Below, one piece after another: positions 1 through 64,000 of a DNA stretch of 64,000 nt (the stretch's first letter is position 1; each line of letters opens with the position of its first letter). This DNA is from Gallionella capsiferriformans ES-2 (GTDB lineage: Bacteria; Pseudomonadota; Gammaproteobacteria; Burkholderiales; Gallionellaceae), in the NCBI RefSeq assembly GCF_000145255.1, contig NC_014394.1, positions 1,178,001 through 1,242,000 of the forward strand. Direction: 5' to 3'. The notes under the pieces were generated by a model. That model ran no database searches, was not told the origin of the DNA, and worked only from the letters and a program-made list of their open reading frames with translations. The translations under genes were made by a program, and so were the position numbers.

Positions 1-645
1 TTGCTGTCGAACGATGATAAAGCGTTGTCGCGACGTTTTAATTTTTGGGATCTGTATAGCGAAGATTTGACGGGCATGTATTTCGCGCTGGGCAAAGATG
101 CTTATGTGCAGGGGAATATGCGACTTTATAAATTCAGGCATCTGGCAAAAGGGCTGATCGCTAAGCTCACTGAAGAGAAGCACGGTGTGCATACTTGCAT
201 CATGCAGTTCTCACATCATCACGTGGTTGAATTCAATCGCGAAAAAAATATCGCGTATTTTTATGATGTTCGTCAGGGTACGCCTTCGTTCTACTTTGCT
301 AAGGGATGGGTCGATATCGGTGCAATCAGCGTCACGGCTATCGAAAAAGGGGCGGATATTGCCCGGACATCCAAACCGTTGCGGCATGAAGATACTAAAC
401 TTTCGACTTGGGAGGCGTGTTTCGCCGCGGAGTTGGGAGAGACCGAGAATGCACTGCGGGCGTTCTGTATCAAGTATCAGTGTGAGTATGAGGACAGGCG
501 CGGCACTGAGGGCAGTCAGTGTATCCGTCCCGCGGATTGTGAGCGGTATGGTATTGAGGTGTGGTCAGTGTTGAAGGGGTGGGGGTATGACTTCTCGGCA
601 GAACAAAAGATGTGGTATCGACTGACCTATCCTAAGCTCGGTTGA
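1..645 (+). CDS. Unrecognised protein, probably 5'-truncated (possible EH-signature-like domain)
   Basis: The frame is open from the first base of the window and ends with TGA at 643-645. The only start here is a TTG at base 1, so the true start probably lies upstream. The visible 214 residues have no signal peptide or membrane segment. They contain an RRFNFWDLY segment near the start, the segment HHHVVEFNREKNIAYFYD in the middle, and a tryptophan-rich end. The combination of an FW motif followed by a VVEF..Y strand vaguely recalls the EH-signature domain, which is found for example in ZorC of Zorya anti-phage systems. This is a memory-based impression without a search. The next gene converges on it and is unrelated, so any partners would lie outside the window. 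Confidence 0.55.
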   Translation: MLSNDDKALSRRFNFWDLYSEDLTGMYFALGKDAYVQGNMRLYKFRHLAKGLIAKLTEEKHGVHTCIMQFSHHHVVEFNREKNIAYFYDVRQGTPSFYFAKGWVDIGAISVTAIEKGADIARTSKPLRHEDTKLSTWEACFAAELGETENALRAFCIKYQCEYEDRRGTEGSQCIRPADCERYGIEVWSVLKGWGYDFSAEQKMWYRLTYPKLG

Positions 646-654
646 GGTGGCGAA

Positions 655-1860
655 CTATCGCTGTCCGTTTTTCGGCAGGCGTACGGCAATTTTTGTTCCT
701 TTGCCGGGGCGGCTGGTAATTGATAGCGTCCCGTCGAGTTGTCTGATGCGTTCCTGAATGCCGCGTAAACCAAACGAGCGCGGTTTGTTGCGCGCTGCCT
801 CATCAAATCCACAGCCATCGTCTGAGACGATCAGCTCAACGTATTTGTCGATTTGATCTGTCGCGGATTGGCTTATTTTTACTTGCACGCGTCTGGCTTG
901 TGCGTGTTTCATGATGTTGTTCAACGTTTCCTGAAATACCCGGAACAGCGTAATAGATTGCTCGTCTGATACATCGAGATTGTCGCTTGATTTAATTATT
1001 TTGCAGGGGGTGGCGGTGCGTTTGGTAAATTCGGTAGCTTCGATTTCGATTGCCGCGACGATGCCAAAGCAATCCAGAGATCCTGGGCGTAAACTGTGTA
1101 CCAGATTGTTGGCCGCGATTCCTGCTGTGTCGAGCAGGTTGGCCATGACCTGTGATTTTTCCTGCAGCGCACCGTCATCGGACGGAAAACGTTGTCGCAT
1201 CCACGCTAGATCCATTTTTAATGCGGTCAGTAGCACGCCTATTTCATCGTGAATTTCCCGGGCAATGCGTGTGCGTTCTTCTTCCTTAATGTTTTCAATA
1301 TGGGACGATAATTCGCGCAGTTGCTGTCTTGAATGTACGAGCTCAATCTCCGCCTGTTTGTTTTGCGTGATATTGACGACCAAACCTTTCCAGTGTGTAC
1401 CGAGTAGATCTGTTTTTCGGTATTTAGCACGCAGGTTAACCCACTTGATTTCGCCATCGGGCGGGAGGAGGGTGCGGCCCTCCCAATTCCATGGTGTGGC
1501 GTGTCGGGCTGAGTGTTGCATGCTCTGGTGAAACGAGGCCGCATCGTCGGCATGCAGGTACTTAATCAGCCGTTCGGGGTGTTGTTTTAGCTCGGTGGCG
1601 CTGAGTCCTAACAGGTCTAAGCACCCTTCGCTGACGTAGGGGAGGTGCAGCGCACCCTGTGTGTCTAGTCGTATCTGACAAGCCATGCCGGGCAAACTGT
1701 CCAGAAAAGAATAGGGCGTGTGATCCGGTGTCTCTTCAATCGTTTTGAGCGGGTCTTGTTTGTGTCGTGCAACTGTCACCGCTGCTTCGTGGTGAGCAGA
1801 TGGGGCGCGGGATGTATTACGTTTTCTCGCTTGTTTAATATGTAAGCTGTTTGCCGGCAT
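655..1860 (-). CDS. Orphan NarL-type sensor histidine kinase with PAS domain
   Basis: This is a cytoplasmic sensor kinase with no membrane segment. It has a PAS domain (about residues 60-170, ending in the typical VVNITQ segment). A HisKA_3 dimerisation domain follows, with the phospho-acceptor motif EERTRIAREIHDEIG. The C-terminal HATPase domain shows an N-box (NNIMKHA), the G1 segment SDDGCGFDE and the G2 segment GLRGIQER. HisKA_3 kinases usually signal to LuxR/NarL-type response regulators, but none is encoded nearby, so the partner is unknown. The frame stays open upstream to 1962, but that would overlap the leader of the divergent thrS gene. I chose the methionine at 1860, although no strong ribosome binding site supports either start. 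Confidence 0.85.
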   Translation of the reverse strand: MPANSLHIKQARKRNTSRAPSAHHEAAVTVARHKQDPLKTIEETPDHTPYSFLDSLPGMACQIRLDTQGALHLPYVSEGCLDLLGLSATELKQHPERLIKYLHADDAASFHQSMQHSARHATPWNWEGRTLLPPDGEIKWVNLRAKYRKTDLLGTHWKGLVVNITQNKQAEIELVHSRQQLRELSSHIENIKEEERTRIAREIHDEIGVLLTALKMDLAWMRQRFPSDDGALQEKSQVMANLLDTAGIAANNLVHSLRPGSLDCFGIVAAIEIEATEFTKRTATPCKIIKSSDNLDVSDEQSITLFRVFQETLNNIMKHAQARRVQVKISQSATDQIDKYVELIVSDDGCGFDEAARNKPRSFGLRGIQERIRQLDGTLSITSRPGKGTKIAVRLPKNGQR

Positions 1861-2019
1861 GGGTAGGGGGGGCGAATGAGGAGCGTACGAGCTTACTATA
1901 GGGCGTGTAGCGCTGCAAACAAATTGCGCTATCTTGCCCGGGAGGGCGTGACTGTGGGACAATTCACAGTTGCCCGAATCGGGTCAGGTTGTCATTTACG
2001 TTTATTTGAAAGAAGTTCA
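1861..2019. promoter_or_regulatory. Divergent control region between the sensor kinase and thrS
   Basis: This 159-bp stretch separates two divergent genes and must hold their promoters. A 6-bp inverted repeat (ACTGTG at 1951-1956, CACAGT at 1965-1970, 8-base spacer) lies about 50 bases before the thrS start. It could be an RNA hairpin in the thrS leader or an operator. In E. coli thrS is autoregulated by leader stem-loops that mimic tRNA-Thr, but I see no clear anticodon mimic here. No convincing -35/-10 pair was found. Confidence 0.35.
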
Positions 2020-3933
2020 ATGCCTATTATTACTTTGCCGGATGGTTCACAGCGCAGTTTTGATCAGTCGGTGACCGTTGCTGATGTGGCAGCGAGCATC
2101 GGAGCGGGGTTGGCGCGCGCGACCTTGGCCGGACGCGTGGACGGCAGCGTGGTTGATAGCAGCTTCCTGATCGAGACGGATGCGCAGCTTGCGATCATTA
2201 CCGATAAGGATGAGGCCGGCCTTGAAGTGATCCGCCACTCCATGGCGCATTTGATGGCGCATGCGGTCAAGGAGCTGTTTTCCGATGTGCAGGTGACTAT
2301 CGGCCCTGTAATCGAAAATGGTTTCTTTTACGATTTTTCGTATCAGCGCCCGTTTACCCCTGAAGATTTGCTGGCGATCGAAAAACGCATGGCCGAGATC
2401 GTCAAACGCGACTTGAAGGTTGTACGCAGCGTCGTACCGCGCGATGAGGCCGTCGCCTACTTTAAAGGGATCGGTGAAAACTACAAGGCCGAAATCATCG
2501 AATCGATTCCTGCCGATCAGGATGTGTCGCTCTACACGCAGGGCGAATTTACCGATCTGTGCCGCGGGCCTCACGTGCCATCGACCGGAAAACTCAAGGT
2601 ATTTAAGCTGATGAAGCTCGCCGGTGCTTACTGGCGCGGCGACTCGAAGAACGAGATGCTGCAGCGCATTTACGGTACGGCCTGGGCTAAGAAGGAGGAG
2701 CTGGAGTCTTACCTGCATCGTCTGGAAGAGGCTGAGAAGCGCGATCACCGCAAGCTGGGGCGTCAGTTGGATCTGTTTCATATGCAAGAGACGATGCCCG
2801 GGATGGTGTTCTGGCATCCTAAAGGCTGGACGCTGTGGCAGGAAATCGAGCAATACATGCGGGCTAAGTTTCGCGAACACGACTACCAGGAAGTGCGCAC
2901 GCCGGCGATCATGGACAAGACGCTTTGGGAGAAGTCTGGCCACTGGGAGAACTACCGCGACAATATGTTCACCACGGCCTCTGAGAATCGGGATTACGCG
3001 GTGAAACCGATGAACTGCCCGGGGCACGTGCAGATTTATAATCACGGCTTGCACAGCTACCGCGATTTGCCGCTGCGTCTGGCCGAGTTTGGTTCCTGTC
3101 ACCGCAATGAATCCTCTGGTTCCTTGCACGGCCTGATGCGCGTACGTGGCTTTACTCAGGACGATGCGCATATCTTCTGTACCGAGGCGCAGGTCGAATC
3201 TGAAGTGTCCAATTTCATTGTCATGCTTAACGAGGTGTATCGCGATTTCGGTTTTGACAACGTGATTGTCAAGCTATCAACCCGGCCTGAAAAGCGCGTG
3301 GGTTCCGATGAAACCTGGGATAAGGCGGAAGCGGGCCTGGCCGCTGCCCTGAAACAAAATAGGCTGGACTATGAGGTGCAGCCCGGAGAGGGTGCGTTCT
3401 ACGGCCCTAAGGTCGAATTCACTTTGAAGGATAGTTTGGATCGCATGTGGCAGTGCGGCACGATACAGCTGGACTTCAATCTGCCTGTGCGCCTGAGTGC
3501 CGAATTTGTTGACGAGGACAATACGCGCAAACCTCCTGTTATGCTGCATCGCGCGATCTTAGGTTCGATGGAGCGTTTTATCGGGATTTTGATCGAACAT
3601 CACGCAGGCGCCTTTCCGATGTGGCTCTCGCCCGTGCAGACCGTGCTGATGAATATTTCGCAGGCGCAGGAGGAATATGCGAAGGAAATCGGCCAAATAT
3701 TGGCGCGTGCCGGCATCAGAGTGCAATTGGATTTGCGCAATGAGAAGATTACCTATAAAATCCGCGAACATAGCTTGCAGAAATTACCTTATCAGCTGAT
3801 TGTGGGCGATAAGGAGGTGTCTGGAAGGCTGATTGCCGTGCGTACCCGTAGTGGTGAAGATCTCGGACAGATGACGATCGATGCGTTAATCGAACGTTTC
3901 AAGGCTGAAATCAAATCGGGCAGCACGGTTTAA
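2020..3933 (+). CDS. thrS: Threonyl-tRNA synthetase
   Basis: This cytoplasmic class II enzyme charges tRNA-Thr with threonine. The 637 residues match the usual length (642 in E. coli). An N-terminal TGS domain is followed by the editing domain, with its HSMAH metal-type motif and DLCRGPH segment. The class II catalytic core and a C-terminal anticodon-binding domain come next. The catalytic zinc ligands are visible in MNCPGH, DDAHIFC and MLHRAI. I chose the ATG at 2020 because the protein then begins MPIITLPDG, the standard start of the TGS domain. The frame itself is open further upstream to 1876. It is the first gene of the thrS-infC-rpmI-rplT-pheS-pheT-ihfA chain. Confidence 0.98.
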
Positions 3934-3943
3934 TTTTTCATAC

Positions 3944-3958
3944 GGAGACATTCCAATA
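3944..3958 (+). promoter_or_regulatory. infC ribosome binding site with ATA (or ATT) start codon
   Basis: GGAG at 3944-3947 is followed by ATT at 3950 and ATA at 3956, both in the infC frame. The spacing favours ATA. Neither is a normal initiator, which fits the known discrimination of IF-3 against non-canonical starts and therefore autogenous control. Confidence 0.65.
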
Positions 3959-4483
3959 GCACAGAATAAATTACAGCGCCTCAATGAAATGATTACTGCA
4001 CCACAGGTGCGGCTCATTGGAGCAGATAAAGAACCCCTGGGGATCGTGTCCAGCGCAGAAGCCTTGCGTCTGGCAGGTGAAGCCGAGTTGGATCTGGTGG
4101 AAATCTCACCGATGGCCGATCCGCCTGTTTGCCGCATCATGGACTTCGGTAAATTTAAATACGCCGAGAGCAAGAAGCAGCATGAAGCCAAGCTCAAACA
4201 AAAGCAGGTTCAGGTCAAGGAAATCAAGTTTCGTCCGGGTACCGATGATGGCGATTACAACATTAAGTTGCGTAATCTGACCAAATTTCTGTTGGATGGC
4301 GATAAGACCAAGATTACCTTGCGTTTCCGCGGTCGTGAAATGGCCCATCAGGAAATTGGTATGCGCTTAATTGAGCGCGTCAGGAACGATCTGGAAGAAT
4401 ATGCAGTCGTCGAACAGTTTCCCAAGATGGAAGGCCGTCAGATGGTGATGGTACTGTCGCCTAAAGCGGCGCTGAAAAAATAA
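3956..4483 (+). CDS. infC: Translation initiation factor IF-3, non-AUG start
   Basis: IF-3 binds the 30S subunit, keeps it apart from 50S and checks the start codon and initiator tRNA. The C-terminal domain is clear ([29 protein letters not shown]). The first ATG in frame (3989) would remove the conserved N-terminal segment [11 protein letters not shown]. The likely start is the ATA codon at 3956, which lies 8 bases after a GGAG at 3944-3947 and gives 175 residues, close to the E. coli 180. An in-frame ATT at 3950 is the alternative but sits only 2 bases from the GGAG. Rare start codons in infC allow the factor to repress its own translation, as with AUU in E. coli. The gene follows thrS by 22 bases. 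Confidence 0.9.
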
Positions 4484-4629
4484 GCAGTATGTAGGTAGTG
4501 GTAGTTTTTCTGACAGCAGGGGCCGGTCAGAATGAAGCGGTGCAAAGATCCCCGAACAATAAGTGGTGTATGGGTAATCAAGCTTTTCCACAGTGGAAAA
4601 CACCTCCCACCATAAATCAAGGAGTAGTT
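4484..4629 (+). promoter_or_regulatory. rpmI leader with two stem-loops (possible L20 control region)
   Basis: This 146-base gap before rpmI holds two inverted repeats. TTCTGAC (4508-4514) pairs with GTCAGAA (4526-4532). TTTTCCA (4584-4590) pairs with TGGAAAA (4594-4600) around a 3-base loop. A GGAG at 4621-4624 precedes the rpmI ATG. In E. coli, ribosomal protein L20 represses rpmI-rplT translation by binding a structured leader. The position fits, but the structure here has not been compared with the E. coli one. Confidence 0.4.
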
Positions 4630-4827
4630 ATGCCTAAGATGAAAACCAAAAGCGGAGCAAAAAAACGCTTCGTCGTGCGTGCGGGCGGCAGTATCAAGCG
4701 CGCATGTGCGTTCAAGCGTCACATTCTGACCTCGAAGACGACCAAGACTAAGCGTCAACTGCGTGGTACTGCGGAAGTTCACTCAACCAATACAGCAGCG
4801 GTTCGTCGCATGCTGCCATACGCGTAA
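4630..4827 (+). CDS. rpmI: 50S ribosomal protein L35
   Basis: L35 is a small basic protein of the large ribosomal subunit. The 65 residues equal the E. coli length and begin with the family signature [15 protein letters not shown] chose the ATG at 4630, preceded by GGAG at 4621-4624. The frame is open back to 4498, but that extension has no family resemblance. It lies in the standard infC-rpmI-rplT order, 10 bases before rplT. Confidence 0.97.
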
Positions 4828-4837
4828 GGAGTAGAGC

Positions 4838-6264
<1,427 letters not shown>

Positions 6265-6275
6265 AGAATACCGCG

Positions 6276-8627
6276 ATGAAATTTTCAGAAAACTGGTTAA
6301 GAAGCTGGGTCAACCCGAAACTTACAAGCGAGGAATTGGGCCATCTGCTGACGATGGCGGGTCTCGAAGTTGAGGAGAGGGCGGCTGTTGCGCCGGCATT
6401 CAATAACGTGGTTGTCGCCCAGGTGTTGTCGGTTGAGAAACACCCCGATGCGGATCGTCTGAATGTGTGTCAGGTGAATGTCGGTGAAGAGGCGCCGTTG
6501 ACGATCGTGTGCGGTGCGGCCAATGTGGCCGTCGGTTTAAAAGTCCCTTGTGCGCGCATCGGCGCGGTATTGCCGGGTGACTTCAAGATCAAACAGGCGA
6601 AGGTGCGCGGCATTCCCTCATTCGGTATGCTGTGTTCTGCCGTCGAGTTGGGGCTGGCGACCGAAAGCGATGGTCTTTGGGTTTTGCCGTCTGATGCACA
6701 CGTCGGGCAATTGATGCGCGAGTATCTGGATCTGGACGATCAGTTGTTTACCCTCAAACTCACGCCTAATCGTAGCGACTGTTCCGGTATGAAGGGGATT
6801 GCGCGCGAGGTTGCGGCATTAACCGGTAGTGAACTTTCGCCCGTTGCGATCGTGGCTCAGTCTGTTGCGCTGAGCGATCAGCTTGTGGTGACGGTTGAAG
6901 ACAAAACGTCGTGTCCGTTATATTGCGGTCGTCTTGTTAAAGGCGTGAATGCAGCAGCAGTTACGCCAGTATGGATGCAGCGACGGCTTGAGCGCAGTGG
7001 CCTGCGCTGTATCAACGCGGTTGTTGATATCACCAATTATGTGATGATGGAATTAGGCCAGCCCATGCACGCCTTCGATGCCGCGACTTTGTCCGGTGGC
7101 ATTACCGTGCGCCGTGCTGGCAAAGATGAAGCGCTGACGCTGCTGAACGATCAGGCTGTGGTGCTGGATGAAAACGTGCTGGTGATCGCCGATGATGCGC
7201 GCGTGCTGGCTTTGGCGGGCATCATGGGTGGAGCGGGGAGCGGCGTCGAGACATCGACGCAGGATGTATTTCTGGAAGCCGCCTTTTTCCATCCTGATGC
7301 GATTGCGGGGCGTGCGCGCCGCTTTGGCCTGGCCACTGATTCATCCTTCCGCTTCGAGCGGGGCATCGATTTTTCGGCAACCCGCGAGGCGCTGGAGCGT
7401 GCGACCCAATTGCAGCTTGAAATTTGCGGCGGTAGCATTGCTGAAATCACCGAAGTTCGCGGTGAGTTGCCAGCTCGTGCCGCCATCGTATTGCGCACGT
7501 CCCGCGTGGCGCGTGTGCTGGGGATTTCGTTCGAATGCAGCCAGATCGCTCAATTGCTGACGCGTTTGCAATTTGAATTTGTCATGTCTGGCGACAGTTT
7601 TAGTGTGACGCCGCCGAGTTTTCGTTTCGATCTGTCGATCGAATCGGATCTGATCGAAGAGGTTGCCCGTCTGTATGGTTACGATGCCATTCCGGCGCTG
7701 GCGCCTCATGCTGCGCTGACCATGCTGCCCGATAGCGAATTGCAGCGCCCGCTCAGTCGCATTCAGCAAGTACTGGTCGCACGCGACTATCAGGAAATCG
7801 TCAGTTACGCTTTTGTCGACGCGCAGACTGAGAGCGAGTTGTGCGGTAACGACCATCCTGTTGCCCTGAAAAATCCGATTGCCAGCAATATGTCGGTGAT
7901 GCGCAGCAGTCTGATAGGCGGCTTAGTGGGCGTATTGCGCTTCAATCTCAATCGTCGTCAGTCGCGCGTGCGTCTGTTCGAAGTCGGCGCGTGCTTTGCC
8001 AAATCAGATGGGCAGTATGTGCAGACCCAGAGACTGTCGGGTATCGCCTACGGCGCATGCCTGCCGGAGCAGTGGGGTTCTGCCACCAAAGCGGTTGATT
8101 TTTACGATGTGAAGGCGGATATCGAGGCGTTGTTTGCGCCGTTGACGCTGCGTTTTGCGGCGGCGATGCATCCGGCCTTGCATCCGGGGCGTTCCGCGCA
8201 GATTTTTGCCGGTGAAAACCTCGTCGGTTGGCTAGGCGAGTTGCATCCGAAGTGGCAGCGCGACATGACGCAGGCGGCGGTCTGGTTCGAGGTCGAGTTG
8301 CAAGCGTTGATGCAGAGCCGTGTTCCGCGCATGAGTGAGATTTCGAAGTTTTTGCCGGTGCGCCGCGATCTGGCCGTGCTGGTGGATGAGTCGGTCAGCG
8401 CGCAAACGCTGACCGATGCGATGCTCGCTGCAAAGGCGGATTATGTGCAGGAAGTTGTTTTATTTGATGTATATCGCGGGCCCGGTGTCGAAACCGGCAA
8501 AAAAAGTCTTGCATTCCGCGTGTCGTTACAAGATACTCAAAAGACACTCACGGATGCAGAAATCGAACCCGGCATGGGATTGCTGGTGGAAGCGTTGAAC
8601 AAGCTAGGTGCGCAATTGCGTATGTAA
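6276..8627 (+). CDS. pheT: Phenylalanyl-tRNA synthetase beta subunit
   Basis: The beta subunit binds tRNA-Phe and edits mischarged tyrosine. Its 783 residues are close to the 795 of E. coli. The N-terminal tRNA-binding domain (about 40-150; KHPDADRLNVCQVNVG) is followed by the B3/B4 editing region and B5. The catalytic-like core comes next, then a C-terminal FDX-ACB anticodon-binding domain (FLPVRRDLAVLVDE near residue 690). It sits directly downstream of pheS and just upstream of ihfA, the usual order in beta- and gammaproteobacteria. Confidence 0.97.
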   Translation: MKFSENWLRSWVNPKLTSEELGHLLTMAGLEVEERAAVAPAFNNVVVAQVLSVEKHPDADRLNVCQVNVGEEAPLTIVCGAANVAVGLKVPCARIGAVLPGDFKIKQAKVRGIPSFGMLCSAVELGLATESDGLWVLPSDAHVGQLMREYLDLDDQLFTLKLTPNRSDCSGMKGIAREVAALTGSELSPVAIVAQSVALSDQLVVTVEDKTSCPLYCGRLVKGVNAAAVTPVWMQRRLERSGLRCINAVVDITNYVMMELGQPMHAFDAATLSGGITVRRAGKDEALTLLNDQAVVLDENVLVIADDARVLALAGIMGGAGSGVETSTQDVFLEAAFFHPDAIAGRARRFGLATDSSFRFERGIDFSATREALERATQLQLEICGGSIAEITEVRGELPARAAIVLRTSRVARVLGISFECSQIAQLLTRLQFEFVMSGDSFSVTPPSFRFDLSIESDLIEEVARLYGYDAIPALAPHAALTMLPDSELQRPLSRIQQVLVARDYQEIVSYAFVDAQTESELCGNDHPVALKNPIASNMSVMRSSLIGGLVGVLRFNLNRRQSRVRLFEVGACFAKSDGQYVQTQRLSGIAYGACLPEQWGSATKAVDFYDVKADIEALFAPLTLRFAAAMHPALHPGRSAQIFAGENLVGWLGELHPKWQRDMTQAAVWFEVELQALMQSRVPRMSEISKFLPVRRDLAVLVDESVSAQTLTDAMLAAKADYVQEVVLFDVYRGPGVETGKKSLAFRVSLQDTQKTLTDAEIEPGMGLLVEALNKLGAQLRM

Positions 8628-8636
8628 GGGAAAAAT

Positions 8637-8948
8637 ATGATAACAACACTAACAAAAGCTGAACTGGCGGACTTATTGTTTGCTAAAGTTGGCCTGAATA
8701 AACGCGAGGCCAAGGATATGGTCGAAACCTTTTTCGAGGAAATTCGCGTGCAGCTGGAGCAAGGTGAGAGCGTAAAACTCTCCGGTTTCGGCAACTTTCA
8801 ATTGCGTGACAAGCCGCAACGTCCCGGGCGTAATCCCAAGACAGGCAAAGAAATCCCCATTTCTGCACGCCGGGTGGTGACATTTCATCCGAGTCAGAAG
8901 TTAAAGACGCTGGTAGAAAAATCGTATCATGGAACTCCACACCTCTAA
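8637..8948 (+). CDS. ihfA: Integration host factor alpha subunit
   Basis: IHF-alpha pairs with IHF-beta and bends DNA sharply at specific sites, for replication, recombination and transcription control. The 103 residues show the full HU/IHF fold. The DNA-binding arm has the signature [20 protein letters not shown], with the tip proline. It follows pheT by 9 bases, and its 3' end overlaps the next gene by 20 bases. The partner gene ihfB is also in this window, at 52556. Confidence 0.97.
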
Positions 8949-9321
8949 TTCAGTGCTGCCTCCCATTCCCGCCAAGCGCTACTTCACGATCGGTGAAGTA
9001 AGCGAATTGTGCGGCGTGAAGGCGCACGTTTTACGTTACTGGGAGCAGGAGTTTACTCAGCTCAATCCGGTGAAGCGCAGCGGAAATCGCCGCTATTATC
9101 AGCATCATGAAGTGGTGTTGATCCGCCGTATTCGCGAGTTGCTCTACGAGCAGGGATTTACCATCAGCGGTGCGCGTAACAAGCTCGATGGCGTGCGCGG
9201 CGCAGCGAGTACGCCTGAGTCTGTTCAAGTGCCGGCAGCCGATCTTTCGGTGGCGCAGGTTGTTGATGTGGTCGCATTAAAACGTGAAATCCACGAAATC
9301 ATTGCGCTGCTGAGTGCTTAA
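8929..9321 (+). CDS. MerR-family transcriptional regulator downstream of ihfA
   Basis: This 130-residue protein has an N-terminal MerR-type winged helix (about 18-90). The helix-turn-helix is [22 protein letters not shown], shown here as a motif region. The wing contains [11 protein letters not shown]. No metal-binding cysteine cluster is seen in the short C-terminal part. A MerR-like gene overlapping or following ihfA is a conserved arrangement in proteobacteria, but its effector and targets are not established. The 20-base overlap with ihfA suggests coupled translation. Confidence 0.9.
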
Positions 9322-9348
9322 GAAGATTTATTTTGTGCGTAGCTCTGT

Positions 9349-9354
9349 TATAAT
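9349..9354 (+). promoter_or_regulatory. -10 box of the tRNA-Pro promoter
   Basis: A perfect TATAAT lies 9 bases before the tRNA 5' end. No good -35 hexamer is visible at 16-18 bases upstream. It could serve the tRNA as a separate promoter. Confidence 0.5.
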
Positions 9355-9363
9355 GCCGAGCTT

Positions 9364-9440
<77 letters not shown>

Positions 9441-9450
9441 AAAAAATCAA

Positions 9451-9480
9451 GGAGTTAGGTTTATAGCCTGACTCCTTTTT
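9451..9480 (+). terminator. Intrinsic terminator after tRNA-Pro
   Basis: GGAGTTAGG (9451-9459) pairs with CCTGACTCC (9467-9475) with a single G-T wobble, and five T follow. It lies just after the tRNA CCA end and ends the whole thrS-to-tRNA unit. Confidence 0.9.
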
Positions 9481-9643
9481 AATTTTTAAATTTTGTGTTC
9501 ATGTGTTTCTGGCAAGATGTCGCCTGTTCACTTTATTTATCAGGCGGGCAGTTTAGAATATTCAGTGCCAATTTGTTATCATGCACGGGTTCAATCTGAA
9601 TCACTCAAAATATGCCGCCCTACCTTAAAACACTGAGTTCCCG

Positions 9644-10396
9644 ATGCGTATTCTGATCAGCAATGACGATGGTTATTTTGCACCGGGACTGGCGTGTCTG
9701 GCGCAGCATCTGGCTAAAATCGCCGAAGTGGTCGTGGTGGCGCCCGAGCGGGATCGCAGCGGTGCGAGCAATTCGCTGACACTGGACCGTCCGTTGAAGT
9801 TGCGCAAAGCGGCCAGTGGTTATTATTACGTTAACGGTACGCCCACTGATTGCGTGCATCTGGCCGTGACCGGCATGCTCGATTATCAGCCGGATATGGT
9901 GGTGTCCGGGATTAACGCCGGTGCGAACATGGGTGACGATACGATTTATTCGGGCACCGTGGCGGCCGCGACCGAAGGCTATTTGCTGGGTATCCCCTCT
10001 ATTGCCATTTCATTAGTGGGAAGCAATCTGGTGCATTTCGAGACGGCGGCCAGAGTCGCCTCTGATCTTGTGCTGCGCTTTGGCGCTCAGACCCATCATG
10101 CGCCTTGGCTGCTCAATGTCAATGTGCCCGATGTGCCCTATGATCAGTTGCAGGGGATCGAAGTCACGAGGCTGGGTAAACGTCACAAGGCGGAACCCGT
10201 CATCAAAGCACTGAGCCCGTCAGGGGAGACCGTGTACTGGGTCGGTGCCGCAGGACGCGCGCAGGATGCGGGCGAGGGGACGGATTTCAATGCCCTGAAT
10301 TTACAGCGTGCATCGCTCACGCCGCTACAGATCGATCTTACTCAATACAGCCAGATAGATGCCGTGCGCAACTGGCTGGGACAGGACTTGGCATGA
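9644..10396 (+). CDS. surE: 5'/3'-nucleotidase SurE
   Basis: SurE is a metal-dependent nucleoside monophosphate phosphatase linked to stationary-phase survival. The 250 residues begin with the metal-binding motif [10 protein letters not shown]. They show SNSLT-type and [10 protein letters not shown] segments and the [10 protein letters not shown] loop, all typical of the family. The stop codon overlaps the pcm start (ATGA), the classic surE-pcm-nlpD arrangement. No obvious ribosome binding site precedes the ATG. Confidence 0.97.
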
Positions 10397-11055
10397 CTAT
10401 GCGGCATAGCGGTATCGGGATGACCTCTGCACGAACACGGCAGCGCATGATAGACCGTCTGCGGGATCAGGGGATCGTCGATGAGGCCGTGCTGGCGGCG
10501 ATGTATGAAGTGCCGCGACACCTGTTTGTCGATGAGGCGCTGGCAAGCCGTGCCTATGACGATGTGTCTTTGCCGATCAACTATGAACAAACGATTTCAC
10601 AGCCTTATATCGTCGCGCGCATGATAGAAGTGCTGCGCGCCTCAACGACGCGTCCGATTAAAAAAGTGCTGGAAATCGGCACCGGTTGCGGGTATCAGGC
10701 GGCTGTACTGGCGCATGTGTTTCCCGAGGTGTACAGCATGGAGCGCATCGAGCCTTTGTATCAGCGCGCTAAAAGTAAATTGCACGATCTTGCGATCAAC
10801 AATGTGAAGTTGAGCTATGCGGACGGCTCGGCGGGTCTGCCTGATGCGGCGCTTTTCGATGGCATCATCATGGCCGCAGCCGCGCCCGTGATGCTGGCGG
10901 CCTTGCGCGAGCAGCTGGCAGTGGGCGGGCGTATGGTGCTGCCGGTCGGCCGGCAGGAGCAGTGGTTGTATCTGGTCGAGCGCGAGGCGCAGGGATTCCG
11001 CGAATCTCGTCTCGAGCCGGTAAAATTTGTACCTCTTTTGATGGGAAAAGCATGA
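10393..11055 (+). CDS. pcm: Protein-L-isoaspartate O-methyltransferase
   Basis: Pcm methylates isoaspartyl residues of aged proteins using S-adenosylmethionine, starting their repair. The 220 residues carry the SAM-binding motif [15 protein letters not shown] and the post-I acidic segment [10 protein letters not shown]. The family-specific region [11 protein letters not shown] precedes them. The start overlaps surE by 4 bases, and the end overlaps the nlpD start by 4 bases, so translation of the three genes is probably coupled. Confidence 0.97.
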
Positions 11056-11972
11056 GCCGTATCGTCGTCGGGTTGTTCGTCTTGAGTGTATTGGCAGGGT
11101 GCGCCTCCAGCGGGCCGCGCGCACCGGTGGTTAAGCGCGGAGTTGCGCCTAAAGCTGCGCCGGTCACCGTTAAATCGACTGAAAAGGACTGGCGTCCGCG
11201 TGTGCATGTTGTGCAAAAAGGCGATACGCTGTACGCCATCGCGTTCAATTACGGACTGGACCCGCGCGAACTGGCAGAGCAGAACGGCATTCAGGATGCC
11301 AACTTGATTAAAGTGGGGCAGCAGATCAATTTGTTTGCAGGTGCAGGTGCAGGTGCAGGTGCAGGTGCAGGTGCAGGTGCAGGTGCAGTCGCGCCGCGTG
11401 CAGTGGTTGAGTCCAAAATATCGCTGGTCAAAGATCAACCCAAAGCCGTGAAATATGCCTACAGCGAGAGCGCGGTGAGTCAGGCCGAAGGCGGCGCGGC
11501 CAAGGCTGAAGCCAAGCCGAAAGCGGATACTAAAGCGGAGTCAAAATCTGAAGTAAAGCCGGATAACAAGGCTGAAGCGGTGGCGGAGACTGATGACGCG
11601 CTCGAATGGAGTATGCCGGCGCAGGGCAAAATCATCGCAGGCTTTTCCGAAGCGGATAACCGCAAGGGCGTCGATTTTTCCGGTAAGCTGGGTCAGTCAG
11701 TTTTTGCCAGTGCGCCGGGCAAAGTCGTGTACAGCGGAAGCGGCTTGCGCGGGTATGGTAAGCTTTTGATTATAAAACATAATAAGACCTATCTTAGCGC
11801 CTATGCGCACAACGATCAGTTGCTGGTCAAGGAAGGCGAAACGGTGACACGTGGTCAGAAAATCGCCGAGATGGGCAATTCCGACAGCGATCAGGTCAAA
11901 TTGCACTTCGAAGTGCGCCGTCTGGGAAAGCCTGTCGATCCGGCAGGTTATCTGGCACTCAACAAACCTTGA
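11052..11972 (+). CDS. nlpD: NlpD-type lipoprotein with LysM and inactive LytM domain
   Basis: NlpD is an outer-membrane lipoprotein that activates the amidase AmiC during septum splitting. The 306 residues start with a lipoprotein signal ending LAGC at about residue 17. A LysM domain follows (HVVQKGDTLYAIAFNYG, about 55-100), then an Ala-Gly linker, a Lys/Ala/Glu-rich stretch and a C-terminal LytM/M23 domain (about 195-305). The usual zinc ligands of M23 peptidases are missing: the segment reads RKGVDF and LHFEVR instead of HxGxD and HxH. This fits an activator rather than an enzyme. The linker is encoded by a hexanucleotide tandem repeat. rpoS, which often follows nlpD, is not next to it. 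Confidence 0.93.
   Translation: MSRIVVGLFVLSVLAGCASSGPRAPVVKRGVAPKAAPVTVKSTEKDWRPRVHVVQKGDTLYAIAFNYGLDPRELAEQNGIQDANLIKVGQQINLFAGAGAGAGAGAGAGAGAVAPRAVVESKISLVKDQPKAVKYAYSESAVSQAEGGAAKAEAKPKADTKAESKSEVKPDNKAEAVAETDDALEWSMPAQGKIIAGFSEADNRKGVDFSGKLGQSVFASAPGKVVYSGSGLRGYGKLLIIKHNKTYLSAYAHNDQLLVKEGETVTRGQKIAEMGNSDSDQVKLHFEVRRLGKPVDPAGYLALNKP
11337..11388 (+). repeat. Hexanucleotide tandem repeat in nlpD (GCAGGT, 8.7 copies)
   Basis: Eight perfect GCAGGT units plus GCAG encode an alternating Ala-Gly run between the LysM domain and the rest of NlpD. A unit is 6 bases, so slippage would change linker length by two residues without breaking the frame. Confidence 0.97.
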
Positions 11973-12841
11973 CTAATTCTTCGGCAAAGTCGGGTGGTGT
12001 GCTGAATGTCGTCAATCACGATAGAAACAGCGCAGCGCTGCATTATGTCTATCCCGTGATCTCGCGCCGTGCAGGTGGTGTGTCAGTCGGGATCAATCTC
12101 AACCCGAATAACGCCTGCAACTGGCGCTGTGTTTACTGTCAGGTGCCTGAATTGACACGCGGGACAGCGCCGCCGGTCGATTTGCAATTGCTCGACACAG
12201 AACTGCGCAGTTTTTTAACCGAACTGCTGCACGGCGACTTTATGCAAAAACGTGTGCCTGTCGAGGCGCGGCGTATCAATGACATTGCGCTATCCGGCAA
12301 TGGTGAACCGACCAGTGCGATTGCGTTTGCGGAGGTCATCTCATTGATCAGTCGAGTGCGCAGGGAGTTGGCGGTGCCGGATGAGGTCAAGACGGTGCTG
12401 ATCACCAACGGTAGCTTGCTGCATCGGGTCGATGTTCAGGCGGGTTTGCGCGAGATGGCTCAAATTCACGGTGAGGTCTGGTTCAAACTCGATCGCGCGA
12501 GTGTGGCGGCAAGATTGCAGGTGAACGATACGCACCTGCGGCAGGATCAGGTTCGCATGAATTTGATTGCCGCGATGTCGTGTTGCCCGACCTGGCTGCA
12601 AACCTGCTGGTTCGCAATGGACGGCGCGCCGCCTTCCCTGCAGGACGAAGAGGATTATCTGGCATTCGTCGGTGAACTTGTGCGGGCGGGGTATCCGCTG
12701 CAGGGCGTGTTGCTCTACGGTTTGGCCCGGCCTTCGATGCAGGCTGAATCTGAGCGTTTATCGGCCTTGCCGACAGAATTGATGCAGGCCTTCGCTGATC
12801 GCATCACGCAGCTGGGTTTGCCTGTCAAAATCAGTGTCTGA
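11969..12841 (+). CDS. Radical SAM protein
   Basis: This 290-residue protein has the radical SAM cluster motif CNWRCVYC (CxxxCxxC) near residue 50. The family-like segment GVSVGINLNPNNAC comes just before it, and the downstream SGNGEP glycine-rich motif contacts SAM. I recall uncharacterised radical SAM proteins of this type in betaproteobacteria, but the substrate is unknown. The TTG start at 11969 overlaps the nlpD stop (TTGA). A later GTG near residue 10 is possible. It overlaps nothing downstream but lies 10 bases before the next gene, so it is likely co-transcribed with surE-pcm-nlpD. Confidence 0.85.
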   Translation: MTNSSAKSGGVLNVVNHDRNSAALHYVYPVISRRAGGVSVGINLNPNNACNWRCVYCQVPELTRGTAPPVDLQLLDTELRSFLTELLHGDFMQKRVPVEARRINDIALSGNGEPTSAIAFAEVISLISRVRRELAVPDEVKTVLITNGSLLHRVDVQAGLREMAQIHGEVWFKLDRASVAARLQVNDTHLRQDQVRMNLIAAMSCCPTWLQTCWFAMDGAPPSLQDEEDYLAFVGELVRAGYPLQGVLLYGLARPSMQAESERLSALPTELMQAFADRITQLGLPVKISV

Positions 12842-12851
12842 GGATGCTGGC

Positions 12852-13661
12852 ATGAATCACCTTCCAAGATGGGATGCGCTGCTGCAATCGAAGCTGTTCG
12901 CGCCGCTGCATCCGGTGATCGGCACTATAGAGCAGGACGGTTTTCCATTGCTAGCGGATTTAAACCGCATGCTGGCCGTGCATCAACCGTCGGTCGCGTC
13001 CGGCCGCAAACTCAGCTTTGTTGCGCAAGGCGCGGGCCGGCTGGCATTTGAGTCGCAATACGAACCCCGTTGCTATCTGACAGGCGAGGTGCAGACCCGG
13101 CAGGAAAACTGGCACGATTTGCTCAACGCGCTGGTATGGCTGACCTATCCCAATGCGAAAGCCGCGATCAATGCGCGCCACTTTCAGGCGCTGACTGGCT
13201 TAACTGACGAGTCAACCAGTCAGCGCGGCGCTGTGCGCGATGCCAGTACCCTGTTCGATGAATCCGGCGTCATCGTGGCCTGTGCCGACGAGGAACTGGC
13301 CGGTTTGCTGCAAAATTTTCGCTGGCATGAATTGTTCTGGCAGCGTCGTCAGGCGGTGCGCGAGCGGATGGGGTTTTATATTTTTGGTCATGGACTGTAC
13401 GAAAAGGCCCTGCAACCTTATATCGGCATGACCGGTCAGGGGTTGCTGCTGCCGGTTACTCAGGAATTTTTCAGCTGGACAGCAGAGCAGCAGCGGGCGC
13501 ATTTAGATTGCAGGCTGGCAGATTTTTTGGCAGGTAGCTGCCGCACGACGCGCGAACTCTCGCCGGTGCCGCTGCTGGGCATACCGGGCTGGTCGGCGGA
13601 TAACGAGTCCGAGTCGTATTACGACAATACCGCGTATTTTCGGCCTGGCAGGCAGCGATGA
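12852..13661 (+). CDS. DUF3025 family protein
   Basis: This cytoplasmic protein of 269 residues has unknown function. The conserved DUF3025 segment NWHDLLNALVWLTYP followed by KAAINARH is clear around residues 90-115. I chose the ATG at 12852 because GAGGA at 12840-12844 lies at good distance. An in-frame GTG at 12834 is possible. The gene sits between the radical SAM gene and the DUF3820 gene in one close-packed unit, which gives no clear clue to its role. Confidence 0.85.
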   Translation: MNHLPRWDALLQSKLFAPLHPVIGTIEQDGFPLLADLNRMLAVHQPSVASGRKLSFVAQGAGRLAFESQYEPRCYLTGEVQTRQENWHDLLNALVWLTYPNAKAAINARHFQALTGLTDESTSQRGAVRDASTLFDESGVIVACADEELAGLLQNFRWHELFWQRRQAVRERMGFYIFGHGLYEKALQPYIGMTGQGLLLPVTQEFFSWTAEQQRAHLDCRLADFLAGSCRTTRELSPVPLLGIPGWSADNESESYYDNTAYFRPGRQR

Positions 13662-13870
13662 AACCCGAATCCTTGCAACTTCTGGTCACCCGGGTCATGC
13701 CCTATGGAAAATACAAAGGGCGTATCATTGCCGATCTGCCGGGGCATTACCTCAACTGGTTTGCGCGCGAGGGCTTTCCATCCGGTGAGCTGGGGAGCTT
13801 GCTCGCACTGATGCAGGAATTGGATCACAACGGCTTGTCCTCCTTGCTCGATCCGCTGCGAAAACGCTGA
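13658..13870 (+). CDS. DUF3820 family small protein
   Basis: This 70-residue protein has the DUF3820 pattern MPYGKYKGRIIADLPGHYLNWFAREGFP. Members are annotated as putative quorum-sensing-regulated virulence factors, but the biochemical function is not established. The ATG overlaps the stop of the upstream gene by 4 bases, so translation is probably coupled. Confidence 0.85.
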   Translation: MKPESLQLLVTRVMPYGKYKGRIIADLPGHYLNWFAREGFPSGELGSLLALMQELDHNGLSSLLDPLRKR

Positions 13871-13938
13871 TCGCCGCCCGGGTGGTTGCTGGCAGGTTAT
13901 CATCCACGAATGGCTATAATGCCTGTGAGGAGTAAACG

Positions 13939-15414
13939 ATGCATCACGGAATTTTTCGAAATGTTCGGGCTTATCTGGTGGCGGCAGCCCTACTCGGCGC
14001 AGCACTGGCGCTGGTGTCAGCCATTTTTTTTACACTGGACAATTTGCCCTGGACCGCCTTTTTGACCGGCATACTGGTGGCGTCCGTGCTGGCTGAAGCG
14101 GCGCGCGCATCGCGCTCTGAATGGGTTTTGATGCGGCGTACTGCGCAGTTGTCGTCATTCAAAGAAAAACTGGAGCAGGAATCGGCGCTTCGTCGCAGCC
14201 TGGAGGAGAAATACGCTGCGTCACTACTGCGTTTACGCCTGATGGACGAAAAAATTTCTACTATGATCGTGCTCATCGATACCGAAGGGCGTTGCGGTTA
14301 TCACAACAGGGCTTTTCGCGAGTGGCTGCATTTGAAGGCAGAATCGATCGAAGGCCGGCCTATCCGCGAGTTGTTCGGGTCGCACGCATATGCCGGTATC
14401 GCGACGGCGGTGCGGCAATCTCTGGACGGACAGTCGCTGCATTATGAGTTTTTTCAAGAAATGCCGGGCGGCGCCTTATACCGGTTGCTGGTGGACCATA
14501 TTCCCCTGTTTGAAGCGGATGGAAAAATTGCCGGATTTTATTTTCTGGCTGAAGACATTACGCAGCGCGGTGACGTGTCGGGTGTAACCGGTGCTAAGAA
14601 GTCATCAGTTGCAGAGCGGGATGTCGACCAGCAAATGTACTTGGACGTTTTTTCCGAGCAGGTCAGCGGCAGGCCGGACGCGGGTAAGCAGTTTATCGCG
14701 GCCATACAGGGGGGCGAGTTTCGCCTGTACTGTCAGTTGATCGCGCCGCTCCCCGTTGATTCGGGCAGGAGCGCGCATTATGAAATACTGATACGCCTGC
14801 TCGAAGAGGAAGGCGGCATGATTCCTCCGGGGGCATTTTTCCCGCTGGCTGAAAAAAATGGATTGATGCCCTATCTGGATCGCTGGGTGGTAGAACATGT
14901 GTTGAGTTGGATTTCGCACCAGCAAAATGTAGATAAGGAAGCCATCTTTTTTATCAATGTGGGCGCTGCGACCATAGGCGATCCGGATTTCTCTGACTTT
15001 TTGCAAGGTGCGCTTAGCGAGACGGGAATGCCGGGCAGCGTGCTGTGTTTTGAGGTGGCTCAGACTGATCTTGCGATACGCAACGAGAGTGTGGCCGAAT
15101 TCGCCCGCCAGGTTAAGCTGTGCGGTTGCCGGGTTGCGTTAAGCGGCTTTGGTCGCGACTCGGTATCGTTCGATCAGATCCGCGGATTTCAGGTGGATTT
15201 TATTAAAATTGACGGCAGCCTGATTTTCAATCTGCTCAGCAATCCGGTTGACCTGGCTAAAGTGGTATCGATCGATCGGGTTGCCAAAAAAATCGGTGTC
15301 AGAACGGTCGCAGAACTGGTTGAAAATGACGATCTCATCGAAAAACTCGGTGAGATCGGTATCGACTTTGCGCAGGGCTTCGGTGTTTCGCGCCCGCGCA
15401 TTCTGGGCGAGTGA
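13939..15414 (+). CDS. Membrane protein with PAS and degenerate EAL domain
   Basis: The 491-residue protein has two N-terminal membrane segments (about 11-32 and 38-54) and a short coiled coil (about 70-95). A PAS domain (about 103-210) and a C-terminal EAL-like domain (about 250-490) follow. The EAL motif reads EIL (282-284). The metal-binding DDFG motif is replaced by LSGFG around 401-405. FIKID and an AELVEN segment remain. With both aspartates lost, c-di-GMP hydrolysis is unlikely, so the domain may only bind c-di-GMP or a partner. A GAGGAG ribosome binding site precedes the ATG. A TATAAT at 13915-13920 could be a -10 box, but no matching -35 is clear. Confidence 0.88.
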   Translation: MHHGIFRNVRAYLVAAALLGAALALVSAIFFTLDNLPWTAFLTGILVASVLAEAARASRSEWVLMRRTAQLSSFKEKLEQESALRRSLEEKYAASLLRLRLMDEKISTMIVLIDTEGRCGYHNRAFREWLHLKAESIEGRPIRELFGSHAYAGIATAVRQSLDGQSLHYEFFQEMPGGALYRLLVDHIPLFEADGKIAGFYFLAEDITQRGDVSGVTGAKKSSVAERDVDQQMYLDVFSEQVSGRPDAGKQFIAAIQGGEFRLYCQLIAPLPVDSGRSAHYEILIRLLEEEGGMIPPGAFFPLAEKNGLMPYLDRWVVEHVLSWISHQQNVDKEAIFFINVGAATIGDPDFSDFLQGALSETGMPGSVLCFEVAQTDLAIRNESVAEFARQVKLCGCRVALSGFGRDSVSFDQIRGFQVDFIKIDGSLIFNLLSNPVDLAKVVSIDRVAKKIGVRTVAELVENDDLIEKLGEIGIDFAQGFGVSRPRILGE

Positions 15415-15438
15415 CGGTTGTAAGTTAAGGCTGGAGGG

Positions 15439-15852
15439 ATGATGGAAAATTTTAATTACTGGTTTTTGCTGGCGTTAGTCTTGCTGGGGCTGGAAATGGC
15501 AACGGGGACTTTTTATATGCTGGTGTTGTCGGTCGCGATGGCGGTGGCAGGGTTCGCTACCATGCTATCCGTCGGTTTGGCCTGGCAGTTCGCGCTCTGT
15601 GCGCTGGCGGTAATGTTGGGGCTGGGGATATTGCGCATTTTGAAAATGCCTTTTAGGCCCGATCAATCGAGTCTGGATGTCGGGCAGCCGGTTGAGGTTT
15701 TAATCTGGCACGACAACGGGTCGGCGCGGGTTGTCTATCGGGGGGCTGAATGGGATGCCGAGTTGGAATCGGCTGATCTGCCGCATCAGGGTACTTTTTA
15801 TATCAGCGCGGTGCACGGCGCCACACTGATTTTGACGCATCAAAAACCGTAA
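15439..15852 (+). CDS. NfeD-like membrane protein
   Basis: This 137-residue protein has an N-terminal hydrophobic half with two or three membrane segments (about 6-30, 32-48, 52-70). The C-terminal half forms an OB-fold-like beta domain typical of short NfeD proteins. NfeD proteins are nearly always encoded next to an SPFH/stomatin gene, as here (the next gene is 10 bases downstream), and are thought to work with it in membrane microdomains. The start could be either of the two consecutive ATGs at 15439 and 15442. A GGAGG lies just upstream. Confidence 0.88.
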   Translation: MMENFNYWFLLALVLLGLEMATGTFYMLVLSVAMAVAGFATMLSVGLAWQFALCALAVMLGLGILRILKMPFRPDQSSLDVGQPVEVLIWHDNGSARVVYRGAEWDAELESADLPHQGTFYISAVHGATLILTHQKP

Positions 15853-15862
15853 CGGAGGAAAT

Positions 15863-16765
15863 ATGGAAATCTCATTGTTAGTACTGGTCGCAGCCGTTAT
15901 TTTTTTAGTCAAAGCGCTCAAAGTCGTGCCGCAGCAAAACTCCTGGGTCGTCGAGCGGCTGGGACGTTTTCATGCGGCGTTGCTGCCGGGGCTGAATATT
16001 GTGATTCCGTTTGTCGATCGCGTGGCTTACAAGCATATGCTCAAGGAAGTGCCGCTTGATGTGCCAAGTCAAGTTTGCATTACCCGCGACAATACCCAGC
16101 TGACCGTGGATGGTATTTTGTATTTTCAGGTGACCGATCCTAAGCTTGCCTCCTACGGCACCAGCAATTACATCATGGCGATCACGCAGTTAGCTCAGAC
16201 GACCTTGCGTTCGGTGATCGGTAAGATGGAGCTCGACAAAACCTTCGAGGAGCGCGATGACATCAATCGCGCGGTGGTGGCGGCGCTCGACGAGGCCGCG
16301 ACCAGCTGGGGTGTCAAAGTGCTGCGCTACGAGATCAAGGATTTAACACCCCCTAAGGAAATCCTCCACGCCATGCAGGCGCAGATCACCGCCGAACGTG
16401 AAAAGCGCGCGCTGATCGCCGCCTCCGAAGGCCGCAAGCAGGAGCAGATCAATATCGCCACAGGGGAGCGCGAAGCCTTTATTCAGCGCTCGGAAGGCGA
16501 GAAGCAGGCCGCCATCAATACCGCACAAGGGCAGGCTGAAGCGATCAAGACGGTGGCGTCAGCGACCGCGCAGGCGATCGAGCAGGTAGCGTTAGCGATA
16601 CAGTCGCCAGGGGGCATGGATGCAGTCAATCTGAAGGTGGCCGAGCAATATGTGGCGGCGTTTGGTAATGTGGCAAAAGCGGGTAACACACTGATTCTGC
16701 CGGGGAATTTGGCTGATATGGGTTCCATGGTGGCCGCTGCGATGAACATCGTCAAGTCGCGCTGA
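15863..16765 (+). CDS. SPFH/Band 7 (stomatin, paraslipin-type) protein
   Basis: The 300-residue protein begins with one membrane segment (about 3-19), followed by the Band 7 domain (RLGRFHAALLPGLNIVIPFVD and VDGILYFQVTDP). A long Ala/Glu/Gln-rich helix (about 165-240) and a hydrophobic Met/Ala-rich C-terminus complete it. This layout is typical of QmcA/paraslipin proteins, which form ring-like membrane assemblies. GGAGG precedes the ATG. It pairs with the upstream NfeD gene. Confidence 0.93.
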   Translation: MEISLLVLVAAVIFLVKALKVVPQQNSWVVERLGRFHAALLPGLNIVIPFVDRVAYKHMLKEVPLDVPSQVCITRDNTQLTVDGILYFQVTDPKLASYGTSNYIMAITQLAQTTLRSVIGKMELDKTFEERDDINRAVVAALDEAATSWGVKVLRYEIKDLTPPKEILHAMQAQITAEREKRALIAASEGRKQEQINIATGEREAFIQRSEGEKQAAINTAQGQAEAIKTVASATAQAIEQVALAIQSPGGMDAVNLKVAEQYVAAFGNVAKAGNTLILPGNLADMGSMVAAAMNIVKSR

Positions 16766-16782
16766 TTTGGGGGCCACTATTC

Positions 16783-17139
16783 ATGACTAAACCTGATCAC
16801 GCCCGACTCGACCGCGTCGTCGCGGAGGCGCGTAAACAAAGCGAACTGCGCGAGGCGGGGTATCGCGAGCGCGCACTCAAACTCTATCCCTGGATCTGCG
16901 GGCGGTGTGCACGCGAATTCTCCGGGGTGCGCCTGCGCGAGTTGACGGTGCACCACAAGGATCACAATCACGACAACAACCCGGCCGATGGCAGTAACTG
17001 GGAGTTGCTCTGTCTGTATTGCCACGATAACGAACATTCGCGCGTGCTGGAGGAGGCAGGGCGACACCGTTCCGCCGACCAGCAAAAGCTGGCGACGCAC
17101 AATCCTTTCTCAGCCTTGCAGGGCCTGCTGAAAAAATGA
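16783..17139 (+). CDS. yajD: YajD-type HNH protein
   Basis: The 118-residue protein has an HNH fold with two CxxC zinc pairs (CGRCAREF and CLYCHDNEHS) and the catalytic-type segment LTVHHKDHNHDNNP. The whole sequence resembles E. coli YajD, whose substrate is unknown. It lies between the SPFH gene and rep with short gaps. Whether it is an active nuclease cannot be told from sequence alone. Confidence 0.88.
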   Translation: MTKPDHARLDRVVAEARKQSELREAGYRERALKLYPWICGRCAREFSGVRLRELTVHHKDHNHDNNPADGSNWELLCLYCHDNEHSRVLEEAGRHRSADQQKLATHNPFSALQGLLKK

Positions 17140-17167
17140 CGGTATCCGGAAGGTCAGCCCCCGCATC

Positions 17168-19168
17168 ATGTTAAGCAAACTCAATACCGAGCAGCGCGAA
17201 GCGGCCATGTACCTCGACGGCCCGCTGCTGGTGCTGGCGGGGGCGGGCAGCGGCAAGACGCGTGTCATCACCCATAAGATCGCCTATCTGGTGGAGGAAT
17301 GCGGCTATGCGGCGCGCAATATTGCGGCGATCACTTTTACCAACAAAGCGGCCAATGAAATGCGGGAGCGCGTATCGCTGCTGCTGCCGGGGAAAAGCGC
17401 CAAAGGGCTGGTGGTCAGCACCTTTCACTCGCTAGGGATGACGATACTGCGCGCCGAGGCGAAACTGCTGGGATACAAGCCGCAGTTCTCGATTTTCGAT
17501 TCGAGCGATACCTTCAAAATCATCAGCGAACTGACCAATTCGGGCGACAAGCAGGAAATACGCGATATACAGACACAGATTTCGAACTGGAAATCGGCCT
17601 TTGTCGCGCCGGAGCAGGCCGTGGTGGTAGCAGACAGCGCAGACGCGGAAGCCTACGCGCGGATTTATATGCGCTATCAGGAAACACTGCGCGCCTATCA
17701 GGCGGTGGATTTTGACGACCTGATCCATCTGCCTGTGCTGTTGTTCAAAGATCATCCCGAGGCTTTGCTGCGCTGGCAGCATAAGTTGCGCTATTTATTG
17801 ATCGACGAATATCAGGACACCAACGATTGCCAGTATCAGTTGACCCGCTTGCTTGCGGGCACGCGTGCGGCCTTTACCGCCGTGGGCGATGATGATCAGG
17901 CGATCTATGCGTGGCGCGGGGCGAGCATCGAGAATCTGCACAATTTGCGCACCGATTACAGCCAGTTGCGCGTGATCAAGTTAGAGCAGAATTACCGCTC
18001 CTCGCAGCGCATTTTGAAAGTGGCCAACGCGCTGATCAACCACAACACCAAGGTGTTCGAGAAAAAGCTGTGGAGCGATCACGGCATCGGCGATCCGATC
18101 CGCGTTTATGCCGCGCGTGACGACGAGCATGAAGCCGAGAGCGTGGTGATGAAGCTGGTCACGCACAAGTTTGAGAATCAGGCCAAGTTTTCCGATTATG
18201 CGATTTTGTATCGCAGCAACTATCTGTCGCGGGCGTTCGAGGAGCAGTTGCGCGCGCAGCGCGTGCCCTATACCGTCAGCGGCGGTACCTCGTTTTTCGA
18301 CAAGCCCGAGATCAAGGACATTACCGCTTATCTTCGTTTGATCGCCAACCCGGACGACGATCCGGCTTTCATCCGCGCCATCACCACCCCTAAACGCGGC
18401 ATCGGCAATGCCACGCTGGAGAAGCTGGGCAGCCATGCGGGCCTGCGTCACATCAGCCTTTTCGAGGCGGCGTTCGACGTGCAGATCGAGCAGTTGCTGC
18501 CCCCTCGTCAGTATGAAGATTTGATGGTTTTTTGCAGGTTTATCAACCGGCTGGAGGATAGGGCCGAATCCGACCCTTGTGGCGAACTGCTCGATGAACT
18601 CTTGCGCGCGATCAACTACGAAACCTGGCTGTACGACTCGTCCGATGCGCGTCAAGCCGAGAGTAAGTGGAAGAACGTCGAGGATTTTATCGGCTGGCTC
18701 AAGCGTAAATCCGAAGCGGATGAAAAATCCCTGATTGCCATGGTGCAGACGATCGCGCTGATCAATATGCTGGAGGGCAAGGATAAGGAGCAGGAGGCGG
18801 TCTCGCTCTCGACCTTGCATGCGGCCAAGGGGCTGGAGTTTCCCCATGTGTTCATCATCGGTGCCGAGGAGGATATCCTGCCGTTCCGCGACAGCGATGC
18901 AAAAGGCATTGAGGAGGAGCGCCGCCTGATGTATGTCGGCGTGACCCGTGCCGAGCGCACGTTGCAGATCAGTTACTGCAAGCGCCGCCGGCGCGGCAAG
19001 GACTGGGCGCTGTGTGAGCCGAGCCGGTTTTTAGAGGAAATGCCCCAGAGCGAACTGGTTTTTGCGGGCGGTCATGCGGAGGCGGTTCAGGTGGTGACGA
19101 AGGATGAAGGCATGGATAAACTCGCCAGATTAAAAGCGATGCTGGCGAAACCGGTAGCCGAATCATGA
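17168..19168 (+). CDS. rep: ATP-dependent DNA helicase Rep
   Basis: Rep is a superfamily 1A 3'-5' helicase that helps replication forks pass protein-bound DNA. The 666 residues are close to E. coli Rep (673). Motifs in order are the Walker A GAGSGKTRVI (about 26-35), the DEYQDTN motif II, DDDQAIYAWRGA motif III, LEQNYRSSQ motif IV, and the late motifs STLHAAKGLEF and RLMYVGVTRAERT. The related UvrD is the alternative, but the length and C-terminus fit Rep better. The end overlaps the next gene by 4 bases. Confidence 0.95.
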   Translation: MLSKLNTEQREAAMYLDGPLLVLAGAGSGKTRVITHKIAYLVEECGYAARNIAAITFTNKAANEMRERVSLLLPGKSAKGLVVSTFHSLGMTILRAEAKLLGYKPQFSIFDSSDTFKIISELTNSGDKQEIRDIQTQISNWKSAFVAPEQAVVVADSADAEAYARIYMRYQETLRAYQAVDFDDLIHLPVLLFKDHPEALLRWQHKLRYLLIDEYQDTNDCQYQLTRLLAGTRAAFTAVGDDDQAIYAWRGASIENLHNLRTDYSQLRVIKLEQNYRSSQRILKVANALINHNTKVFEKKLWSDHGIGDPIRVYAARDDEHEAESVVMKLVTHKFENQAKFSDYAILYRSNYLSRAFEEQLRAQRVPYTVSGGTSFFDKPEIKDITAYLRLIANPDDDPAFIRAITTPKRGIGNATLEKLGSHAGLRHISLFEAAFDVQIEQLLPPRQYEDLMVFCRFINRLEDRAESDPCGELLDELLRAINYETWLYDSSDARQAESKWKNVEDFIGWLKRKSEADEKSLIAMVQTIALINMLEGKDKEQEAVSLSTLHAAKGLEFPHVFIIGAEEDILPFRDSDAKGIEEERRLMYVGVTRAERTLQISYCKRRRRGKDWALCEPSRFLEEMPQSELVFAGGHAEAVQVVTKDEGMDKLARLKAMLAKPVAES

Positions 19169-19962
19169 ACACGCCGACTGAATTGCGGCAGGCAGCGCTT
19201 TTCTGGCTGTCAGAGCCGGATGCACAGCGCAAGGCGGCGGGTGTGCGGGCGCTGGCGGTTAATTGGGCGTCGGGCGCGCTACAACTCAATCGCGAGGCGG
19301 CATTGACTGCGACTTTGCCTGTGCCGGGGATGCCGGTGAAACCTGAACTGGTGGCACCCAGGCTGGTTAAACACCGCTCGATGACGACGCTGGAGGGGCG
19401 CGCGATTTTAATTCATGCACTGGTGCATATCGAATTTACCGCGATCAATCTTGCGCTCGACGCGATCTGGCGCTTCGCTGGCATGCCGCCTGATTACTAT
19501 ACCGACTGGTTGCAGGTCGCCGATGAGGAGGCGCTGCATTTTTCGCTGTTGTCCGGCCATTTGAAGACGCAAGGGCATGTCTACGGCGATTTTCCCGGTC
19601 ACGGCAGCTTGTGGGAAATGGCCGATAAAACGAGGTTCGATGTGCTGGCCCGTATGGCGCTGGTGCCGCGCACCATGGAGGCGCGCGGGTTGGATGTGGT
19701 GCCCTCGTTGCGCGACAAACTGGCGCAGGCAGGCGATGCTGCCGCTGCCGCGATTATGGATATTATTTTGCGGGACGAAATAGGCCATGTCGCGATAGGC
19801 AACCGCTGGTACGCCTACCTTTGCTCGGCGCGCGGTCTTGATCCTCTGGCGGCTTACAAGGCGCTGGCGATAGAGCACGCCGCCCCCGTGCTGCGCGGCC
19901 CGTTTAATTTGCCGGCCCGGCGTGCAGCGGGCTTTAGTGAAGCGGAGTTAGCCGCGTTCTGA
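19165..19962 (+). CDS. DUF455 family ferritin-like protein
   Basis: The 265-residue protein matches the DUF455 family, which has a ferritin-like four-helix bundle. Candidate metal ligands are seen in HALVHIEFTAINLALD, DEEALHFSLLSGHL and ILRDEIGHVAIGNRW. The family is sometimes compared to tRNA-hydroxylating MiaE, but its function is not established. It overlaps rep by 4 bases, so it is probably translated together with it. Confidence 0.88.
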   Translation: MNTPTELRQAALFWLSEPDAQRKAAGVRALAVNWASGALQLNREAALTATLPVPGMPVKPELVAPRLVKHRSMTTLEGRAILIHALVHIEFTAINLALDAIWRFAGMPPDYYTDWLQVADEEALHFSLLSGHLKTQGHVYGDFPGHGSLWEMADKTRFDVLARMALVPRTMEARGLDVVPSLRDKLAQAGDAAAAAIMDIILRDEIGHVAIGNRWYAYLCSARGLDPLAAYKALAIEHAAPVLRGPFNLPARRAAGFSEAELAAF

Positions 19963-20323
19963 CGGTGATTTTCAGGAGGGGTATTCAAAAACAAGTGCAA
20001 CATTATTCAGAGAAAAATGTTGCATGGGAAATTGATAGTATCCCTGTGAAGTCTGCATTGCCGAGGTATTCTCATGTCATGGGTTTAACCCGCGAAATAG
20101 TCAACTGTACAGGTCGTGCTTCATAGAGCGCTTATGTTTTTCGATATCATTATCAAGGGAGCGTCTTGCGCGTTATTTAGTGTTGATCTGACATTAAAAT
20201 GCAACCTGTCTGACATATTGTATTGATGATTCACATGTGGGGATTCATTGAGGTTCGAGTGTCATCGTGCATCAGGTGAGTTCGTCCGGCTGCCGGTGTT
20301 GTTTTTATCTGAAAGTTAATTAT
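19963..20323. promoter_or_regulatory. Intergenic control region before the porin gene
   Basis: This 361-bp stretch has no convincing gene. TGCAACATT (19996-20004) and AATGTTGCA (20016-20024) form a perfect 9-bp inverted repeat with an 11-base spacer and no T-run, so it is either an operator or an RNA hairpin. A near-perfect GGGTT-T-AACCC palindrome lies at 20081-20091. The element ATGCAAC recurs near 20199. I could not identify a confident -35/-10 pair. The region probably controls the porin gene. Confidence 0.4.
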
Positions 20324-21676
20324 ATGCATTTTGAAAAACCAAGCCGGTTTGTATTGGTCTGTGCATTATTACACCTCTGTGATTTGACGATGGTGGCTCA
20401 TGCTGAGACGACCGGTGAGGAACAGGCTTCGGCGCATGTGCAGTTTACCTATAACTGGCAGTATCATCCGGCCTATCGTGCTACGTACTCCGGTCCGAAC
20501 AGCATTATGGCGGCATCAGAAAAAATGTACACGCTTTCCATGACCGGTTTTTTCGGATTTCGTCCCTGGCAAGGCGGCGAGCTGTACTTTAATCCGGAAG
20601 TCGCGCAGGGCGTGCCGTTTTCGACCAATCTGGTGGGGTTGGGCGGATTTACCAACGGTGAAATTACCCGTGCCGGTGGCACGAATCCCGTTCCGTACCG
20701 GCAGAGATTTTTTTTGCGCCAGACCTGGAATCAGGGTGGTGAGTCTGAGCGTGTCGAATCCGGTTTGAATAATCAGATGGCAGGTTGGGTTGATAACAAT
20801 CGTTTTGTTTTGACGCTGGGCAATTTCTCGACACTGGACGTATTTGACCCGAATAGTTATGCCAAGGATGCGCGTACCCAGTTTATGAACTGGGGTAACT
20901 GGACCTATGCGGCTTATGACTATGCGGCCGATGCGCGCGGCTTCGGCTGGGGCTTTGCGGGGGAATGGTATCAGGATGAATGGGTGGTGCGATTTGGCCG
21001 CATGACAGGCCCGCGCCGTCCCAATGAATTACCCGTCGACTGGGCCATCGGCAAACACTATGGCGATCAGATCGAAATCGAACATGAACACAGCTTGGGC
21101 GGTCATCCCGGTAAGGTGAGGGTGCTGGGCTGGCGTAATCGTGCGGTCACGGCCTCCTTTGCCGATGCGCTCGCGTGGCTGAATGCACATCCTGGGGCTT
21201 ATGCAGGTCCGGATGCGCTGTTTGCCGTGCGCAATTCGGAAAAAATAAAATACGGTCTGGGTGTGAATGTGGAGCAGGAAATTAACCAAAACACGGGTTT
21301 TTTCCTGCGCGCCATGCAGGCTGACGGACGCACGGAAACTTATGCGTTTACCGAAGTCGACGGCTCGCTGTCAACCGGTATGCTCGTTAAGGGGAATGCA
21401 TGGGGGAAGCCCGATGACTGCATCGGTGTGTCACTGTTGCAAAACACCTTGTCTGCCGATAGGCGCAATTTTCTGGCTGCAGGCGGCACGTCGTATTTTC
21501 TTGGTGATGGCAAGCTGAGTTATCGTCCAGAGAAAATTTTTGAAGGTTATTACAGCTTTGGACTCACCAAAACTACCTGGTTGACCGCCGATTATCAGCA
21601 GATACAGAATCCCGCCTACAACGCCGATCGCGGGCCGATGCAGGTCTATGCGCTGCGCCTGCACGCAGAACTTTAA
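20324..21676 (+). CDS. OprB-like carbohydrate-selective porin
   Basis: The 450-residue protein has an N-terminal signal peptide ending in VAHA at about residue 28. The rest is rich in alternating aromatic and polar residues, with no membrane helices, as in an outer-membrane beta-barrel. The segment LTLGNFSTLDVFDPNSYA and the C-terminal GPMQVYALRLHAEL resemble the OprB family, which in pseudomonads takes up sugars. The substrate here is not known. I chose the ATG at 20324 because it begins a normal signal peptide. The frame is open to 20267. Confidence 0.85.
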   Translation: MHFEKPSRFVLVCALLHLCDLTMVAHAETTGEEQASAHVQFTYNWQYHPAYRATYSGPNSIMAASEKMYTLSMTGFFGFRPWQGGELYFNPEVAQGVPFSTNLVGLGGFTNGEITRAGGTNPVPYRQRFFLRQTWNQGGESERVESGLNNQMAGWVDNNRFVLTLGNFSTLDVFDPNSYAKDARTQFMNWGNWTYAAYDYAADARGFGWGFAGEWYQDEWVVRFGRMTGPRRPNELPVDWAIGKHYGDQIEIEHEHSLGGHPGKVRVLGWRNRAVTASFADALAWLNAHPGAYAGPDALFAVRNSEKIKYGLGVNVEQEINQNTGFFLRAMQADGRTETYAFTEVDGSLSTGMLVKGNAWGKPDDCIGVSLLQNTLSADRRNFLAAGGTSYFLGDGKLSYRPEKIFEGYYSFGLTKTTWLTADYQQIQNPAYNADRGPMQVYALRLHAEL

Positions 21677-21811
21677 ACGATTTTTTCTGGTTGTGACCTG
21701 TGCTGCGGATACTCGGCGCGGGGTTTTAGAAGTCCTGCAGATTATCAATAATTACAGTAGAATCGGCAGGGTCATTTTGACCGCTTACAACTTGTTTGAG
21801 ATTTTTAAGGC

Positions 21812-24800
21812 ATGAACCCGATGATGGAATTGACGCTGGCTGACATCATGAACCGGCAGGTGCGCCATGTGTTGCCTGATTGCACGATAGGCGATGCGGC
21901 AAAACAGATGAATGATGCGCGCATGTCTTCATTGCTGGTTATGTCAGATAATACGCCGCTTGGGATTATTACCGAGCGTGATTTATTGCGCCACTTGAGT
22001 GCACATACCAGTCGTCAAACTCCGGTCTCAGAGATCATGAGTCATCCTGTGCTGACAGCTGCGCCGGATACCGGTTTTACCGCGGCCTATTCTCAGGTTC
22101 TCAACCACCATGTTCGCCATCTGGTTGTGGTGGATGGCAAGGGGGGCGTCATCGGTCTTGCCAGCGAAACTGATTTTAGAAATCATCTGGGCGCAGATTT
22201 ACTGCGTAAACTCGACGATTTGCAGGCCGTCATGGATCACAAACTTCCCCAGTTGCGCCCTGAAGATAAACTCAGTGATGCGGTCGCCATGATGTTGCAG
22301 GACCGTACTTCTTATGCGCTGGTGGTCGAAAATGGCCTGCCGCTGGGAATTTTGACCGAGCGGGATATGGCCGGCTTGTTTGTCAATGGCGCCCCTGTTG
22401 AGGGAGTGAGCTTGCGCGAGGTGATGCATTCGCCTGTGCTCACCGTGTCGCATCAAACCCCTGTGTTTGAAATGGCAGGACTGATGCAGGCGAGTCGCTA
22501 TCGCCACCTCGTCGTCGTCGATGATGCCGGACTCGTGCTGGGAATGGTAACGCTGCACAAGCTGATGGCGCGTATCGCGGCGACTGTGATGAATGAGGAG
22601 ACTTTGCGTCGTCAAGAGTCGCTTGAGCACTCTATGCATCATGCCGAATCGCAATTGAGATTGATCGTTAAGACTATTCCCGATCTGATCTGGCTCAAGG
22701 ATGTAGAGGGCGTTTACTTAAGTTGCAACCCGATGTTTGAGCGTTTTTTCGGTGCGATTGAGGCGGATATCGTCGGCAAAACAGATTACGATTTTGTCAG
22801 CCGTGAGCAGGCTGATTTTTTCAGGGCGCATGACCGAGCGGCGATGCTGGCCGATAAACCCAGCATCAACGAAGAGTGGGTGACCTTCGCCGATGACGGG
22901 CACCGTGCGTGCTTAGAGACAACCAAATCACCGATGTTTAATGCGGTGGGTCAACTGATCGGCGTGCTGGGTATTGCGCATGACATTACCGAACGTTTGG
23001 CAGCGGCTAAAAAAATTGAACGGCTGACCCAGCTTTATAATGCCCTCAGTCAGTGCAATCAGGCGATCGTACATTCCAGTTCAGAGGCGGAACTGTTTGC
23101 GCAGATATGTCAAGATGCCGTGCGGTTCGGTGGTTTAAAAATGGCCTGGGTGGGTGTTGTGGATCATGATACGGGGTGGATACGTCCTGTCGCGAGTTAT
23201 GGCGATGGTATGGATTATCTGCAGGGCGCACAGATGTCGGTTGATGAGGCGAGTCCCTTGGGGCGCGGACCGACGGGTACGGCGATACGTGAAAATCGTC
23301 CTGTATGGTGTCAGGACTATCAGCATGATACGGCCACGCGGCCCTGGCATCAGATTGGTGCGTCCTACGGATGGGGCGCTTCGGCAGCCTTGCCTTTACG
23401 TCGCAACGGGGTGGCGATAGGTGCTTTTACACTGTATAACTCGGACATCAACGGTTTTGACGATGAGTCGCGCACCTTGCTCACCGAGATGGCAACGGAC
23501 ATCAGTTTTGCGCTGGATAATTTTGAGCGTGAGACTTTGCGCAAGCGCCTCGAATTGCAAATCGAGAGCGAGCGTTCCGTGCTCGAATCTCTGGCTCGCG
23601 GTGAGTCCTTGCCTGCAGTGCTCAAACAACTGGTTTTGAGCTTTGAGGCGATCTATCCGGGTATGTATTGTTCGGTGCTGTTGTTAAGTGCTGACGGGAA
23701 ACGCCTGCTACATGGTGCTGCAGCCAGTTTGCCTGATGCATATTGTGAGGCGATTAACGGTGCGCTTATCGGTGAAAAGGTAGGCTCGTGCGGTACGGCC
23801 GCTTTTACCTGCAAAACGACAGTGGTGTCTGACATCGCAACCGATCCGCTCTGGCAGGACTACAAGGCACTGGCGCTCGCTCACAATCTTGCCGCCTGCT
23901 GGTCGGTGCCGATACTCTCAACCAAGGGGCAGGTGCTGGGGACTTTTGCGCTTTATTATTCGAAGTCGCGCAGTCCGATGGCTGACGAACTGGCGGCGTT
24001 GGAGCGCGGAGCACATCTGGCGAGTCTTGCGATCGAACGTGCGCAAACCGGTGCCTGGTTGAACAAACTCTCGCAGGCGGTAGAGCAAAGCCCGAATAGT
24101 ATTGTGATCACCGACTTGAATGCCAACATCGAATATGCCAATGATGCGTTTGTTAAAACGACGGGTTACACCCTGCCCGAGGTGATGGGCAAGAATCCAC
24201 GCATCCTGCATTCTGGAAAAACCACGGTTGAGACTTACGCTGCGATGTGGACCCAGTTAAATTCTGGTCAGATGTGGCGGGGAGAACTGATTAACCGTCG
24301 CAAGGACGGTACTGAATACGTTGAGCTGGCGCGAATTTCACCGTTGCGTCACACTGACGGGCGCGTGACGAATTACCTGTCCATCAAGGAAGATATCACC
24401 GAGCAAAAGCAGGTCGAGGCGCGCATCAGGCAACTCGCGCATTTTGACTTGCTGACCGGTTTGCCTAATCAGACGCTGTTAAAGGACAGGGCAGGATTTG
24501 CGATGCAAATGGCACAGCGCAGCGCTCATCATCTGGCTGTCTTGTTTTTGGATATTGATCATTTCAAAAATATCAACGATACGCTGGGGCACCGTATTGG
24601 CGATGAGTTGCTGGTTCATCTGGCAAAACGGATGAAACTGCTGTTGCGGGATGAGGATACGTTGTCCCGTTTTGGCGGCGATGAATTTATTCTGGTGTTG
24701 CCGGATACGGATGCGGATGGTGCGGCGCATGTGGCCGAAAAAATACTCGAGACCGTTGCGAAGACCTGTTACATCGAGCAGCACGAGCTGGTTGTAACCC

Positions 24801-25726
24801 CCTCAATCGGTATTGCCATGTACCCTAGTGATGGCATGGATTTCGATAAACTGTACCAAAGCGCCGATGTGGCCATGTATCGCGCCAAGCAGGACGGGCG
24901 CAACAATTTCAGATTCTTTACCTCTGAGATGCAGGCGCGTTCGGCCAGAAGATTGCTGCTGGAAAATGCCTTGCGACAAGCTTTATCGCGTAATCAGTTT
25001 GAATTGCACTATCAGCCGCAGATTTCCATGCAGGACGGAAAAATTGTCGGTGCTGAAGCCTTGTTGCGCTGGTATCACCCGGAGCTGGGGAGCATTTCTC
25101 CGGCCGAATTTATTCCTGTCGCTGAGGAAAGCGGTTTAATTCTGAGCATAGGAGAGTGGGTATTGCGCACCGCGGTGCAGCAGGTTAAGCGCTGGCAGGA
25201 TGCGGGGCATCCACCGGTTACGGTTGCCATCAATTTGTCTGCGGTGCAGTTTCGTCAGGCACGCTTGTCTGAACTTGTCATGCAGATACTCCATGAGGCT
25301 AATTTGGCGCCGCATTGGATTGAGCTGGAACTGACCGAGAGTGTTGCGATGGACAACCCGTTGGTCGCCATCGGGGTGATGAATGATTTGCACGGGTGCG
25401 GTATTCGCATGTCGATTGATGATTTTGGTACCGGCTATTCCAGCTTGAGTTACCTTAGAAAATTCAAGGTCAACAAGCTCAAGATTGACCAGTCCTTTGT
25501 GCGCGATTTGGCTGACGATATCGAAAGCCGGGCCATTGTGACCGCCATTATTACACTGGCCAGCAGTATGGGATTTCAGACCATCGCCGAAGGGGTGGAG
25601 ACGGCCGGGCAGTTGGCATTTTTGCGTTTGCAAGGCTGTAATGAGGTTCAGGGGTATTATTTCAGTCGGCCGCTTACAGTTGCTTTGTTCGAGGCGTTTG
25701 TGCTCGGACACGCTGAAATTCCCTGA
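21812..25726 (+). CDS. CBS-PAS-GAF-GGDEF-EAL c-di-GMP signalling protein
   Basis: This 1304-residue protein has no membrane segments. In order it has four CBS domains as two pairs (about 1-125 and 140-255), PAS (about 280-395), GAF (about 405-575), a second GAF (about 590-745), PAS (about 755-870), GGDEF (about 885-1045, motif GGDEF at 955-959) and EAL (about 1060-1300, motif EALLRW at 1082). The EAL domain keeps ELTES, DDFGTGYSS, KIDQSF and AEGVE, so both output domains look capable of activity. CBS pairs usually bind adenine nucleotides, so the protein may couple energy state or redox/ligand signals to c-di-GMP. It is transcribed towards the giant coiled-coil gene, with a 111-bp gap. Confidence 0.93.
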   Translation: MNPMMELTLADIMNRQVRHVLPDCTIGDAAKQMNDARMSSLLVMSDNTPLGIITERDLLRHLSAHTSRQTPVSEIMSHPVLTAAPDTGFTAAYSQVLNHHVRHLVVVDGKGGVIGLASETDFRNHLGADLLRKLDDLQAVMDHKLPQLRPEDKLSDAVAMMLQDRTSYALVVENGLPLGILTERDMAGLFVNGAPVEGVSLREVMHSPVLTVSHQTPVFEMAGLMQASRYRHLVVVDDAGLVLGMVTLHKLMARIAATVMNEETLRRQESLEHSMHHAESQLRLIVKTIPDLIWLKDVEGVYLSCNPMFERFFGAIEADIVGKTDYDFVSREQADFFRAHDRAAMLADKPSINEEWVTFADDGHRACLETTKSPMFNAVGQLIGVLGIAHDITERLAAAKKIERLTQLYNALSQCNQAIVHSSSEAELFAQICQDAVRFGGLKMAWVGVVDHDTGWIRPVASYGDGMDYLQGAQMSVDEASPLGRGPTGTAIRENRPVWCQDYQHDTATRPWHQIGASYGWGASAALPLRRNGVAIGAFTLYNSDINGFDDESRTLLTEMATDISFALDNFERETLRKRLELQIESERSVLESLARGESLPAVLKQLVLSFEAIYPGMYCSVLLLSADGKRLLHGAAASLPDAYCEAINGALIGEKVGSCGTAAFTCKTTVVSDIATDPLWQDYKALALAHNLAACWSVPILSTKGQVLGTFALYYSKSRSPMADELAALERGAHLASLAIERAQTGAWLNKLSQAVEQSPNSIVITDLNANIEYANDAFVKTTGYTLPEVMGKNPRILHSGKTTVETYAAMWTQLNSGQMWRGELINRRKDGTEYVELARISPLRHTDGRVTNYLSIKEDITEQKQVEARIRQLAHFDLLTGLPNQTLLKDRAGFAMQMAQRSAHHLAVLFLDIDHFKNINDTLGHRIGDELLVHLAKRMKLLLRDEDTLSRFGGDEFILVLPDTDADGAAHVAEKILETVAKTCYIEQHELVVTPSIGIAMYPSDGMDFDKLYQSADVAMYRAKQDGRNNFRFFTSEMQARSARRLLLENALRQALSRNQFELHYQPQISMQDGKIVGAEALLRWYHPELGSISPAEFIPVAEESGLILSIGEWVLRTAVQQVKRWQDAGHPPVTVAINLSAVQFRQARLSELVMQILHEANLAPHWIELELTESVAMDNPLVAIGVMNDLHGCGIRMSIDDFGTGYSSLSYLRKFKVNKLKIDQSFVRDLADDIESRAIVTAIITLASSMGFQTIAEGVETAGQLAFLRLQGCNEVQGYYFSRPLTVALFEAFVLGHAEIP

Positions 25727-25837
25727 ATTTTCGCAATACCGGCAGCTTTGACTTGTCAGTAGTGCCTCAATCTTGCTATTGTCGCGGGTATTCTAGGATA
25801 GCGCCTGCGCGTATTAATCCGCTTCATAAGGTACTGC

Positions 25838-28800
25838 ATGTCATCCACTTTTAAATTTCGTTTGGTCGACAACGACAGCGAAGAATATCTCGCTCAGTCT
25901 CAGGCGATACAGGAAGCCCGCGCGCATCAGGAAGCCGAGATGCAGGCGGGTTTTACGGCCCAAGCGCGAGCACGCGCCGAAGCACATGGACGCGCCATCG
26001 CTCAGGCGCGCGTTCGTATGGAAATGGAGTTGATTGCTCAGCTCGAAGCGAAGTGCCAGGATGAGACCCGTTTGTCGGAAGTCGCGCAGGAACGGCTCGA
26101 AGTTGAAAAGCAGTTATCCCATGAATTGCGCGAAAAACTGCTCGCTGAAATGCGTTTGCAGGAAGAAAATCAGGCCAGATTGCGCGCTGAAATTCAGGCG
26201 CAGGAAGCGTTGTCGCAACGCGTCGAATCCGAACAAATCGCCCGTGCGGCCGCAGAAAATAAAATTCGCGCCGAAAAGGAGTTGCAGGCTTTAATTTCCA
26301 GGCAATATCAGGCGGAACAGAATTCCTTGCAGCGTGCCGAGGCGGAAATTCGCGCGCTTCGGGTGGAGACCGAAAAGCTTGAGGCTCAAGTTGAGCAAGA
26401 AGTCGGTGAACGCATGCGCGCTGAGCAGTTGCAACATGCGCAGGCGGCTGAAAAGCTGGAAATTGAAACGCGCTTGAATGAGGCTGCTCGCTTACGCGTT
26501 GAAAACGAAGCAGAGGAGCTGCGACTGGCACGGGTACGCGCCGATATCGATCAGCATGAAATGGCGCTGATTGCCAAGCGTCTCGACGCCGAGCGGGGTG
26601 CGGCAAAAGCGGCAGAAAACCGCAGCAGACTGGAGCAGCAGGCCGCAACGCTTGCACAGGAAAAAATCACCACCGACCACACGATTGCACGCGTGCTGCA
26701 GGAGAAAGTCAGTCAGGAGCAGAAGGTTGTCACGCTGCTTGCCGCCAAGCTCGATACCGAACAGATTGCCAAGGAAGCTTTGCAGGCCAGAGTCAGTGCC
26801 GAGTCGCTGGCGCTGGCGGAGGTCGAAGCTAAGCTCAAAGCCGAACGCGATGCAGAACAGGCGGCGCTGCTGCGCGCCAGTACTGAACAATTAGCGATTG
26901 TCGCGGCGAATCAGCGCAAACAGGCTGAAGAGCAAATGCGTCTGGAAGCGGAAGCCCGCGTACAAACCGAGCGTCAGGCGTATAAGGCCGCTCGCCAGCA
27001 TACACAGGCGGAACTCGATGCTCGCAGCGAAGCGGAACGCAAACTGCGGGCTGAGGAAGAGGTAGCCCGTTTGCTGCAGGAACAAGCAGACGTCGATAAA
27101 AAGCTGGCCGACCAGCAGGAGCAAACGCAGGCAAGTCTGTTGCAGGCGGTGCGCGATGCGAATGAAAGGCTCAATAGTGAAAGTTTAGCCTCACAGGCTG
27201 CGGCACAAAAGCTCGCCACGGGCCGTGATCAGCTGGTATTTGCCCAGCAACGCGCCGAAACCGAAATCGAGGCGGCTCAGGCGCTTGAATTGCAGTTGCA
27301 AACCGAAGCGGCTGCCATTGCGATTGCCAGCGAACGGCTGCTCGCCGCAGAAAAGGCGCAACAGGCCGCAGAAGAAAAAGCACGCATTGAGAGCGAGTTG
27401 CTGGAAACAGCACGGCAGTGTGAGCAGGCTGAACGCTTGGCTGAACAGCAGTTGCGCGAAAAATATCAGTTACAGAATGCGGCATTGCAGGCGGCTCAAT
27501 TGCGCGCAGAAGCGCTGGCGCGCGAAAAATTGCTGGTCGAGCAAAACTTACAGGCCGAGCATAAGCTGATTGAAACTGCGGCGGAAAAAGCGCAGGCCGC
27601 GGAACTTGCGAATGAAGCGGCCGTGCGGCGCGCACAAATTGAACTCGAAGCGCTGCATACGGCGAAGATTCAGTTGGAAACAGAAACGCGAGCGATTGCT
27701 CAAATCGAAGCGACGATGGCCGCGCAGTTGCAGGCAACTGAAGCGGACAATCTGCGCATCGAAATGGAGGCGCGTGCACAATCGGCCGCCCTGACGACGC
27801 TGGAATTGAACGAACAGGCGAATCGCGATGCCGGGGCGCAGGAACTGGCTGCGGTGCGCGCCCTGAATATTGCCCGGTTGCGCGCTGAAACGGAAGCGCG
27901 GGCGTTGAAGCTCAAAGAAGATCTGATTCGCGCGGAGGCAATGGCGACGGCGGCGTTGAAGAAGCAGATGGATGATGCACAGTTGCTGCATGAGGAAACT
28001 GTGCAGCGCGCCGAGCATATGGTGGCGCGTCGTATTCAGGAAGAGCAGCGTGCCACAGCGCTTGAAGAAGAGCGTATTCGCAGCGAAGCTCGTGCGTCTG
28101 TCGCCGCAGCGCAACATGCCCGCGCCGAGCGTGCGGCTGTTGAGGCGGCCATCGAGCGCGAGCAGATCGCGCTGCAACTGGTCGGGCAGGAACAGTTGCG
28201 CGAGGCCGAAGAGCGTCAGTTGCAGTCACAGATGGTGTTACGTGCGACCTTAGAGGCTGAAGCGGTTGCCGCCTTGCAGGCAAGGCTCGCCGCCGAGCAA
28301 CAGGCGTGCGAGGCTGAGCAGGAAAAAATAGCGGCAGCGCAACAGGCGACGTCAATTGCTTTAGCGCATGAAGCGGCACAGCGTCAGTTGGCGTTGGCTC
28401 AGCAGGAAAAAAACAGCAGTGAAGCGGCCGCCGTTGCGGCTATGAATCATCTGGAGGCGTTGGCGGCTACGGCAAGGCAGGTGGCCCAAGAGCGCGAGCA
28501 GATGGCGCAGCGTTTGGCCGAGCGCGAACAGCAGCGACTGGCCGAAGAGCGCGAATTAAGTGTGCAACTGGAAAAACGGGTTGACCTTGAAATGGAGGCC
28601 GCCGAGTCTGTCAAGGTGCGCCTTGCCACTGAGCAGTTGGCCTGCGAGGTACAGCAGGAAAAAATTAAGGCGGAGCAGCAGGCGCGCGAGTTAGCGGCTG
28701 CGCGTGAGGCTTCTGAGCGTGAACTGCTGGCGGTTGAGCAGGCGTTACTGCGCAGCGAAGAATCGGCTGTGCAGATCATGCAGGAGCGCACCCGCGTGGC

Positions 28801-31800
28801 AGAAGAAGCCCGGGTTGCGGCACAGCAACGTGAGCTGGCTGCGCAGCTTCTGGTTGAGCAGGAACAACAGCGGCTGGCTGACGAGCTTAGATTGCAGGCT
28901 GAAGTCGAACGGCGTGCAGCACTGGAAGCGGAAGTGGCTGTTGCAGTGGCGGCGCGACTGGCAGCTGAAGAGCAGGCAACCGATGCCGAACAGCTCAAAA
29001 TTCTTGCCGAGCATCAGGTACGCGCATTGGCATTGGAGCATGAAGCGGCACAGGGGCTGCTGATTGAGGCCGCGCAGGAAAAGATGCGTCTGGAAGAGCA
29101 AGTCGTTGCGGCTATCAATGGGCAGGTGTCCCAAGCTCAGCAGTTGAATGAGCAGGAGGCCGCACGACTGGCAGGTGAACTTCAATTGCAGGAACAAGGT
29201 GAGCTGCGTGTTGCGCTGGAGGCCGCTGCCGCTTCTGCCGTATTGGCACGCTTGGCTGCCGAAGAAAAGGCCTGTGAGCTCGAACGGGAGAAAATTTCGA
29301 TAGCCCAGCTGGCGCGCAATCGTGCACTGGAAGCTGAAGCGGCGCATGCGCGGGCAATCGATGCTGAACAGGAACAGATGCGCTGCGAGGATTTGGCGCT
29401 TGCCGCAGCTAAGTTACATGTTCAGACAGCAGAAGAGGCCGCGCTGAGCGCTCGTGCGCGCGAGCAGCTAGCGTTGCAGATGCAGGAGCAGGAGCTGCTG
29501 CATCTGCAGGCTGAGCAACAACTGCAGACGGAAGTCGCGCAGTGTCTTGCGTTGGAGGTGGAAGCGGTTGCGGCCTTGCAAGCGCGCCTTGCATCCGAGC
29601 AGCGTGCGGGTGAGCTGGAGCAGGAAAAAATTAATGCACAGCAGCAGGCGCACCAACTGGCTGTGGCGCGTGAAGCGGCAGAGCGTCAGGCTATTGCCGT
29701 TGAGCAGGATGCAATCCGTATTGAAGCATCTGCGATCGTCGCAGCCCAGCAGCAGCGTGAACTGGCCGAGCAGGCCAGACAAGTCGCGTATGAACGCGAA
29801 CAATTGGCATTGCAATTGCGCGAGCAGGAACAGCAGCGCTTATCCCATGAGCAGCAGTTGCAGGCGCAACTGGAGCAGCATGCGGCGCTTGAAGTTGTAG
29901 CTTTTGAAGCGCTGCAGGCGCGACTGGCGGCGCAAACCCTGGCCTGTGAAGCTGAACAGCTCAAGGTCGTGTTAGAGCAACAGGCGCAGCAATTGGCACG
30001 CGATAATGAAGCGGCATTGCGCCATGCGGCGGATTTGGAACAGGAGAAAATCAATCGTGAAGCAGCGGCTTTAGCCGCCACGCAGCAACATATTCAGATA
30101 TCGGAACAGGCCAGGCTTGCGGCGATCGATCGCGAACAGCTGGAGCATCAGCTGGCCGAGCAAGCCGCACGCCAGTTAGAGCTCGAACGCATTTTGCAGG
30201 AGCGGGCTGCATTGCAGGCGTCTTTGGCTGATGCTGCCGAGCGTGAGACGCAGGTCCGGATTGACGCGGAGCAGCGTGCATGCGAGGCGCAACAGCTCCA
30301 AATTGCGGTCCAGCAGCAGGCGCAACAGATGGCGCTCGAACATGATGCAGTCATGCGTCATGCGGCGGATTCCGAACAGCAAAAAATCGCCAGTCTGGCG
30401 CTCGCTTTGACAGCTGAGCAGCAGCGCATTGAGATTGCAGAGCAGGCACGTTTGGCTAGTCTTGCGCGTGCGGAGTTGGAAAATAAGCTTGCCGGGCAGG
30501 CAGCGCAACAACTCGAACTAGAGCGTAATCTGCAGGCTCAACAGGAACTCAGTTTGTCACTGGCTGAGGCCGCAGCGCGCGAGACTGAGAGCAGGATCGA
30601 TGCAGAACAGAGAGCAGCTGATGCAGAACGGCACAAAATCGCCGCTGAGCAGCAGGCACAGCAAGTTGCCTGCGAACAGGAAGCCGCATTGCAGCAGGCA
30701 TTGGCTGCGGAGCAGCAGAAAATGGTTGCTGACGCACTCGCTTTGACCGCAACACAGCAGCGCATTGAAATGACAGAGCAGGCTAGACTTGCGGGCGTTG
30801 AACGCGAAGCGCTGGAACAACAGCTGGCAGCGGATGTCGCACGTCAGCTGGCGCTCGAACAGGATTTGCAAGCGGGTATCGCGCAGCAGCGAGCACTGGC
30901 ACTCGCACTTGAGTGCGAATCAGCGGCCAGAATTGAGGCGCTGCAGCGGGCGAACGAGATTGAGCAGAGCAAAATTGCAGCCGAGCAGGAGGCGCTGCGC
31001 TTGGCCCATGCGCATGAGCAGGTCAGGCGTCGCTTGGTCGCGGCTGAGCAGGAAAAAAATCGCCGTGAGGAATTGGCCATACGGGCGGTCGGTGAACATG
31101 AGCAGTTGATCCAGACGATTACGCAGGCGGCCATCGAGCGTGAGCAACAGGCGCAGCAGTTGCAGGAGAAAGAGTCGCTGCGACTGGCTCATGAGCGTGA
31201 GTTGCAGGTATTGCTCGCTGAGCATATTGAGAAGGAAGCCGCCGCTGCAGAGGCCGTACGTGCTGAACAATTGGCGCTGCAATTGGCTTGTGCTGCCGAG
31301 CAGGAGAAAATTGAAACGCTCAATCAGGCTGTACAGTTGGCGCAGACGCGTGTTGCACATGAGCGTGAGGCGCTTCTCGTTGAACAGGAGCAGGTTCGTT
31401 GCGAGTCTGCTTTGATGGCTGCTGTTGAAGAGAGAGCGAAGATTGCAGAGGCTGCCATTGAATCGGTGAAGGCGCGCGAGCAGATAGAGAACCAGCTCGC
31501 GCGTGAAGCTCAGTTGCAAATCGAGCGTGACCGGATGCTGGAGGAGCGTTTGGCCTATAAACAAACCATGGCGGAAAATGTTGCTAAGTCACGGCAGGAT
31601 CGCATTGACGCCGAGCAGCGTTTGATCGCGGGCGAGCAGCACAAAGCAGAGGTTGAGCGGCAGGCAATGATGGATGCGGAGGAGCGTCTGAACTTATTGC
31701 GCATGCAGGCGGAGGAAGCGGCCGAGATCGCTGCGCAAATCAGCGCACAGCGTGAGGCGCTGCAGCAGCGGGCAGTGGAGGCGGAGCGGGCTAAAGCTCA

Positions 31801-32386
31801 GGCTGAACAGCAGGCGCTGCAAGAGGATGCTGAGCGACTGGCGTTAATTGAGCAGGCAGCGCAAATTGCTCAGCAACGGCAACAGGAGCAGCAGCAGTTG
31901 CGGCTAGAGCAGCAGTCGCGCCTTGAGGCTGAAGCGCTGCTCTTGTCGGAGACAGCGCAGCGAGTGGCGGCGGAACGCGAGGCGTTTGAGGCGGTGGCAG
32001 TGCACATGACGGCTGAGCAGCGTGCAACGGTTGAAGCGCAGGAAAAGATCGCGCTTGAAAAACAGGCAGCCGTCCATGCGCAGCAGTTAGCCGAATATGA
32101 TGAACAAAAAAATATGGCCTTGCGCAGCTATGTCGAGCAAACTCGCATCGAGTTGGAGCCATACTACTCAAAGGCTCAGTTACAAAAAAGAAGGCTGTTT
32201 GTTAAGGTGGGTGTGTTGGCCGGAGGGGGCTTGCTTGCAGCACTGCTGGGCTGGCAGTTATTGAATACTCGCAATGCGACGCCAGCCAGGCTTGTCAAAG
32301 CTGTGCCACCCAAAGCGTTTGAGGCTGATGAAGCATCGCTTCAATTAGGCTCACTTAAACTCTCCAAACAATTACAGCAGAAATAA
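25838..32386 (+). CDS. Giant tail-anchored coiled-coil protein with 112-residue repeats
   Basis: I do not recognise a named family for this 2182-residue protein. Residues from about 20 to 2107 are an uninterrupted Ala/Glu/Gln/Leu/Arg-rich coiled coil; the first proline is residue 2108. Residues 816-1921 are ten consecutive repeat units, nine of 112 residues (16 heptads) and one of 98. A less regular eleventh unit follows. A single membrane segment lies at about 2120-2142, preceded by KRR, leaving a 40-residue tail. By the positive-inside rule, the coil would be cytoplasmic and the tail periplasmic. If fully extended as one helix it could be about 0.3 micrometre long. It is alone in its strand unit, with AAGGT before the ATG. 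A scaffold, cytoskeletal or spacer role is inference. Spectrin-like or SMC-like readings lack any globular domain. Confidence 0.9.
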   Translation: MSSTFKFRLVDNDSEEYLAQSQAIQEARAHQEAEMQAGFTAQARARAEAHGRAIAQARVRMEMELIAQLEAKCQDETRLSEVAQERLEVEKQLSHELREKLLAEMRLQEENQARLRAEIQAQEALSQRVESEQIARAAAENKIRAEKELQALISRQYQAEQNSLQRAEAEIRALRVETEKLEAQVEQEVGERMRAEQLQHAQAAEKLEIETRLNEAARLRVENEAEELRLARVRADIDQHEMALIAKRLDAERGAAKAAENRSRLEQQAATLAQEKITTDHTIARVLQEKVSQEQKVVTLLAAKLDTEQIAKEALQARVSAESLALAEVEAKLKAERDAEQAALLRASTEQLAIVAANQRKQAEEQMRLEAEARVQTERQAYKAARQHTQAELDARSEAERKLRAEEEVARLLQEQADVDKKLADQQEQTQASLLQAVRDANERLNSESLASQAAAQKLATGRDQLVFAQQRAETEIEAAQALELQLQTEAAAIAIASERLLAAEKAQQAAEEKARIESELLETARQCEQAERLAEQQLREKYQLQNAALQAAQLRAEALAREKLLVEQNLQAEHKLIETAAEKAQAAELANEAAVRRAQIELEALHTAKIQLETETRAIAQIEATMAAQLQATEADNLRIEMEARAQSAALTTLELNEQANRDAGAQELAAVRALNIARLRAETEARALKLKEDLIRAEAMATAALKKQMDDAQLLHEETVQRAEHMVARRIQEEQRATALEEERIRSEARASVAAAQHARAERAAVEAAIEREQIALQLVGQEQLREAEERQLQSQMVLRATLEAEAVAALQARLAAEQQACEAEQEKIAAAQQATSIALAHEAAQRQLALAQQEKNSSEAAAVAAMNHLEALAATARQVAQEREQMAQRLAEREQQRLAEERELSVQLEKRVDLEMEAAESVKVRLATEQLACEVQQEKIKAEQQARELAAAREASERELLAVEQALLRSEESAVQIMQERTRVAEEARVAAQQRELAAQLLVEQEQQRLADELRLQAEVERRAALEAEVAVAVAARLAAEEQATDAEQLKILAEHQVRALALEHEAAQGLLIEAAQEKMRLEEQVVAAINGQVSQAQQLNEQEAARLAGELQLQEQGELRVALEAAAASAVLARLAAEEKACELEREKISIAQLARNRALEAEAAHARAIDAEQEQMRCEDLALAAAKLHVQTAEEAALSARAREQLALQMQEQELLHLQAEQQLQTEVAQCLALEVEAVAALQARLASEQRAGELEQEKINAQQQAHQLAVAREAAERQAIAVEQDAIRIEASAIVAAQQQRELAEQARQVAYEREQLALQLREQEQQRLSHEQQLQAQLEQHAALEVVAFEALQARLAAQTLACEAEQLKVVLEQQAQQLARDNEAALRHAADLEQEKINREAAALAATQQHIQISEQARLAAIDREQLEHQLAEQAARQLELERILQERAALQASLADAAERETQVRIDAEQRACEAQQLQIAVQQQAQQMALEHDAVMRHAADSEQQKIASLALALTAEQQRIEIAEQARLASLARAELENKLAGQAAQQLELERNLQAQQELSLSLAEAAARETESRIDAEQRAADAERHKIAAEQQAQQVACEQEAALQQALAAEQQKMVADALALTATQQRIEMTEQARLAGVEREALEQQLAADVARQLALEQDLQAGIAQQRALALALECESAARIEALQRANEIEQSKIAAEQEALRLAHAHEQVRRRLVAAEQEKNRREELAIRAVGEHEQLIQTITQAAIEREQQAQQLQEKESLRLAHERELQVLLAEHIEKEAAAAEAVRAEQLALQLACAAEQEKIETLNQAVQLAQTRVAHEREALLVEQEQVRCESALMAAVEERAKIAEAAIESVKAREQIENQLAREAQLQIERDRMLEERLAYKQTMAENVAKSRQDRIDAEQRLIAGEQHKAEVERQAMMDAEERLNLLRMQAEEAAEIAAQISAQREALQQRAVEAERAKAQAEQQALQEDAERLALIEQAAQIAQQRQQEQQQLRLEQQSRLEAEALLLSETAQRVAAEREAFEAVAVHMTAEQRATVEAQEKIALEKQAAVHAQQLAEYDEQKNMALRSYVEQTRIELEPYYSKAQLQKRRLFVKVGVLAGGGLLAALLGWQLLNTRNATPARLVKAVPPKAFEADEASLQLGSLKLSKQLQQK
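28283..31600 (+). repeat. Array of ten 336-bp (112-codon) repeat units
   Basis: Unit starts are at 28283, 28619, 28955, 29249, 29585, 29921, 30257, 30593, 30929 and 31265. Each begins with a sequence like RLAAEQQACE (RIDAEQRA in later units) followed by a variant of EQEKIAAEQQ. All are 336 bp except the third, which is 294 bp. The unit length is 16 heptads. DNA identity between units is only partial, so the duplication is old or the units have diverged. Units 6-8 look most alike. Confidence 0.95.
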
Positions 32387-32415
32387 CGGCGACCACAGGC
32401 CGCGTTATATTTTTT
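32383..32415 (+). terminator. Probable terminator of the coiled-coil gene
   Basis: ATAAC (32383-32387) plus GGC pair with GCC plus GTTAT (32404-32408), with a 2-base bulge, and six T follow. It lies in the short gap between the two convergent genes and overlaps the end of glnD. Confidence 0.55.
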
Positions 32416-34957
32416 CCAGGAGTTCGTTAAGAAAAGCGCTGCTGATGACAGGATCATCCAGCATTTGACCGCTGATCCAGAACACGTCTTCTGCCCGGCT
32501 GCCTAGTGTGTTGATCTTGGCACGGTGCAGTCGCAGGTCGTGCCGGTCCAAAATTTGGGCGATGCGCGCAAGCAACCCCGGCCTGTCTCCTGCGATCAGG
32601 GACAGGATATGCATGCCACGTTTGTCCTGCTCAAGATTTACTTTCGTATGGATGGGGAAGTGTTTAAGCTGACGACTCATTCGTCCGCTTGCAATAGTCT
32701 CAACCGGTTTTCCCTGTACGATTTTTTCAGTCAGTTCGAATTCGATGTAGTGCATCAGGTCGCGGTAGTTCAGGTCGCTGCGACAGACTTCCATAATCTG
32801 AAAGCTATTGAGCGCGTAGCCATGCTGAGTGGTGTGTATTTTTGCTTCTACGATGGTGTAATTCAGTCGTGAGAAAAACGCGCAAATGCGCGCGAACAGC
32901 CAGCGTTGATCGGGACAGTACACCATAACCTGCAAGCCTGTTCCTGCGCGGCTCAGCCGGGTTTTAACGATCGGGGTGGTGGTGTTGGCCCGAAAGGCCA
33001 GCAAGCGGCTGTGCCAGGCGATTTCCTGTGCTTCGTGATCGAGAAAATAGCTGTCGTCCAGTTGCGCCCAAAGCAGTTGGTAGGAAGCGGGGGTGAGCGC
33101 GTATAAATTCAGCGTTGCGGCCGCCTGTTCGCGTATTGCATCTAAGTGATTGGTCGCAGCCCCTTCTTTCATGTAGCGCCGTGTCAGCTGGAACAGGTCT
33201 TCCATCAGCTTTGCTTTCCATGCGTTCCAGACCTTGGGGCTGGTCCCTTTTACGTCGGCAACCGTCAGCAGATACAGCGCGACCAGATAGCGGTCATTTT
33301 TGATCTGTTCGGCAAAAGCTGCGATGACTTCGGGGTCAGCTAAATCCTGTTTTTGCGCGACAGCGGATAAGGTGAGATGTTGAGCCACCAGCCAGACGAT
33401 CAAATCGCTATCATCGCGGCTGAGCTGATGATGGCTGCAAAACAGCCGTGCATCCTTTTTCCCCAGTTGGGCATGATCGCCCCCGCGTCCCTTGGCAATG
33501 TCGTGGAACAGGCCTGCGATATACAGCACTTCAGGACGGGCAAATTCCCCCATCAGCTTATTGCACAGCGGCAACTCCTGCTGGTGCTTGGGCAGCGCGA
33601 AGCGGCGCAGGTTGCGCACCACCATCAGGATGTGCTCATCGACGGTGTAGACGTGAAACAAGTCATGTTGCATCTGGCCGATGATGCGACCGAAAGCGGG
33701 AAGGTAGCGCCCCAGTATGCCGTATTGTCGCATGCGGCGCAGTGCGTGGTTAACGCCTTCGGGTTGGCGTAAGATTTCCATGAAACGTGCGCGGTTCAGC
33801 GGATCGCGGCGAAATTTTGCATCGATATGAAATTGCGCACGCCACAAAGCGCGCAGCGTTGTTGCCGTAATGTCAGTTAGTTCAGGATTTTTTTGCAGGA
33901 TTAAAAATAGCTCGAAAATGGCCTCGGGCGTATGTTCAAACAGCTGCTCGTCCCGTATTTCCAGCAGATCGCCGATGATGCGAAACCGCTCGTTGAGTGC
34001 GTGACGCGGGGGGGTTACACGGAACAGGTGATCGTGCAGATTTTGCAGCACGATGGTATTGAATTGGCGCACCGCCAGTTTGGTGCGATAGTAGCGCTGC
34101 ATCAGGTGTTCGCTGGCGCGTCGGTTCAGCGACGTTTCAATGCCCATCTGACTTGCCAGTGATGTTTGAAAGTCGAACAACAGCCGATCTTCTCGGCGGC
34201 GGGCGAGATAGTGCAGTCGGGTGCGTAGGGTTTGCAGCAGTGCATCATGGCGTGCAATCTGGCGTGCTTCGGACTTGCTGATCAGTCCGGCTTCGGCCAG
34301 TTCAGGCCAGTGCGTGCCAAGTCCGGCAGCGCGGCTGATCCATGTCACCGTTTGCAAATCTCGCAAGCCGCCCGGACTCTCCTTGAGATTGGGTTCCAGA
34401 TTGAAGTCGGTATCGTCAAAGCGTACGTGACGCAGCTTTTGTTCATGTAACTTGGCGGTAAAAAACGCCAGCGGGTCGAGATGCTGTTGTACCTTGTTGC
34501 ACAGACTGTCGAACAGCAGTGCATTGCCGCATAAAAGGCGTGCTTCGAGCAAATTCGTTTGTACCGTAATGTCGCCTGATTCGACGAGGCATTGTGCGAT
34601 AGTGCGTATGCTGTGACCGACCTCGAGTCCAATATCCCACAGCAGTGCGATCAGTTCGTGCAGTTGCTGTTGCAGTGCGTCATCAGGCTCTTGATCGAGC
34701 AGTATCAGCAGATCAATATCGGATTTCGGGTACAGCTCGCCTCTGCCGTAGCCGCCGACGGCAATCAGTGTATGCGTGGGCGGCATGGCTAATTGTTGCC
34801 AGATCATGCGCAAGTAATGATCAATGAGTTTGCTGTGTGCGCTGAGCAGACGTGCGGCTTTGCCCTGCGCTAAAAAATCCTGCTCAAGCAGGCCGCGGTC
34901 ACGGCGCAGGGATTCGCGCAGTGCACTGATGTCGGGTTGGGGTGCTGCAACTTTCAT
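32405..34957 (-). CDS. glnD: PII uridylyltransferase / uridylyl-removing enzyme GlnD
   Basis: GlnD senses glutamine and adds or removes UMP on PII proteins to control nitrogen metabolism. The 850 residues hold an N-terminal nucleotidyltransferase domain with GGYGRGELYPKSDIDLL (about 68-84). The middle HD domain carries the LFHDIAKGRGGDH metal site, and two ACT domains lie at the C-terminus (about 680-760 and 785-850). All key motifs are present. The start directly abuts the stop of map, so the two are probably one transcript. Confidence 0.97.
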   Translation of the reverse strand: MKVAAPQPDISALRESLRRDRGLLEQDFLAQGKAARLLSAHSKLIDHYLRMIWQQLAMPPTHTLIAVGGYGRGELYPKSDIDLLILLDQEPDDALQQQLHELIALLWDIGLEVGHSIRTIAQCLVESGDITVQTNLLEARLLCGNALLFDSLCNKVQQHLDPLAFFTAKLHEQKLRHVRFDDTDFNLEPNLKESPGGLRDLQTVTWISRAAGLGTHWPELAEAGLISKSEARQIARHDALLQTLRTRLHYLARRREDRLLFDFQTSLASQMGIETSLNRRASEHLMQRYYRTKLAVRQFNTIVLQNLHDHLFRVTPPRHALNERFRIIGDLLEIRDEQLFEHTPEAIFELFLILQKNPELTDITATTLRALWRAQFHIDAKFRRDPLNRARFMEILRQPEGVNHALRRMRQYGILGRYLPAFGRIIGQMQHDLFHVYTVDEHILMVVRNLRRFALPKHQQELPLCNKLMGEFARPEVLYIAGLFHDIAKGRGGDHAQLGKKDARLFCSHHQLSRDDSDLIVWLVAQHLTLSAVAQKQDLADPEVIAAFAEQIKNDRYLVALYLLTVADVKGTSPKVWNAWKAKLMEDLFQLTRRYMKEGAATNHLDAIREQAAATLNLYALTPASYQLLWAQLDDSYFLDHEAQEIAWHSRLLAFRANTTTPIVKTRLSRAGTGLQVMVYCPDQRWLFARICAFFSRLNYTIVEAKIHTTQHGYALNSFQIMEVCRSDLNYRDLMHYIEFELTEKIVQGKPVETIASGRMSRQLKHFPIHTKVNLEQDKRGMHILSLIAGDRPGLLARIAQILDRHDLRLHRAKINTLGSRAEDVFWISGQMLDDPVISSAFLNELLEKI

Positions 34958-35752
34958 TTACAGCGGCGTCGGGGCCGGGCAACCATCAGATACGGTGAGT
35001 ACTTCGAACCCTGTTTCAGTGACCAGTATGGTGTGTTCAAACTGGGCTGAGAGGCTGTGATCGCGGGTAACGACGGTCCAGCCGTCTCCCAGTTGTTTGA
35101 TGTCCTTTTTGCCCGCATTGATCATCGGTTCGATGGTGAATACCATGCCCGCTTCCAGCTTCAGTCCGCTTTTTGGGCGGCCGTAATGCAATACTTGCGG
35201 GTCTTCATGAAATTTGGCACCGATGCCGTGGCCGCAGAATTCACGTACCACGCTGTAGCCCAGCGGTTCCACATAGCTCTGGATGGCGTGTCCGATATCG
35301 CCCAGATAGGCGCCTGCTTTGACGACACGGATGCCGCGCCACATCGAGGCATAGGTGGTCTCGCACAGGCGACGCGCCTGAATAGAGGGTTCGCCGATAT
35401 AAAACATGCGGCTGCTGTCGCCGTGGTAGCCGTCTTTGATGACCGTGATGTCGAGGTTGACGATGTCGCCGTTTTTCAGCACCTTGTCGCTCGGTACGCC
35501 GTGGCAGATCTGGTGATTGATGGAGGTACAGATAGATTTAGGGTAAGGGCTGTGGCCGCCGGGTGCATAGTTGAGCGGGGCGGGTATGGCCTGCTGCACA
35601 TTGACGATCAGGTCGTGGCACAACTTGTCCAGCTCGTTTGTTGTGACGCCAGCCTTGACGAAGGGGGCGATGTAATCGAGCACTTCGCTGGTCAGGCGAC
35701 CGGCGATGCGCATTTTTTCGATTTCCTGTGGCGTTTTAATGGAAACTGACAT
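34958..35752 (-). CDS. map: Methionine aminopeptidase type I
   Basis: Map removes the N-terminal methionine from new proteins. The 264 residues equal the E. coli length. The metal ligands are visible in NLDITVIKDGYHGDSS (two Asp), GHGIGAKFHE (His), FTIEPM (Glu) and the final SAQFEHTI (Glu). glnD follows with no gap. In many proteobacteria map neighbours rpsB, but that gene is not adjacent here. Confidence 0.97.
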   Translation of the reverse strand: MSVSIKTPQEIEKMRIAGRLTSEVLDYIAPFVKAGVTTNELDKLCHDLIVNVQQAIPAPLNYAPGGHSPYPKSICTSINHQICHGVPSDKVLKNGDIVNLDITVIKDGYHGDSSRMFYIGEPSIQARRLCETTYASMWRGIRVVKAGAYLGDIGHAIQSYVEPLGYSVVREFCGHGIGAKFHEDPQVLHYGRPKSGLKLEAGMVFTIEPMINAGKKDIKQLGDGWTVVTRDHSLSAQFEHTILVTETGFEVLTVSDGCPAPTPL

Positions 35753-35911
35753 GTTGATTTAGGATTTTAAAGGTGCATGAGGATAGCATGAGAAAAAGAT
35801 TCCCGACAAATGCCATTAGGATTTAAACTTGCGCCTGTTTCGAAAAGCGCTGTTTGTCGAGTTCGACGGGCAGCGCGTTAATTTGGATAGTTCTCAATAT
35901 TTAGAGGCAAT

Positions 35912-36259
35912 ATGAAAAAATCATTAGCAGTTCTTTTGTTGCTTGCTGTCAGCGGCACTGCCATGGCGGTTGATGCGGGGGCGGTTTTGGGTGGTGCACT
36001 GGGTGGCGCAGCGGGCGCGGCAGTCGGTCAAAATATTGGCGGCAAGAACGGCGCTATTCTGGGCGCTGCCATTGGCGGTGGTACGGGGGCTGCTGTGGGT
36101 AGTAGCAATTCGAATGCCGTGCAGCATCAGGCTCCGCCGCGTCGCGGTGAGTCGGAGTATAAGCGTGAGCGTCATGAACATCACGAGCATCATGGTGATC
36201 GGGGCGACAGGGGCGACAGGGGCGATCGGGGTGACAGAGGTCGCGGTCGTGATGACTAA
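35912..36259 (+). CDS. Exported glycine-zipper protein with GDR-repeat tail
   Basis: The 115-residue protein has a signal peptide cleaved after about residue 19 (TAMA). Two glycine-zipper segments follow (GGALGGAAGAAVGQNIGG and GAAIGGGTGAAVG, about 25-65). The tail is charged, with a His/Glu cluster and five GDR triplets (95-109). Glycine-zipper proteins insert into or span envelope membranes, but the function is unknown. The next gene encodes a lipoprotein of the same design 15 bases downstream, so the two form a small operon of diverged paralogues. The tail could bind polyanions or metals, which is inference only. Confidence 0.85.
   Translation: MKKSLAVLLLLAVSGTAMAVDAGAVLGGALGGAAGAAVGQNIGGKNGAILGAAIGGGTGAAVGSSNSNAVQHQAPPRRGESEYKRERHEHHEHHGDRGDRGDRGDRGDRGRGRDD
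36194..36238 (+). repeat. 9-bp tandem repeat encoding GDR units (first paralogue)
   Basis: Five 9-base units of the type GGCGACAGG or GGTGATCGG encode consecutive Gly-Asp-Arg triplets. The units differ at silent positions, unlike the cleaner repeat in the next gene. Confidence 0.9.
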
Positions 36260-36274
36260 GCTGGTTCGTCAAAA

Positions 36275-36592
36275 ATGATGAGATTGAACGTCGTTGTTTT
36301 GTTGCTGTCGTTGACCGCCTGTGCGAATAATCCGCAAGGTGGCGCTGTTGTGGGCGGTGCGATCGGTGGCGCTGCGGGCGCGACGGTTGGATATGATCTG
36401 GGTGGTCGTGCGGGTTCAGTTATTGGTGGTGCGCTAGGATCTGCTGCGGGGGTTATTCTCGGTAGCGATGCCAGTCGCGCTGATCGACCGGCTGAGCGTG
36501 AGCGGAATTCAGGCAGTGATGACTATCGGTCGGATCGAGGTGATCGAGGTGATCGAGGTGATCGAGGTGATCGAGGTGATCGGCGCGACTGA
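36275..36592 (+). CDS. Glycine-zipper lipoprotein with DRG-repeat tail
   Basis: The 105-residue protein begins with a lipoprotein signal (LLSLTAC lipobox, cysteine at about 16). Glycine-zipper segments follow (GGAIGGAAGATVGYDLGG and GGALGSAAG), then a charged tail with five consecutive DRG triplets. It shares layout and tail type with the upstream gene. A strong terminator lies 28 bases downstream. Function is unknown. The double ATG leaves the first residue uncertain. Confidence 0.85.
   Translation: MMRLNVVVLLLSLTACANNPQGGAVVGGAIGGAAGATVGYDLGGRAGSVIGGALGSAAGVILGSDASRADRPAERERNSGSDDYRSDRGDRGDRGDRGDRGDRRD
36533..36577 (+). repeat. 9-bp tandem repeat GATCGAGGT (five perfect copies)
   Basis: Five identical GATCGAGGT units encode the DRG triplets of the lipoprotein tail. 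The perfect identity at DNA level suggests recent slippage expansion. Gain or loss of a unit keeps the reading frame. Confidence 0.97.
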
Positions 36593-36619
36593 TTCGTCAG
36601 GCAGCAACATAATAAAAAA

Positions 36620-36641
36620 GGCACGGAAACGTGCCTTTTTT
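36620..36641 (+). terminator. Intrinsic terminator after the glycine-zipper operon
   Basis: GGCACG (36620-36625) pairs with CGTGCC (36630-36635) around a GAAA tetraloop, with an A-run before and six T after. This is a textbook Rho-independent terminator. Confidence 0.95.
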
Positions 36642-36757
36642 ACGTGCGTAAGATAGGGATGTATCGGGTAAGTTGGCAATGGAAAGCTGGATAGTGACGC
36701 GCCTGCTGTGGTAAACTTGCGAGCTGTTTTTTAGCATTCATAATCACACAAATACAC

Positions 36758-39397
36758 ATGGAACAATTCGCTAAAGAAACCCTGCCGGTCAGTCTCGAAG
36801 AAGAAATGCGCAAGTCCTATCTGGACTATGCGATGAGCGTCATTGTCGGACGCGCGCTGCCTGATGTGCGCGATGGCTTGAAGCCTGTGCATCGCCGCGT
36901 GCTGTTTGCGATGCACGAGTTGTCGAACGACTGGAATCGTGCCTACAAGAAGTCGGCGCGTATCGTCGGTGACGTGATCGGTAAGTATCATCCACACGGC
37001 GACACCGCCGTATATGACACCATCGTTCGTATGGCTCAGCCGTTCTCCTTGCGCTATATGCTGGTGGACGGTCAGGGTAACTTCGGGTCTGTGGACGGTG
37101 ATAACGCGGCGGCGATGCGTTACACCGAAATTCGTATGGCCAAGATCGCGCATGAGCTGCTCGCTGATCTGGATAAAGAGACCGTCGATTTCGGGCCTAA
37201 CTATGATGGTTCTGAACATGAGCCGCTGGTGTTCCCCGCGCGTTTTCCGAATCTGCTGGTCAATGGTTCTTCCGGTATTGCGGTGGGCATGGCGACCAAT
37301 ATTCCGCCGCACAACATGACCGAAGTGATCGATGCGTGTCTTGCATTGCTCAAAAATCCTGAAATGGATATCGAGGAACTGATCGAATATGTTCCGGCGC
37401 CGGATTTTCCGACGGCGGGTTTTATCTACGGTTTGGCAGGCGTTAAAGAAGGTTATCGCACCGGCCGCGGTCGCGTGATTATGCGTGCGCGCTGTCACTT
37501 TGAGGATATCGGCAAAGGTGAGCGTCAGGCGATTATTATCGATGAGCTGCCGTATCAGGTGAACAAGGCCAATCTGCTGATGAAAATCGGTGAGATGGTG
37601 CGCGAGAAGCGTCTGGAAGGAATCTCCGAAATTCGCGACGAGTCCGATAAGTCTGGTATGCGTGCGGTGATTGAACTCAAACGCGGCGAGAATGCCGATG
37701 TGCTGCTCAATAAGCTGTACAAAGACACGCAGATGCAGGACAGCTTCGGCATCAATATGGTAGCGATTGTCGATGGGCAGCCAAGGCTGCTGAATCTGAA
37801 ACAGGTGATGGACGCCTTTTTGCGCCATCGCCGTGAAGTGGTCACGCGCCGCACGATTTTTGAATTGCGCAAGGCGCGCGAGCGTGGTCATGTGCTCGAA
37901 GGACTTGCTGTCGCGCTCTCTAATGTCGATGAGATTATCGCGCTGATCAAGGCGGCTCCCGCACCCAGTGACGCCAAGCGTGAACTGATGGCGAAGAGCT
38001 GGCGCTCAGAACTGGTCGAAGATATGTTAAGTCGTGTGAGCGACGCATCTCGTCCTGACGGGCTGGCGCCCCAGTTCGGCTTGATTGTGGCGGACAATGC
38101 GCGTTTCTATCATTTGTCGGATGCGCAGGCTCAGGCGATTCTGGAATTGCGTTTGCAACGTCTGACCGGTATGGAACAGGACAAAATCATCGGCGAATAT
38201 CGCGAGGTGATGGATAAGATTGCCGATCTGCTCGATATTCTGGCGAAACCAGAGCGCGTCACGGCCATCATCGGCGATGAGCTGGTGGCGGTGAAAACGC
38301 AGTTCGGCGACAAGCGCCGCAGTGAGATTGTCACGCACACCCATGACATGAGCATGGAAGATTTGATTCCGCCGGAGGACGTGGTGGTCACGCTGTCGCA
38401 TGGTGGCTACATGAAGGCGCAGAAGATGGATGACTATCAGGCGCAGAAGCGCGGTGGTCGTGGTCGTCAGGCGACACGAAACAAGGATGATGACTTTATC
38501 GATAACCTGTTCGTTGCCAATACCCATAATTTCATTCTGTGCTTCTCCAACAAGGGGCGCGTCTATTGGATGAAAGTCTATGACGTGCCTCAGGGCAGTT
38601 CCGGTGCGCGCGGCAAGCCGATCGTGAACCTGCTGCCGCTGGAAGAGGGCGAAAAAATCAATGCGATCTTGCCGGTGACTGAGTTTGCCGAAGACAAGTA
38701 TGTGTTCTTCGCAACGGCCAATGGCACGGTGAAGAAGACGACGCTGACGGATTTCTCGCGTCCGATGAAGCGCGGTATTATCGCGATCAATCTGGATGAA
38801 GACGATTACCTGATCGGTGTCGCGATTACGGATGGTCATCACGATGTGATGCTGTTCTCCAATAGTGGTAAGGCGGTGCGTTTCGACGAGGCTGATGTGC
38901 GTGAAACAGGTCGTGCTTCTCGCGGTGTTAGAGGAATGAAGCTGCATGAAAATCAACAGGTTATTTCTATGTTGGTGGCTGAGAATGAACAGCAGAGCGT
39001 ATTGACTGCAACCGAGAACGGTTATGGTAAGCGCACACCGGTGGGTGAATACACCCGCCACGGACGCGGTACGCAAGGCATGATTGCGATTCAGACATCC
39101 GAACGGAATGGCAAAGTCGTTGCGGCAACTTTAGTGAATCCTGAAGACGAAATTATGATGATAGGCACAAATGGTGTGCTGATTCGTACCCGAGTTCGGG
39201 AGATTCGTGAAATGGGACGCACGACCCAGGGCGTGACGCTGATGAATCTGGAAAAAGGCGAACGACTGGCGGGTTTGAGCCGGATTGCAGAATCTGACGA
39301 AGAAGAACTGGAAGAGTTGGATTCAGGATCCGGGATTGAAGATTCTGGTAATGTGATTGACGGGCAGGAAGAACAGGAATCAGGAACTGAGGATTGA
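36758..39397 (+). CDS. gyrA: DNA gyrase subunit A
   Basis: GyrA cuts and rejoins DNA in the gyrase A2B2 complex that introduces negative supercoils. The 879 residues match the family. The active-site tyrosine is Tyr122 in AMRYTEIRM. The quinolone-resistance region reads [10 protein letters not shown], with Thr at position 83 where E. coli has Ser. The GyrA box appears as QKRGGRG near residue 565, and the beta-pinwheel C-terminal domain ends in an acidic Glu/Asp/Ser tail. It heads the serC-serA-pheA chain, as in many betaproteobacteria. Confidence 0.98.
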
Positions 39398-39438
39398 GGT
39401 ATAACCGTTAGGATCAAGACCGCAAGGGTCTTCTCCGC

Positions 39439-39466
39439 ATAACTAAGGGGCTATGCCCCAAGTTAT
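39439..39466 (+). other. Stem-loop in the gyrA-serC gap
   Basis: ATAACT (39439-39444) pairs with AGTTAT (39461-39466). Inside it, GGGGC pairs with GCCCC around the loop TAT. No T-run follows, so it is not a normal intrinsic terminator. A smaller hairpin (AAGACC/GGTCTT) precedes it near 39417-39433. The structure may modulate read-through from gyrA into serC. Confidence 0.5.
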
Positions 39467-39475
39467 TGCGCGAAA

Positions 39476-39529
39476 GATTGAGGTAAAAGCGGCGCACTGG
39501 TTTTTCTCGATCCTGACTTCTCGATCCTT
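39476..39529. repeat. Dispersed palindromic repeat, copy A (gyrA-serC gap)
   Basis: The segment starts GATTGAGGTAAAAGCGG and ends in two CTCGATCCT-like units. It shares the arm (GATTGAG / CTC-ATCCT) and the core (TAAAACCG-like) with the copies at 49874-49958 and 56053-56137. This is the most diverged of the three copies. Confidence 0.55.
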
Positions 39530-39566
39530 TTGCTTTTTTACTAAATACTTTGGAGTGATCACAGCA

Positions 39567-40649
39567 ATGACTATCTACAACTTTAGCGCAGGTCCCGCAG
39601 TATTGCCGAAAGAAGTGTTGCAACAGGCTCAGGCCGAAATGCTTGACTGGCATGGAAGCGGGATGTCGGTGATGGAAATGTCGCATCGCGGCAAAGAGTT
39701 TATGGGCATTGCGGCTGAAGCCGAAGCCGACTTGCGCGAGTTGATGGCGATTCCGGCTAACTACAAAGTGTTGTTTTTGCAAGGCGGTGCATCACAGCAG
39801 TTTGCGATGATTCCGATGAATCTGTTGCGCGGCAAGGCATCAGCGGATTATCTCAATACCGGCGAATGGTCTAAAAAGGCGATTTCCGAAGCCAAAAAAT
39901 ATGGCGCGGTGAATGTGGTTGCCACGAGCGCCGATAAAAATTTTTCCTACGTGCCTGATTTCTCGGCATGGCGCTGCGATGCGGATGCGGCTTACCTGCA
40001 CTTCACCCCGAATGAAACGATCGGCGGCGTCGAATTCAACTGGCTGCCTGACGCGGGTTCCGTGCCGCTGGTCGCTGATATGTCATCCTGCATCCTGTCG
40101 CGTCCTATCGATGTGTCGAAATACGGCCTGATCTACGCCGGTGCGCAAAAGAATATCGGCCCTGCCGGTTTGACGATCGTCATCGTGCGGGAAGATTTGA
40201 TCGGGGAAGTCGTGGCGGGTACGCCGACCATGCTCGATTACAAAACGCATGCGGACAATGACTCGATGTACAACACGCCGCCGACCTATGGCATTTACAT
40301 CGCAGGACTGGTGTTCAAGATGCTCAAGCGTAACGGCGGGATTGCGGCGATGGAGCAGACCAATATTGCCAAGGCGAATCTCTTGTACGCAGCCATTGAT
40401 GCCAGCAACGGTTTTTATAACTGTCCGGTCGCCATTGATAATCGTTCGCGTATGAATATTCCTTTCACGCTGAAAGATGCAGCGCTGGATGGCGCGTTTG
40501 TGAAACAGGCCGAAGCGCGCGGACTGCTGCAACTGAAGGGCCATCGCTCGGTAGGCGGGATGCGCGCCTCGATCTACAATGCGATGCCGCTGGCAGGGGT
40601 AGCTGCGCTGGTTGAGTTCATGAATGAGTTTGCCGCAAATAACGGTTAA
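39567..40649 (+). CDS. serC: Phosphoserine aminotransferase
   Basis: SerC is a PLP enzyme that makes phosphoserine from 3-phosphohydroxypyruvate and also serves vitamin B6 synthesis. The 360 residues match the family (362 in E. coli) and start with [11 protein letters not shown]. The PLP lysine lies in [13 protein letters not shown] chose the ATG at 39567, which begins the conserved N-terminus. The frame is open to 39453, but that part covers the repeat. serA follows 5 bases later. Confidence 0.97.
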
Positions 40650-40654
40650 TTAAA

Positions 40655-41839
40655 ATGGCTAATCCATACCGTATTCTGACCCTCAACAAGATATCGGCTC
40701 AAGGGCTTAAGCGTTTTCCTGCCGAGTCCTATCAAGTTGCGAGTGACGTGGATCTGCCCGATGCAATACTGGTGCGCTCGCAAGTCATGCACGACATGGA
40801 GATTCCTGCCAGTGTGAAGGCGATTGCACGAGCCGGTGCCGGTACCAACAATGTGCCGGTTGCAAAGATGAGCGCGCGCGGCATTCCGGTGTTTAATGCG
40901 GCCGGGGCTAACGCTAATGCGGTCAAGGAATTGGTGATCGCGGGTATGTTGTTGTCCGCCCGCAATATTGTGCCGGCATTGCAGTTTGTCGCAGGGTTGG
41001 CAGGTGACGATGCGACTGTTCACAAACTGGTCGAAGACGGCAAGAAGCATTTTGCCGGGATTGAATTGCGCGGTCGTACCCTCGGTGTTATAGGGTTGGG
41101 TGCGATTGGCCGGCAGGTGGCCGATACGGCACTGGCGCTGGGGATGCGGGTACAGGGTTACGATCCGGAGATCACCGTGGAAGGGGCATGGAGTCTGTCG
41201 TCACAAGTCAAAAAGGCGCAAAGCATAGAAGAGTTGCTGCGTCATAGCGATTTCGTCACGCTGCATGTGCCGCTGCTTGATGCAACAAGGGGTTTAATCG
41301 ATGCATCGCGGGTCAAAGCGATGAAGTCGGGCAGCGTGCTGCTGAACTTTTCGCGCGATGCGATTGTGGATAGCGATGCTGTGCTGGCAGGGTTGCATGA
41401 GAAACACTTGCGCGGTTATGTCTGCGATTTTCCGTCGCAAACCTTGCAGGGACAGGCGGGGGTGGTAACACTGCCGCATCTTGGCGCCTCGACCGAAGAG
41501 GCGGAAGAGAACTGTGCCGTGATGGTGGTGGATCAGGTGCGCGACTATCTGGAGCACGGCAATATTGCCAATACGGTTAATTTTCCAACGCTGATTATGC
41601 CGCGTGAATCAGCACACCGACTGGCGGTTGCCAATGCCAATGTGCCGAATATGCTGGGGCAGATTTCTTCCGCGCTGGCGGGGGCGGGGATCAATATCCA
41701 CACGATGATGAATAAATCGCGCGGTGAAATGGCGTACACGTTGGTCGATACCGACTCGCCGGTGCCGCCCCAGCTGATCGCACAAATTGAAGCTATTCAA
41801 GGGGTCTTGATGGTGCGTTGTTTGCCTTTGTCAGAATAA
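40655..41839 (+). CDS. serA: D-3-phosphoglycerate dehydrogenase
   Basis: SerA oxidises 3-phosphoglycerate in the first step of serine synthesis. The 394 residues have the NAD-binding motif GVIGLGAIGRQVAD (about 147) and the catalytic-type segments AGAGTNN and PHLGASTEEAEEN. A short C-terminal ACT-like domain (about 320-394) may mediate serine feedback. It lies between serC and pheA with gaps of 5 and 4 bases, so co-expression is very likely. Confidence 0.96.
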   Translation: MANPYRILTLNKISAQGLKRFPAESYQVASDVDLPDAILVRSQVMHDMEIPASVKAIARAGAGTNNVPVAKMSARGIPVFNAAGANANAVKELVIAGMLLSARNIVPALQFVAGLAGDDATVHKLVEDGKKHFAGIELRGRTLGVIGLGAIGRQVADTALALGMRVQGYDPEITVEGAWSLSSQVKKAQSIEELLRHSDFVTLHVPLLDATRGLIDASRVKAMKSGSVLLNFSRDAIVDSDAVLAGLHEKHLRGYVCDFPSQTLQGQAGVVTLPHLGASTEEAEENCAVMVVDQVRDYLEHGNIANTVNFPTLIMPRESAHRLAVANANVPNMLGQISSALAGAGINIHTMMNKSRGEMAYTLVDTDSPVPPQLIAQIEAIQGVLMVRCLPLSE

Positions 41840-41843
41840 AAAT

Positions 41844-42908
41844 ATGAGTGATAAATTAAAACAATGTCGTGAGCAGATTGACGCGCTGGATGAAGCGTTG
41901 TTAAAGATTGTAAATCAGCGCGCAGCCTTAGCGCAGCAGATCGGGCATCTCAAAGAAGGCGGTGTGGTGTTGCGCCCCGAGCGCGAGGCACAGGTGCTGC
42001 GCCGGTTGCAGGATGCAAATCAGGGGCCGCTGAGCAACGTAGCGATTGCGGCCCTGTTTACCGAAGTGATGTCGCAATGCCGTGCGCTGGAAGCGCCGTT
42101 GTCTGTGGCGTATCTGGGGCCTGAGGGCACATTTACCGAGGCGGCGGCTTTGAAACGTTTTGGCAGCGCGGTGCAAGGTGTGTCGTGCGCCACAATTGAT
42201 GACGTGTTTCGTGCGGTGGAGAGCGGTGAGGTTCAATACGGTGTCGTGCCGGTAGAAAATTCAACCGAAGGCGCTATCGGTCGCACGCTGGATTTGCTGC
42301 TGCAAAGTACCCTGCAAGTTTGCGGTGAAGTGATGTTGCCGATACATCAATGCTTGCTGGCACAGCAGTGTGACGTGAGCCAGATTCAAAGCGTGTATTC
42401 GCACCCGCAGTCTCTTGGTCAGTGTCAGGGGTGGCTGAATGTGAATCTTCCCGCTGCAGCGCGCATCCCGGTGTCCAGCAATGCCGAAGCGGCAAGACTG
42501 GCTGCGGGGCATGTCAATTGCGCGGCGATTGCCGGTGCTCAGGCCGCGGGCCATTTCGGTCTGAATGTCTGTGTGGAAAACATCGAGGACGATGCACGCA
42601 ATACCACACGTTTTTTGGTGCTGGGAAAGCAGCAGGTAGCCGCATCGGGTGAGGATAAGACCTCGATGGTGCTGTCCGCTACCAACCGGCCTGGTGCGGT
42701 GCACGATCTGCTCGCCTCGCTTGCAAAATATGACGTCAGTATGACCAAATTCGAGTCGCGCCCGTCGCGTTCGGGTTTGTGGGAATATGTATTTTATGTG
42801 GATATTGAAGGGCATCAGACCGATGAAAAAGTCGTATTGGCATTGGCTGAACTCAAACAATCCGCCGCGTTTATGAAGATACTGGGCTCTTATCCGCTCG
42901 CTGTTTGA
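41844..42908 (+). CDS. pheA: Bifunctional chorismate mutase / prephenate dehydratase
   Basis: The P-protein converts chorismate to prephenate and then to phenylpyruvate. The 354 residues contain an N-terminal AroQ-type mutase (about 1-85; QIDALDEALLKIVNQRAALAQQIGHLK). A prephenate dehydratase domain follows (about 90-270), with VPVENSTEGAIGRTLD and the segment DDARNTTRFLVLG. The C-terminal ACT domain carries the ESRPSRSGLWEYVFYVD motif, which binds phenylalanine. The stop lies only 15 bases before the target duplication of the insertion sequence. Confidence 0.97.
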   Translation: MSDKLKQCREQIDALDEALLKIVNQRAALAQQIGHLKEGGVVLRPEREAQVLRRLQDANQGPLSNVAIAALFTEVMSQCRALEAPLSVAYLGPEGTFTEAAALKRFGSAVQGVSCATIDDVFRAVESGEVQYGVVPVENSTEGAIGRTLDLLLQSTLQVCGEVMLPIHQCLLAQQCDVSQIQSVYSHPQSLGQCQGWLNVNLPAAARIPVSSNAEAARLAAGHVNCAAIAGAQAAGHFGLNVCVENIEDDARNTTRFLVLGKQQVAASGEDKTSMVLSATNRPGAVHDLLASLAKYDVSMTKFESRPSRSGLWEYVFYVDIEGHQTDEKVVLALAELKQSAAFMKILGSYPLAV

Positions 42909-42923
42909 GTTTTCGCTGTTTTT

Positions 42924-42932
42924 AACAATATA
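42924..42932 (+). repeat. Left 9-bp target duplication of the IS
   Basis: AACAATATA directly precedes the left inverted repeat and is repeated exactly at 44530-44538 after the right one. Confidence 0.93.
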
Positions 42933-43054
42933 CTCAAGTTTAGACATTCAGCATCAGAACAGCGGGCATTAAAGCGGTAGCAAAACAGAGATTTTGGACG
43001 TAAAAATATTCATAAAATGAGCAAAGAACACTTGACAGAAAGAACGGTTCGCGC

Positions 43055-43103
43055 GGTCGCCGCCCTACACGCGAGGGTGTTTGTCGTGTGTAGGGCGGCG
43101 ACC
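43055..43103 (+). promoter_or_regulatory. Perfect 16-bp inverted repeat before the transposase start
   Basis: GGTCGCCGCCCTACAC (43055-43070) is exactly complementary to GTGTAGGGCGGCGACC (43088-43103), with a 17-base loop. It ends one base before an in-frame ATG (43105) and 35 bases before the likelier start (43138). In RNA this would be a very stable hairpin that could hide the start from ribosomes on read-through transcripts, as known for IS10 and IS50. A REP-like insertion is the alternative. Confidence 0.85.
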
Positions 43104-43137
43104 AATGAGGCGTTTTTTACTCCTCGTTTTGTTCCCC

Positions 43138-44427
43138 ATGCCCTACGCTCAAACTGTTCGTCTTTGCCTGTCGAATTGGATTACTCATCTACTCACCGCC
43201 GTTCCATTGCGTTCACGCGCCACCTTCGTCGAACTGCTGTGCGGTTGCCTGATTTCCCCGGAAGGCTGGGTGACGCGCGCGATCAGCGCCATTACCCGTC
43301 GCAAACATTGGACGACGTATTACAAGCTGCTGGAGCGCGGCAGTCTGAGGACGCTGCGTTTGGCTCACGCGTTGTTCGAGGTGGTCGCGCAGGCGCTGCC
43401 GATGGAAATACTCAATCTAGTGATCGACGACACGCTGATTCTGCGCCAATCAGAAAACGCACCGGGCAGCACGATTCGGCACGATCACGCCAAGAAGGCC
43501 AATCAGACGCAATATGTACTGGCGCAATGTTGGGTGACTTTGGGTGTCAGTGTTTTGGGCAGTGCGGGACACAAATATGTGTTGCCCATCGTGTCACGTC
43601 TAGTGCCGGTCAGCGGGAACCGCAACAAGCTCACCATCGCGTTGTCCTTGGTGCGCGGACTGGCTCCGGTGATGAAGGGCAAGCCTGTGCGAATATTATT
43701 CGATGCCTGGTTCATGCGTGCGCGACTGGTATTGCCGCTGCTGGCCCGAAGGATGCGAGTCATCGGTCAGGCACGTCGCGACACAGCGCTATTCTTGCCG
43801 CCCGTCGTATTGGACAAGGCGGGACGTGGACGACCCAGAAAGTACGGGATAAAAATGACGCCCGATGCGATCCTGGCTTTGCCGGTAAGCGAAGTGAAAC
43901 TGACGTTGTATGGCAAGGAGCAGTTGATTCGTCTGCGCTCCGTGGTCGCGCTGGCGCGCTTCCTCAAAGGCGCACCGGTGCGCGCCGTGTGGTGTTCGTT
44001 CTACGATACGGACAAACAGAGTTGGTCAAAAGCGCGTTTGCTGTTGGCAAGCGAAACCGAGTTAAGTGCCGAAGAAGTCTTGCGATTGTACGCACGGCGC
44101 TGGGGCATCGAACCGTTGTTTCACAACCTGAAACGCTGGTGGGGCGTGAACAATCTGTGGCAGCAAAAACGCACCGTATTGGAACTATGGATGCAGATTC
44201 GTTCGACGGCGTGGACGCTGGTTCAGTTATTGAGCTTGGTCGCGGAAGAGTCCTTCCCGATCAACGTTGTGGCACCGTGGCGCGACAAACAACCGCTAAC
44301 GGGCGGCTTGGTGGCGCAGTGGCTACGGATGGAATTTACCGGACTTGCTTTCAGAGATGGATTCAACCGGAAGTCCGGGATATTCACCTTCCCGGAACAG
44401 CGCGGCGACCCAAGATTGCGGGTGTAG
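43138..44427 (+). CDS. IS4-superfamily DDE transposase
   Basis: The 429-residue transposase has the first catalytic aspartate in LVIDDTLIL (about residue 105), a second in RILFDAWFM, and the glutamate in the YREK signature. That signature is the segment YARRWGIEPLFHNLK at 318-332, with the exact spacing Y-2-R-3-E-6-K. No frameshift is seen, so the enzyme is probably functional. I chose the methionine of MPYAQTVRL at 43138. An ATG at 43105 in the same frame is possible and would lie right at the foot of the hairpin. Confidence 0.9.
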   Translation: MPYAQTVRLCLSNWITHLLTAVPLRSRATFVELLCGCLISPEGWVTRAISAITRRKHWTTYYKLLERGSLRTLRLAHALFEVVAQALPMEILNLVIDDTLILRQSENAPGSTIRHDHAKKANQTQYVLAQCWVTLGVSVLGSAGHKYVLPIVSRLVPVSGNRNKLTIALSLVRGLAPVMKGKPVRILFDAWFMRARLVLPLLARRMRVIGQARRDTALFLPPVVLDKAGRGRPRKYGIKMTPDAILALPVSEVKLTLYGKEQLIRLRSVVALARFLKGAPVRAVWCSFYDTDKQSWSKARLLLASETELSAEEVLRLYARRWGIEPLFHNLKRWWGVNNLWQQKRTVLELWMQIRSTAWTLVQLLSLVAEESFPINVVAPWRDKQPLTGGLVAQWLRMEFTGLAFRDGFNRKSGIFTFPEQRGDPRLRV

Positions 44428-44529
44428 CACCGCTGTCAGCAGCAGACAGCAAGCGTCTTAACCAATTCAGCCTCAATTGTGCCACCGCTCCGGTGACGCA
44501 AGGATGAGGGCTGAGAGTCTAAAGTTGAG

Positions 44530-44538
44530 AACAATATA
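44530..44538 (+). repeat. Right 9-bp target duplication of the IS
   Basis: AACAATATA is identical to 42924-42932. It lies just upstream of the hisC start, so the insertion leaves the hisC coding region intact but replaces its upstream context. Confidence 0.93.
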
Positions 44539-44551
44539 GAAGATGGTTGGT

Positions 44552-45655
44552 ATGAACTATTCTGAACTGGCACCAAGTTATATACGCGCCATTGCGCCCT
44601 ATCAGCCCGGCAAACCCATTTCCGAGCTGGAGCGCGAATTGGGCGTGACGGACATCGTTAAGCTGGCTTCCAACGAGAATCCGCTGGGCGCGAGTCCTAA
44701 AGCGGTGGCTGCAGCGCGTGCGGCGCTTGAGGAAATCAGTCTGTATCCCGATGGCAACGGTTATGCGGTCAAAGCCGCACTGGTTGCGCGCTACGGCGTG
44801 ACGTTAGATCAGCTCGTGCTGGGTAACGGTTCCAATGACCTGCTGGAGTTGGCCGCGTGCGCATTTCTTGCCGTGGGTGATAAGGCTGTTTATTCGGATC
44901 ACGCCTTTGCTGTTTATCCGCTGGCGACGCAGGCCGTGGGTGCGACCGGTATCAGCGTGGCGGCTAAAGCGTACGGGCATGATCTTGATGCCATGCGCAG
45001 GGCGGCGGTTGCGCAGGGCGCTAAGCTGATCTTTATCGCCAATCCGAATAATCCCACCGGCACGTTCCTCGCGGGCGACGAATTGCTGACGTTTATGCGT
45101 GCCTTGCCGGCAACTATTTTAGTGGTGCTCGATGAAGCTTATAACGAATATCTGCCTGAAAATTGCCGCTACGACAGTGTAAGCTGGCTGGCTGAATTCC
45201 CTAATCTTTTGATTTCAAGAACTTTTTCAAAGGCTTATGGGCTGGCAAGTTTGCGCGTCGGCTATGCGCTGGGCAATCCGCAAGTGATCGACATGCTCAA
45301 TCGCGTGCGTCAGCCGTTCAATGTCAGCAGTATGGCGCAGGCTGCCGCTGTGGCGGCTTTAGAGGATGCCGAGTTTGTCAGGCGCACCTTTGATCTGAAC
45401 CTGCGCGGCATGGCGCAGCTCTCAGAGGGGTTGAGCAAGCTGGGGCTGGACTATATTCCTTCCTTTGGCAATTTCATCAGTTTTCATATCGTCAATGCCG
45501 CATGGATTTACCGACGCTTACTGGAGTTGGGTGTCATTGTGCGCCCCATCGGTAATTACGGAATGAAGGACTATTTGCGTGTGAGCATCGGTCTTGAATC
45601 ACAAAATTGTAAATTTTTATCTGCATTGAAGCAGATACTCGGAGAAACAGCATGA
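44552..45655 (+). CDS. hisC: Histidinol-phosphate / aromatic aminotransferase
   Basis: This is a class I/II PLP aminotransferase. HisC acts on histidinol phosphate, and in this genomic setting it often also transaminates aromatic keto acids. The 367 residues show ASNENPLG, the NPNNPTG motif, VLDEAYNEY, and the PLP lysine in SRTFSKAYGLASLRVG. The start could be 44543 or 44552. I prefer 44552 because GAAG at 44539-44542 then has workable spacing. The operon upstream is now cut by the IS, so transcription may depend on read-through or a promoter in the IS end. Confidence 0.93.
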   Translation: MNYSELAPSYIRAIAPYQPGKPISELERELGVTDIVKLASNENPLGASPKAVAAARAALEEISLYPDGNGYAVKAALVARYGVTLDQLVLGNGSNDLLELAACAFLAVGDKAVYSDHAFAVYPLATQAVGATGISVAAKAYGHDLDAMRRAAVAQGAKLIFIANPNNPTGTFLAGDELLTFMRALPATILVVLDEAYNEYLPENCRYDSVSWLAEFPNLLISRTFSKAYGLASLRVGYALGNPQVIDMLNRVRQPFNVSSMAQAAAVAALEDAEFVRRTFDLNLRGMAQLSEGLSKLGLDYIPSFGNFISFHIVNAAWIYRRLLELGVIVRPIGNYGMKDYLRVSIGLESQNCKFLSALKQILGETA

Positions 45656-46668
45656 TCATCGTAATGGGTAGGGATGTTACTGACGAACAAATCGGCACCG
45701 TTGTAAAACGGCTTGAAACAGCAGGGCTGAAGGCCAATATTTCGCGCGGTATTGAGCGCACTGTGATTGGTGCAATCGGTGACGAGCGCAAGCTCAATGA
45801 AGAAATGTTCACCCCGTTGCCGGGCGTTGAATCGGCGATGCACGTGACAAAGCAGTACAAAATCGTTTCCCGCGAGTCGCATCGCGAAAATACCATCGTC
45901 GATATCGGCGGCGTTCAATTGGGCGGCAACCAGATTCAGGTGATCGCAGGCCCGTGTTCGGTCGAAACGCAGGAGCAGATGGATTTGTCCGCCAAATATG
46001 TGGCCGAAGCTGGTTGCCGTCTGATGCGCGGCGGCGCGTTCAAGCCGCGTACCAGCCCTTATGCGTTTCAGGGGCATGGCGCGGAAGGTCTGGACATGTT
46101 CCGCAAAGCGGCAAGTCAGTATAAATTGCCTATCGTCACCGAATTGATGGATGCGCGTCAGCTCGATACCTTTATGGAATACGATGTGGACGTGATTCAG
46201 ATTGGCACGCGCAATATGCAGAACTTTGATCTGCTCAAAGAAGTCGGTCGTATCAATAAGCCAGTTATTCTGAAGCGCGGCATGTCGGCGACCATTTCCG
46301 AATGGTTGATGGCGGCGGAATACATTGCGGCGGGCGGTAATCACAATATTATCTTCTGCGAACGCGGCATTCGTACCTTTGAAACCTACTACCGCAATGT
46401 GCTCGATGTGACAGCGATTCCTGTTTTGAAGAAGGAAACCCACTTGCCGGTCATCGTCGATCCTTCTCATGCAGGCGGTAAGGCATGGATGGTGGCGGCG
46501 TTGTCGCAAGCGGCGATTGCAGCCGGTGCCGATGGATTACTGGTAGAGATGCATCCGAGTCCATGCGATGCATGGTGCGATGCCGATCAGGCATTGACCC
46601 CGGATGAACTGAAGAAGCTGATGGGAACGCTGGGTGCGATTGCCGGTGCAATCGGACGCACACTTTAA
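45652..46668 (+). CDS. aroF: DAHP synthase, type I-beta
   Basis: This enzyme condenses phosphoenolpyruvate and erythrose 4-phosphate, the first step of the shikimate pathway. The 338 residues include an N-terminal ferredoxin-like regulatory domain (about 1-70; MIIVMGRDVTDEQI). The TIM-barrel core follows, with AGPCSVET, RGGAFKPRTSPYAFQG, GTRNMQN, KRGMSATI and DPSHAGGK. This architecture is that of the Thermotoga type, not the E. coli AroF/G/H type. The start overlaps the hisC stop by 4 bases. Confidence 0.95.
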   Translation: MIIVMGRDVTDEQIGTVVKRLETAGLKANISRGIERTVIGAIGDERKLNEEMFTPLPGVESAMHVTKQYKIVSRESHRENTIVDIGGVQLGGNQIQVIAGPCSVETQEQMDLSAKYVAEAGCRLMRGGAFKPRTSPYAFQGHGAEGLDMFRKAASQYKLPIVTELMDARQLDTFMEYDVDVIQIGTRNMQNFDLLKEVGRINKPVILKRGMSATISEWLMAAEYIAAGGNHNIIFCERGIRTFETYYRNVLDVTAIPVLKKETHLPVIVDPSHAGGKAWMVAALSQAAIAAGADGLLVEMHPSPCDAWCDADQALTPDELKKLMGTLGAIAGAIGRTL

Positions 46669-46761
46669 TCGTTCCCCCGCGCTGACAGCCTCATGTAAAC
46701 GAGTGATGTTATCGTAGCTGGCTTGTACGTATGTCATCACGTTTAACAACAAAGAGGAATT

Positions 46762-47790
46762 ATGCAACTGAGAAAATTGGGCTGTGCGTTATTAGTTATG
46801 CTGGCATCGACGTCAGCGTCAGCCCTGTCGCTGGGCGAAGGGCAGATTTTGAATCGCATCGGCGAACCGTTTTCTGCCCGTGTTGCGCTGATCGGCGAAT
46901 ATAGCCCCGACGTTAGTTTTTCACAGGTGAAGGGGACGGAATGCCGTGCCTCAATTATCGGCAGCAGTCCAAATGGCTGCGAGTCGTTATATGAAGCGAA
47001 GCTGAATTTTACAGTCAAGCGGCAGTCTGACGGGCAGTATTATCTGAAGGTCAGCGGGGGGCGTAGCGATGAGTTGTTTTATCATATTTTGATCAAGACG
47101 ACATCGAATGCCGGCGGCGCTGTTTACAACAGCTTTGAATTTTTGCCTGAATTTGGTGTAAGTCCGGATGTGCCGCCTACTGCGGATGTCGATGCGGGGT
47201 TGTCGCGCGGTCAGTATGGCATTGTCGGCGGAAAAGTCATTGAGACGGGCATTCAAGCGGTTGAAGTGGTAAAACCCGTTAAGCTCGTTAAGGCTGAACC
47301 GCTCAAAGTCAAATCGCCAGCTAAACCGCTGTCTGATGTAGTCGTTAAGGCAATCCCTGCTTCACCCAAGCCGGTTGAGAATCGCCTGCAAATCAAAAAG
47401 CTGGGCGAATACGCGGACGATATTCATGCGCTGCAAAAGGAAAACGGTGAAATCGAGGCGCAAATTATTTTGCTTGAAAAGCATATCGGCTTGTTAAAAG
47501 AGGTCATCCGCTTGAAGAGTCAGGCGGGCGCAGCGCCGGTGAGTGCGGTTCCTGCCGTTGTGCAGGTTACAGCGCCGGTATCTGCCAATGTGCCCGGTAT
47601 GCTCACCTGGATACTGCTGGCTGTGGTCGGTGTGCTTGCGGCCGCGATCGTCTGGATGTTCATGAAAATGAAACAGTTGAATCTCAGTCCGAGGGGAGCT
47701 CCTGACCGGCAAGAGGCGATTTCTCCTGCTACGCTCAGTGAAATAAAGTCGCTGGATTTAACGGGCGCATTTATTAAGCCTAAGTGGTGA
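46762..47790 (+). CDS. FimV N-terminal-like exported membrane protein
   Basis: The 342-residue protein has a signal peptide (about 1-21, ending ASA). The region LSLGEGQILNRIGEPFSARVALIGE recalls the N-terminal domain of FimV-type proteins. A Pro/Lys/Val-rich linker, a short coiled coil (about 212-252, LQKENGEIEAQIILLEKHIG) and a membrane segment (about 273-297) follow. A cytoplasmic tail completes it. FimV proteins organise polar secretion or pilus machinery and bind peptidoglycan through LysM, but no LysM is evident here. It sits unexpectedly between aroF and tyrA. GAGGA precedes the ATG. The function is not known. Confidence 0.7.
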   Translation: MQLRKLGCALLVMLASTSASALSLGEGQILNRIGEPFSARVALIGEYSPDVSFSQVKGTECRASIIGSSPNGCESLYEAKLNFTVKRQSDGQYYLKVSGGRSDELFYHILIKTTSNAGGAVYNSFEFLPEFGVSPDVPPTADVDAGLSRGQYGIVGGKVIETGIQAVEVVKPVKLVKAEPLKVKSPAKPLSDVVVKAIPASPKPVENRLQIKKLGEYADDIHALQKENGEIEAQIILLEKHIGLLKEVIRLKSQAGAAPVSAVPAVVQVTAPVSANVPGMLTWILLAVVGVLAAAIVWMFMKMKQLNLSPRGAPDRQEAISPATLSEIKSLDLTGAFIKPKW

Positions 47791-47836
47791 ACTGTCCGTG
47801 ATGACGGTTGGCCCGCTCGGTTTCGGTAGAACAACG

Positions 47837-48700
47837 ATGAAATACAACAAGGTGGTGATTTTTGGGGTTGGACTGATCGGCGGCTCGTTTGCGCTGGCGT
47901 TGCGGCGCGCAGGTGTCGTGGGCGAGGTGGTCGGTTTCGGGCGTAGTCAGGCAACTCTTGAGCAGGCTCGCCAGTTGGGTATTATCGACCGGATCGGGCA
48001 GGACGTTGCAGCTGACGTGTCTGATGCGGATTTGGTGCTGCTGGCAACGCCAGTCGGACAAATGGCGGCATTGATGGCGCAGATTGCGCCGCATCTGGGG
48101 GTTTATACGCGGGTCACCGATGGCGGCAGCACCAAAGGCGACGTGGTCGCGGCAGCTTATGCAAATATGGGTGATAGGGCCTCGCAGTTTGTTCCCGCGC
48201 ATCCGATTGCGGGTGCTGAACAAAGCGGTGCTGCGGCGGCAAAGGCCGATTTATATATCGGAAAAAAAGTCGTTCTGACTCCGCTCCCTGAAAATTCTCC
48301 GGAAGCGATCGCCCGCGTGCGTCATGCATGGGAATTGTGCGGTGCCGTGGTGAGCAGTCTGACGGCGCAGCAACACGACGAGGTGTTCGCGGCGGTGAGT
48401 CATCTGCCGCATCTGCTGTCGTTTGCGCTGGTGCACGATCTGGCGCAACGCGACAACCGCGACCAGTTGTTATCTTTTGCGGCCAGCGGTTTTCGTGACT
48501 TTACCCGTATCGCGGCCAGTTCTCCTGAAATGTGGCGCGACATCTGCATTGCCAATCGAGATGCGCTGCTGGGTGAACTGGCTAGCTATATGCAGGAGTT
48601 GGATGTCATTCATCAGGCGCTGGCAGCAGGGGATGCGAATCAACTGCAGGAAATTTTTAGCCTCGCTCGCGAAGTGCGCGGTAACTGGACGCAGCAATAA
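47837..48700 (+). CDS. tyrA: Prephenate/arogenate dehydrogenase
   Basis: TyrA oxidises prephenate (or arogenate) on the way to tyrosine. The 287 residues start with the NAD(P)-binding motif VVIFGVGLIGGSFALALRRAG. They also have the segments TDGGSTKGDVV and PAHPIAGAEQSGAAAA, typical of the family. I chose the ATG at 47837, which leaves a short N-terminus before the Rossmann fold. The frame is open to 47798. It lies 49 bases before aroA-cmk. Confidence 0.94.
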   Translation: MKYNKVVIFGVGLIGGSFALALRRAGVVGEVVGFGRSQATLEQARQLGIIDRIGQDVAADVSDADLVLLATPVGQMAALMAQIAPHLGVYTRVTDGGSTKGDVVAAAYANMGDRASQFVPAHPIAGAEQSGAAAAKADLYIGKKVVLTPLPENSPEAIARVRHAWELCGAVVSSLTAQQHDEVFAAVSHLPHLLSFALVHDLAQRDNRDQLLSFAASGFRDFTRIAASSPEMWRDICIANRDALLGELASYMQELDVIHQALAAGDANQLQEIFSLAREVRGNWTQQ

Positions 48701-48749
48701 ATATCTGTCCTTGCTACTAGCGGCAAGGCTCCCATCTTGAAAGCGCAAC

Positions 48750-50762
48750 ATGAACCCTAGCGAATTTATTAATCTTCCTCCTTTGTTGTCAGCCCGTGGT
48801 AGCGTGCGCCTGCCGGGTTCAAAGAGTATTTCCAACCGTGTCTTGTTGCTCGCAGCGCTATCGGGTGGCACCACGATTGTGCGCGACTTGTTGCGTTCGG
48901 ACGACACGGATCGGATGCTGGAAGGTTTGCAGACGCTGGGCGTAACGGTTGAATCGCTGGGCAATAACGCCTATAAAGTGACCGGTTGCGGGGGAGACTT
49001 TCCGGTTAAAAACGCTGAGTTGTTTCTGGGGAATGCCGGTACGGCGTTTCGTCCGCTGACCGCAGCACTTGCACTCTCGGGCGGCAGTTACACTTTGTCA
49101 GGGGTCGCGCGTATGCATGAACGCCCGATCGGTGATCTGGTGGATGCGCTGCGCGGCTTGGGTGCTGACATCGCCTATCTGGCTAATGACGGTTTTCCAC
49201 CGTTGCAGATTAAACCCGCAACGCTTTCTGGTGCGGCAAGCGTATCAGTGCGCGGGGATGTGTCGAGTCAGTTTTTGACGGCGCTGCTGATGGCGCTGCC
49301 ATTGTTAGGCCGAACGGTGACGGTTGAAGTGATCGGCGAATTGATCTCGAAACCCTACATTGAAATTACACTGGCGATGATGGCGCGCTTTGGCATTGTG
49401 GTGCTGCGCGACGGCTGGAAAAGTTTTACCGTTGCGGCCGGCAGTCGCTATGTCGCGCCCGGCGAGATCTATGTGGAAGGGGACGCCTCGAGTGCTTCCT
49501 ATTTTCTGGCTGCCGGTGCGATCGGCGGCGGGCCGGTACGCGTGGAAGGCGTTGGTCGCGGCAGTATTCAGGGCGATGTGCGTTTTGCCGGTGAATTGGC
49601 GAAGATGGGCGCGCAAATTGAAATGGGGGATAACTGGATCGAGGCGCGTGCACCGGTTAACGGCAAGTTGCAGGCGATTGATCTTGACTGCAATCATATT
49701 CCCGATGCGGCGATGACGCTGGCGGTGGCCGCCTTGTTTGCCAACGGCACGACGACGTTGCGCAATATCGCCAGCTGGCGTGTGAAAGAAACGGACCGCA
49801 TTCATGCGATGGCAACCGAGCTGCGCAAAGTGGGCGCGCTGGTCGAAGAGGGCGCGGACTACATCAGAATTACAGGATTGAGCAGCGAGGAGCTAGGAGT
49901 GAGTGAAAACCGCAGTGCTGCTTCAATCCTCAATCCTCAATCCTCGATTCTCAATCCTGCCGCAGGCATAGATACTTATGACGATCACCGCATGGCGATG
50001 TGTTTTTCGCTGGCGGCATTTGGTAATGCGATACGGATCAACGATCCTCGCTGTGTCGCCAAGACCTTTCCGGATTATTTCACGGAGTTTGCTAAGGTTA
50101 CGCAGAGCGTCCCTGTGATTGCCATCGACGGACCTTCCGCCTCAGGCAAGGGGACGGTCGCGCAGCGTGTTGCAAACGAACTCGGCTTTCATTATCTCGA
50201 TAGTGGTGCGCTGTACCGTTTGCTTGCAACCGCGGCCATGCGTGACGGCGTGGCGCTCGACGATGAAGTCGCGCTGGCCGGGTTGGCATCCCGCATGGAC
50301 ATTGTTTTTAAGGGTGAGCAAATCTGGCTCGACGGCGCGCCGGTAGGTGATGAGTTGCGTGGCGAAGCCTGTGCGGCGGGTGCGTCTAAAGTGGCCGCAT
50401 TGCATCAGGTTCGCGCTGCACTACTTGCCAAGCAGCGTGATTTCAGGAAAGCGCCGGGGCTGGTGACCGATGGTCGCGACATGGGCTCGGTGGTGTTTCC
50501 GGATGCGACACTCAAAATATTTTTGACGGCTTCCGCCCAGATTCGTGCCGAAAGACGTTATAAGCAGTTGAAAGAGAAAGGGATGGATGCTAAAATCGCG
50601 GATCTCTTGCAGGATATAAGGGCGCGCGACGAACGCGATACGCAGCGTAGTGCGGCTCCCCTGCAACAGTACCCGGACGCCAGTCTGCTCGATACCACGA
50701 CGCTTGATGTTGATCAGGCGGTTAAGTTTGTGCTGAATGGTTACCAATGCAAGGCCCCTTAG
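48750..50762 (+). CDS. aroA-cmk: Fused EPSP synthase / cytidylate kinase
   Basis: This is one 670-residue protein. Residues about 1-450 are EPSP synthase: PGSKSISNR, the [11 protein letters not shown] segment, [15 protein letters not shown] and [12 protein letters not shown]. Residues about 454-668 are CMP kinase, with the P-loop [20 protein letters not shown] and [15 protein letters not shown]. The fusion is a known betaproteobacterial form. Unusually, residues 376-403 are an extra segment between YIRIT and [11 protein letters not shown]. It is encoded by a palindromic repeat and lengthens that loop by about 22 residues relative to E. coli. The reading frame is preserved, and key residues on both sides are intact. 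Confidence 0.95.
49874..49958. repeat. Dispersed palindromic repeat, copy B, inside aroA
   Basis: The left arm is AGGATTGAG-CAG-CGAGGA-GCT-AGGAGTGAG. The right arm, read on the other strand, is AGGATTGAG-AAT-CGAGGA-TTG-AGGATTGAG and continues. Between them lies the core TGAAAACCGCAGTG. The inserted codons (49875-49958) are 28 in number, so the frame is kept. The core and arms match the copies near serC and hldD. Confidence 0.8.
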
Positions 50763-50827
50763 GACTCTCCGTTCTTAGGGTTTTTAACTAACCTCTGTGC
50801 AAACAGAAAAATCTTTAGGTGTATTCG

Positions 50828-52540
50828 ATGAACGCAACCGCAGACGCAGCAATGAACCCCGATAGTTTCGCCGCAATGTTTGAAGAAAGTTTGACGCGCA
50901 AAGAAATGCGCGCAGGCGAACTGATTACCGCACAAGTTGTGCGTATTGACCACAACGTTGTGGTTGTAAACGCAGGCCTTAAGTCCGAGAGCTGGATTCC
51001 TGTTGAGGAATTCCTGAACGACAAGGGCGAAATGGAAGTGGCTGCCGGTGACTTCGTTACCGTTGCAATCGAATCACTGGAAAACGGCTACGGCGAAACA
51101 AAGCTGTCACGCGAAAAAGCGAAGCGTCTGGCTGCATGGCACGATCTTGAGATCGCCATGGAAGAAGGCAAGATCGTTGAAGGCTTCGTCAGCGGTAAGG
51201 TTAAGGGCGGTCTCACCGCTATGGTTAACGGCATCCGCGCGTTCCTGCCGGGCTCGCTGGTTGACATCCGTCCGGTCAAGGATACGACACCGTACGAAAA
51301 CAAGACCATGGAATTCAAGGTTATCAAGCTGGATCGTCGCCGCAACAACGTGGTGGTTTCCCGCCGCGCTGTGCTGGAAGCAACGATGGGCGCTGACCGT
51401 GAATCCGTGATGGAAAATCTGAAAGAAGGCGCAATCGTTAAGGGCGTGGTTAAGAATATCACGGACTACGGCGCATTCGTTGATCTGGGTGGTATCGATG
51501 GTCTGTTGCATATCACCGATCTGGCATGGCGTCGTGTTAAGCATCCTTCAGAAGTCTTGACGGTTGGCGATGAAATCGAAGCGAAGATCCTGAAATTCGA
51601 TCAAGAAAAGAATCGCGTTTCATTGGGTATCAAGCAAATGGGCGACGATCCATGGAATGGTCTGGCACGTCGCTACCCTCAAGGTACGCGTCTGTTCGGT
51701 AAGGTGACTAACCTGACCGACTACGGTTCATTCGTTGAAATCGAACAAGGTATCGAAGGTCTGGTACACGTTTCCGAAATGGATTGGACGAACAAGAACG
51801 TTCATCCTTCTAAGGTCGTTCAAGTTGGCGACGAAGTTGAAGTGATGATCCTGGAAATCGACGAACAGCGTCGTCGTATCTCTTTAGGCATGAAGCAATG
51901 TCATTCAAATCCTTGGGATGATTTCGCGATCAACCACAAGAAGGGTGACAAAGTTCGCGGCCAGATCAAGTCGATCACTGACTTCGGCGTGTTTATCGGT
52001 CTGGATGGCGACATCGACGGTCTGGTACATCTGTCTGATTTGTCATGGTCTCAGCCTGGCGAAGAAATGGTACGCAACTTCAAGAAGGGTGATGAAGTTG
52101 AAGCCGTTGTTCTGGCGATCGATGTTGAGCGTGAGCGCATTTCCTTGGGCATCAAGCAAATGGAAGGTGATCCATTCGGCGGTTTCGCAGCGACCAATGA
52201 AAAGGGTGCTATCGTTAACGGCGTGGTTAAATCCGTTGATGCTAAGGGTGCTGTTGTGACATTGCCTGGCGATGTTGAAGCTTACCTGAAGGCCTCTGAA
52301 GTTTCAGTTGACCGTGTTGAAGACATCCGCACACATCTGAAAGAAGGCGATACCGTTAAGGCGATGATCATCAGCGTTGACCGCAAGAATCGTGGAATCA
52401 GTTTGTCGGTTAAGGCGTTGAGCAAGGCAGAAGATTCAGCTGCAATGCAAAAACTGTCAGCTGACAGCAGCGCTAATGCCGGTACAACCAATCTCGGCGC
52501 GTTGCTCAAAGCCAAGATGAGTGGCAAGACTGAAGCCTAA
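50828..52540 (+). CDS. rpsA: 30S ribosomal protein S1
   Basis: S1 brings mRNA to the small subunit and unfolds structured leaders. The 570 residues hold six S1 domains. The last four are clear from repeated patterns such as [38 protein letters not shown] and [19 protein letters not shown] chose the ATG at 50828 ([14 protein letters not shown]). The frame is open to 50819. Its position after cmk and before ihfB is strongly conserved in proteobacteria. Confidence 0.97.
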
Positions 52541-52555
52541 GTTCGGGAGAATTGC

Positions 52556-52837
52556 ATGACTCGTTCTGATTTGATCGCAAGGCTTGCCGAACTGCATCCG
52601 CAGCTGTTAGCCAAGGATGCCGAGATGGCCGTTAAAGTGATACTCGATGCACTGTCCTCTACGCTGTCGCGTGGCGGGCGTGTTGAGATTCGCGGCTTCG
52701 GCAGCTTCGGTCTGAACTACCGGCCGCCGCGTCAGGGGAGAAATCCCAAGACAGGCGATAAGGTAGGGGTGCCGGCTAAGTATGTGCCGCACTTTAAGGC
52801 AGGTAAGGATCTTAGAGAGCGTGTAGGCAAAGCCTGA
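52556..52837 (+). CDS. ihfB: Integration host factor beta subunit
   Basis: This is the partner of IHF-alpha. The 93 residues have the HU/IHF fold, with [16 protein letters not shown] and the arm signature [20 protein letters not shown]. It follows rpsA by 15 bases, as in E. coli, and ends before a strong terminator. Confidence 0.97.
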
Positions 52838-52859
52838 TCATAAAGGTGGATTTTAAAGA

Positions 52860-52888
52860 GGCGGTGATGAGATATCACCGCCTTTTTT
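52860..52888 (+). terminator. Intrinsic terminator after ihfB
   Basis: GGCGGTGAT (52860-52868) pairs perfectly with ATCACCGCC (52874-52882) around GAGAT, followed by six T. It closes the long aromatic/rpsA unit before lapA. Confidence 0.95.
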
Positions 52889-52924
52889 ATGCTATCTTTA
52901 GCCAGATTCTTCGAGGTCAACCAA

Positions 52925-53194
52925 ATGCGTTATATAAGCTGGCTTTTTCAGATTTTTTTATTCATGGTTCTGCTGGGATTTGCGCTTAAGAACAGTCAGC
53001 CGGTGACCCTGCATTATTTTTTTGGCTATCTGTGGCAGTCAACGCTGGTCATCGTATTGTTGTTGTTTTTTGCGGTAGGCGCGGCGTTGGGCATACTCGC
53101 GACGCTGGGTATCTGGTTTCGTCAGCGGCGAGAACTTTTACGGCTGAAGCGCGAGATCAGCGATTTGAAAAAATTGAATAGTAGTTCGTTGTAA
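52925..53194 (+). CDS. lapA: LapA (lipopolysaccharide assembly protein A)
   Basis: The 89-residue protein has two membrane segments (about 4-21 and 40-65), with the LKNSQPVTLHYFFG segment between them. A basic, coiled C-terminal tail (RQRRELLRLKREISDLKK) follows. This is the YciS/LapA pattern. LapA works with LapB in controlling LPS synthesis at the inner membrane. I chose the ATG at 52925, with GAGGT at 52912-52916. The frame opens at 52889, inside the terminator. Confidence 0.9.
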   Translation: MRYISWLFQIFLFMVLLGFALKNSQPVTLHYFFGYLWQSTLVIVLLLFFAVGAALGILATLGIWFRQRRELLRLKREISDLKKLNSSSL

Positions 53195-53242
53195 ACAGAT
53201 ATTTTTCTTTGCTGTATTTAATCGAATTTTTGTGAGTGTTTA

Positions 53243-54418
53243 ATGGAATTTGAACCGTGGATGCTGCTCATTTTCCCGCTGTTTTTTGGCATGGGATGGT
53301 GGGCGGCGCGTCTGGATATTAAGGACCTGCTCTCCGAGTCAACGGCGCTGCCGGAATCGTATTTTCAGGGCTTGAATTTTCTGCTCAACGAGCAGCAGGA
53401 TAAGGCCATTGAGTCCTTTATCGAAGTGGTCAAAATCGATCCGCACACGGTTGAATTGCACTTCGCGCTAGGTAGTCTGTTCCGCCGTCGCGGTGAAGTC
53501 GATCGCGCCTTGCGGATGCATCACAATCTGGTTGACCGCGCCGATCTGGATGACGACAAGCGCCAGCAGGCTGTGTTTGAACTCGCGCAGGATTATCTTA
53601 AGGCCGGAATACTGGACCGCGCTGAACGTCTGTTCGGCGAACTGAAAAAGACTTCCTATGCAAAACCTGCGCTGGAATTTTTGCTTGAGCTTTTTCAGAA
53701 GGAGCACGACTGGCTCAAAGCGATTACGGCAGCTCAACAATTGTCCGTCGTGTCCGGTACTTCCTACAGCAAACTATCGGCTTTCTTTTATTGCGAGCTG
53801 GCAAACGATGAAATTACAGCCGGCAATCTGACCGCTGCGCGCGACCATTTGCGGCTGGCCCTTGAGGTGTGTCCTGTCAGCGTGCGGGCAACGATCATGC
53901 TGGGCGATATGGTCAGTGCAGAGGGGCATGTGGAACAGGCCATTGCGATCTGGCAGGGAATCGAGTCGCAGGACGCGCAGTATCTGCAACTGGTCGCCGA
54001 ACGGCTGCTAAACGCCTACGCCACGATTGATCGCGAAGCCGAGGGCATACGTGTCTTGCGCGAGTATCTGACTAAATACCATTCTATCGATATGCTGAAT
54101 GTGGTCTTCGATGGCATGCTCAAGTATGAAACGGCAGCGTCGGCTTATCAATTAGTGCGCGATGAGCTGGAGCGTAACCCGACCCTGTTGGGGCTCGATA
54201 AACTGCTGGAGGCGCGCTTGCTGGAAGTGCCGCTGGATCGACGTGCTGACGTCGAGATGATCAAGGATCTGGTGCATAAACGCACCCGAAATCTGGCGAT
54301 GTACCATTGCGGTCATTGCGGTTTTAAAGCCAGAAAATTTTATTGGCATTGCCCGGCCTGTCAGGCTTGGGATAGTTATGCGCCTAGGCGCGATGAGGAA
54401 AGTGGTAAACCGTTATGA
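53243..54418 (+). CDS. lapB: LapB (lipopolysaccharide assembly protein B)
   Basis: LapB is an inner-membrane-anchored TPR protein that helps FtsH degrade LpxC and so balances LPS synthesis. The 391 residues start with one membrane segment (about 5-20), followed by TPR helices. A C-terminal rubredoxin-like zinc knuckle ends the protein ([18 protein letters not shown]). The length and domains match E. coli LapB (389). The stop overlaps the pyrF start. Confidence 0.95.
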
Positions 54419-55113
54419 GCGATCCAAAAATTATTGTAGCCCTGGATTATCCGGGCGCGGCACCGGCCCTGGCACTGGCGCACCGTTTGTCCCCTGAATT
54501 ATGCCGGCTTAAGGTCGGTAAAGAGCTATTTACCGCAACAGGCCCCGCGCTGCTTGAGAAATTGATGAAAAGCGGGTTCGAGATATTTCTCGATCTGAAA
54601 TTTCACGATATTCCGAACACGACGGCGCAGGCGTGTAAGGCGGCGGCCTCTCTGGGTGTCTGGATGATCAATGTGCATGCGTTAGGAGGGCGAAAAATGC
54701 TGGAGGCGGCGCAGCTTGCCGTATCGACCTGTGCTCAGCCGCCAAAACTGATTGCCGTCACGCTGTTGACCAGCATGAATCAGCAGGATATCAGCGATCT
54801 TGGCATCAATGCGACACCGGGCGAAATGGTGTTGAGACTGGCCAAGCTGGCTCAGGATTCGGGCTTGGACGGGGTGGTGTGTTCCGCCATGGAAACGGCG
54901 CTGCTGCGGCGTCACTGCGGCAGTAAATTTTCGCTGGTGACCCCGGGCATACGTCCGCTGGAGGCGAGTTTGGACGATCAGTCGCGTGTGATGACGCCGG
55001 AAGAGGCGTTGATGGCGGGATCCAGCTATCTGGTCATCGGGCGTCCTATTACGCGTGCGGTTGATCCATTGCAGGCACTGCTCGATATTAACAGTCAGAT
55101 CAGAGGGCTGTGA
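54415..55113 (+). CDS. pyrF: Orotidine 5'-phosphate decarboxylase
   Basis: PyrF makes UMP from OMP, the last step of de novo pyrimidine synthesis. The 232 residues show [12 protein letters not shown], the catalytic [11 protein letters not shown] motif and the phosphate-binding VTPGIRP and [11 protein letters not shown] segments. It overlaps lapB by 4 bases and abuts hldA (TGATG). The lapB-pyrF linkage is conserved in proteobacteria. Confidence 0.97.
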
Positions 55114-56054
55114 TGAGCGCGCTGCCCGTATTTGCAGGTTGTCGCATTCTGGTGGTAGGCGATGTGATGCTCGATCGCTACTGGTTCGGGGATGTGCATC
55201 GCATCTCGCCCGAGGCGCCGGTGCCGGTGCTGAAAGTCAATCGTGTCGATGAACGTCCTGGTGGTGCGGCCAACGTCGCCCGTAATATTGCAGCCTTGGG
55301 GGCCGAGGCGACGCTGTTATCTGTGGTTGGGAACGATGAAGCCGGTTTATGTCTTGAAAAGCTGCTAGGTCAGCATGGCAATTTGACCGCGCTGTTGCAT
55401 CGTGATCCCAGCGTTTCGACCATCATCAAACTGCGTGCCATTGCTCAGCAGCAGCAGTTGCTGCGCATCGATTTTGAAACGCCGCCCAGCCATGAAGTGT
55501 TGAATGCCGCGCTGGAGGATTATCGCGTCCAGTTGCCGCTGGCGGATGTCGTGATTTTGTCCGATTACGGCAAAGGCGGGCTGGCGCATATCGCACAAAT
55601 GATCCAAATGGCGCGGGATGCAGGCAAACCCGTGCTGGTCGATCCTAAGGGCGAGGATTATGCGCGTTATCAGGGCGCTACCTTGCTCACGCCCAATCGC
55701 AGCGAATTTCGTCAGGTGGCGGGCGGCTGGCGCGATGAGGCTGAGTTAAATGTGAAAGCTCAGTCGTTACGCGCTAATTTGCAGCTCGATGCCCTGCTGG
55801 TCACGCGCAGTGAAGACGGTATGAGCTTGTACCGGGCGGATGATGTCCAGCATGAACCGACACACACGCGGGAAGTCTTCGATGTGAGCGGCGCAGGAGA
55901 CACGGTGATCGCGACACTGGCGGTGATGCTGGCGGCCGGTGCGGATCTCCCCGATGCGATGCGCATCGCTAACCGTGCCGCGGGTATTGTCGTCGGCAAG
56001 CTGGGTACGGCGGTGGTGAGCCGTGAAGAAATTGTTAAAGACATGGAAGGCTAG
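55113..56054 (+). CDS. hldA: D-glycero-beta-D-manno-heptose-7-phosphate kinase
   Basis: This PfkB-family kinase phosphorylates heptose 7-phosphate at C1 in the synthesis of ADP-heptose for LPS inner core. The 313 residues have GGAANVARNIAALG, NRSEF and the catalytic GAGDTVIATLAV motif with the aspartate base. It corresponds to the first domain of E. coli HldE. The adenylyltransferase domain is absent here and must be encoded elsewhere. The ATG at 55113 overlaps the pyrF stop. The stop TAG lies inside repeat copy C. Confidence 0.93.
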   Translation: MSALPVFAGCRILVVGDVMLDRYWFGDVHRISPEAPVPVLKVNRVDERPGGAANVARNIAALGAEATLLSVVGNDEAGLCLEKLLGQHGNLTALLHRDPSVSTIIKLRAIAQQQQLLRIDFETPPSHEVLNAALEDYRVQLPLADVVILSDYGKGGLAHIAQMIQMARDAGKPVLVDPKGEDYARYQGATLLTPNRSEFRQVAGGWRDEAELNVKAQSLRANLQLDALLVTRSEDGMSLYRADDVQHEPTHTREVFDVSGAGDTVIATLAVMLAAGADLPDAMRIANRAAGIVVGKLGTAVVSREEIVKDMEG

Positions 56055-56137
56055 GATTGGGGATGAAGGATGCAGGATTGAGTAAAACCGCACGGCCCTG
56101 TTCCTCACTCAATCCTCAATCCTAATTCCTCGATCCT
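56053..56137. repeat. Dispersed palindromic repeat, copy C (hldA-hldD gap)
   Basis: The left arm (56053-56083) and right arm (56107-56137) are inverted copies agreeing at about 24 of 31 positions. A core with AAAACCGCACGG lies between them. The right arm shows CTCAATCCTCAATCCT. It fills almost the whole gap between hldA and hldD and supplies the hldA stop codon. Confidence 0.8.
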
Positions 56138-56152
56138 AAATAAGGAGAAGCT

Positions 56153-57154
56153 ATGTATTACATCGTCACAGGCGCCGCCGGTTTTATCGGTTCGAATCTC
56201 GTCAAAGCGCTGAATGAACGTGGTGAGCGCAACATCATCGCGGTGGATAATCTGGCGAAAGCGGATAAATTCAGAAATCTGGTCGATTGCGAGATCGCCG
56301 ACTTTATGGATAAGGAAACCTTCCGGAAAAAAATTCAGGAAGGCTTTTTTGACGGGCTGGTAAAAGCCGTTCTTCATCAAGGGGCGTGTTCCGATACCAT
56401 GGAATCCGACGGCCGCTACATGATGGACAATAATTACCAGTACACGCTGGAGTTGTTGAATTACTGCCAGGCGGAGGAAATTCCCTTCCTGTATGCATCA
56501 TCCGCTTCGGTTTACGGGGGCGGGAGCGTGTTTCGCGAAAGTCGGGAATTTGAATCGCCGTTAAACGTCTACGCGTATTCAAAATTTTTGTTCGATCAGA
56601 TTCTACGTCGCCGCTTGGCTAAGAGCACGGCGCAAGTGGTCGGTCTGCGCTATTTCAACGTCTATGGTGCACGTGAACAGCATAAGGGGCGGATGGCGTC
56701 GGTTGCGTTTCACTTCGTTAATCAATATCGCGCAGAAGGACGGGTGAAACTGTTTGAGGGCTGTGACGGCTATGGGAATGGCGGGCAGTTGCGCGATTTT
56801 GTCTCAATCGAAGACGTGGTCAAGGTGAATATGTATTTCCTCGACCATCCGGAAAAATCCGGTATTTATAATCTGGGAACCGGACAGGCGCAGAGCTTCA
56901 ATGATGTGGCAGTCGCCACTATTAACACCTTGCGTGCAGCTACAGGTGCGCCCGTGCTGAGCCTTGAAGCGCTGCATGAGCAAGGCTTGATCAGCTACAT
57001 TCCGTTTCCGGATGCGCTGCGCGGTAAGTATCAGAGTTTTACGCAAGCCGATATTACAGCACTGCGCGGCACAGGCTATACGGAGCCGTTTTTGTCTGTG
57101 GAAGAGGGCGTGGGGCGTTATGTCGGTCAGATGTTGAGCGCTACACAAGGTTGA
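56153..57154 (+). CDS. hldD: ADP-L-glycero-D-manno-heptose-6-epimerase
   Basis: HldD inverts C6 of ADP-heptose to give the LPS heptose donor. The 333 residues begin with the NADP-binding motif [20 protein letters not shown]. They have the SSASVYG segment and the YAYSK catalytic pair (Tyr and Lys) of extended SDR enzymes, plus the family segment [13 protein letters not shown] precedes the ATG. It pairs with hldA in the pathway. Confidence 0.97.
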
Positions 57155-57180
57155 TTCAGGTAGATGAATTAGAAATGGCT

Positions 57181-57211
57181 GGCAAGGGCTTATCTGATGT
57201 GAGCCTTTGCC
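57181..57211 (+). other. Stem-loop after hldD
   Basis: GGCAAGGGCT (57181-57190) pairs with AGCCTTTGCC (57202-57211) with one G-T wobble. No T-run follows. It may protect or mark the 3' end of the hldD transcript. Confidence 0.55.
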
Positions 57212-57373
57212 GATATAGCTATCCGCAGATTTTCAATAATATCCCAACCCTAAAATAGTCTGGCCAATGCGGTTTTGGCACTGCGAATTTATTTTTAGCA
57301 CATTGGTTGTTAATGATTTTTAAGTATTCAAGGCATCTGCTCCCGGCAGATATTCAATCGAAGAGCATAACGC

Positions 57374-60300
57374 ATGCATGTCAAGTACGATACATCGATC
57401 CTAAAGTCAGAACAAACCCGGAATCTGTTTGCAACGCATATTCCTTCACTGACGGCAAGTATGCTGCTGGCTATCATTCTTGTTTATATACAATGGGATG
57501 TTGTCTCTCATGATGTTCTGGTCGGATGGCTGATCCTACTCGAAGCAGTACAGCTGGCCAGAATGGCTTTGGTGGTTCGCTACCAGCGTAATGCGACAGT
57601 TGCCGAAGAAGTGATCAGTGCCCGGCTGATGAGATTCCGCTTCGGCGTTCTGGTATCCGGGGTGATTTGGGGGGGCGCGTCATTTCTTTTATTCCCGCAG
57701 GAAAATTTGCCGCATCAGATGTTCCTGATTTTTATGCTGGCTGGATTAACGACGGCCAGCGTTGTGTCTTATTCGGCGGATTTGGTGAGTGCGGTTATTT
57801 TCGCCCTGTCGATCGTAACACCGCTTATTGCCCGTTTGTTGATCGTTTCCGATGAGTTAGCGATGGCGATGGCGATTGCCGTTCTGCTCTACCTCGGTTT
57901 CTTGATGGTCAGCTTGCGCTTGATCAATCGTAATTTGATTGAAAATATCCGCATGCGTCACGAGGGGGAGCTGCGCGAGGCTGCAATGAACGTCAGCAAA
58001 GAGCGCTATCGTTTATTGCTGGCTCATTCACCCGTCGGTATTTTTCACTACGATTTAAACTTCGTGATTACCTATTGTAATGCGCGTTTTGCAGAACTTA
58101 TCGGTTGCCCTGTTGCGCAGGTAAACGGTTTGGATTTATACAACCTATCCGATAATGCAGTGCTTCCAGCGTTGACGGCGGCACTGGCAGGTGACAGAGG
58201 CTATTTTGAAGGCCAATACCAGGCTGTTTTTAACGATGGCTGGATTGCGATGACGTGCGCTGCTTCTTGTGATGCGAGGGGCAATGTCATCGGAGGTATT
58301 GCGATTGTAGAGAGTATTCATGAGCGAAAAATGGCAGAAATGGCACTCGCGTTATCCAATCAAAAACACGATGAAGAGCGGAAATTATTTCAAACCATTT
58401 TGGATAATTTACCTTTGGGAATGTGGATGCTGGGCGTGGACGGAAAAATAAAATTCGTCAATGAGACTTTTTGCAATGCTTTGGGGATTGCGGCACACGA
58501 TTTTTTTGATGCCGGCCATTATTCTGATTTGCTGCCCTTGTCCATCGCAGACAAATGCAAGGAATCTGATCGGGCGTGTTTTATGCAGGGTGAACCTCAC
58601 TATTCGACGGAATGGCTACCCTTCACCGATGGACGTGCGCATTTGCTCGAAATGACCCGGGTAAGACTACATGACTCGGCAAATAACGTTACCGGTTTGA
58701 TCGGACTCGCAGCGGATATTACCGAGCGACAAAAAGTTGAATCCGAATTGCGCATCGCGGCAGCGGCGTTTGAAGCTCAGGAGGGTATGCTGATTACGGA
58801 CCGTCATAATGTGATCATGCGTGTGAATCAGGCCTTTACCAGTATTACAGGTTATCTGGCAGAGGAAGTGCTGGGGAAAAATCCCTGTTTTCTTGCTTCA
58901 GGCCGTCATGATGCCGGCTTTTATCAGTCGATGTGGGAGGGGCTGAATGAGAAAGGCAAGTGGGAGGGCGAGGTATGGAACCGGCGCAAAGACGGTGAAA
59001 TATATCCTGAATATTTGCTGATATCCGCAGTGAAGGATATCAAGAACGAGGTCGCAAATTATGTGGCTACCTTTAGAGATATTACGGCTAACAAAGCGGC
59101 TGAAAGTGAGATTAAAAAACTGGCGTTCTATGACCCGCTCACCCTGTTGCCCAATCGCAGGTTGTTAACCGACAGATTAAATCATGCCCTGGCATCGAGT
59201 GCGCGCAACCGAAATATCGGCGCTTTGCTCTTTATCGACTTGGACAATTTTAAAACCTTGAACGATACCCTGGGCCACGATATGGGGGATGCGCTGCTAA
59301 AACAGGTCGCGCTCCGATTAAAATCCTGCATACGGGAAGACGATACGCTAGCGCGTTTGGGGGGGGACGAGTTTGTTGTGATACTCGAAAATTTGAGCGA
59401 ACTTGCAATGGATGCCGCCACTAAAGCCGAACTCATTGGCGAAAAAATTTTAGCTGCGCTGAATCAGGTATATCCGCTGGCCTCGCAGGAATACCATGGG
59501 GCTGCAAGCATCGGGGTGACTTTGTTTGCCGGACACGCATTATCCATTGATGAACTGATGAAACAGGCCGATATTGCGATGTATCAGTCTAAGAAATCGG
59601 GTCGGAATACCTTGAGGTTCTTCGATCTGGATACGCAAAAAATAATCAATGAGCGCGCCGAACTTGAAATTGAATTGCGTAAAGCGGTTGATAAAAAACA
59701 GCTGCATTTGCATTATCAGATTCAATTGAACAGTGTGGGTACGCCCTTAAGTGCAGAAGCATTGATTCGCTGGGTGCATCCGGTGCGTGGATTGATCTCT
59801 CCCGCGCATTTTATTCCGCTGGCAGAAGACACCGGGCTGATATTGCCCATAGGTCAGTGGGTTCTGGATACGGCCTGCGCGCAACTTCACTCATGGCAGG
59901 ATGAGCGTTTTACGCAAGACCTGACGCTGGCGGTCAATGTCAGCGCTAAACAGTTCCATCAAAAAAATTTCGTGGCCCTCGTCAAAGAGACGGTACAGCG
60001 TCATGCAATTAACCCGAAATTACTCAAGCTCGAGCTCACTGAGAGCATGCTGGTCGAAAATATTGAAGACATCATTGTTACCATGAATGCGTTGAGGGAA
60101 ATGGGTATCCAGTTTTCTTTGGATGATTTCGGTACGGGTTATTCATCCTTGCAGTACCTCAAGAGGCTGCCGCTCAATCAGCTTAAAATCGATCAGTCCT
60201 TTGTGCGGGAATTGTCCTCGAGTAGTAGCGACAGGGCGATCGTACGTACGATTGTTGCGATGGCGGAAAGCCTGAACCTGAACGTTATTGCTGAAGGGGT

Positions 60301-60415
60301 TGAGACCGAGGAGCAGCACACGCTTTTGCAGGATATCGGTTGCAATTATTATCAGGGTTATTTATTTGGTAAGCCGATGCCGATCGAACAGCTCGATGCC
60401 ATACTTGCACGCTAA
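57374..60415 (+). CDS. Membrane PAS-GGDEF-EAL c-di-GMP signalling protein
   Basis: The 1013-residue protein has an N-terminal membrane region with about six hydrophobic segments (about 28-190) and three PAS domains (about 210-325, 335-455 and 460-580). A GGDEF domain follows (motif GGDEF at 663-667), then an EAL domain (motif EALIRW at 795). The EAL domain keeps ELTES, DDFGTGYSS, KIDQSFV and AEGVET, so both synthesis and breakdown of c-di-GMP are possible. The signal sensed is unknown. It is a single-gene unit, convergent with the MFS gene. Confidence 0.93.
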   Translation: MHVKYDTSILKSEQTRNLFATHIPSLTASMLLAIILVYIQWDVVSHDVLVGWLILLEAVQLARMALVVRYQRNATVAEEVISARLMRFRFGVLVSGVIWGGASFLLFPQENLPHQMFLIFMLAGLTTASVVSYSADLVSAVIFALSIVTPLIARLLIVSDELAMAMAIAVLLYLGFLMVSLRLINRNLIENIRMRHEGELREAAMNVSKERYRLLLAHSPVGIFHYDLNFVITYCNARFAELIGCPVAQVNGLDLYNLSDNAVLPALTAALAGDRGYFEGQYQAVFNDGWIAMTCAASCDARGNVIGGIAIVESIHERKMAEMALALSNQKHDEERKLFQTILDNLPLGMWMLGVDGKIKFVNETFCNALGIAAHDFFDAGHYSDLLPLSIADKCKESDRACFMQGEPHYSTEWLPFTDGRAHLLEMTRVRLHDSANNVTGLIGLAADITERQKVESELRIAAAAFEAQEGMLITDRHNVIMRVNQAFTSITGYLAEEVLGKNPCFLASGRHDAGFYQSMWEGLNEKGKWEGEVWNRRKDGEIYPEYLLISAVKDIKNEVANYVATFRDITANKAAESEIKKLAFYDPLTLLPNRRLLTDRLNHALASSARNRNIGALLFIDLDNFKTLNDTLGHDMGDALLKQVALRLKSCIREDDTLARLGGDEFVVILENLSELAMDAATKAELIGEKILAALNQVYPLASQEYHGAASIGVTLFAGHALSIDELMKQADIAMYQSKKSGRNTLRFFDLDTQKIINERAELEIELRKAVDKKQLHLHYQIQLNSVGTPLSAEALIRWVHPVRGLISPAHFIPLAEDTGLILPIGQWVLDTACAQLHSWQDERFTQDLTLAVNVSAKQFHQKNFVALVKETVQRHAINPKLLKLELTESMLVENIEDIIVTMNALREMGIQFSLDDFGTGYSSLQYLKRLPLNQLKIDQSFVRELSSSSSDRAIVRTIVAMAESLNLNVIAEGVETEEQHTLLQDIGCNYYQGYLFGKPMPIEQLDAILAR

Positions 60416-60432
60416 TATTTTAATCGCCAGAG

Positions 60433-62001
60433 TTAGTTTTCAAGTGGCGTGTTGCGTGTTTCAGGCAGGAAAAAATATCCGATCACAAACGCCATGCCGA
60501 GCAAGACGGCCGGATAACCGACACCGGCCAGCGTATCGCCGGCTTTTACGCTGACGAGCGTGACCATAAACGGCGATAAACCGCCTATCCAACCGGCACT
60601 CAGGTTGTGCGGCAGGGCAACCGCGGTATAGCGCGTTCTAGCCGGAAAGAGTTCTGCCAGTGTCACGGTTTGCGGACCGGTGATCAGTCCGACTGCCGTC
60701 ACCGGAATCAACAACAGCAAAAAGATCATCCAGCGGTTGATTTGCGTATTGTCGGCTTTTTCTGGCCATCCCGCTTCGATCAGGGCGTGTTTGAGCTGCT
60801 CGGGGGAAAAGCCCGCGATGTCTGTCTGCGCAATCTGGACGCGGCTTTGCATCGCGCTGTATAGCGTATAGGACACGCCCAGTTTGGAGAGCAATTCCTG
60901 ATTGCGTTCGCAATCGTTGCGTACGTCGGTAAAAGGGCCGTATGCGCACGCTGTACCATAGAGCGTAACAGGCACATTGCGGTTAAAGCGCTCCAGTGCC
61001 GGATTACCATAGTGAAGCAGTCCCGTGAATACGGGGTAGAGCGTAAGCGCCCCGAGCAGCAGTCCGGCTAATAACACCGGCCTGCGCCCCACTTTGTCTG
61101 AGAGCCAGCCGGAAAATACCGTAAGCGGAAATAATACCAGCGTGCTGAGCATCACCAGCATGCCGGCGAGCTGGGGCTCTAATTTGACGACGTTTTTAAG
61201 GAATACGCTGGTGTACACCTGAGAGGAAAAGAACAGCAGGGAGCCACCGGCGGAAATGCAGAAAAATAACAATGCCATGCGTCCCAGCGTATGTCTGTCC
61301 GATAAACATTCGCGCAACGGCGCTTTCGATAAGGTGCCGTTCGATTGCATTTCCAGAAATACCGGCGATTCAATCATATTCATGCGGCTTTTAAGCGAAA
61401 TTGCCAGTAGTACAATTGACAGCAAAAAAGGGACGCGCCAGCCCCAGTTGTTAAAATCCGCTTCGCTTAGTGCTGATTGCAGCACGACAACTTGCAGTGT
61501 CGAGGCGAGTATGCCCAGCGGGCCCATCAATTGCAGTACGCTGGTATAAAATCCGCGCCGGTTGACGGGGGAATGTTCGGTAAGATAGACCGCCGCACCG
61601 CCGATTTCACCGCCGACGGCAAACCCTTGCAGCAGGCGCAATAGCAGCAGTAAGACGGGCGCCAGCATGCCGGCCTGCGCGTAAGTCGGCAGCAGTCCTA
61701 CGGCAAAGGTCGTGGTGCCCATCAGCATGATGGTTGCGATGAAGATCGGGCGCCGTCCGTGCTTGTCAGCCAAAGATCCGAATAGAGCGGCACCCAACGG
61801 ACGCACCAGCATGCCAACGCCGAAAGTGGCAAGGCTCGCGAGCAGGGCAGCGACAGGATTGTCCGGCGGGAAAAACAGTAAGCTGAAATAGGTCGCCAGG
61901 GACGCGAAGGTCAGAAAGTCATACCACTCAAGGAAGGTTCCGAAGCAGGCTGAAATGACCACTTTACGCTGGGTCGGGGTGAGCGGTGGGGAGGTAGTCA
62001 T
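60433..62001 (-). CDS. MFS transporter, metabolite:H+ symporter type
   Basis: The 522-residue protein has 12 predicted membrane segments and the MHS-family pattern: FGTFLEWYDFLTFASLA in the first helix, and the loop motif ADKHGRRP repeated as SDKVGRRP. It resembles ProP, ShiA and KgtP-type proton symporters, but the substrate cannot be told. A long loop of about 92 residues (about 331-423) with two cysteines (352 and 364) lies between two late membrane segments, probably on the periplasmic side. It is longer than the loops I expect in this family. Confidence 0.88.
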   Translation of the reverse strand: MTTSPPLTPTQRKVVISACFGTFLEWYDFLTFASLATYFSLLFFPPDNPVAALLASLATFGVGMLVRPLGAALFGSLADKHGRRPIFIATIMLMGTTTFAVGLLPTYAQAGMLAPVLLLLLRLLQGFAVGGEIGGAAVYLTEHSPVNRRGFYTSVLQLMGPLGILASTLQVVVLQSALSEADFNNWGWRVPFLLSIVLLAISLKSRMNMIESPVFLEMQSNGTLSKAPLRECLSDRHTLGRMALLFFCISAGGSLLFFSSQVYTSVFLKNVVKLEPQLAGMLVMLSTLVLFPLTVFSGWLSDKVGRRPVLLAGLLLGALTLYPVFTGLLHYGNPALERFNRNVPVTLYGTACAYGPFTDVRNDCERNQELLSKLGVSYTLYSAMQSRVQIAQTDIAGFSPEQLKHALIEAGWPEKADNTQINRWMIFLLLLIPVTAVGLITGPQTVTLAELFPARTRYTAVALPHNLSAGWIGGLSPFMVTLVSVKAGDTLAGVGYPAVLLGMAFVIGYFFLPETRNTPLEN

Positions 62002-62082
62002 GGCTTAATTCTATCAGGTGTTGCGTAATTTATCTCCGCAGGAGATGCAGCCGGGTGCCGTTGCTATTGCAGGTCGGTTAGG

Positions 62083-64000
62083 TCAGCGGGGACGCTGAAC
62101 CTTGAACCAGGTCGCATATAGCGCTGGCAGATAAAATAGTGTTAGCAGTGTCGCAACCAGCAGTCCGCCCATGATAACAATTGCCATGGGTCCCCAGAAT
62201 ACGCTGCGAGTGAGCGGAATCATCGCCAGTATCGCCGCGGCGGCCGTGAGCATAATCGGGCGGAAGCGGCGCACGGTGGATTCGACGATCGCATCCCAGT
62301 GCTCCATACCTTCATCCAGATCCTGAGTGATTTGATTGAGCAGGATGACTGAGTTGCGCATGATCATGCCTGAGAGTGAAATCATGCCCAGCATGGCAAC
62401 GAAGCCAAACGGTACATTAAAGGCCAGCAGCGAGGCCGTCACACCGATAATCCCGAGCGGCGCGGTCAGCAGGGCCAGCGTGACCTGTTTGTATTGCTTG
62501 AGTTGAAGCATCAGCAGTGTGATGATCAAAAATCCCATCAGTGGCAAAATTTCGATGATCGAATCCTGTGCCTTGCTGCTGTCCTCCATCGCGCCGCCAG
62601 CCTCAATCCGATAGCCCGCCGGCAGGGTGGCGCGGATGCCGGCAAGCTGGCTGTCGATGGCGGCGCTCACATCCGGTGCGCGCACGTCATCGGGAACATC
62701 GGCGCGCACGGTGACCACGGGACGCCGGTTCATGCGCCAGATGATGCCGTCCTCTTCCTTTTCGCTGATTTTGGCGATCTGGTTGAGGGGCACGGATTTG
62801 CCGTGTTCGCTGTAGAGGTTGAGCTGGCTTAGCGATGCCGGATCGCCACGCTCGGCAGATTCGGCGCGCGCAATAATTTCAATGCGTTTTTCGGCTTCGC
62901 GCAGGCTGGTGACCGATAATCCGGAAAGAAAAGCCTGCAGATTTCTGGAGATTTCCTGAGAAGACAAACCGTGGGAACGTCCTTTTTCCTGATCTACCTC
63001 GACGTTGAGAATGTGGATCTTTTCGTTTGAATCGAGTATTACGTTTTTGGTATCGGGATTTTTTTTCACGACGCCTGCGACTTGTTGCGCGATTTCGCGC
63101 AATTTTTCAGGATCGGTCCCGACCACTCTGAATTGCACGGGATAGCCGACAGGAGGTCCATTTTCGAGACGTGAGATGCGTAATCCTGAATCGGGATAGT
63201 CGGTATCGATCATTTTTCGCAGGCGTTTGAGTACGATCTCGCGAGCGGAGCTATCTTTGCTGGTAATCACAATCTGCGCGTAATTGACGCTGGGCAGTGG
63301 TAAATCCAGCGGCAGATAAAATCTGGGGGTGCTGCCGCCCAGATAGCTCGTGTAGTTAATGATGTTGACGTCATTCTGCAGTTCTTTTTCAACGGCAAGC
63401 GCAATGCGTTCGGTGGTGGAAAAAGGGGTTCCTTCCGGTAGCCAGATATCCATCAGCAGCTCAGGCCTTTCTGACGGCGGGAAAAACTCTTGTTCTACTT
63501 TTGAAAATCCCGCTACAGCCATCACGAACAGCAGTGTCGTCAATGCAAGCACGCTTTTTCTGTGATCCAGACACCCTTCAACCAGCACGCGAAAACGGGC
63601 GTAAAAGCCTTCGCGGTAATGGTCTGCCGTTGGTGCGTCGGCCGCTTTCAGCAGCCGGTAACCGATAAACGGGGTGAAAACCACTGCGACCAGCCACGAG
63701 ACGAGCAGGGCGATGGTGACGACGGCGCAAATGGAAAAGGTGTATTCGCCGGCGGACGACTTGGCAAGGCCGACCGGTAAAAAGGCCGCAGCGGTAATCA
63801 GCGTGCCGGTGAGCATCGGAAAGGCGGTACTGGTGTAGGCAAAACTGGCCGCATGCAGTTTGCTGTAACCTTGTTCGAGTTTGACCTTCATCATTTCAAC
63901 GGCGATCATGGCGTCGTCAACCAAGAGGCCCAGCGCGATGATCAGCGCGCCTAATGACACGCGCTGCAAGTCGATGCCGAATAATTCCATTAACAGGAAA
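62083..64000 (-). CDS. RND-family efflux pump, 3' part (gene continues beyond window)
   Basis: The visible C-terminal 638 residues belong to an inner-membrane RND transporter, which is normally about 1020 residues long. The start lies beyond base 64000. The fourth membrane helix carries the proton-relay pair in GLLVDDAMIAVEMM. The second periplasmic porter domain and helices 7-12 follow, with RNSVILLNQI and RPIMLTAAAAILAMIPL. Its type is HAE1-like (organic compounds). Metal (HME) pumps are less likely, but the substrate is not certain. The frame is open to the last base. Confidence 0.92.
   Translation of the reverse strand, partial: FLLMELFGIDLQRVSLGALIIALGLLVDDAMIAVEMMKVKLEQGYSKLHAASFAYTSTAFPMLTGTLITAAAFLPVGLAKSSAGEYTFSICAVVTIALLVSWLVAVVFTPFIGYRLLKAADAPTADHYREGFYARFRVLVEGCLDHRKSVLALTTLLFVMAVAGFSKVEQEFFPPSERPELLMDIWLPEGTPFSTTERIALAVEKELQNDVNIINYTSYLGGSTPRFYLPLDLPLPSVNYAQIVITSKDSSAREIVLKRLRKMIDTDYPDSGLRISRLENGPPVGYPVQFRVVGTDPEKLREIAQQVAGVVKKNPDTKNVILDSNEKIHILNVEVDQEKGRSHGLSSQEISRNLQAFLSGLSVTSLREAEKRIEIIARAESAERGDPASLSQLNLYSEHGKSVPLNQIAKISEKEEDGIIWRMNRRPVVTVRADVPDDVRAPDVSAAIDSQLAGIRATLPAGYRIEAGGAMEDSSKAQDSIIEILPLMGFLIITLLMLQLKQYKQVTLALLTAPLGIIGVTASLLAFNVPFGFVAMLGMISLSGMIMRNSVILLNQITQDLDEGMEHWDAIVESTVRRFRPIMLTAAAAILAMIPLTRSVFWGPMAIVIMGGLLVATLLTLFYLPALYATWFKVQRPR

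Follow-up and report, generated by a model that had tools for sequence, protein, structure and literature searches.

A giant helical rod protein of Gallionellaceae and its association with flagella

Introduction

The window analysed here, a 64,000-nucleotide stretch of the genome of the iron-oxidising bacterium Gallionella capsiferriformans ES-2 (contig NC_014394.1, positions 1,178,001 to 1,242,000), encodes a repetitive protein of 2182 residues, which raises the question of what so long a rod does for the cell. Searches of Pfam (even at E 10), NCBIfam, PHROGs, PDB sequences and plasmids gave no family match, in agreement with a preliminary description that knew of no named family with this layout.

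Results

Anatomy of the rod gene and its protein

The features of the locus, in window coordinates, are as follows.

21812..25726, + strand: CBS-PAS-GAF-GGDEF-EAL protein (c-di-GMP), the upstream neighbour, 111 bp ahead of the rod gene
25838..32386, + strand: rod gene, 2182 aa, an open reading frame with an ATG start and a single stop at its end
25838..25885, + strand: residues 1-16, peptide MSxxxKIRLVxNDSEE, proposed docking motif (conservation; low pLDDT and no helix in AlphaFold)
25886..26023, + strand: residues 17-62, helix start AESQAIQEARAR..AQARARAEAHARAI, the rest of the "head", conserved and also found in other families
26024..28282, + strand: residues 63-815, core rod with a 14-residue period and alternation, common to shorter relatives
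27674..27775, + strand: residues 613-646, mid-rod motif AIxxIExRMxxxLRAIEADNxRI, also in short flagellar-cluster relatives
28283..31600, + strand: residues 816-1921, ten tandem units (nine of 112 aa, one of 98 aa)
31601..32158, + strand: residues 1922-2107, proline-free rod ahead of the membrane
32195..32251, + strand: residues 2120-2138, presumed membrane segment (hydropathy; AlphaFold draws no helix)
32354..32374, + strand: residues 2173-2179, LKLSKQL, conserved C-terminal motif, presumed periplasmic (pattern across members)
32405..34957, - strand: glnD, convergent neighbour, close to the rod gene in 11 of 21 loci

Prolines are confined to residues 2108, 2149, 2157 and 2158, leaving the first 2107 residues proline-free, as had been described; if they were helical throughout, a rise of 0.15 nm per residue would make them ~0.31 micrometre long, an arithmetical estimate that agrees with the earlier figure of about 0.3. 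The ten consecutive units previously placed at residues 816–1921, nine of them exactly 112 residues long, were recovered with the remaining one at 98 aa (starts by eye at 816, 928, 1040, 1138, 1250, 1362, 1474, 1586, 1698 and 1810). Identity at lag 112 in this array was 0.41, whereas shuffling of residues 61–2107 gave 0.128 on average (sd 0.008), and each 112-residue stretch (starts 816 to 1712) was 27–57% identical to the one that follows it. The protein is rich in Ala (22%), Gln (14%) and Leu (12%), and ~30% of its residues are charged (E 15.9%, R 8.9%, K 3.4%).

A single C-terminal hydrophobic segment (residues 2120–2138) has a mean Kyte-Doolittle value of 1.98, compared with at best 1.39 elsewhere in the protein, and 30 of the 44 full-length family members described below exceed 1.6 within their last 160 residues. 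The membrane segment is predicted from hydropathy; AlphaFold, at low confidence, leaves it without a helix. An N-inside topology is suggested by the balance of charges, which in the window protein itself is ambiguous. Strictly tail-anchored proteins have a very short tail beyond the membrane segment. Because 44 residues trail the segment here, the earlier label "tail-anchored" holds for its single C-terminal position and not in the strict sense. Near the end of this tail, an LKLSxxL-type motif, a pattern drawn up after looking at the tails, occurs in 43 of the 44 full-length members versus 0.027 per shuffled tail.

Periodicity and helix type

The strongest pattern in the rod is one in which Ala/hydrophobic and polar residues alternate with a period of two inside a 14-residue period, and its basic unit is 14 residues, not 7. 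At period 3.5, the coherent power of Ala plus hydrophobic residues in residues 1–815 came to 7.9, and at period 2.0 it came to 99.8 (shuffles: 99.9th percentile, 11.3); the same measure in residues 816–1921 gave 15.5 at 3.5, 36.4 at 4.67 and 38.6 at 2.0. Per 98-residue stretch, the period-3.5 signal was 2.8 (residues 17–815) and 1.9 (816–2107), with 1.9–2.1 for this genome's SMC coil, and the period-2 signal was 12.6 and 3.9 versus 0.02–0.46 for SMC. The continuous heptads of the preliminary description are therefore detectable at about SMC strength but are outweighed by the alternation, and the reading of the rod as a plain heptad coil is weakened.

Pairs of Arg/Lys followed by Glu/Asp at i+4 were enriched (z 10.1 in residues 1–815 and 5.1 in 816–1921) and like-charge i+4 pairs depleted (z -5.2 and -5.4, respectively). 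Opposite charges at interhelical g-e' positions (i+5) were unenriched in residues 1–815 (z 0.0 and -1.5) and weakly enriched in 816–1921 (z 2.8 and 1.4). The AlphaFold model draws helices of 109–213 residues rather than many short separate ones, and the breaks between them, which are low-confidence positions, may be artefacts of the model. Beta structure, which the alternation might suggest, was ruled out by these long helices and the helical composition. Together with hydropathy, the helices support the earlier view of a long, probably membrane-tethered helical rod.

A family defined by its ends

The rod protein is not an orphan; its family comprises 44 full-length members of 805–2184 aa (window protein counted), which belong to Gallionellaceae wherever placed. 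The N-terminal docking-like peptide and the C-terminal motif are kept across the family, while the intervening rod differs and changes in length, often in steps of 14 or 112 residues. The 112-residue period, which the preliminary description suggested looking for in relatives, was the top lag in all eight members of at least 1405 aa (window protein included) and in just two (L046 and L117) of the 36 shorter ones. Since the long array is confined to the longest members, the family is defined by its ends rather than by the array.

For the length changes, 402 gaps from selected pairs of the 44 proteins (45–98.5% identity, similar lengths, good flanks) were merged, by a rough procedure, into 110 length/position events, of which 47 were multiples of 14 (~8 expected) and 56 were not multiples of 7. 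One pair of members, 92% identical, is set apart by a single 112-aa gap. At substituted sites in residues 61–740, the hydrophobic/polar class was kept above the shuffled level in 43 of 43 comparisons that took the window protein as reference (z 1.4 to 6.6).

The rod gene co-occurs with flagella

An association between the rod gene and flagella is well supported across 158 Gallionellaceae genomes. With the gene scored by presence of the head and flagella by FliM or FlhA, 87 genomes had both, 2 the gene only, 31 flagella only and 38 neither (Fisher 3.3e-15). Counts in the same order were 43/2/6/25 within the genus of the window (76 genomes; 2.6e-12), 27/1/4/15 in genomes at least 90% complete (n = 47; 7e-8), and 90/4/28/36 when the gene was scored by a whole-protein match (which 94 of the 158 genomes have; 7e-14). 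The association controls were few, two only: among the same 76 genomes, neither OprB (present in 54; P = 1) nor nifH (P = 1; present in 11, hence with little power) was associated with flagella. PilM (155/158) and FimV (146/158) vary too little to be informative as controls.

A GyrA tree, whose bootstrap is not yet settled, was built with frame selection for 69 of the 76 genomes of the window's genus, the 7 without usable GyrA being omitted. Among nine supported independent flagellar contrasts on this tree, the rod gene behaved alike in 6.9, oppositely in 0.2 and was unchanged in 1.9 on average (sign test, median P 0.016, range 0.008–0.22); restriction to 90% completeness left six contrasts, 4.6 alike versus 0.4 opposite (median P 0.125). 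Two close kin without flagella, each 99% complete, both have a damaged rod gene. In G084, which has neither FliM nor FlhA, the head carries a 16-residue deletion and an RLV-to-RLD change, and, as a point against the link with flagella, the remainder of the protein, C-terminal motif included, is retained; in G067 there is a headless 729-aa remnant with 25 prolines, and the gene that precedes it shares 70% identity with the upstream neighbour of the window's rod gene.

The rod gene is dispensable for flagella as such, because 31 flagellated genomes, including all three of genus g5 and 14 of g11, have no head-bearing gene; three of the 31 (G043, G119 and G129) do have a rod-body match. In Gallionellaceae the gene lies outside the flagellar cluster, with fliM 84 kb distant in the window's genome.

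Gene context here and in distant relatives

The head profile matched 24 genomes beyond Gallionellaceae, and all 24 contexts were searched with flagellar proteins. In families f42 and f16, 15 of 16 relatives adjoin flagellar genes, with FlhA, a fliA-like sigma factor and flagellin in 6/6 f42 contexts and FliL, FliM, FliP and FliR in 9/10 f16 contexts. The other eight relatives (f8, f48, f38, f24 and f19) had no searched flagellar gene in the surrounding 9–20 kb. All six f42 proteins run from the head through an AIEADN motif to a C-terminal hydrophobic segment, with 4–17 residues past it, and all six loci have a GGDEF gene and a ParA-type ATPase close to the short rod gene. None of the ten f16 proteins has a C-terminal membrane segment or the AIEADN motif. 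The comparison gave 96.3% for the head and 2.2% for a control rod segment in f42, and 97.4% and 89.6%, respectively, in f16, where the head link is less specific.

Of 21 rod-gene loci, seven have a gene related to the GGDEF/EAL neighbour immediately upstream, and an eighth has one beyond a 181-aa ORF. Neither the EAL gene nor glnD is a constant neighbour (8/21 and 11/21 loci), so a function read from a shared operon was dropped. For a sigma-28-like (FliA) promoter, scored with a consensus and simple shuffles, 3 of 53 upstream regions exceeded the best of 30 shuffles (~1.7 expected), which is no clear excess.

Discussion

A proposed role and its alternatives

Because the gene co-occurs with flagella and distant relatives lie in flagellar gene contexts, the evidence points to motility, and the rod protein probably belongs to the swimming machinery as a hitherto unrecognised part. 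We see about an even chance that it is a flagellum-associated, membrane-tethered helical scaffold; the best reading by analogy is a scaffold akin to TipN or HubP by role, not by sequence. In the mechanism that we infer, a very long alpha-helical rod would lie in the cytoplasm, anchored to the inner membrane via one C-terminal helix, and a short periplasmic tail would end with the conserved LKLSxxL-type peptide. This peptide and the membrane helix would secure one end of the rod within the envelope. The rod would act together with the flagellar system, and its likeliest function is that of a scaffold or tether located at the flagellated pole. At a reach of up to 0.3 micrometre, the N-terminal peptide, which is conserved and predicted to be unstructured, could capture a putative flagellar, chemotaxis or c-di-GMP partner.

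The preliminary description had tentatively suggested filament, spacer and cytoskeletal roles. A cell-shape cytoskeleton, a membrane-attached helical filament curving the cell like crescentin, the H. pylori Ccrp proteins or CcfM, would suit the proline-free 2107-residue rod; intermediate-filament proteins are not known to have a membrane helix or a conserved periplasmic peptide, which speaks against it. Passages of PMC3770913 give a bean-like or curved shape for Gallionella ES-2 and that of a helical rod for Sideroxydans ES-1, passages of PMC4460556 name crescentin and H. pylori coiled-coil-rich proteins, and a 2011 title in the reference list of the latter has such H. pylori proteins controlling shape and motility. 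On this view the gene would be missing along with flagella because a curved shape benefits chiefly cells that swim. Such a filament fails to predict that 15 of the 16 f42 and f16 relatives adjoin flagellar genes, and we regard both it and this explanation of the joint absence as unlikely.

The GGDEF/EAL genes upstream in seven loci (plus one past the small ORF) and the GGDEF and ParA-type ATPase genes of the f42 loci would fit a chemotaxis or c-di-GMP signalling scaffold tied to motility only via the signals it gathers, but 13 of 21 loci have no upstream c-di-GMP gene, and we find this quite improbable. A spacer or ruler, in which rod length sets a distance such as that from the inner membrane to a cytoplasmic or polar body, has in its favour the conserved ends of proteins spanning 805–2184 aa, the 47 of 110 indel events in multiples of 14, the pair differing by one 112-aa gap, and the marked excess of Arg/Lys-to-Glu pairs at i+4 (z 10), a feature seen in stiff single helices. 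We nevertheless judge it decidedly improbable: length shifts more than twofold within one genus, which speaks against a closely fixed distance, 56 of the 110 events fall outside the multiples of 7, and we know of no structure that scales with rod length. The alternation and 14-residue periodicity may descend from a short ancestral repeat, and repeat number varies, as expected of a low-complexity rod grown by slippage or unequal exchange with little role beyond joining its ends. The kept hydrophobic/polar class (43/43 comparisons) and open frames of at least 805 aa in 44 members argue against this reading, which also leaves the flagellar association unexplained, and we consider it very improbable.

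The flagellum-associated scaffold can be extended, tentatively and with the odds against it, to an undescribed betaproteobacterial family of flagellum-coupled rods. A short tail-anchored form, encoded in flagellar clusters with a ParA-type ATPase and a diguanylate cyclase as neighbours, would have a counterpart in the iron-oxidising Gallionellaceae, stretched up to ninefold, to at most 0.3 micrometre, and the non-heptad 14-residue code would make a stiff, reach-setting arm from the envelope to the flagellar pole. If so, flagellated Betaproteobacteria would own an unrecognised motility or pole-organisation component, traceable via two short sequences, the head and the C-terminal peptide, despite a freely stretched body. 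The family would then give a testable function for giant repeat proteins annotated as hypothetical, and its natural length series from 243 to 2184 aa would let the importance of rod length be asked. A 14-residue-period alternation in a helical protein is not obviously foreseen by coiled-coil theory.

Comparison with known systems

The Caulobacter polar landmark TipN, as portrayed in passages of PMC4460556, is a membrane protein with a large cytoplasmic coiled coil, tying polarity to other machinery, a layout that the long helices and the hydrophobic segment predicted for the rod protein may share. By the same description TipN is polytopic, whereas the rod protein has just a single hydrophobic segment, at its C-terminus, as well as a conserved end peptide. 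HubP/FimV, in the parts of PMC8789113 that treat it, is comparable as a large single-pass inner-membrane protein that organises flagellum, chemotaxis and chromosome segregation at the pole. HubP carries a LysM domain in the periplasm, acidic repeats in the cytosol and a terminal TPR; the rod protein differs in matching no FimV core, LysM or TPR (NCBIfam, Pfam). It does not replace FimV, because a separate FimV-core gene is present in 146 of the 158 genomes, the window's genome included. CcfM is another long bacterial helical rod protein. Crescentin and the coiled-coil-rich proteins are also long bacterial helical rods, some tied to shape and motility (passages of PMC4460556), but the rod protein adds to the heptad signal a 14-residue alternation and a C-terminal hydrophobic segment, and has no Pfam match. 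Single alpha-helix domains, as outlined in parts of PMC5347031 and PMC4183817, share the dense i to i+4 salt-bridge pattern and may serve as stiff spacers; they are rich in Arg, Glu and Lys, unlike the rod protein. The genome's own SMC coil resembles the rod in the size of its period-3.5 signal and differs from it at period 2, where SMC shows no signal and that of the rod is strongest.

Periodicity and predicted structure of the rod protein

The rod gene was found in a 64-kb window that holds three EAL-domain c-di-GMP proteins, and its product has only one match in the ES-2 genome (3,162,471-bp contig).

Features of the window discussed here
25838-32386 (+), rod gene, open reading frame of 2182 aa
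13939-15414, EAL-domain c-di-GMP protein
21812-25726 (+), EAL and GGDEF c-di-GMP protein, upstream neighbor of the rod gene
57374-60415, EAL and GGDEF c-di-GMP protein

The protein is rich in Ala (22%), Glu (16%), Gln (14%), Leu (12%) and Arg (9%). Sequence analysis bore out the ten units at residues 816-1921 reported in the preliminary description, and these overlie a 14-residue period. The same description read the rod as continuous heptads; a period of 3.5 is indeed present, at about the strength of the SMC coil from the same genome, but the strongest component is an alternation of period 2.0, a signal that SMC lacks. This alternation (harmonic 7 of 14) was the largest component in 42 of 44 full-length members of the family, the exceptions being L038 and L004, which are set apart from the other members by odd-length gaps. 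Within the window protein, residues 1-815 show it most clearly; it weakens in the repeats, and a period of 4.67 is about equally strong there. Residues 1-815 also contain 60 pairs of Arg/Lys followed by Glu/Asp at i+4, versus 21 expected (z = 10.1), and like-charge pairs at i+4 are depleted.

AlphaFold models of residues 1-815 (helices 17-209, 262-427, 446-587 and 602-814) and 1421-2182 (four helices of 109-195 residues each) were both mostly helical, with a mean pLDDT of 72 each and pTM of 0.21-0.24. No structure was assigned to residues 1-16 or to the final 69 residues, among them the presumed membrane segment (residues 2120-2138), and the breaks between helices were of low confidence, so the models suggest a very long helix or a set of helices.

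Conservation within the Gallionellaceae

Of 158 Gallionellaceae genomes, 94 gave a match in whole-protein searches and 89 with a profile of the conserved head (residues 1-62); five (G043, G053, G067, G119 and G129) matched in the body without having the head. We collected 53 distinct proteins, 44 of them full length (at least 800 aa; 805-2184 aa, including the window protein). The 53 titled loci were mostly Gallionella, Gallionellales, Sideroxydans, Ferrigenium and Sideroxyarcus, and the remainder carried wider names only (Nitrosomonadales, Proteobacteria and one Gammaproteobacteria).

The head alignment (A1, 21 rows) has 17 invariant columns. A C-terminal LKLSxxL-type motif occurs in 43 of the 44 full-length members versus 0.027 per shuffled tail, its pattern having been composed only after the tails had been inspected. 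A strict pattern for the mid-rod motif (AIxxIExRMxxxLRAIEADNxRI; residues 613-646 in the window protein) matched 23 of the 47 proteins that reach 600 aa. The 112-residue period, sought in relatives, was the top lag in all eight members of at least 1405 aa and in two of the 36 members below that length, among which multiples of 14, such as 28, 42, 56 and 84, were common. A single 112-residue gap separates two members that are 92% identical. In each of the 43 comparisons made with the window protein, substitutions preserved the hydrophobic or polar class of a site more often than in shuffles (z = 1.4-6.6). Conservation falls on the two small ends and, less strictly, on the mid-rod motif.

One genome (G015) carries a tandem duplication, L043:6760-8796 and 8943-11960 (+): the first copy has 679 aa and an atypical C-terminus, the second is full length (1006 aa), and both start identically. 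In G010, the rod gene is preceded by a different repetitive helical protein of 179 aa (L046:383-919 (+); repeats identified by eye).

Co-occurrence with flagella

A genome counted as flagellated if it had FliM (112 of 158 genomes) or FlhA (115 of 158). With the gene scored by its head, 87 genomes had both, 2 the gene only, 31 flagella only and 38 neither; the corresponding counts within the window's genus were 43, 2, 6 and 25. Whole-protein scoring gave 90/4/28/36 for the family and 44/4/5/23 for the genus. Two genomes have the head yet neither FliM nor FlhA: G033, which is 73% complete, and G084, whose protein has a damaged head and is otherwise complete. G067, a close relative of the window genome by GyrA (95%), likewise has neither FliM nor FlhA and retains a headless remnant of 729 aa with 25 prolines (L215:3265-5451 (-)), preceded by a gene that shares 70% identity with the upstream neighbor (CBS-PAS-GAF-GGDEF-EAL) of the window's rod gene.

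The controls OprB and nifH were unrelated to flagella in the same 76 genomes of the genus (P = 1 each) and in the 47 most complete genomes (P = 0.73 and 0.42). Of the 9 contrasts with support on the GyrA tree, the rod gene and flagella changed in the same way in about 7 and in opposite ways in 0.2; complete genomes alone gave the same direction in a test that is too small. Against the association stand the 31 flagellated genomes without a head-bearing gene, 17 of them in genera g5 and g11.

Relatives in other families

The head profile matched 34 of 399 genomes of the order, ten of them Gallionellaceae. The gene contexts of the other 24 were all searched with flagellar proteins (queries named by Pfam). 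In family f42 all six proteins are 243-250 aa long: they carry the head and the AIEADN motif, and their hydrophobic segment stops 4-17 residues before the C-terminus. Every one is encoded in a cluster that also holds FlhA, flagellin, a fliA-like sigma factor, a GGDEF gene and a ParA-type ATPase, and FlhB was detected in four of the six stretches. The ATPase gene directly precedes the short rod gene (L139:3102-3899 (-), L141:7763-8554 (+)), with which it may form a positioning system, and an FlhG-like gene, named by eye, lies further up. Nine of ten f16 proteins (614-697 aa) adjoin fliR, with FliL, FliM and FliP, the exception being that of G336, which is not beside flagellar genes; neither a C-terminal membrane segment nor the AIEADN motif occurs in any of the ten. 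Profile comparison gave 96.3% for the head versus 2.2% for a control rod segment with f42, and 97.4% versus 89.6% with f16; by this measure the f42 kinship is specific and that of f16 less sure.

The other eight relatives (three in f8, two in f48, and one each in f38, f24 and f19) had none of the searched flagellar genes nearby; at the C-terminus, the f8, f38 and f19 proteins have both a hydrophobic segment and the end motif. The motif reads LKMDEEL in L228, LRLAYEM in L145 and MQLSYEL in L134; its presence in long helical proteins from other families with no flagellar genes close by hints at a common partner.

Possible roles and known systems

The body of the rod protein is a stretchable helix, and its gene co-occurs with flagella. 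The conserved ends and mid-rod motif, the stretchable body and the flagellar link would all be explained by a scaffold or arm, tethered to the membrane, that serves the flagellar pole; we give this reading about even confidence. A role as a cell-shape cytoskeleton is unlikely, and keeps a small share of the probability because these bacteria are curved and coiled-coil proteins can influence shape and motility alike; the published genome account describes ES-2 as curved and motile, with contiguous flagellar gene clusters (PMC3770913). Literature on Gallionella coiled-coil proteins, polar landmarks, Nitrosomonas fliR and Ala-rich tail-anchored coiled-coil proteins left the family undescribed, which is weak evidence of absence given that only open-licence papers were covered.

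For the polar scaffold, precedents are found in TipN and HubP, large membrane-held proteins that do such work according to two reports (PMC4460556, PMC8789113). The rod protein has none of the domains of HubP, and a FimV core is present in addition to it.
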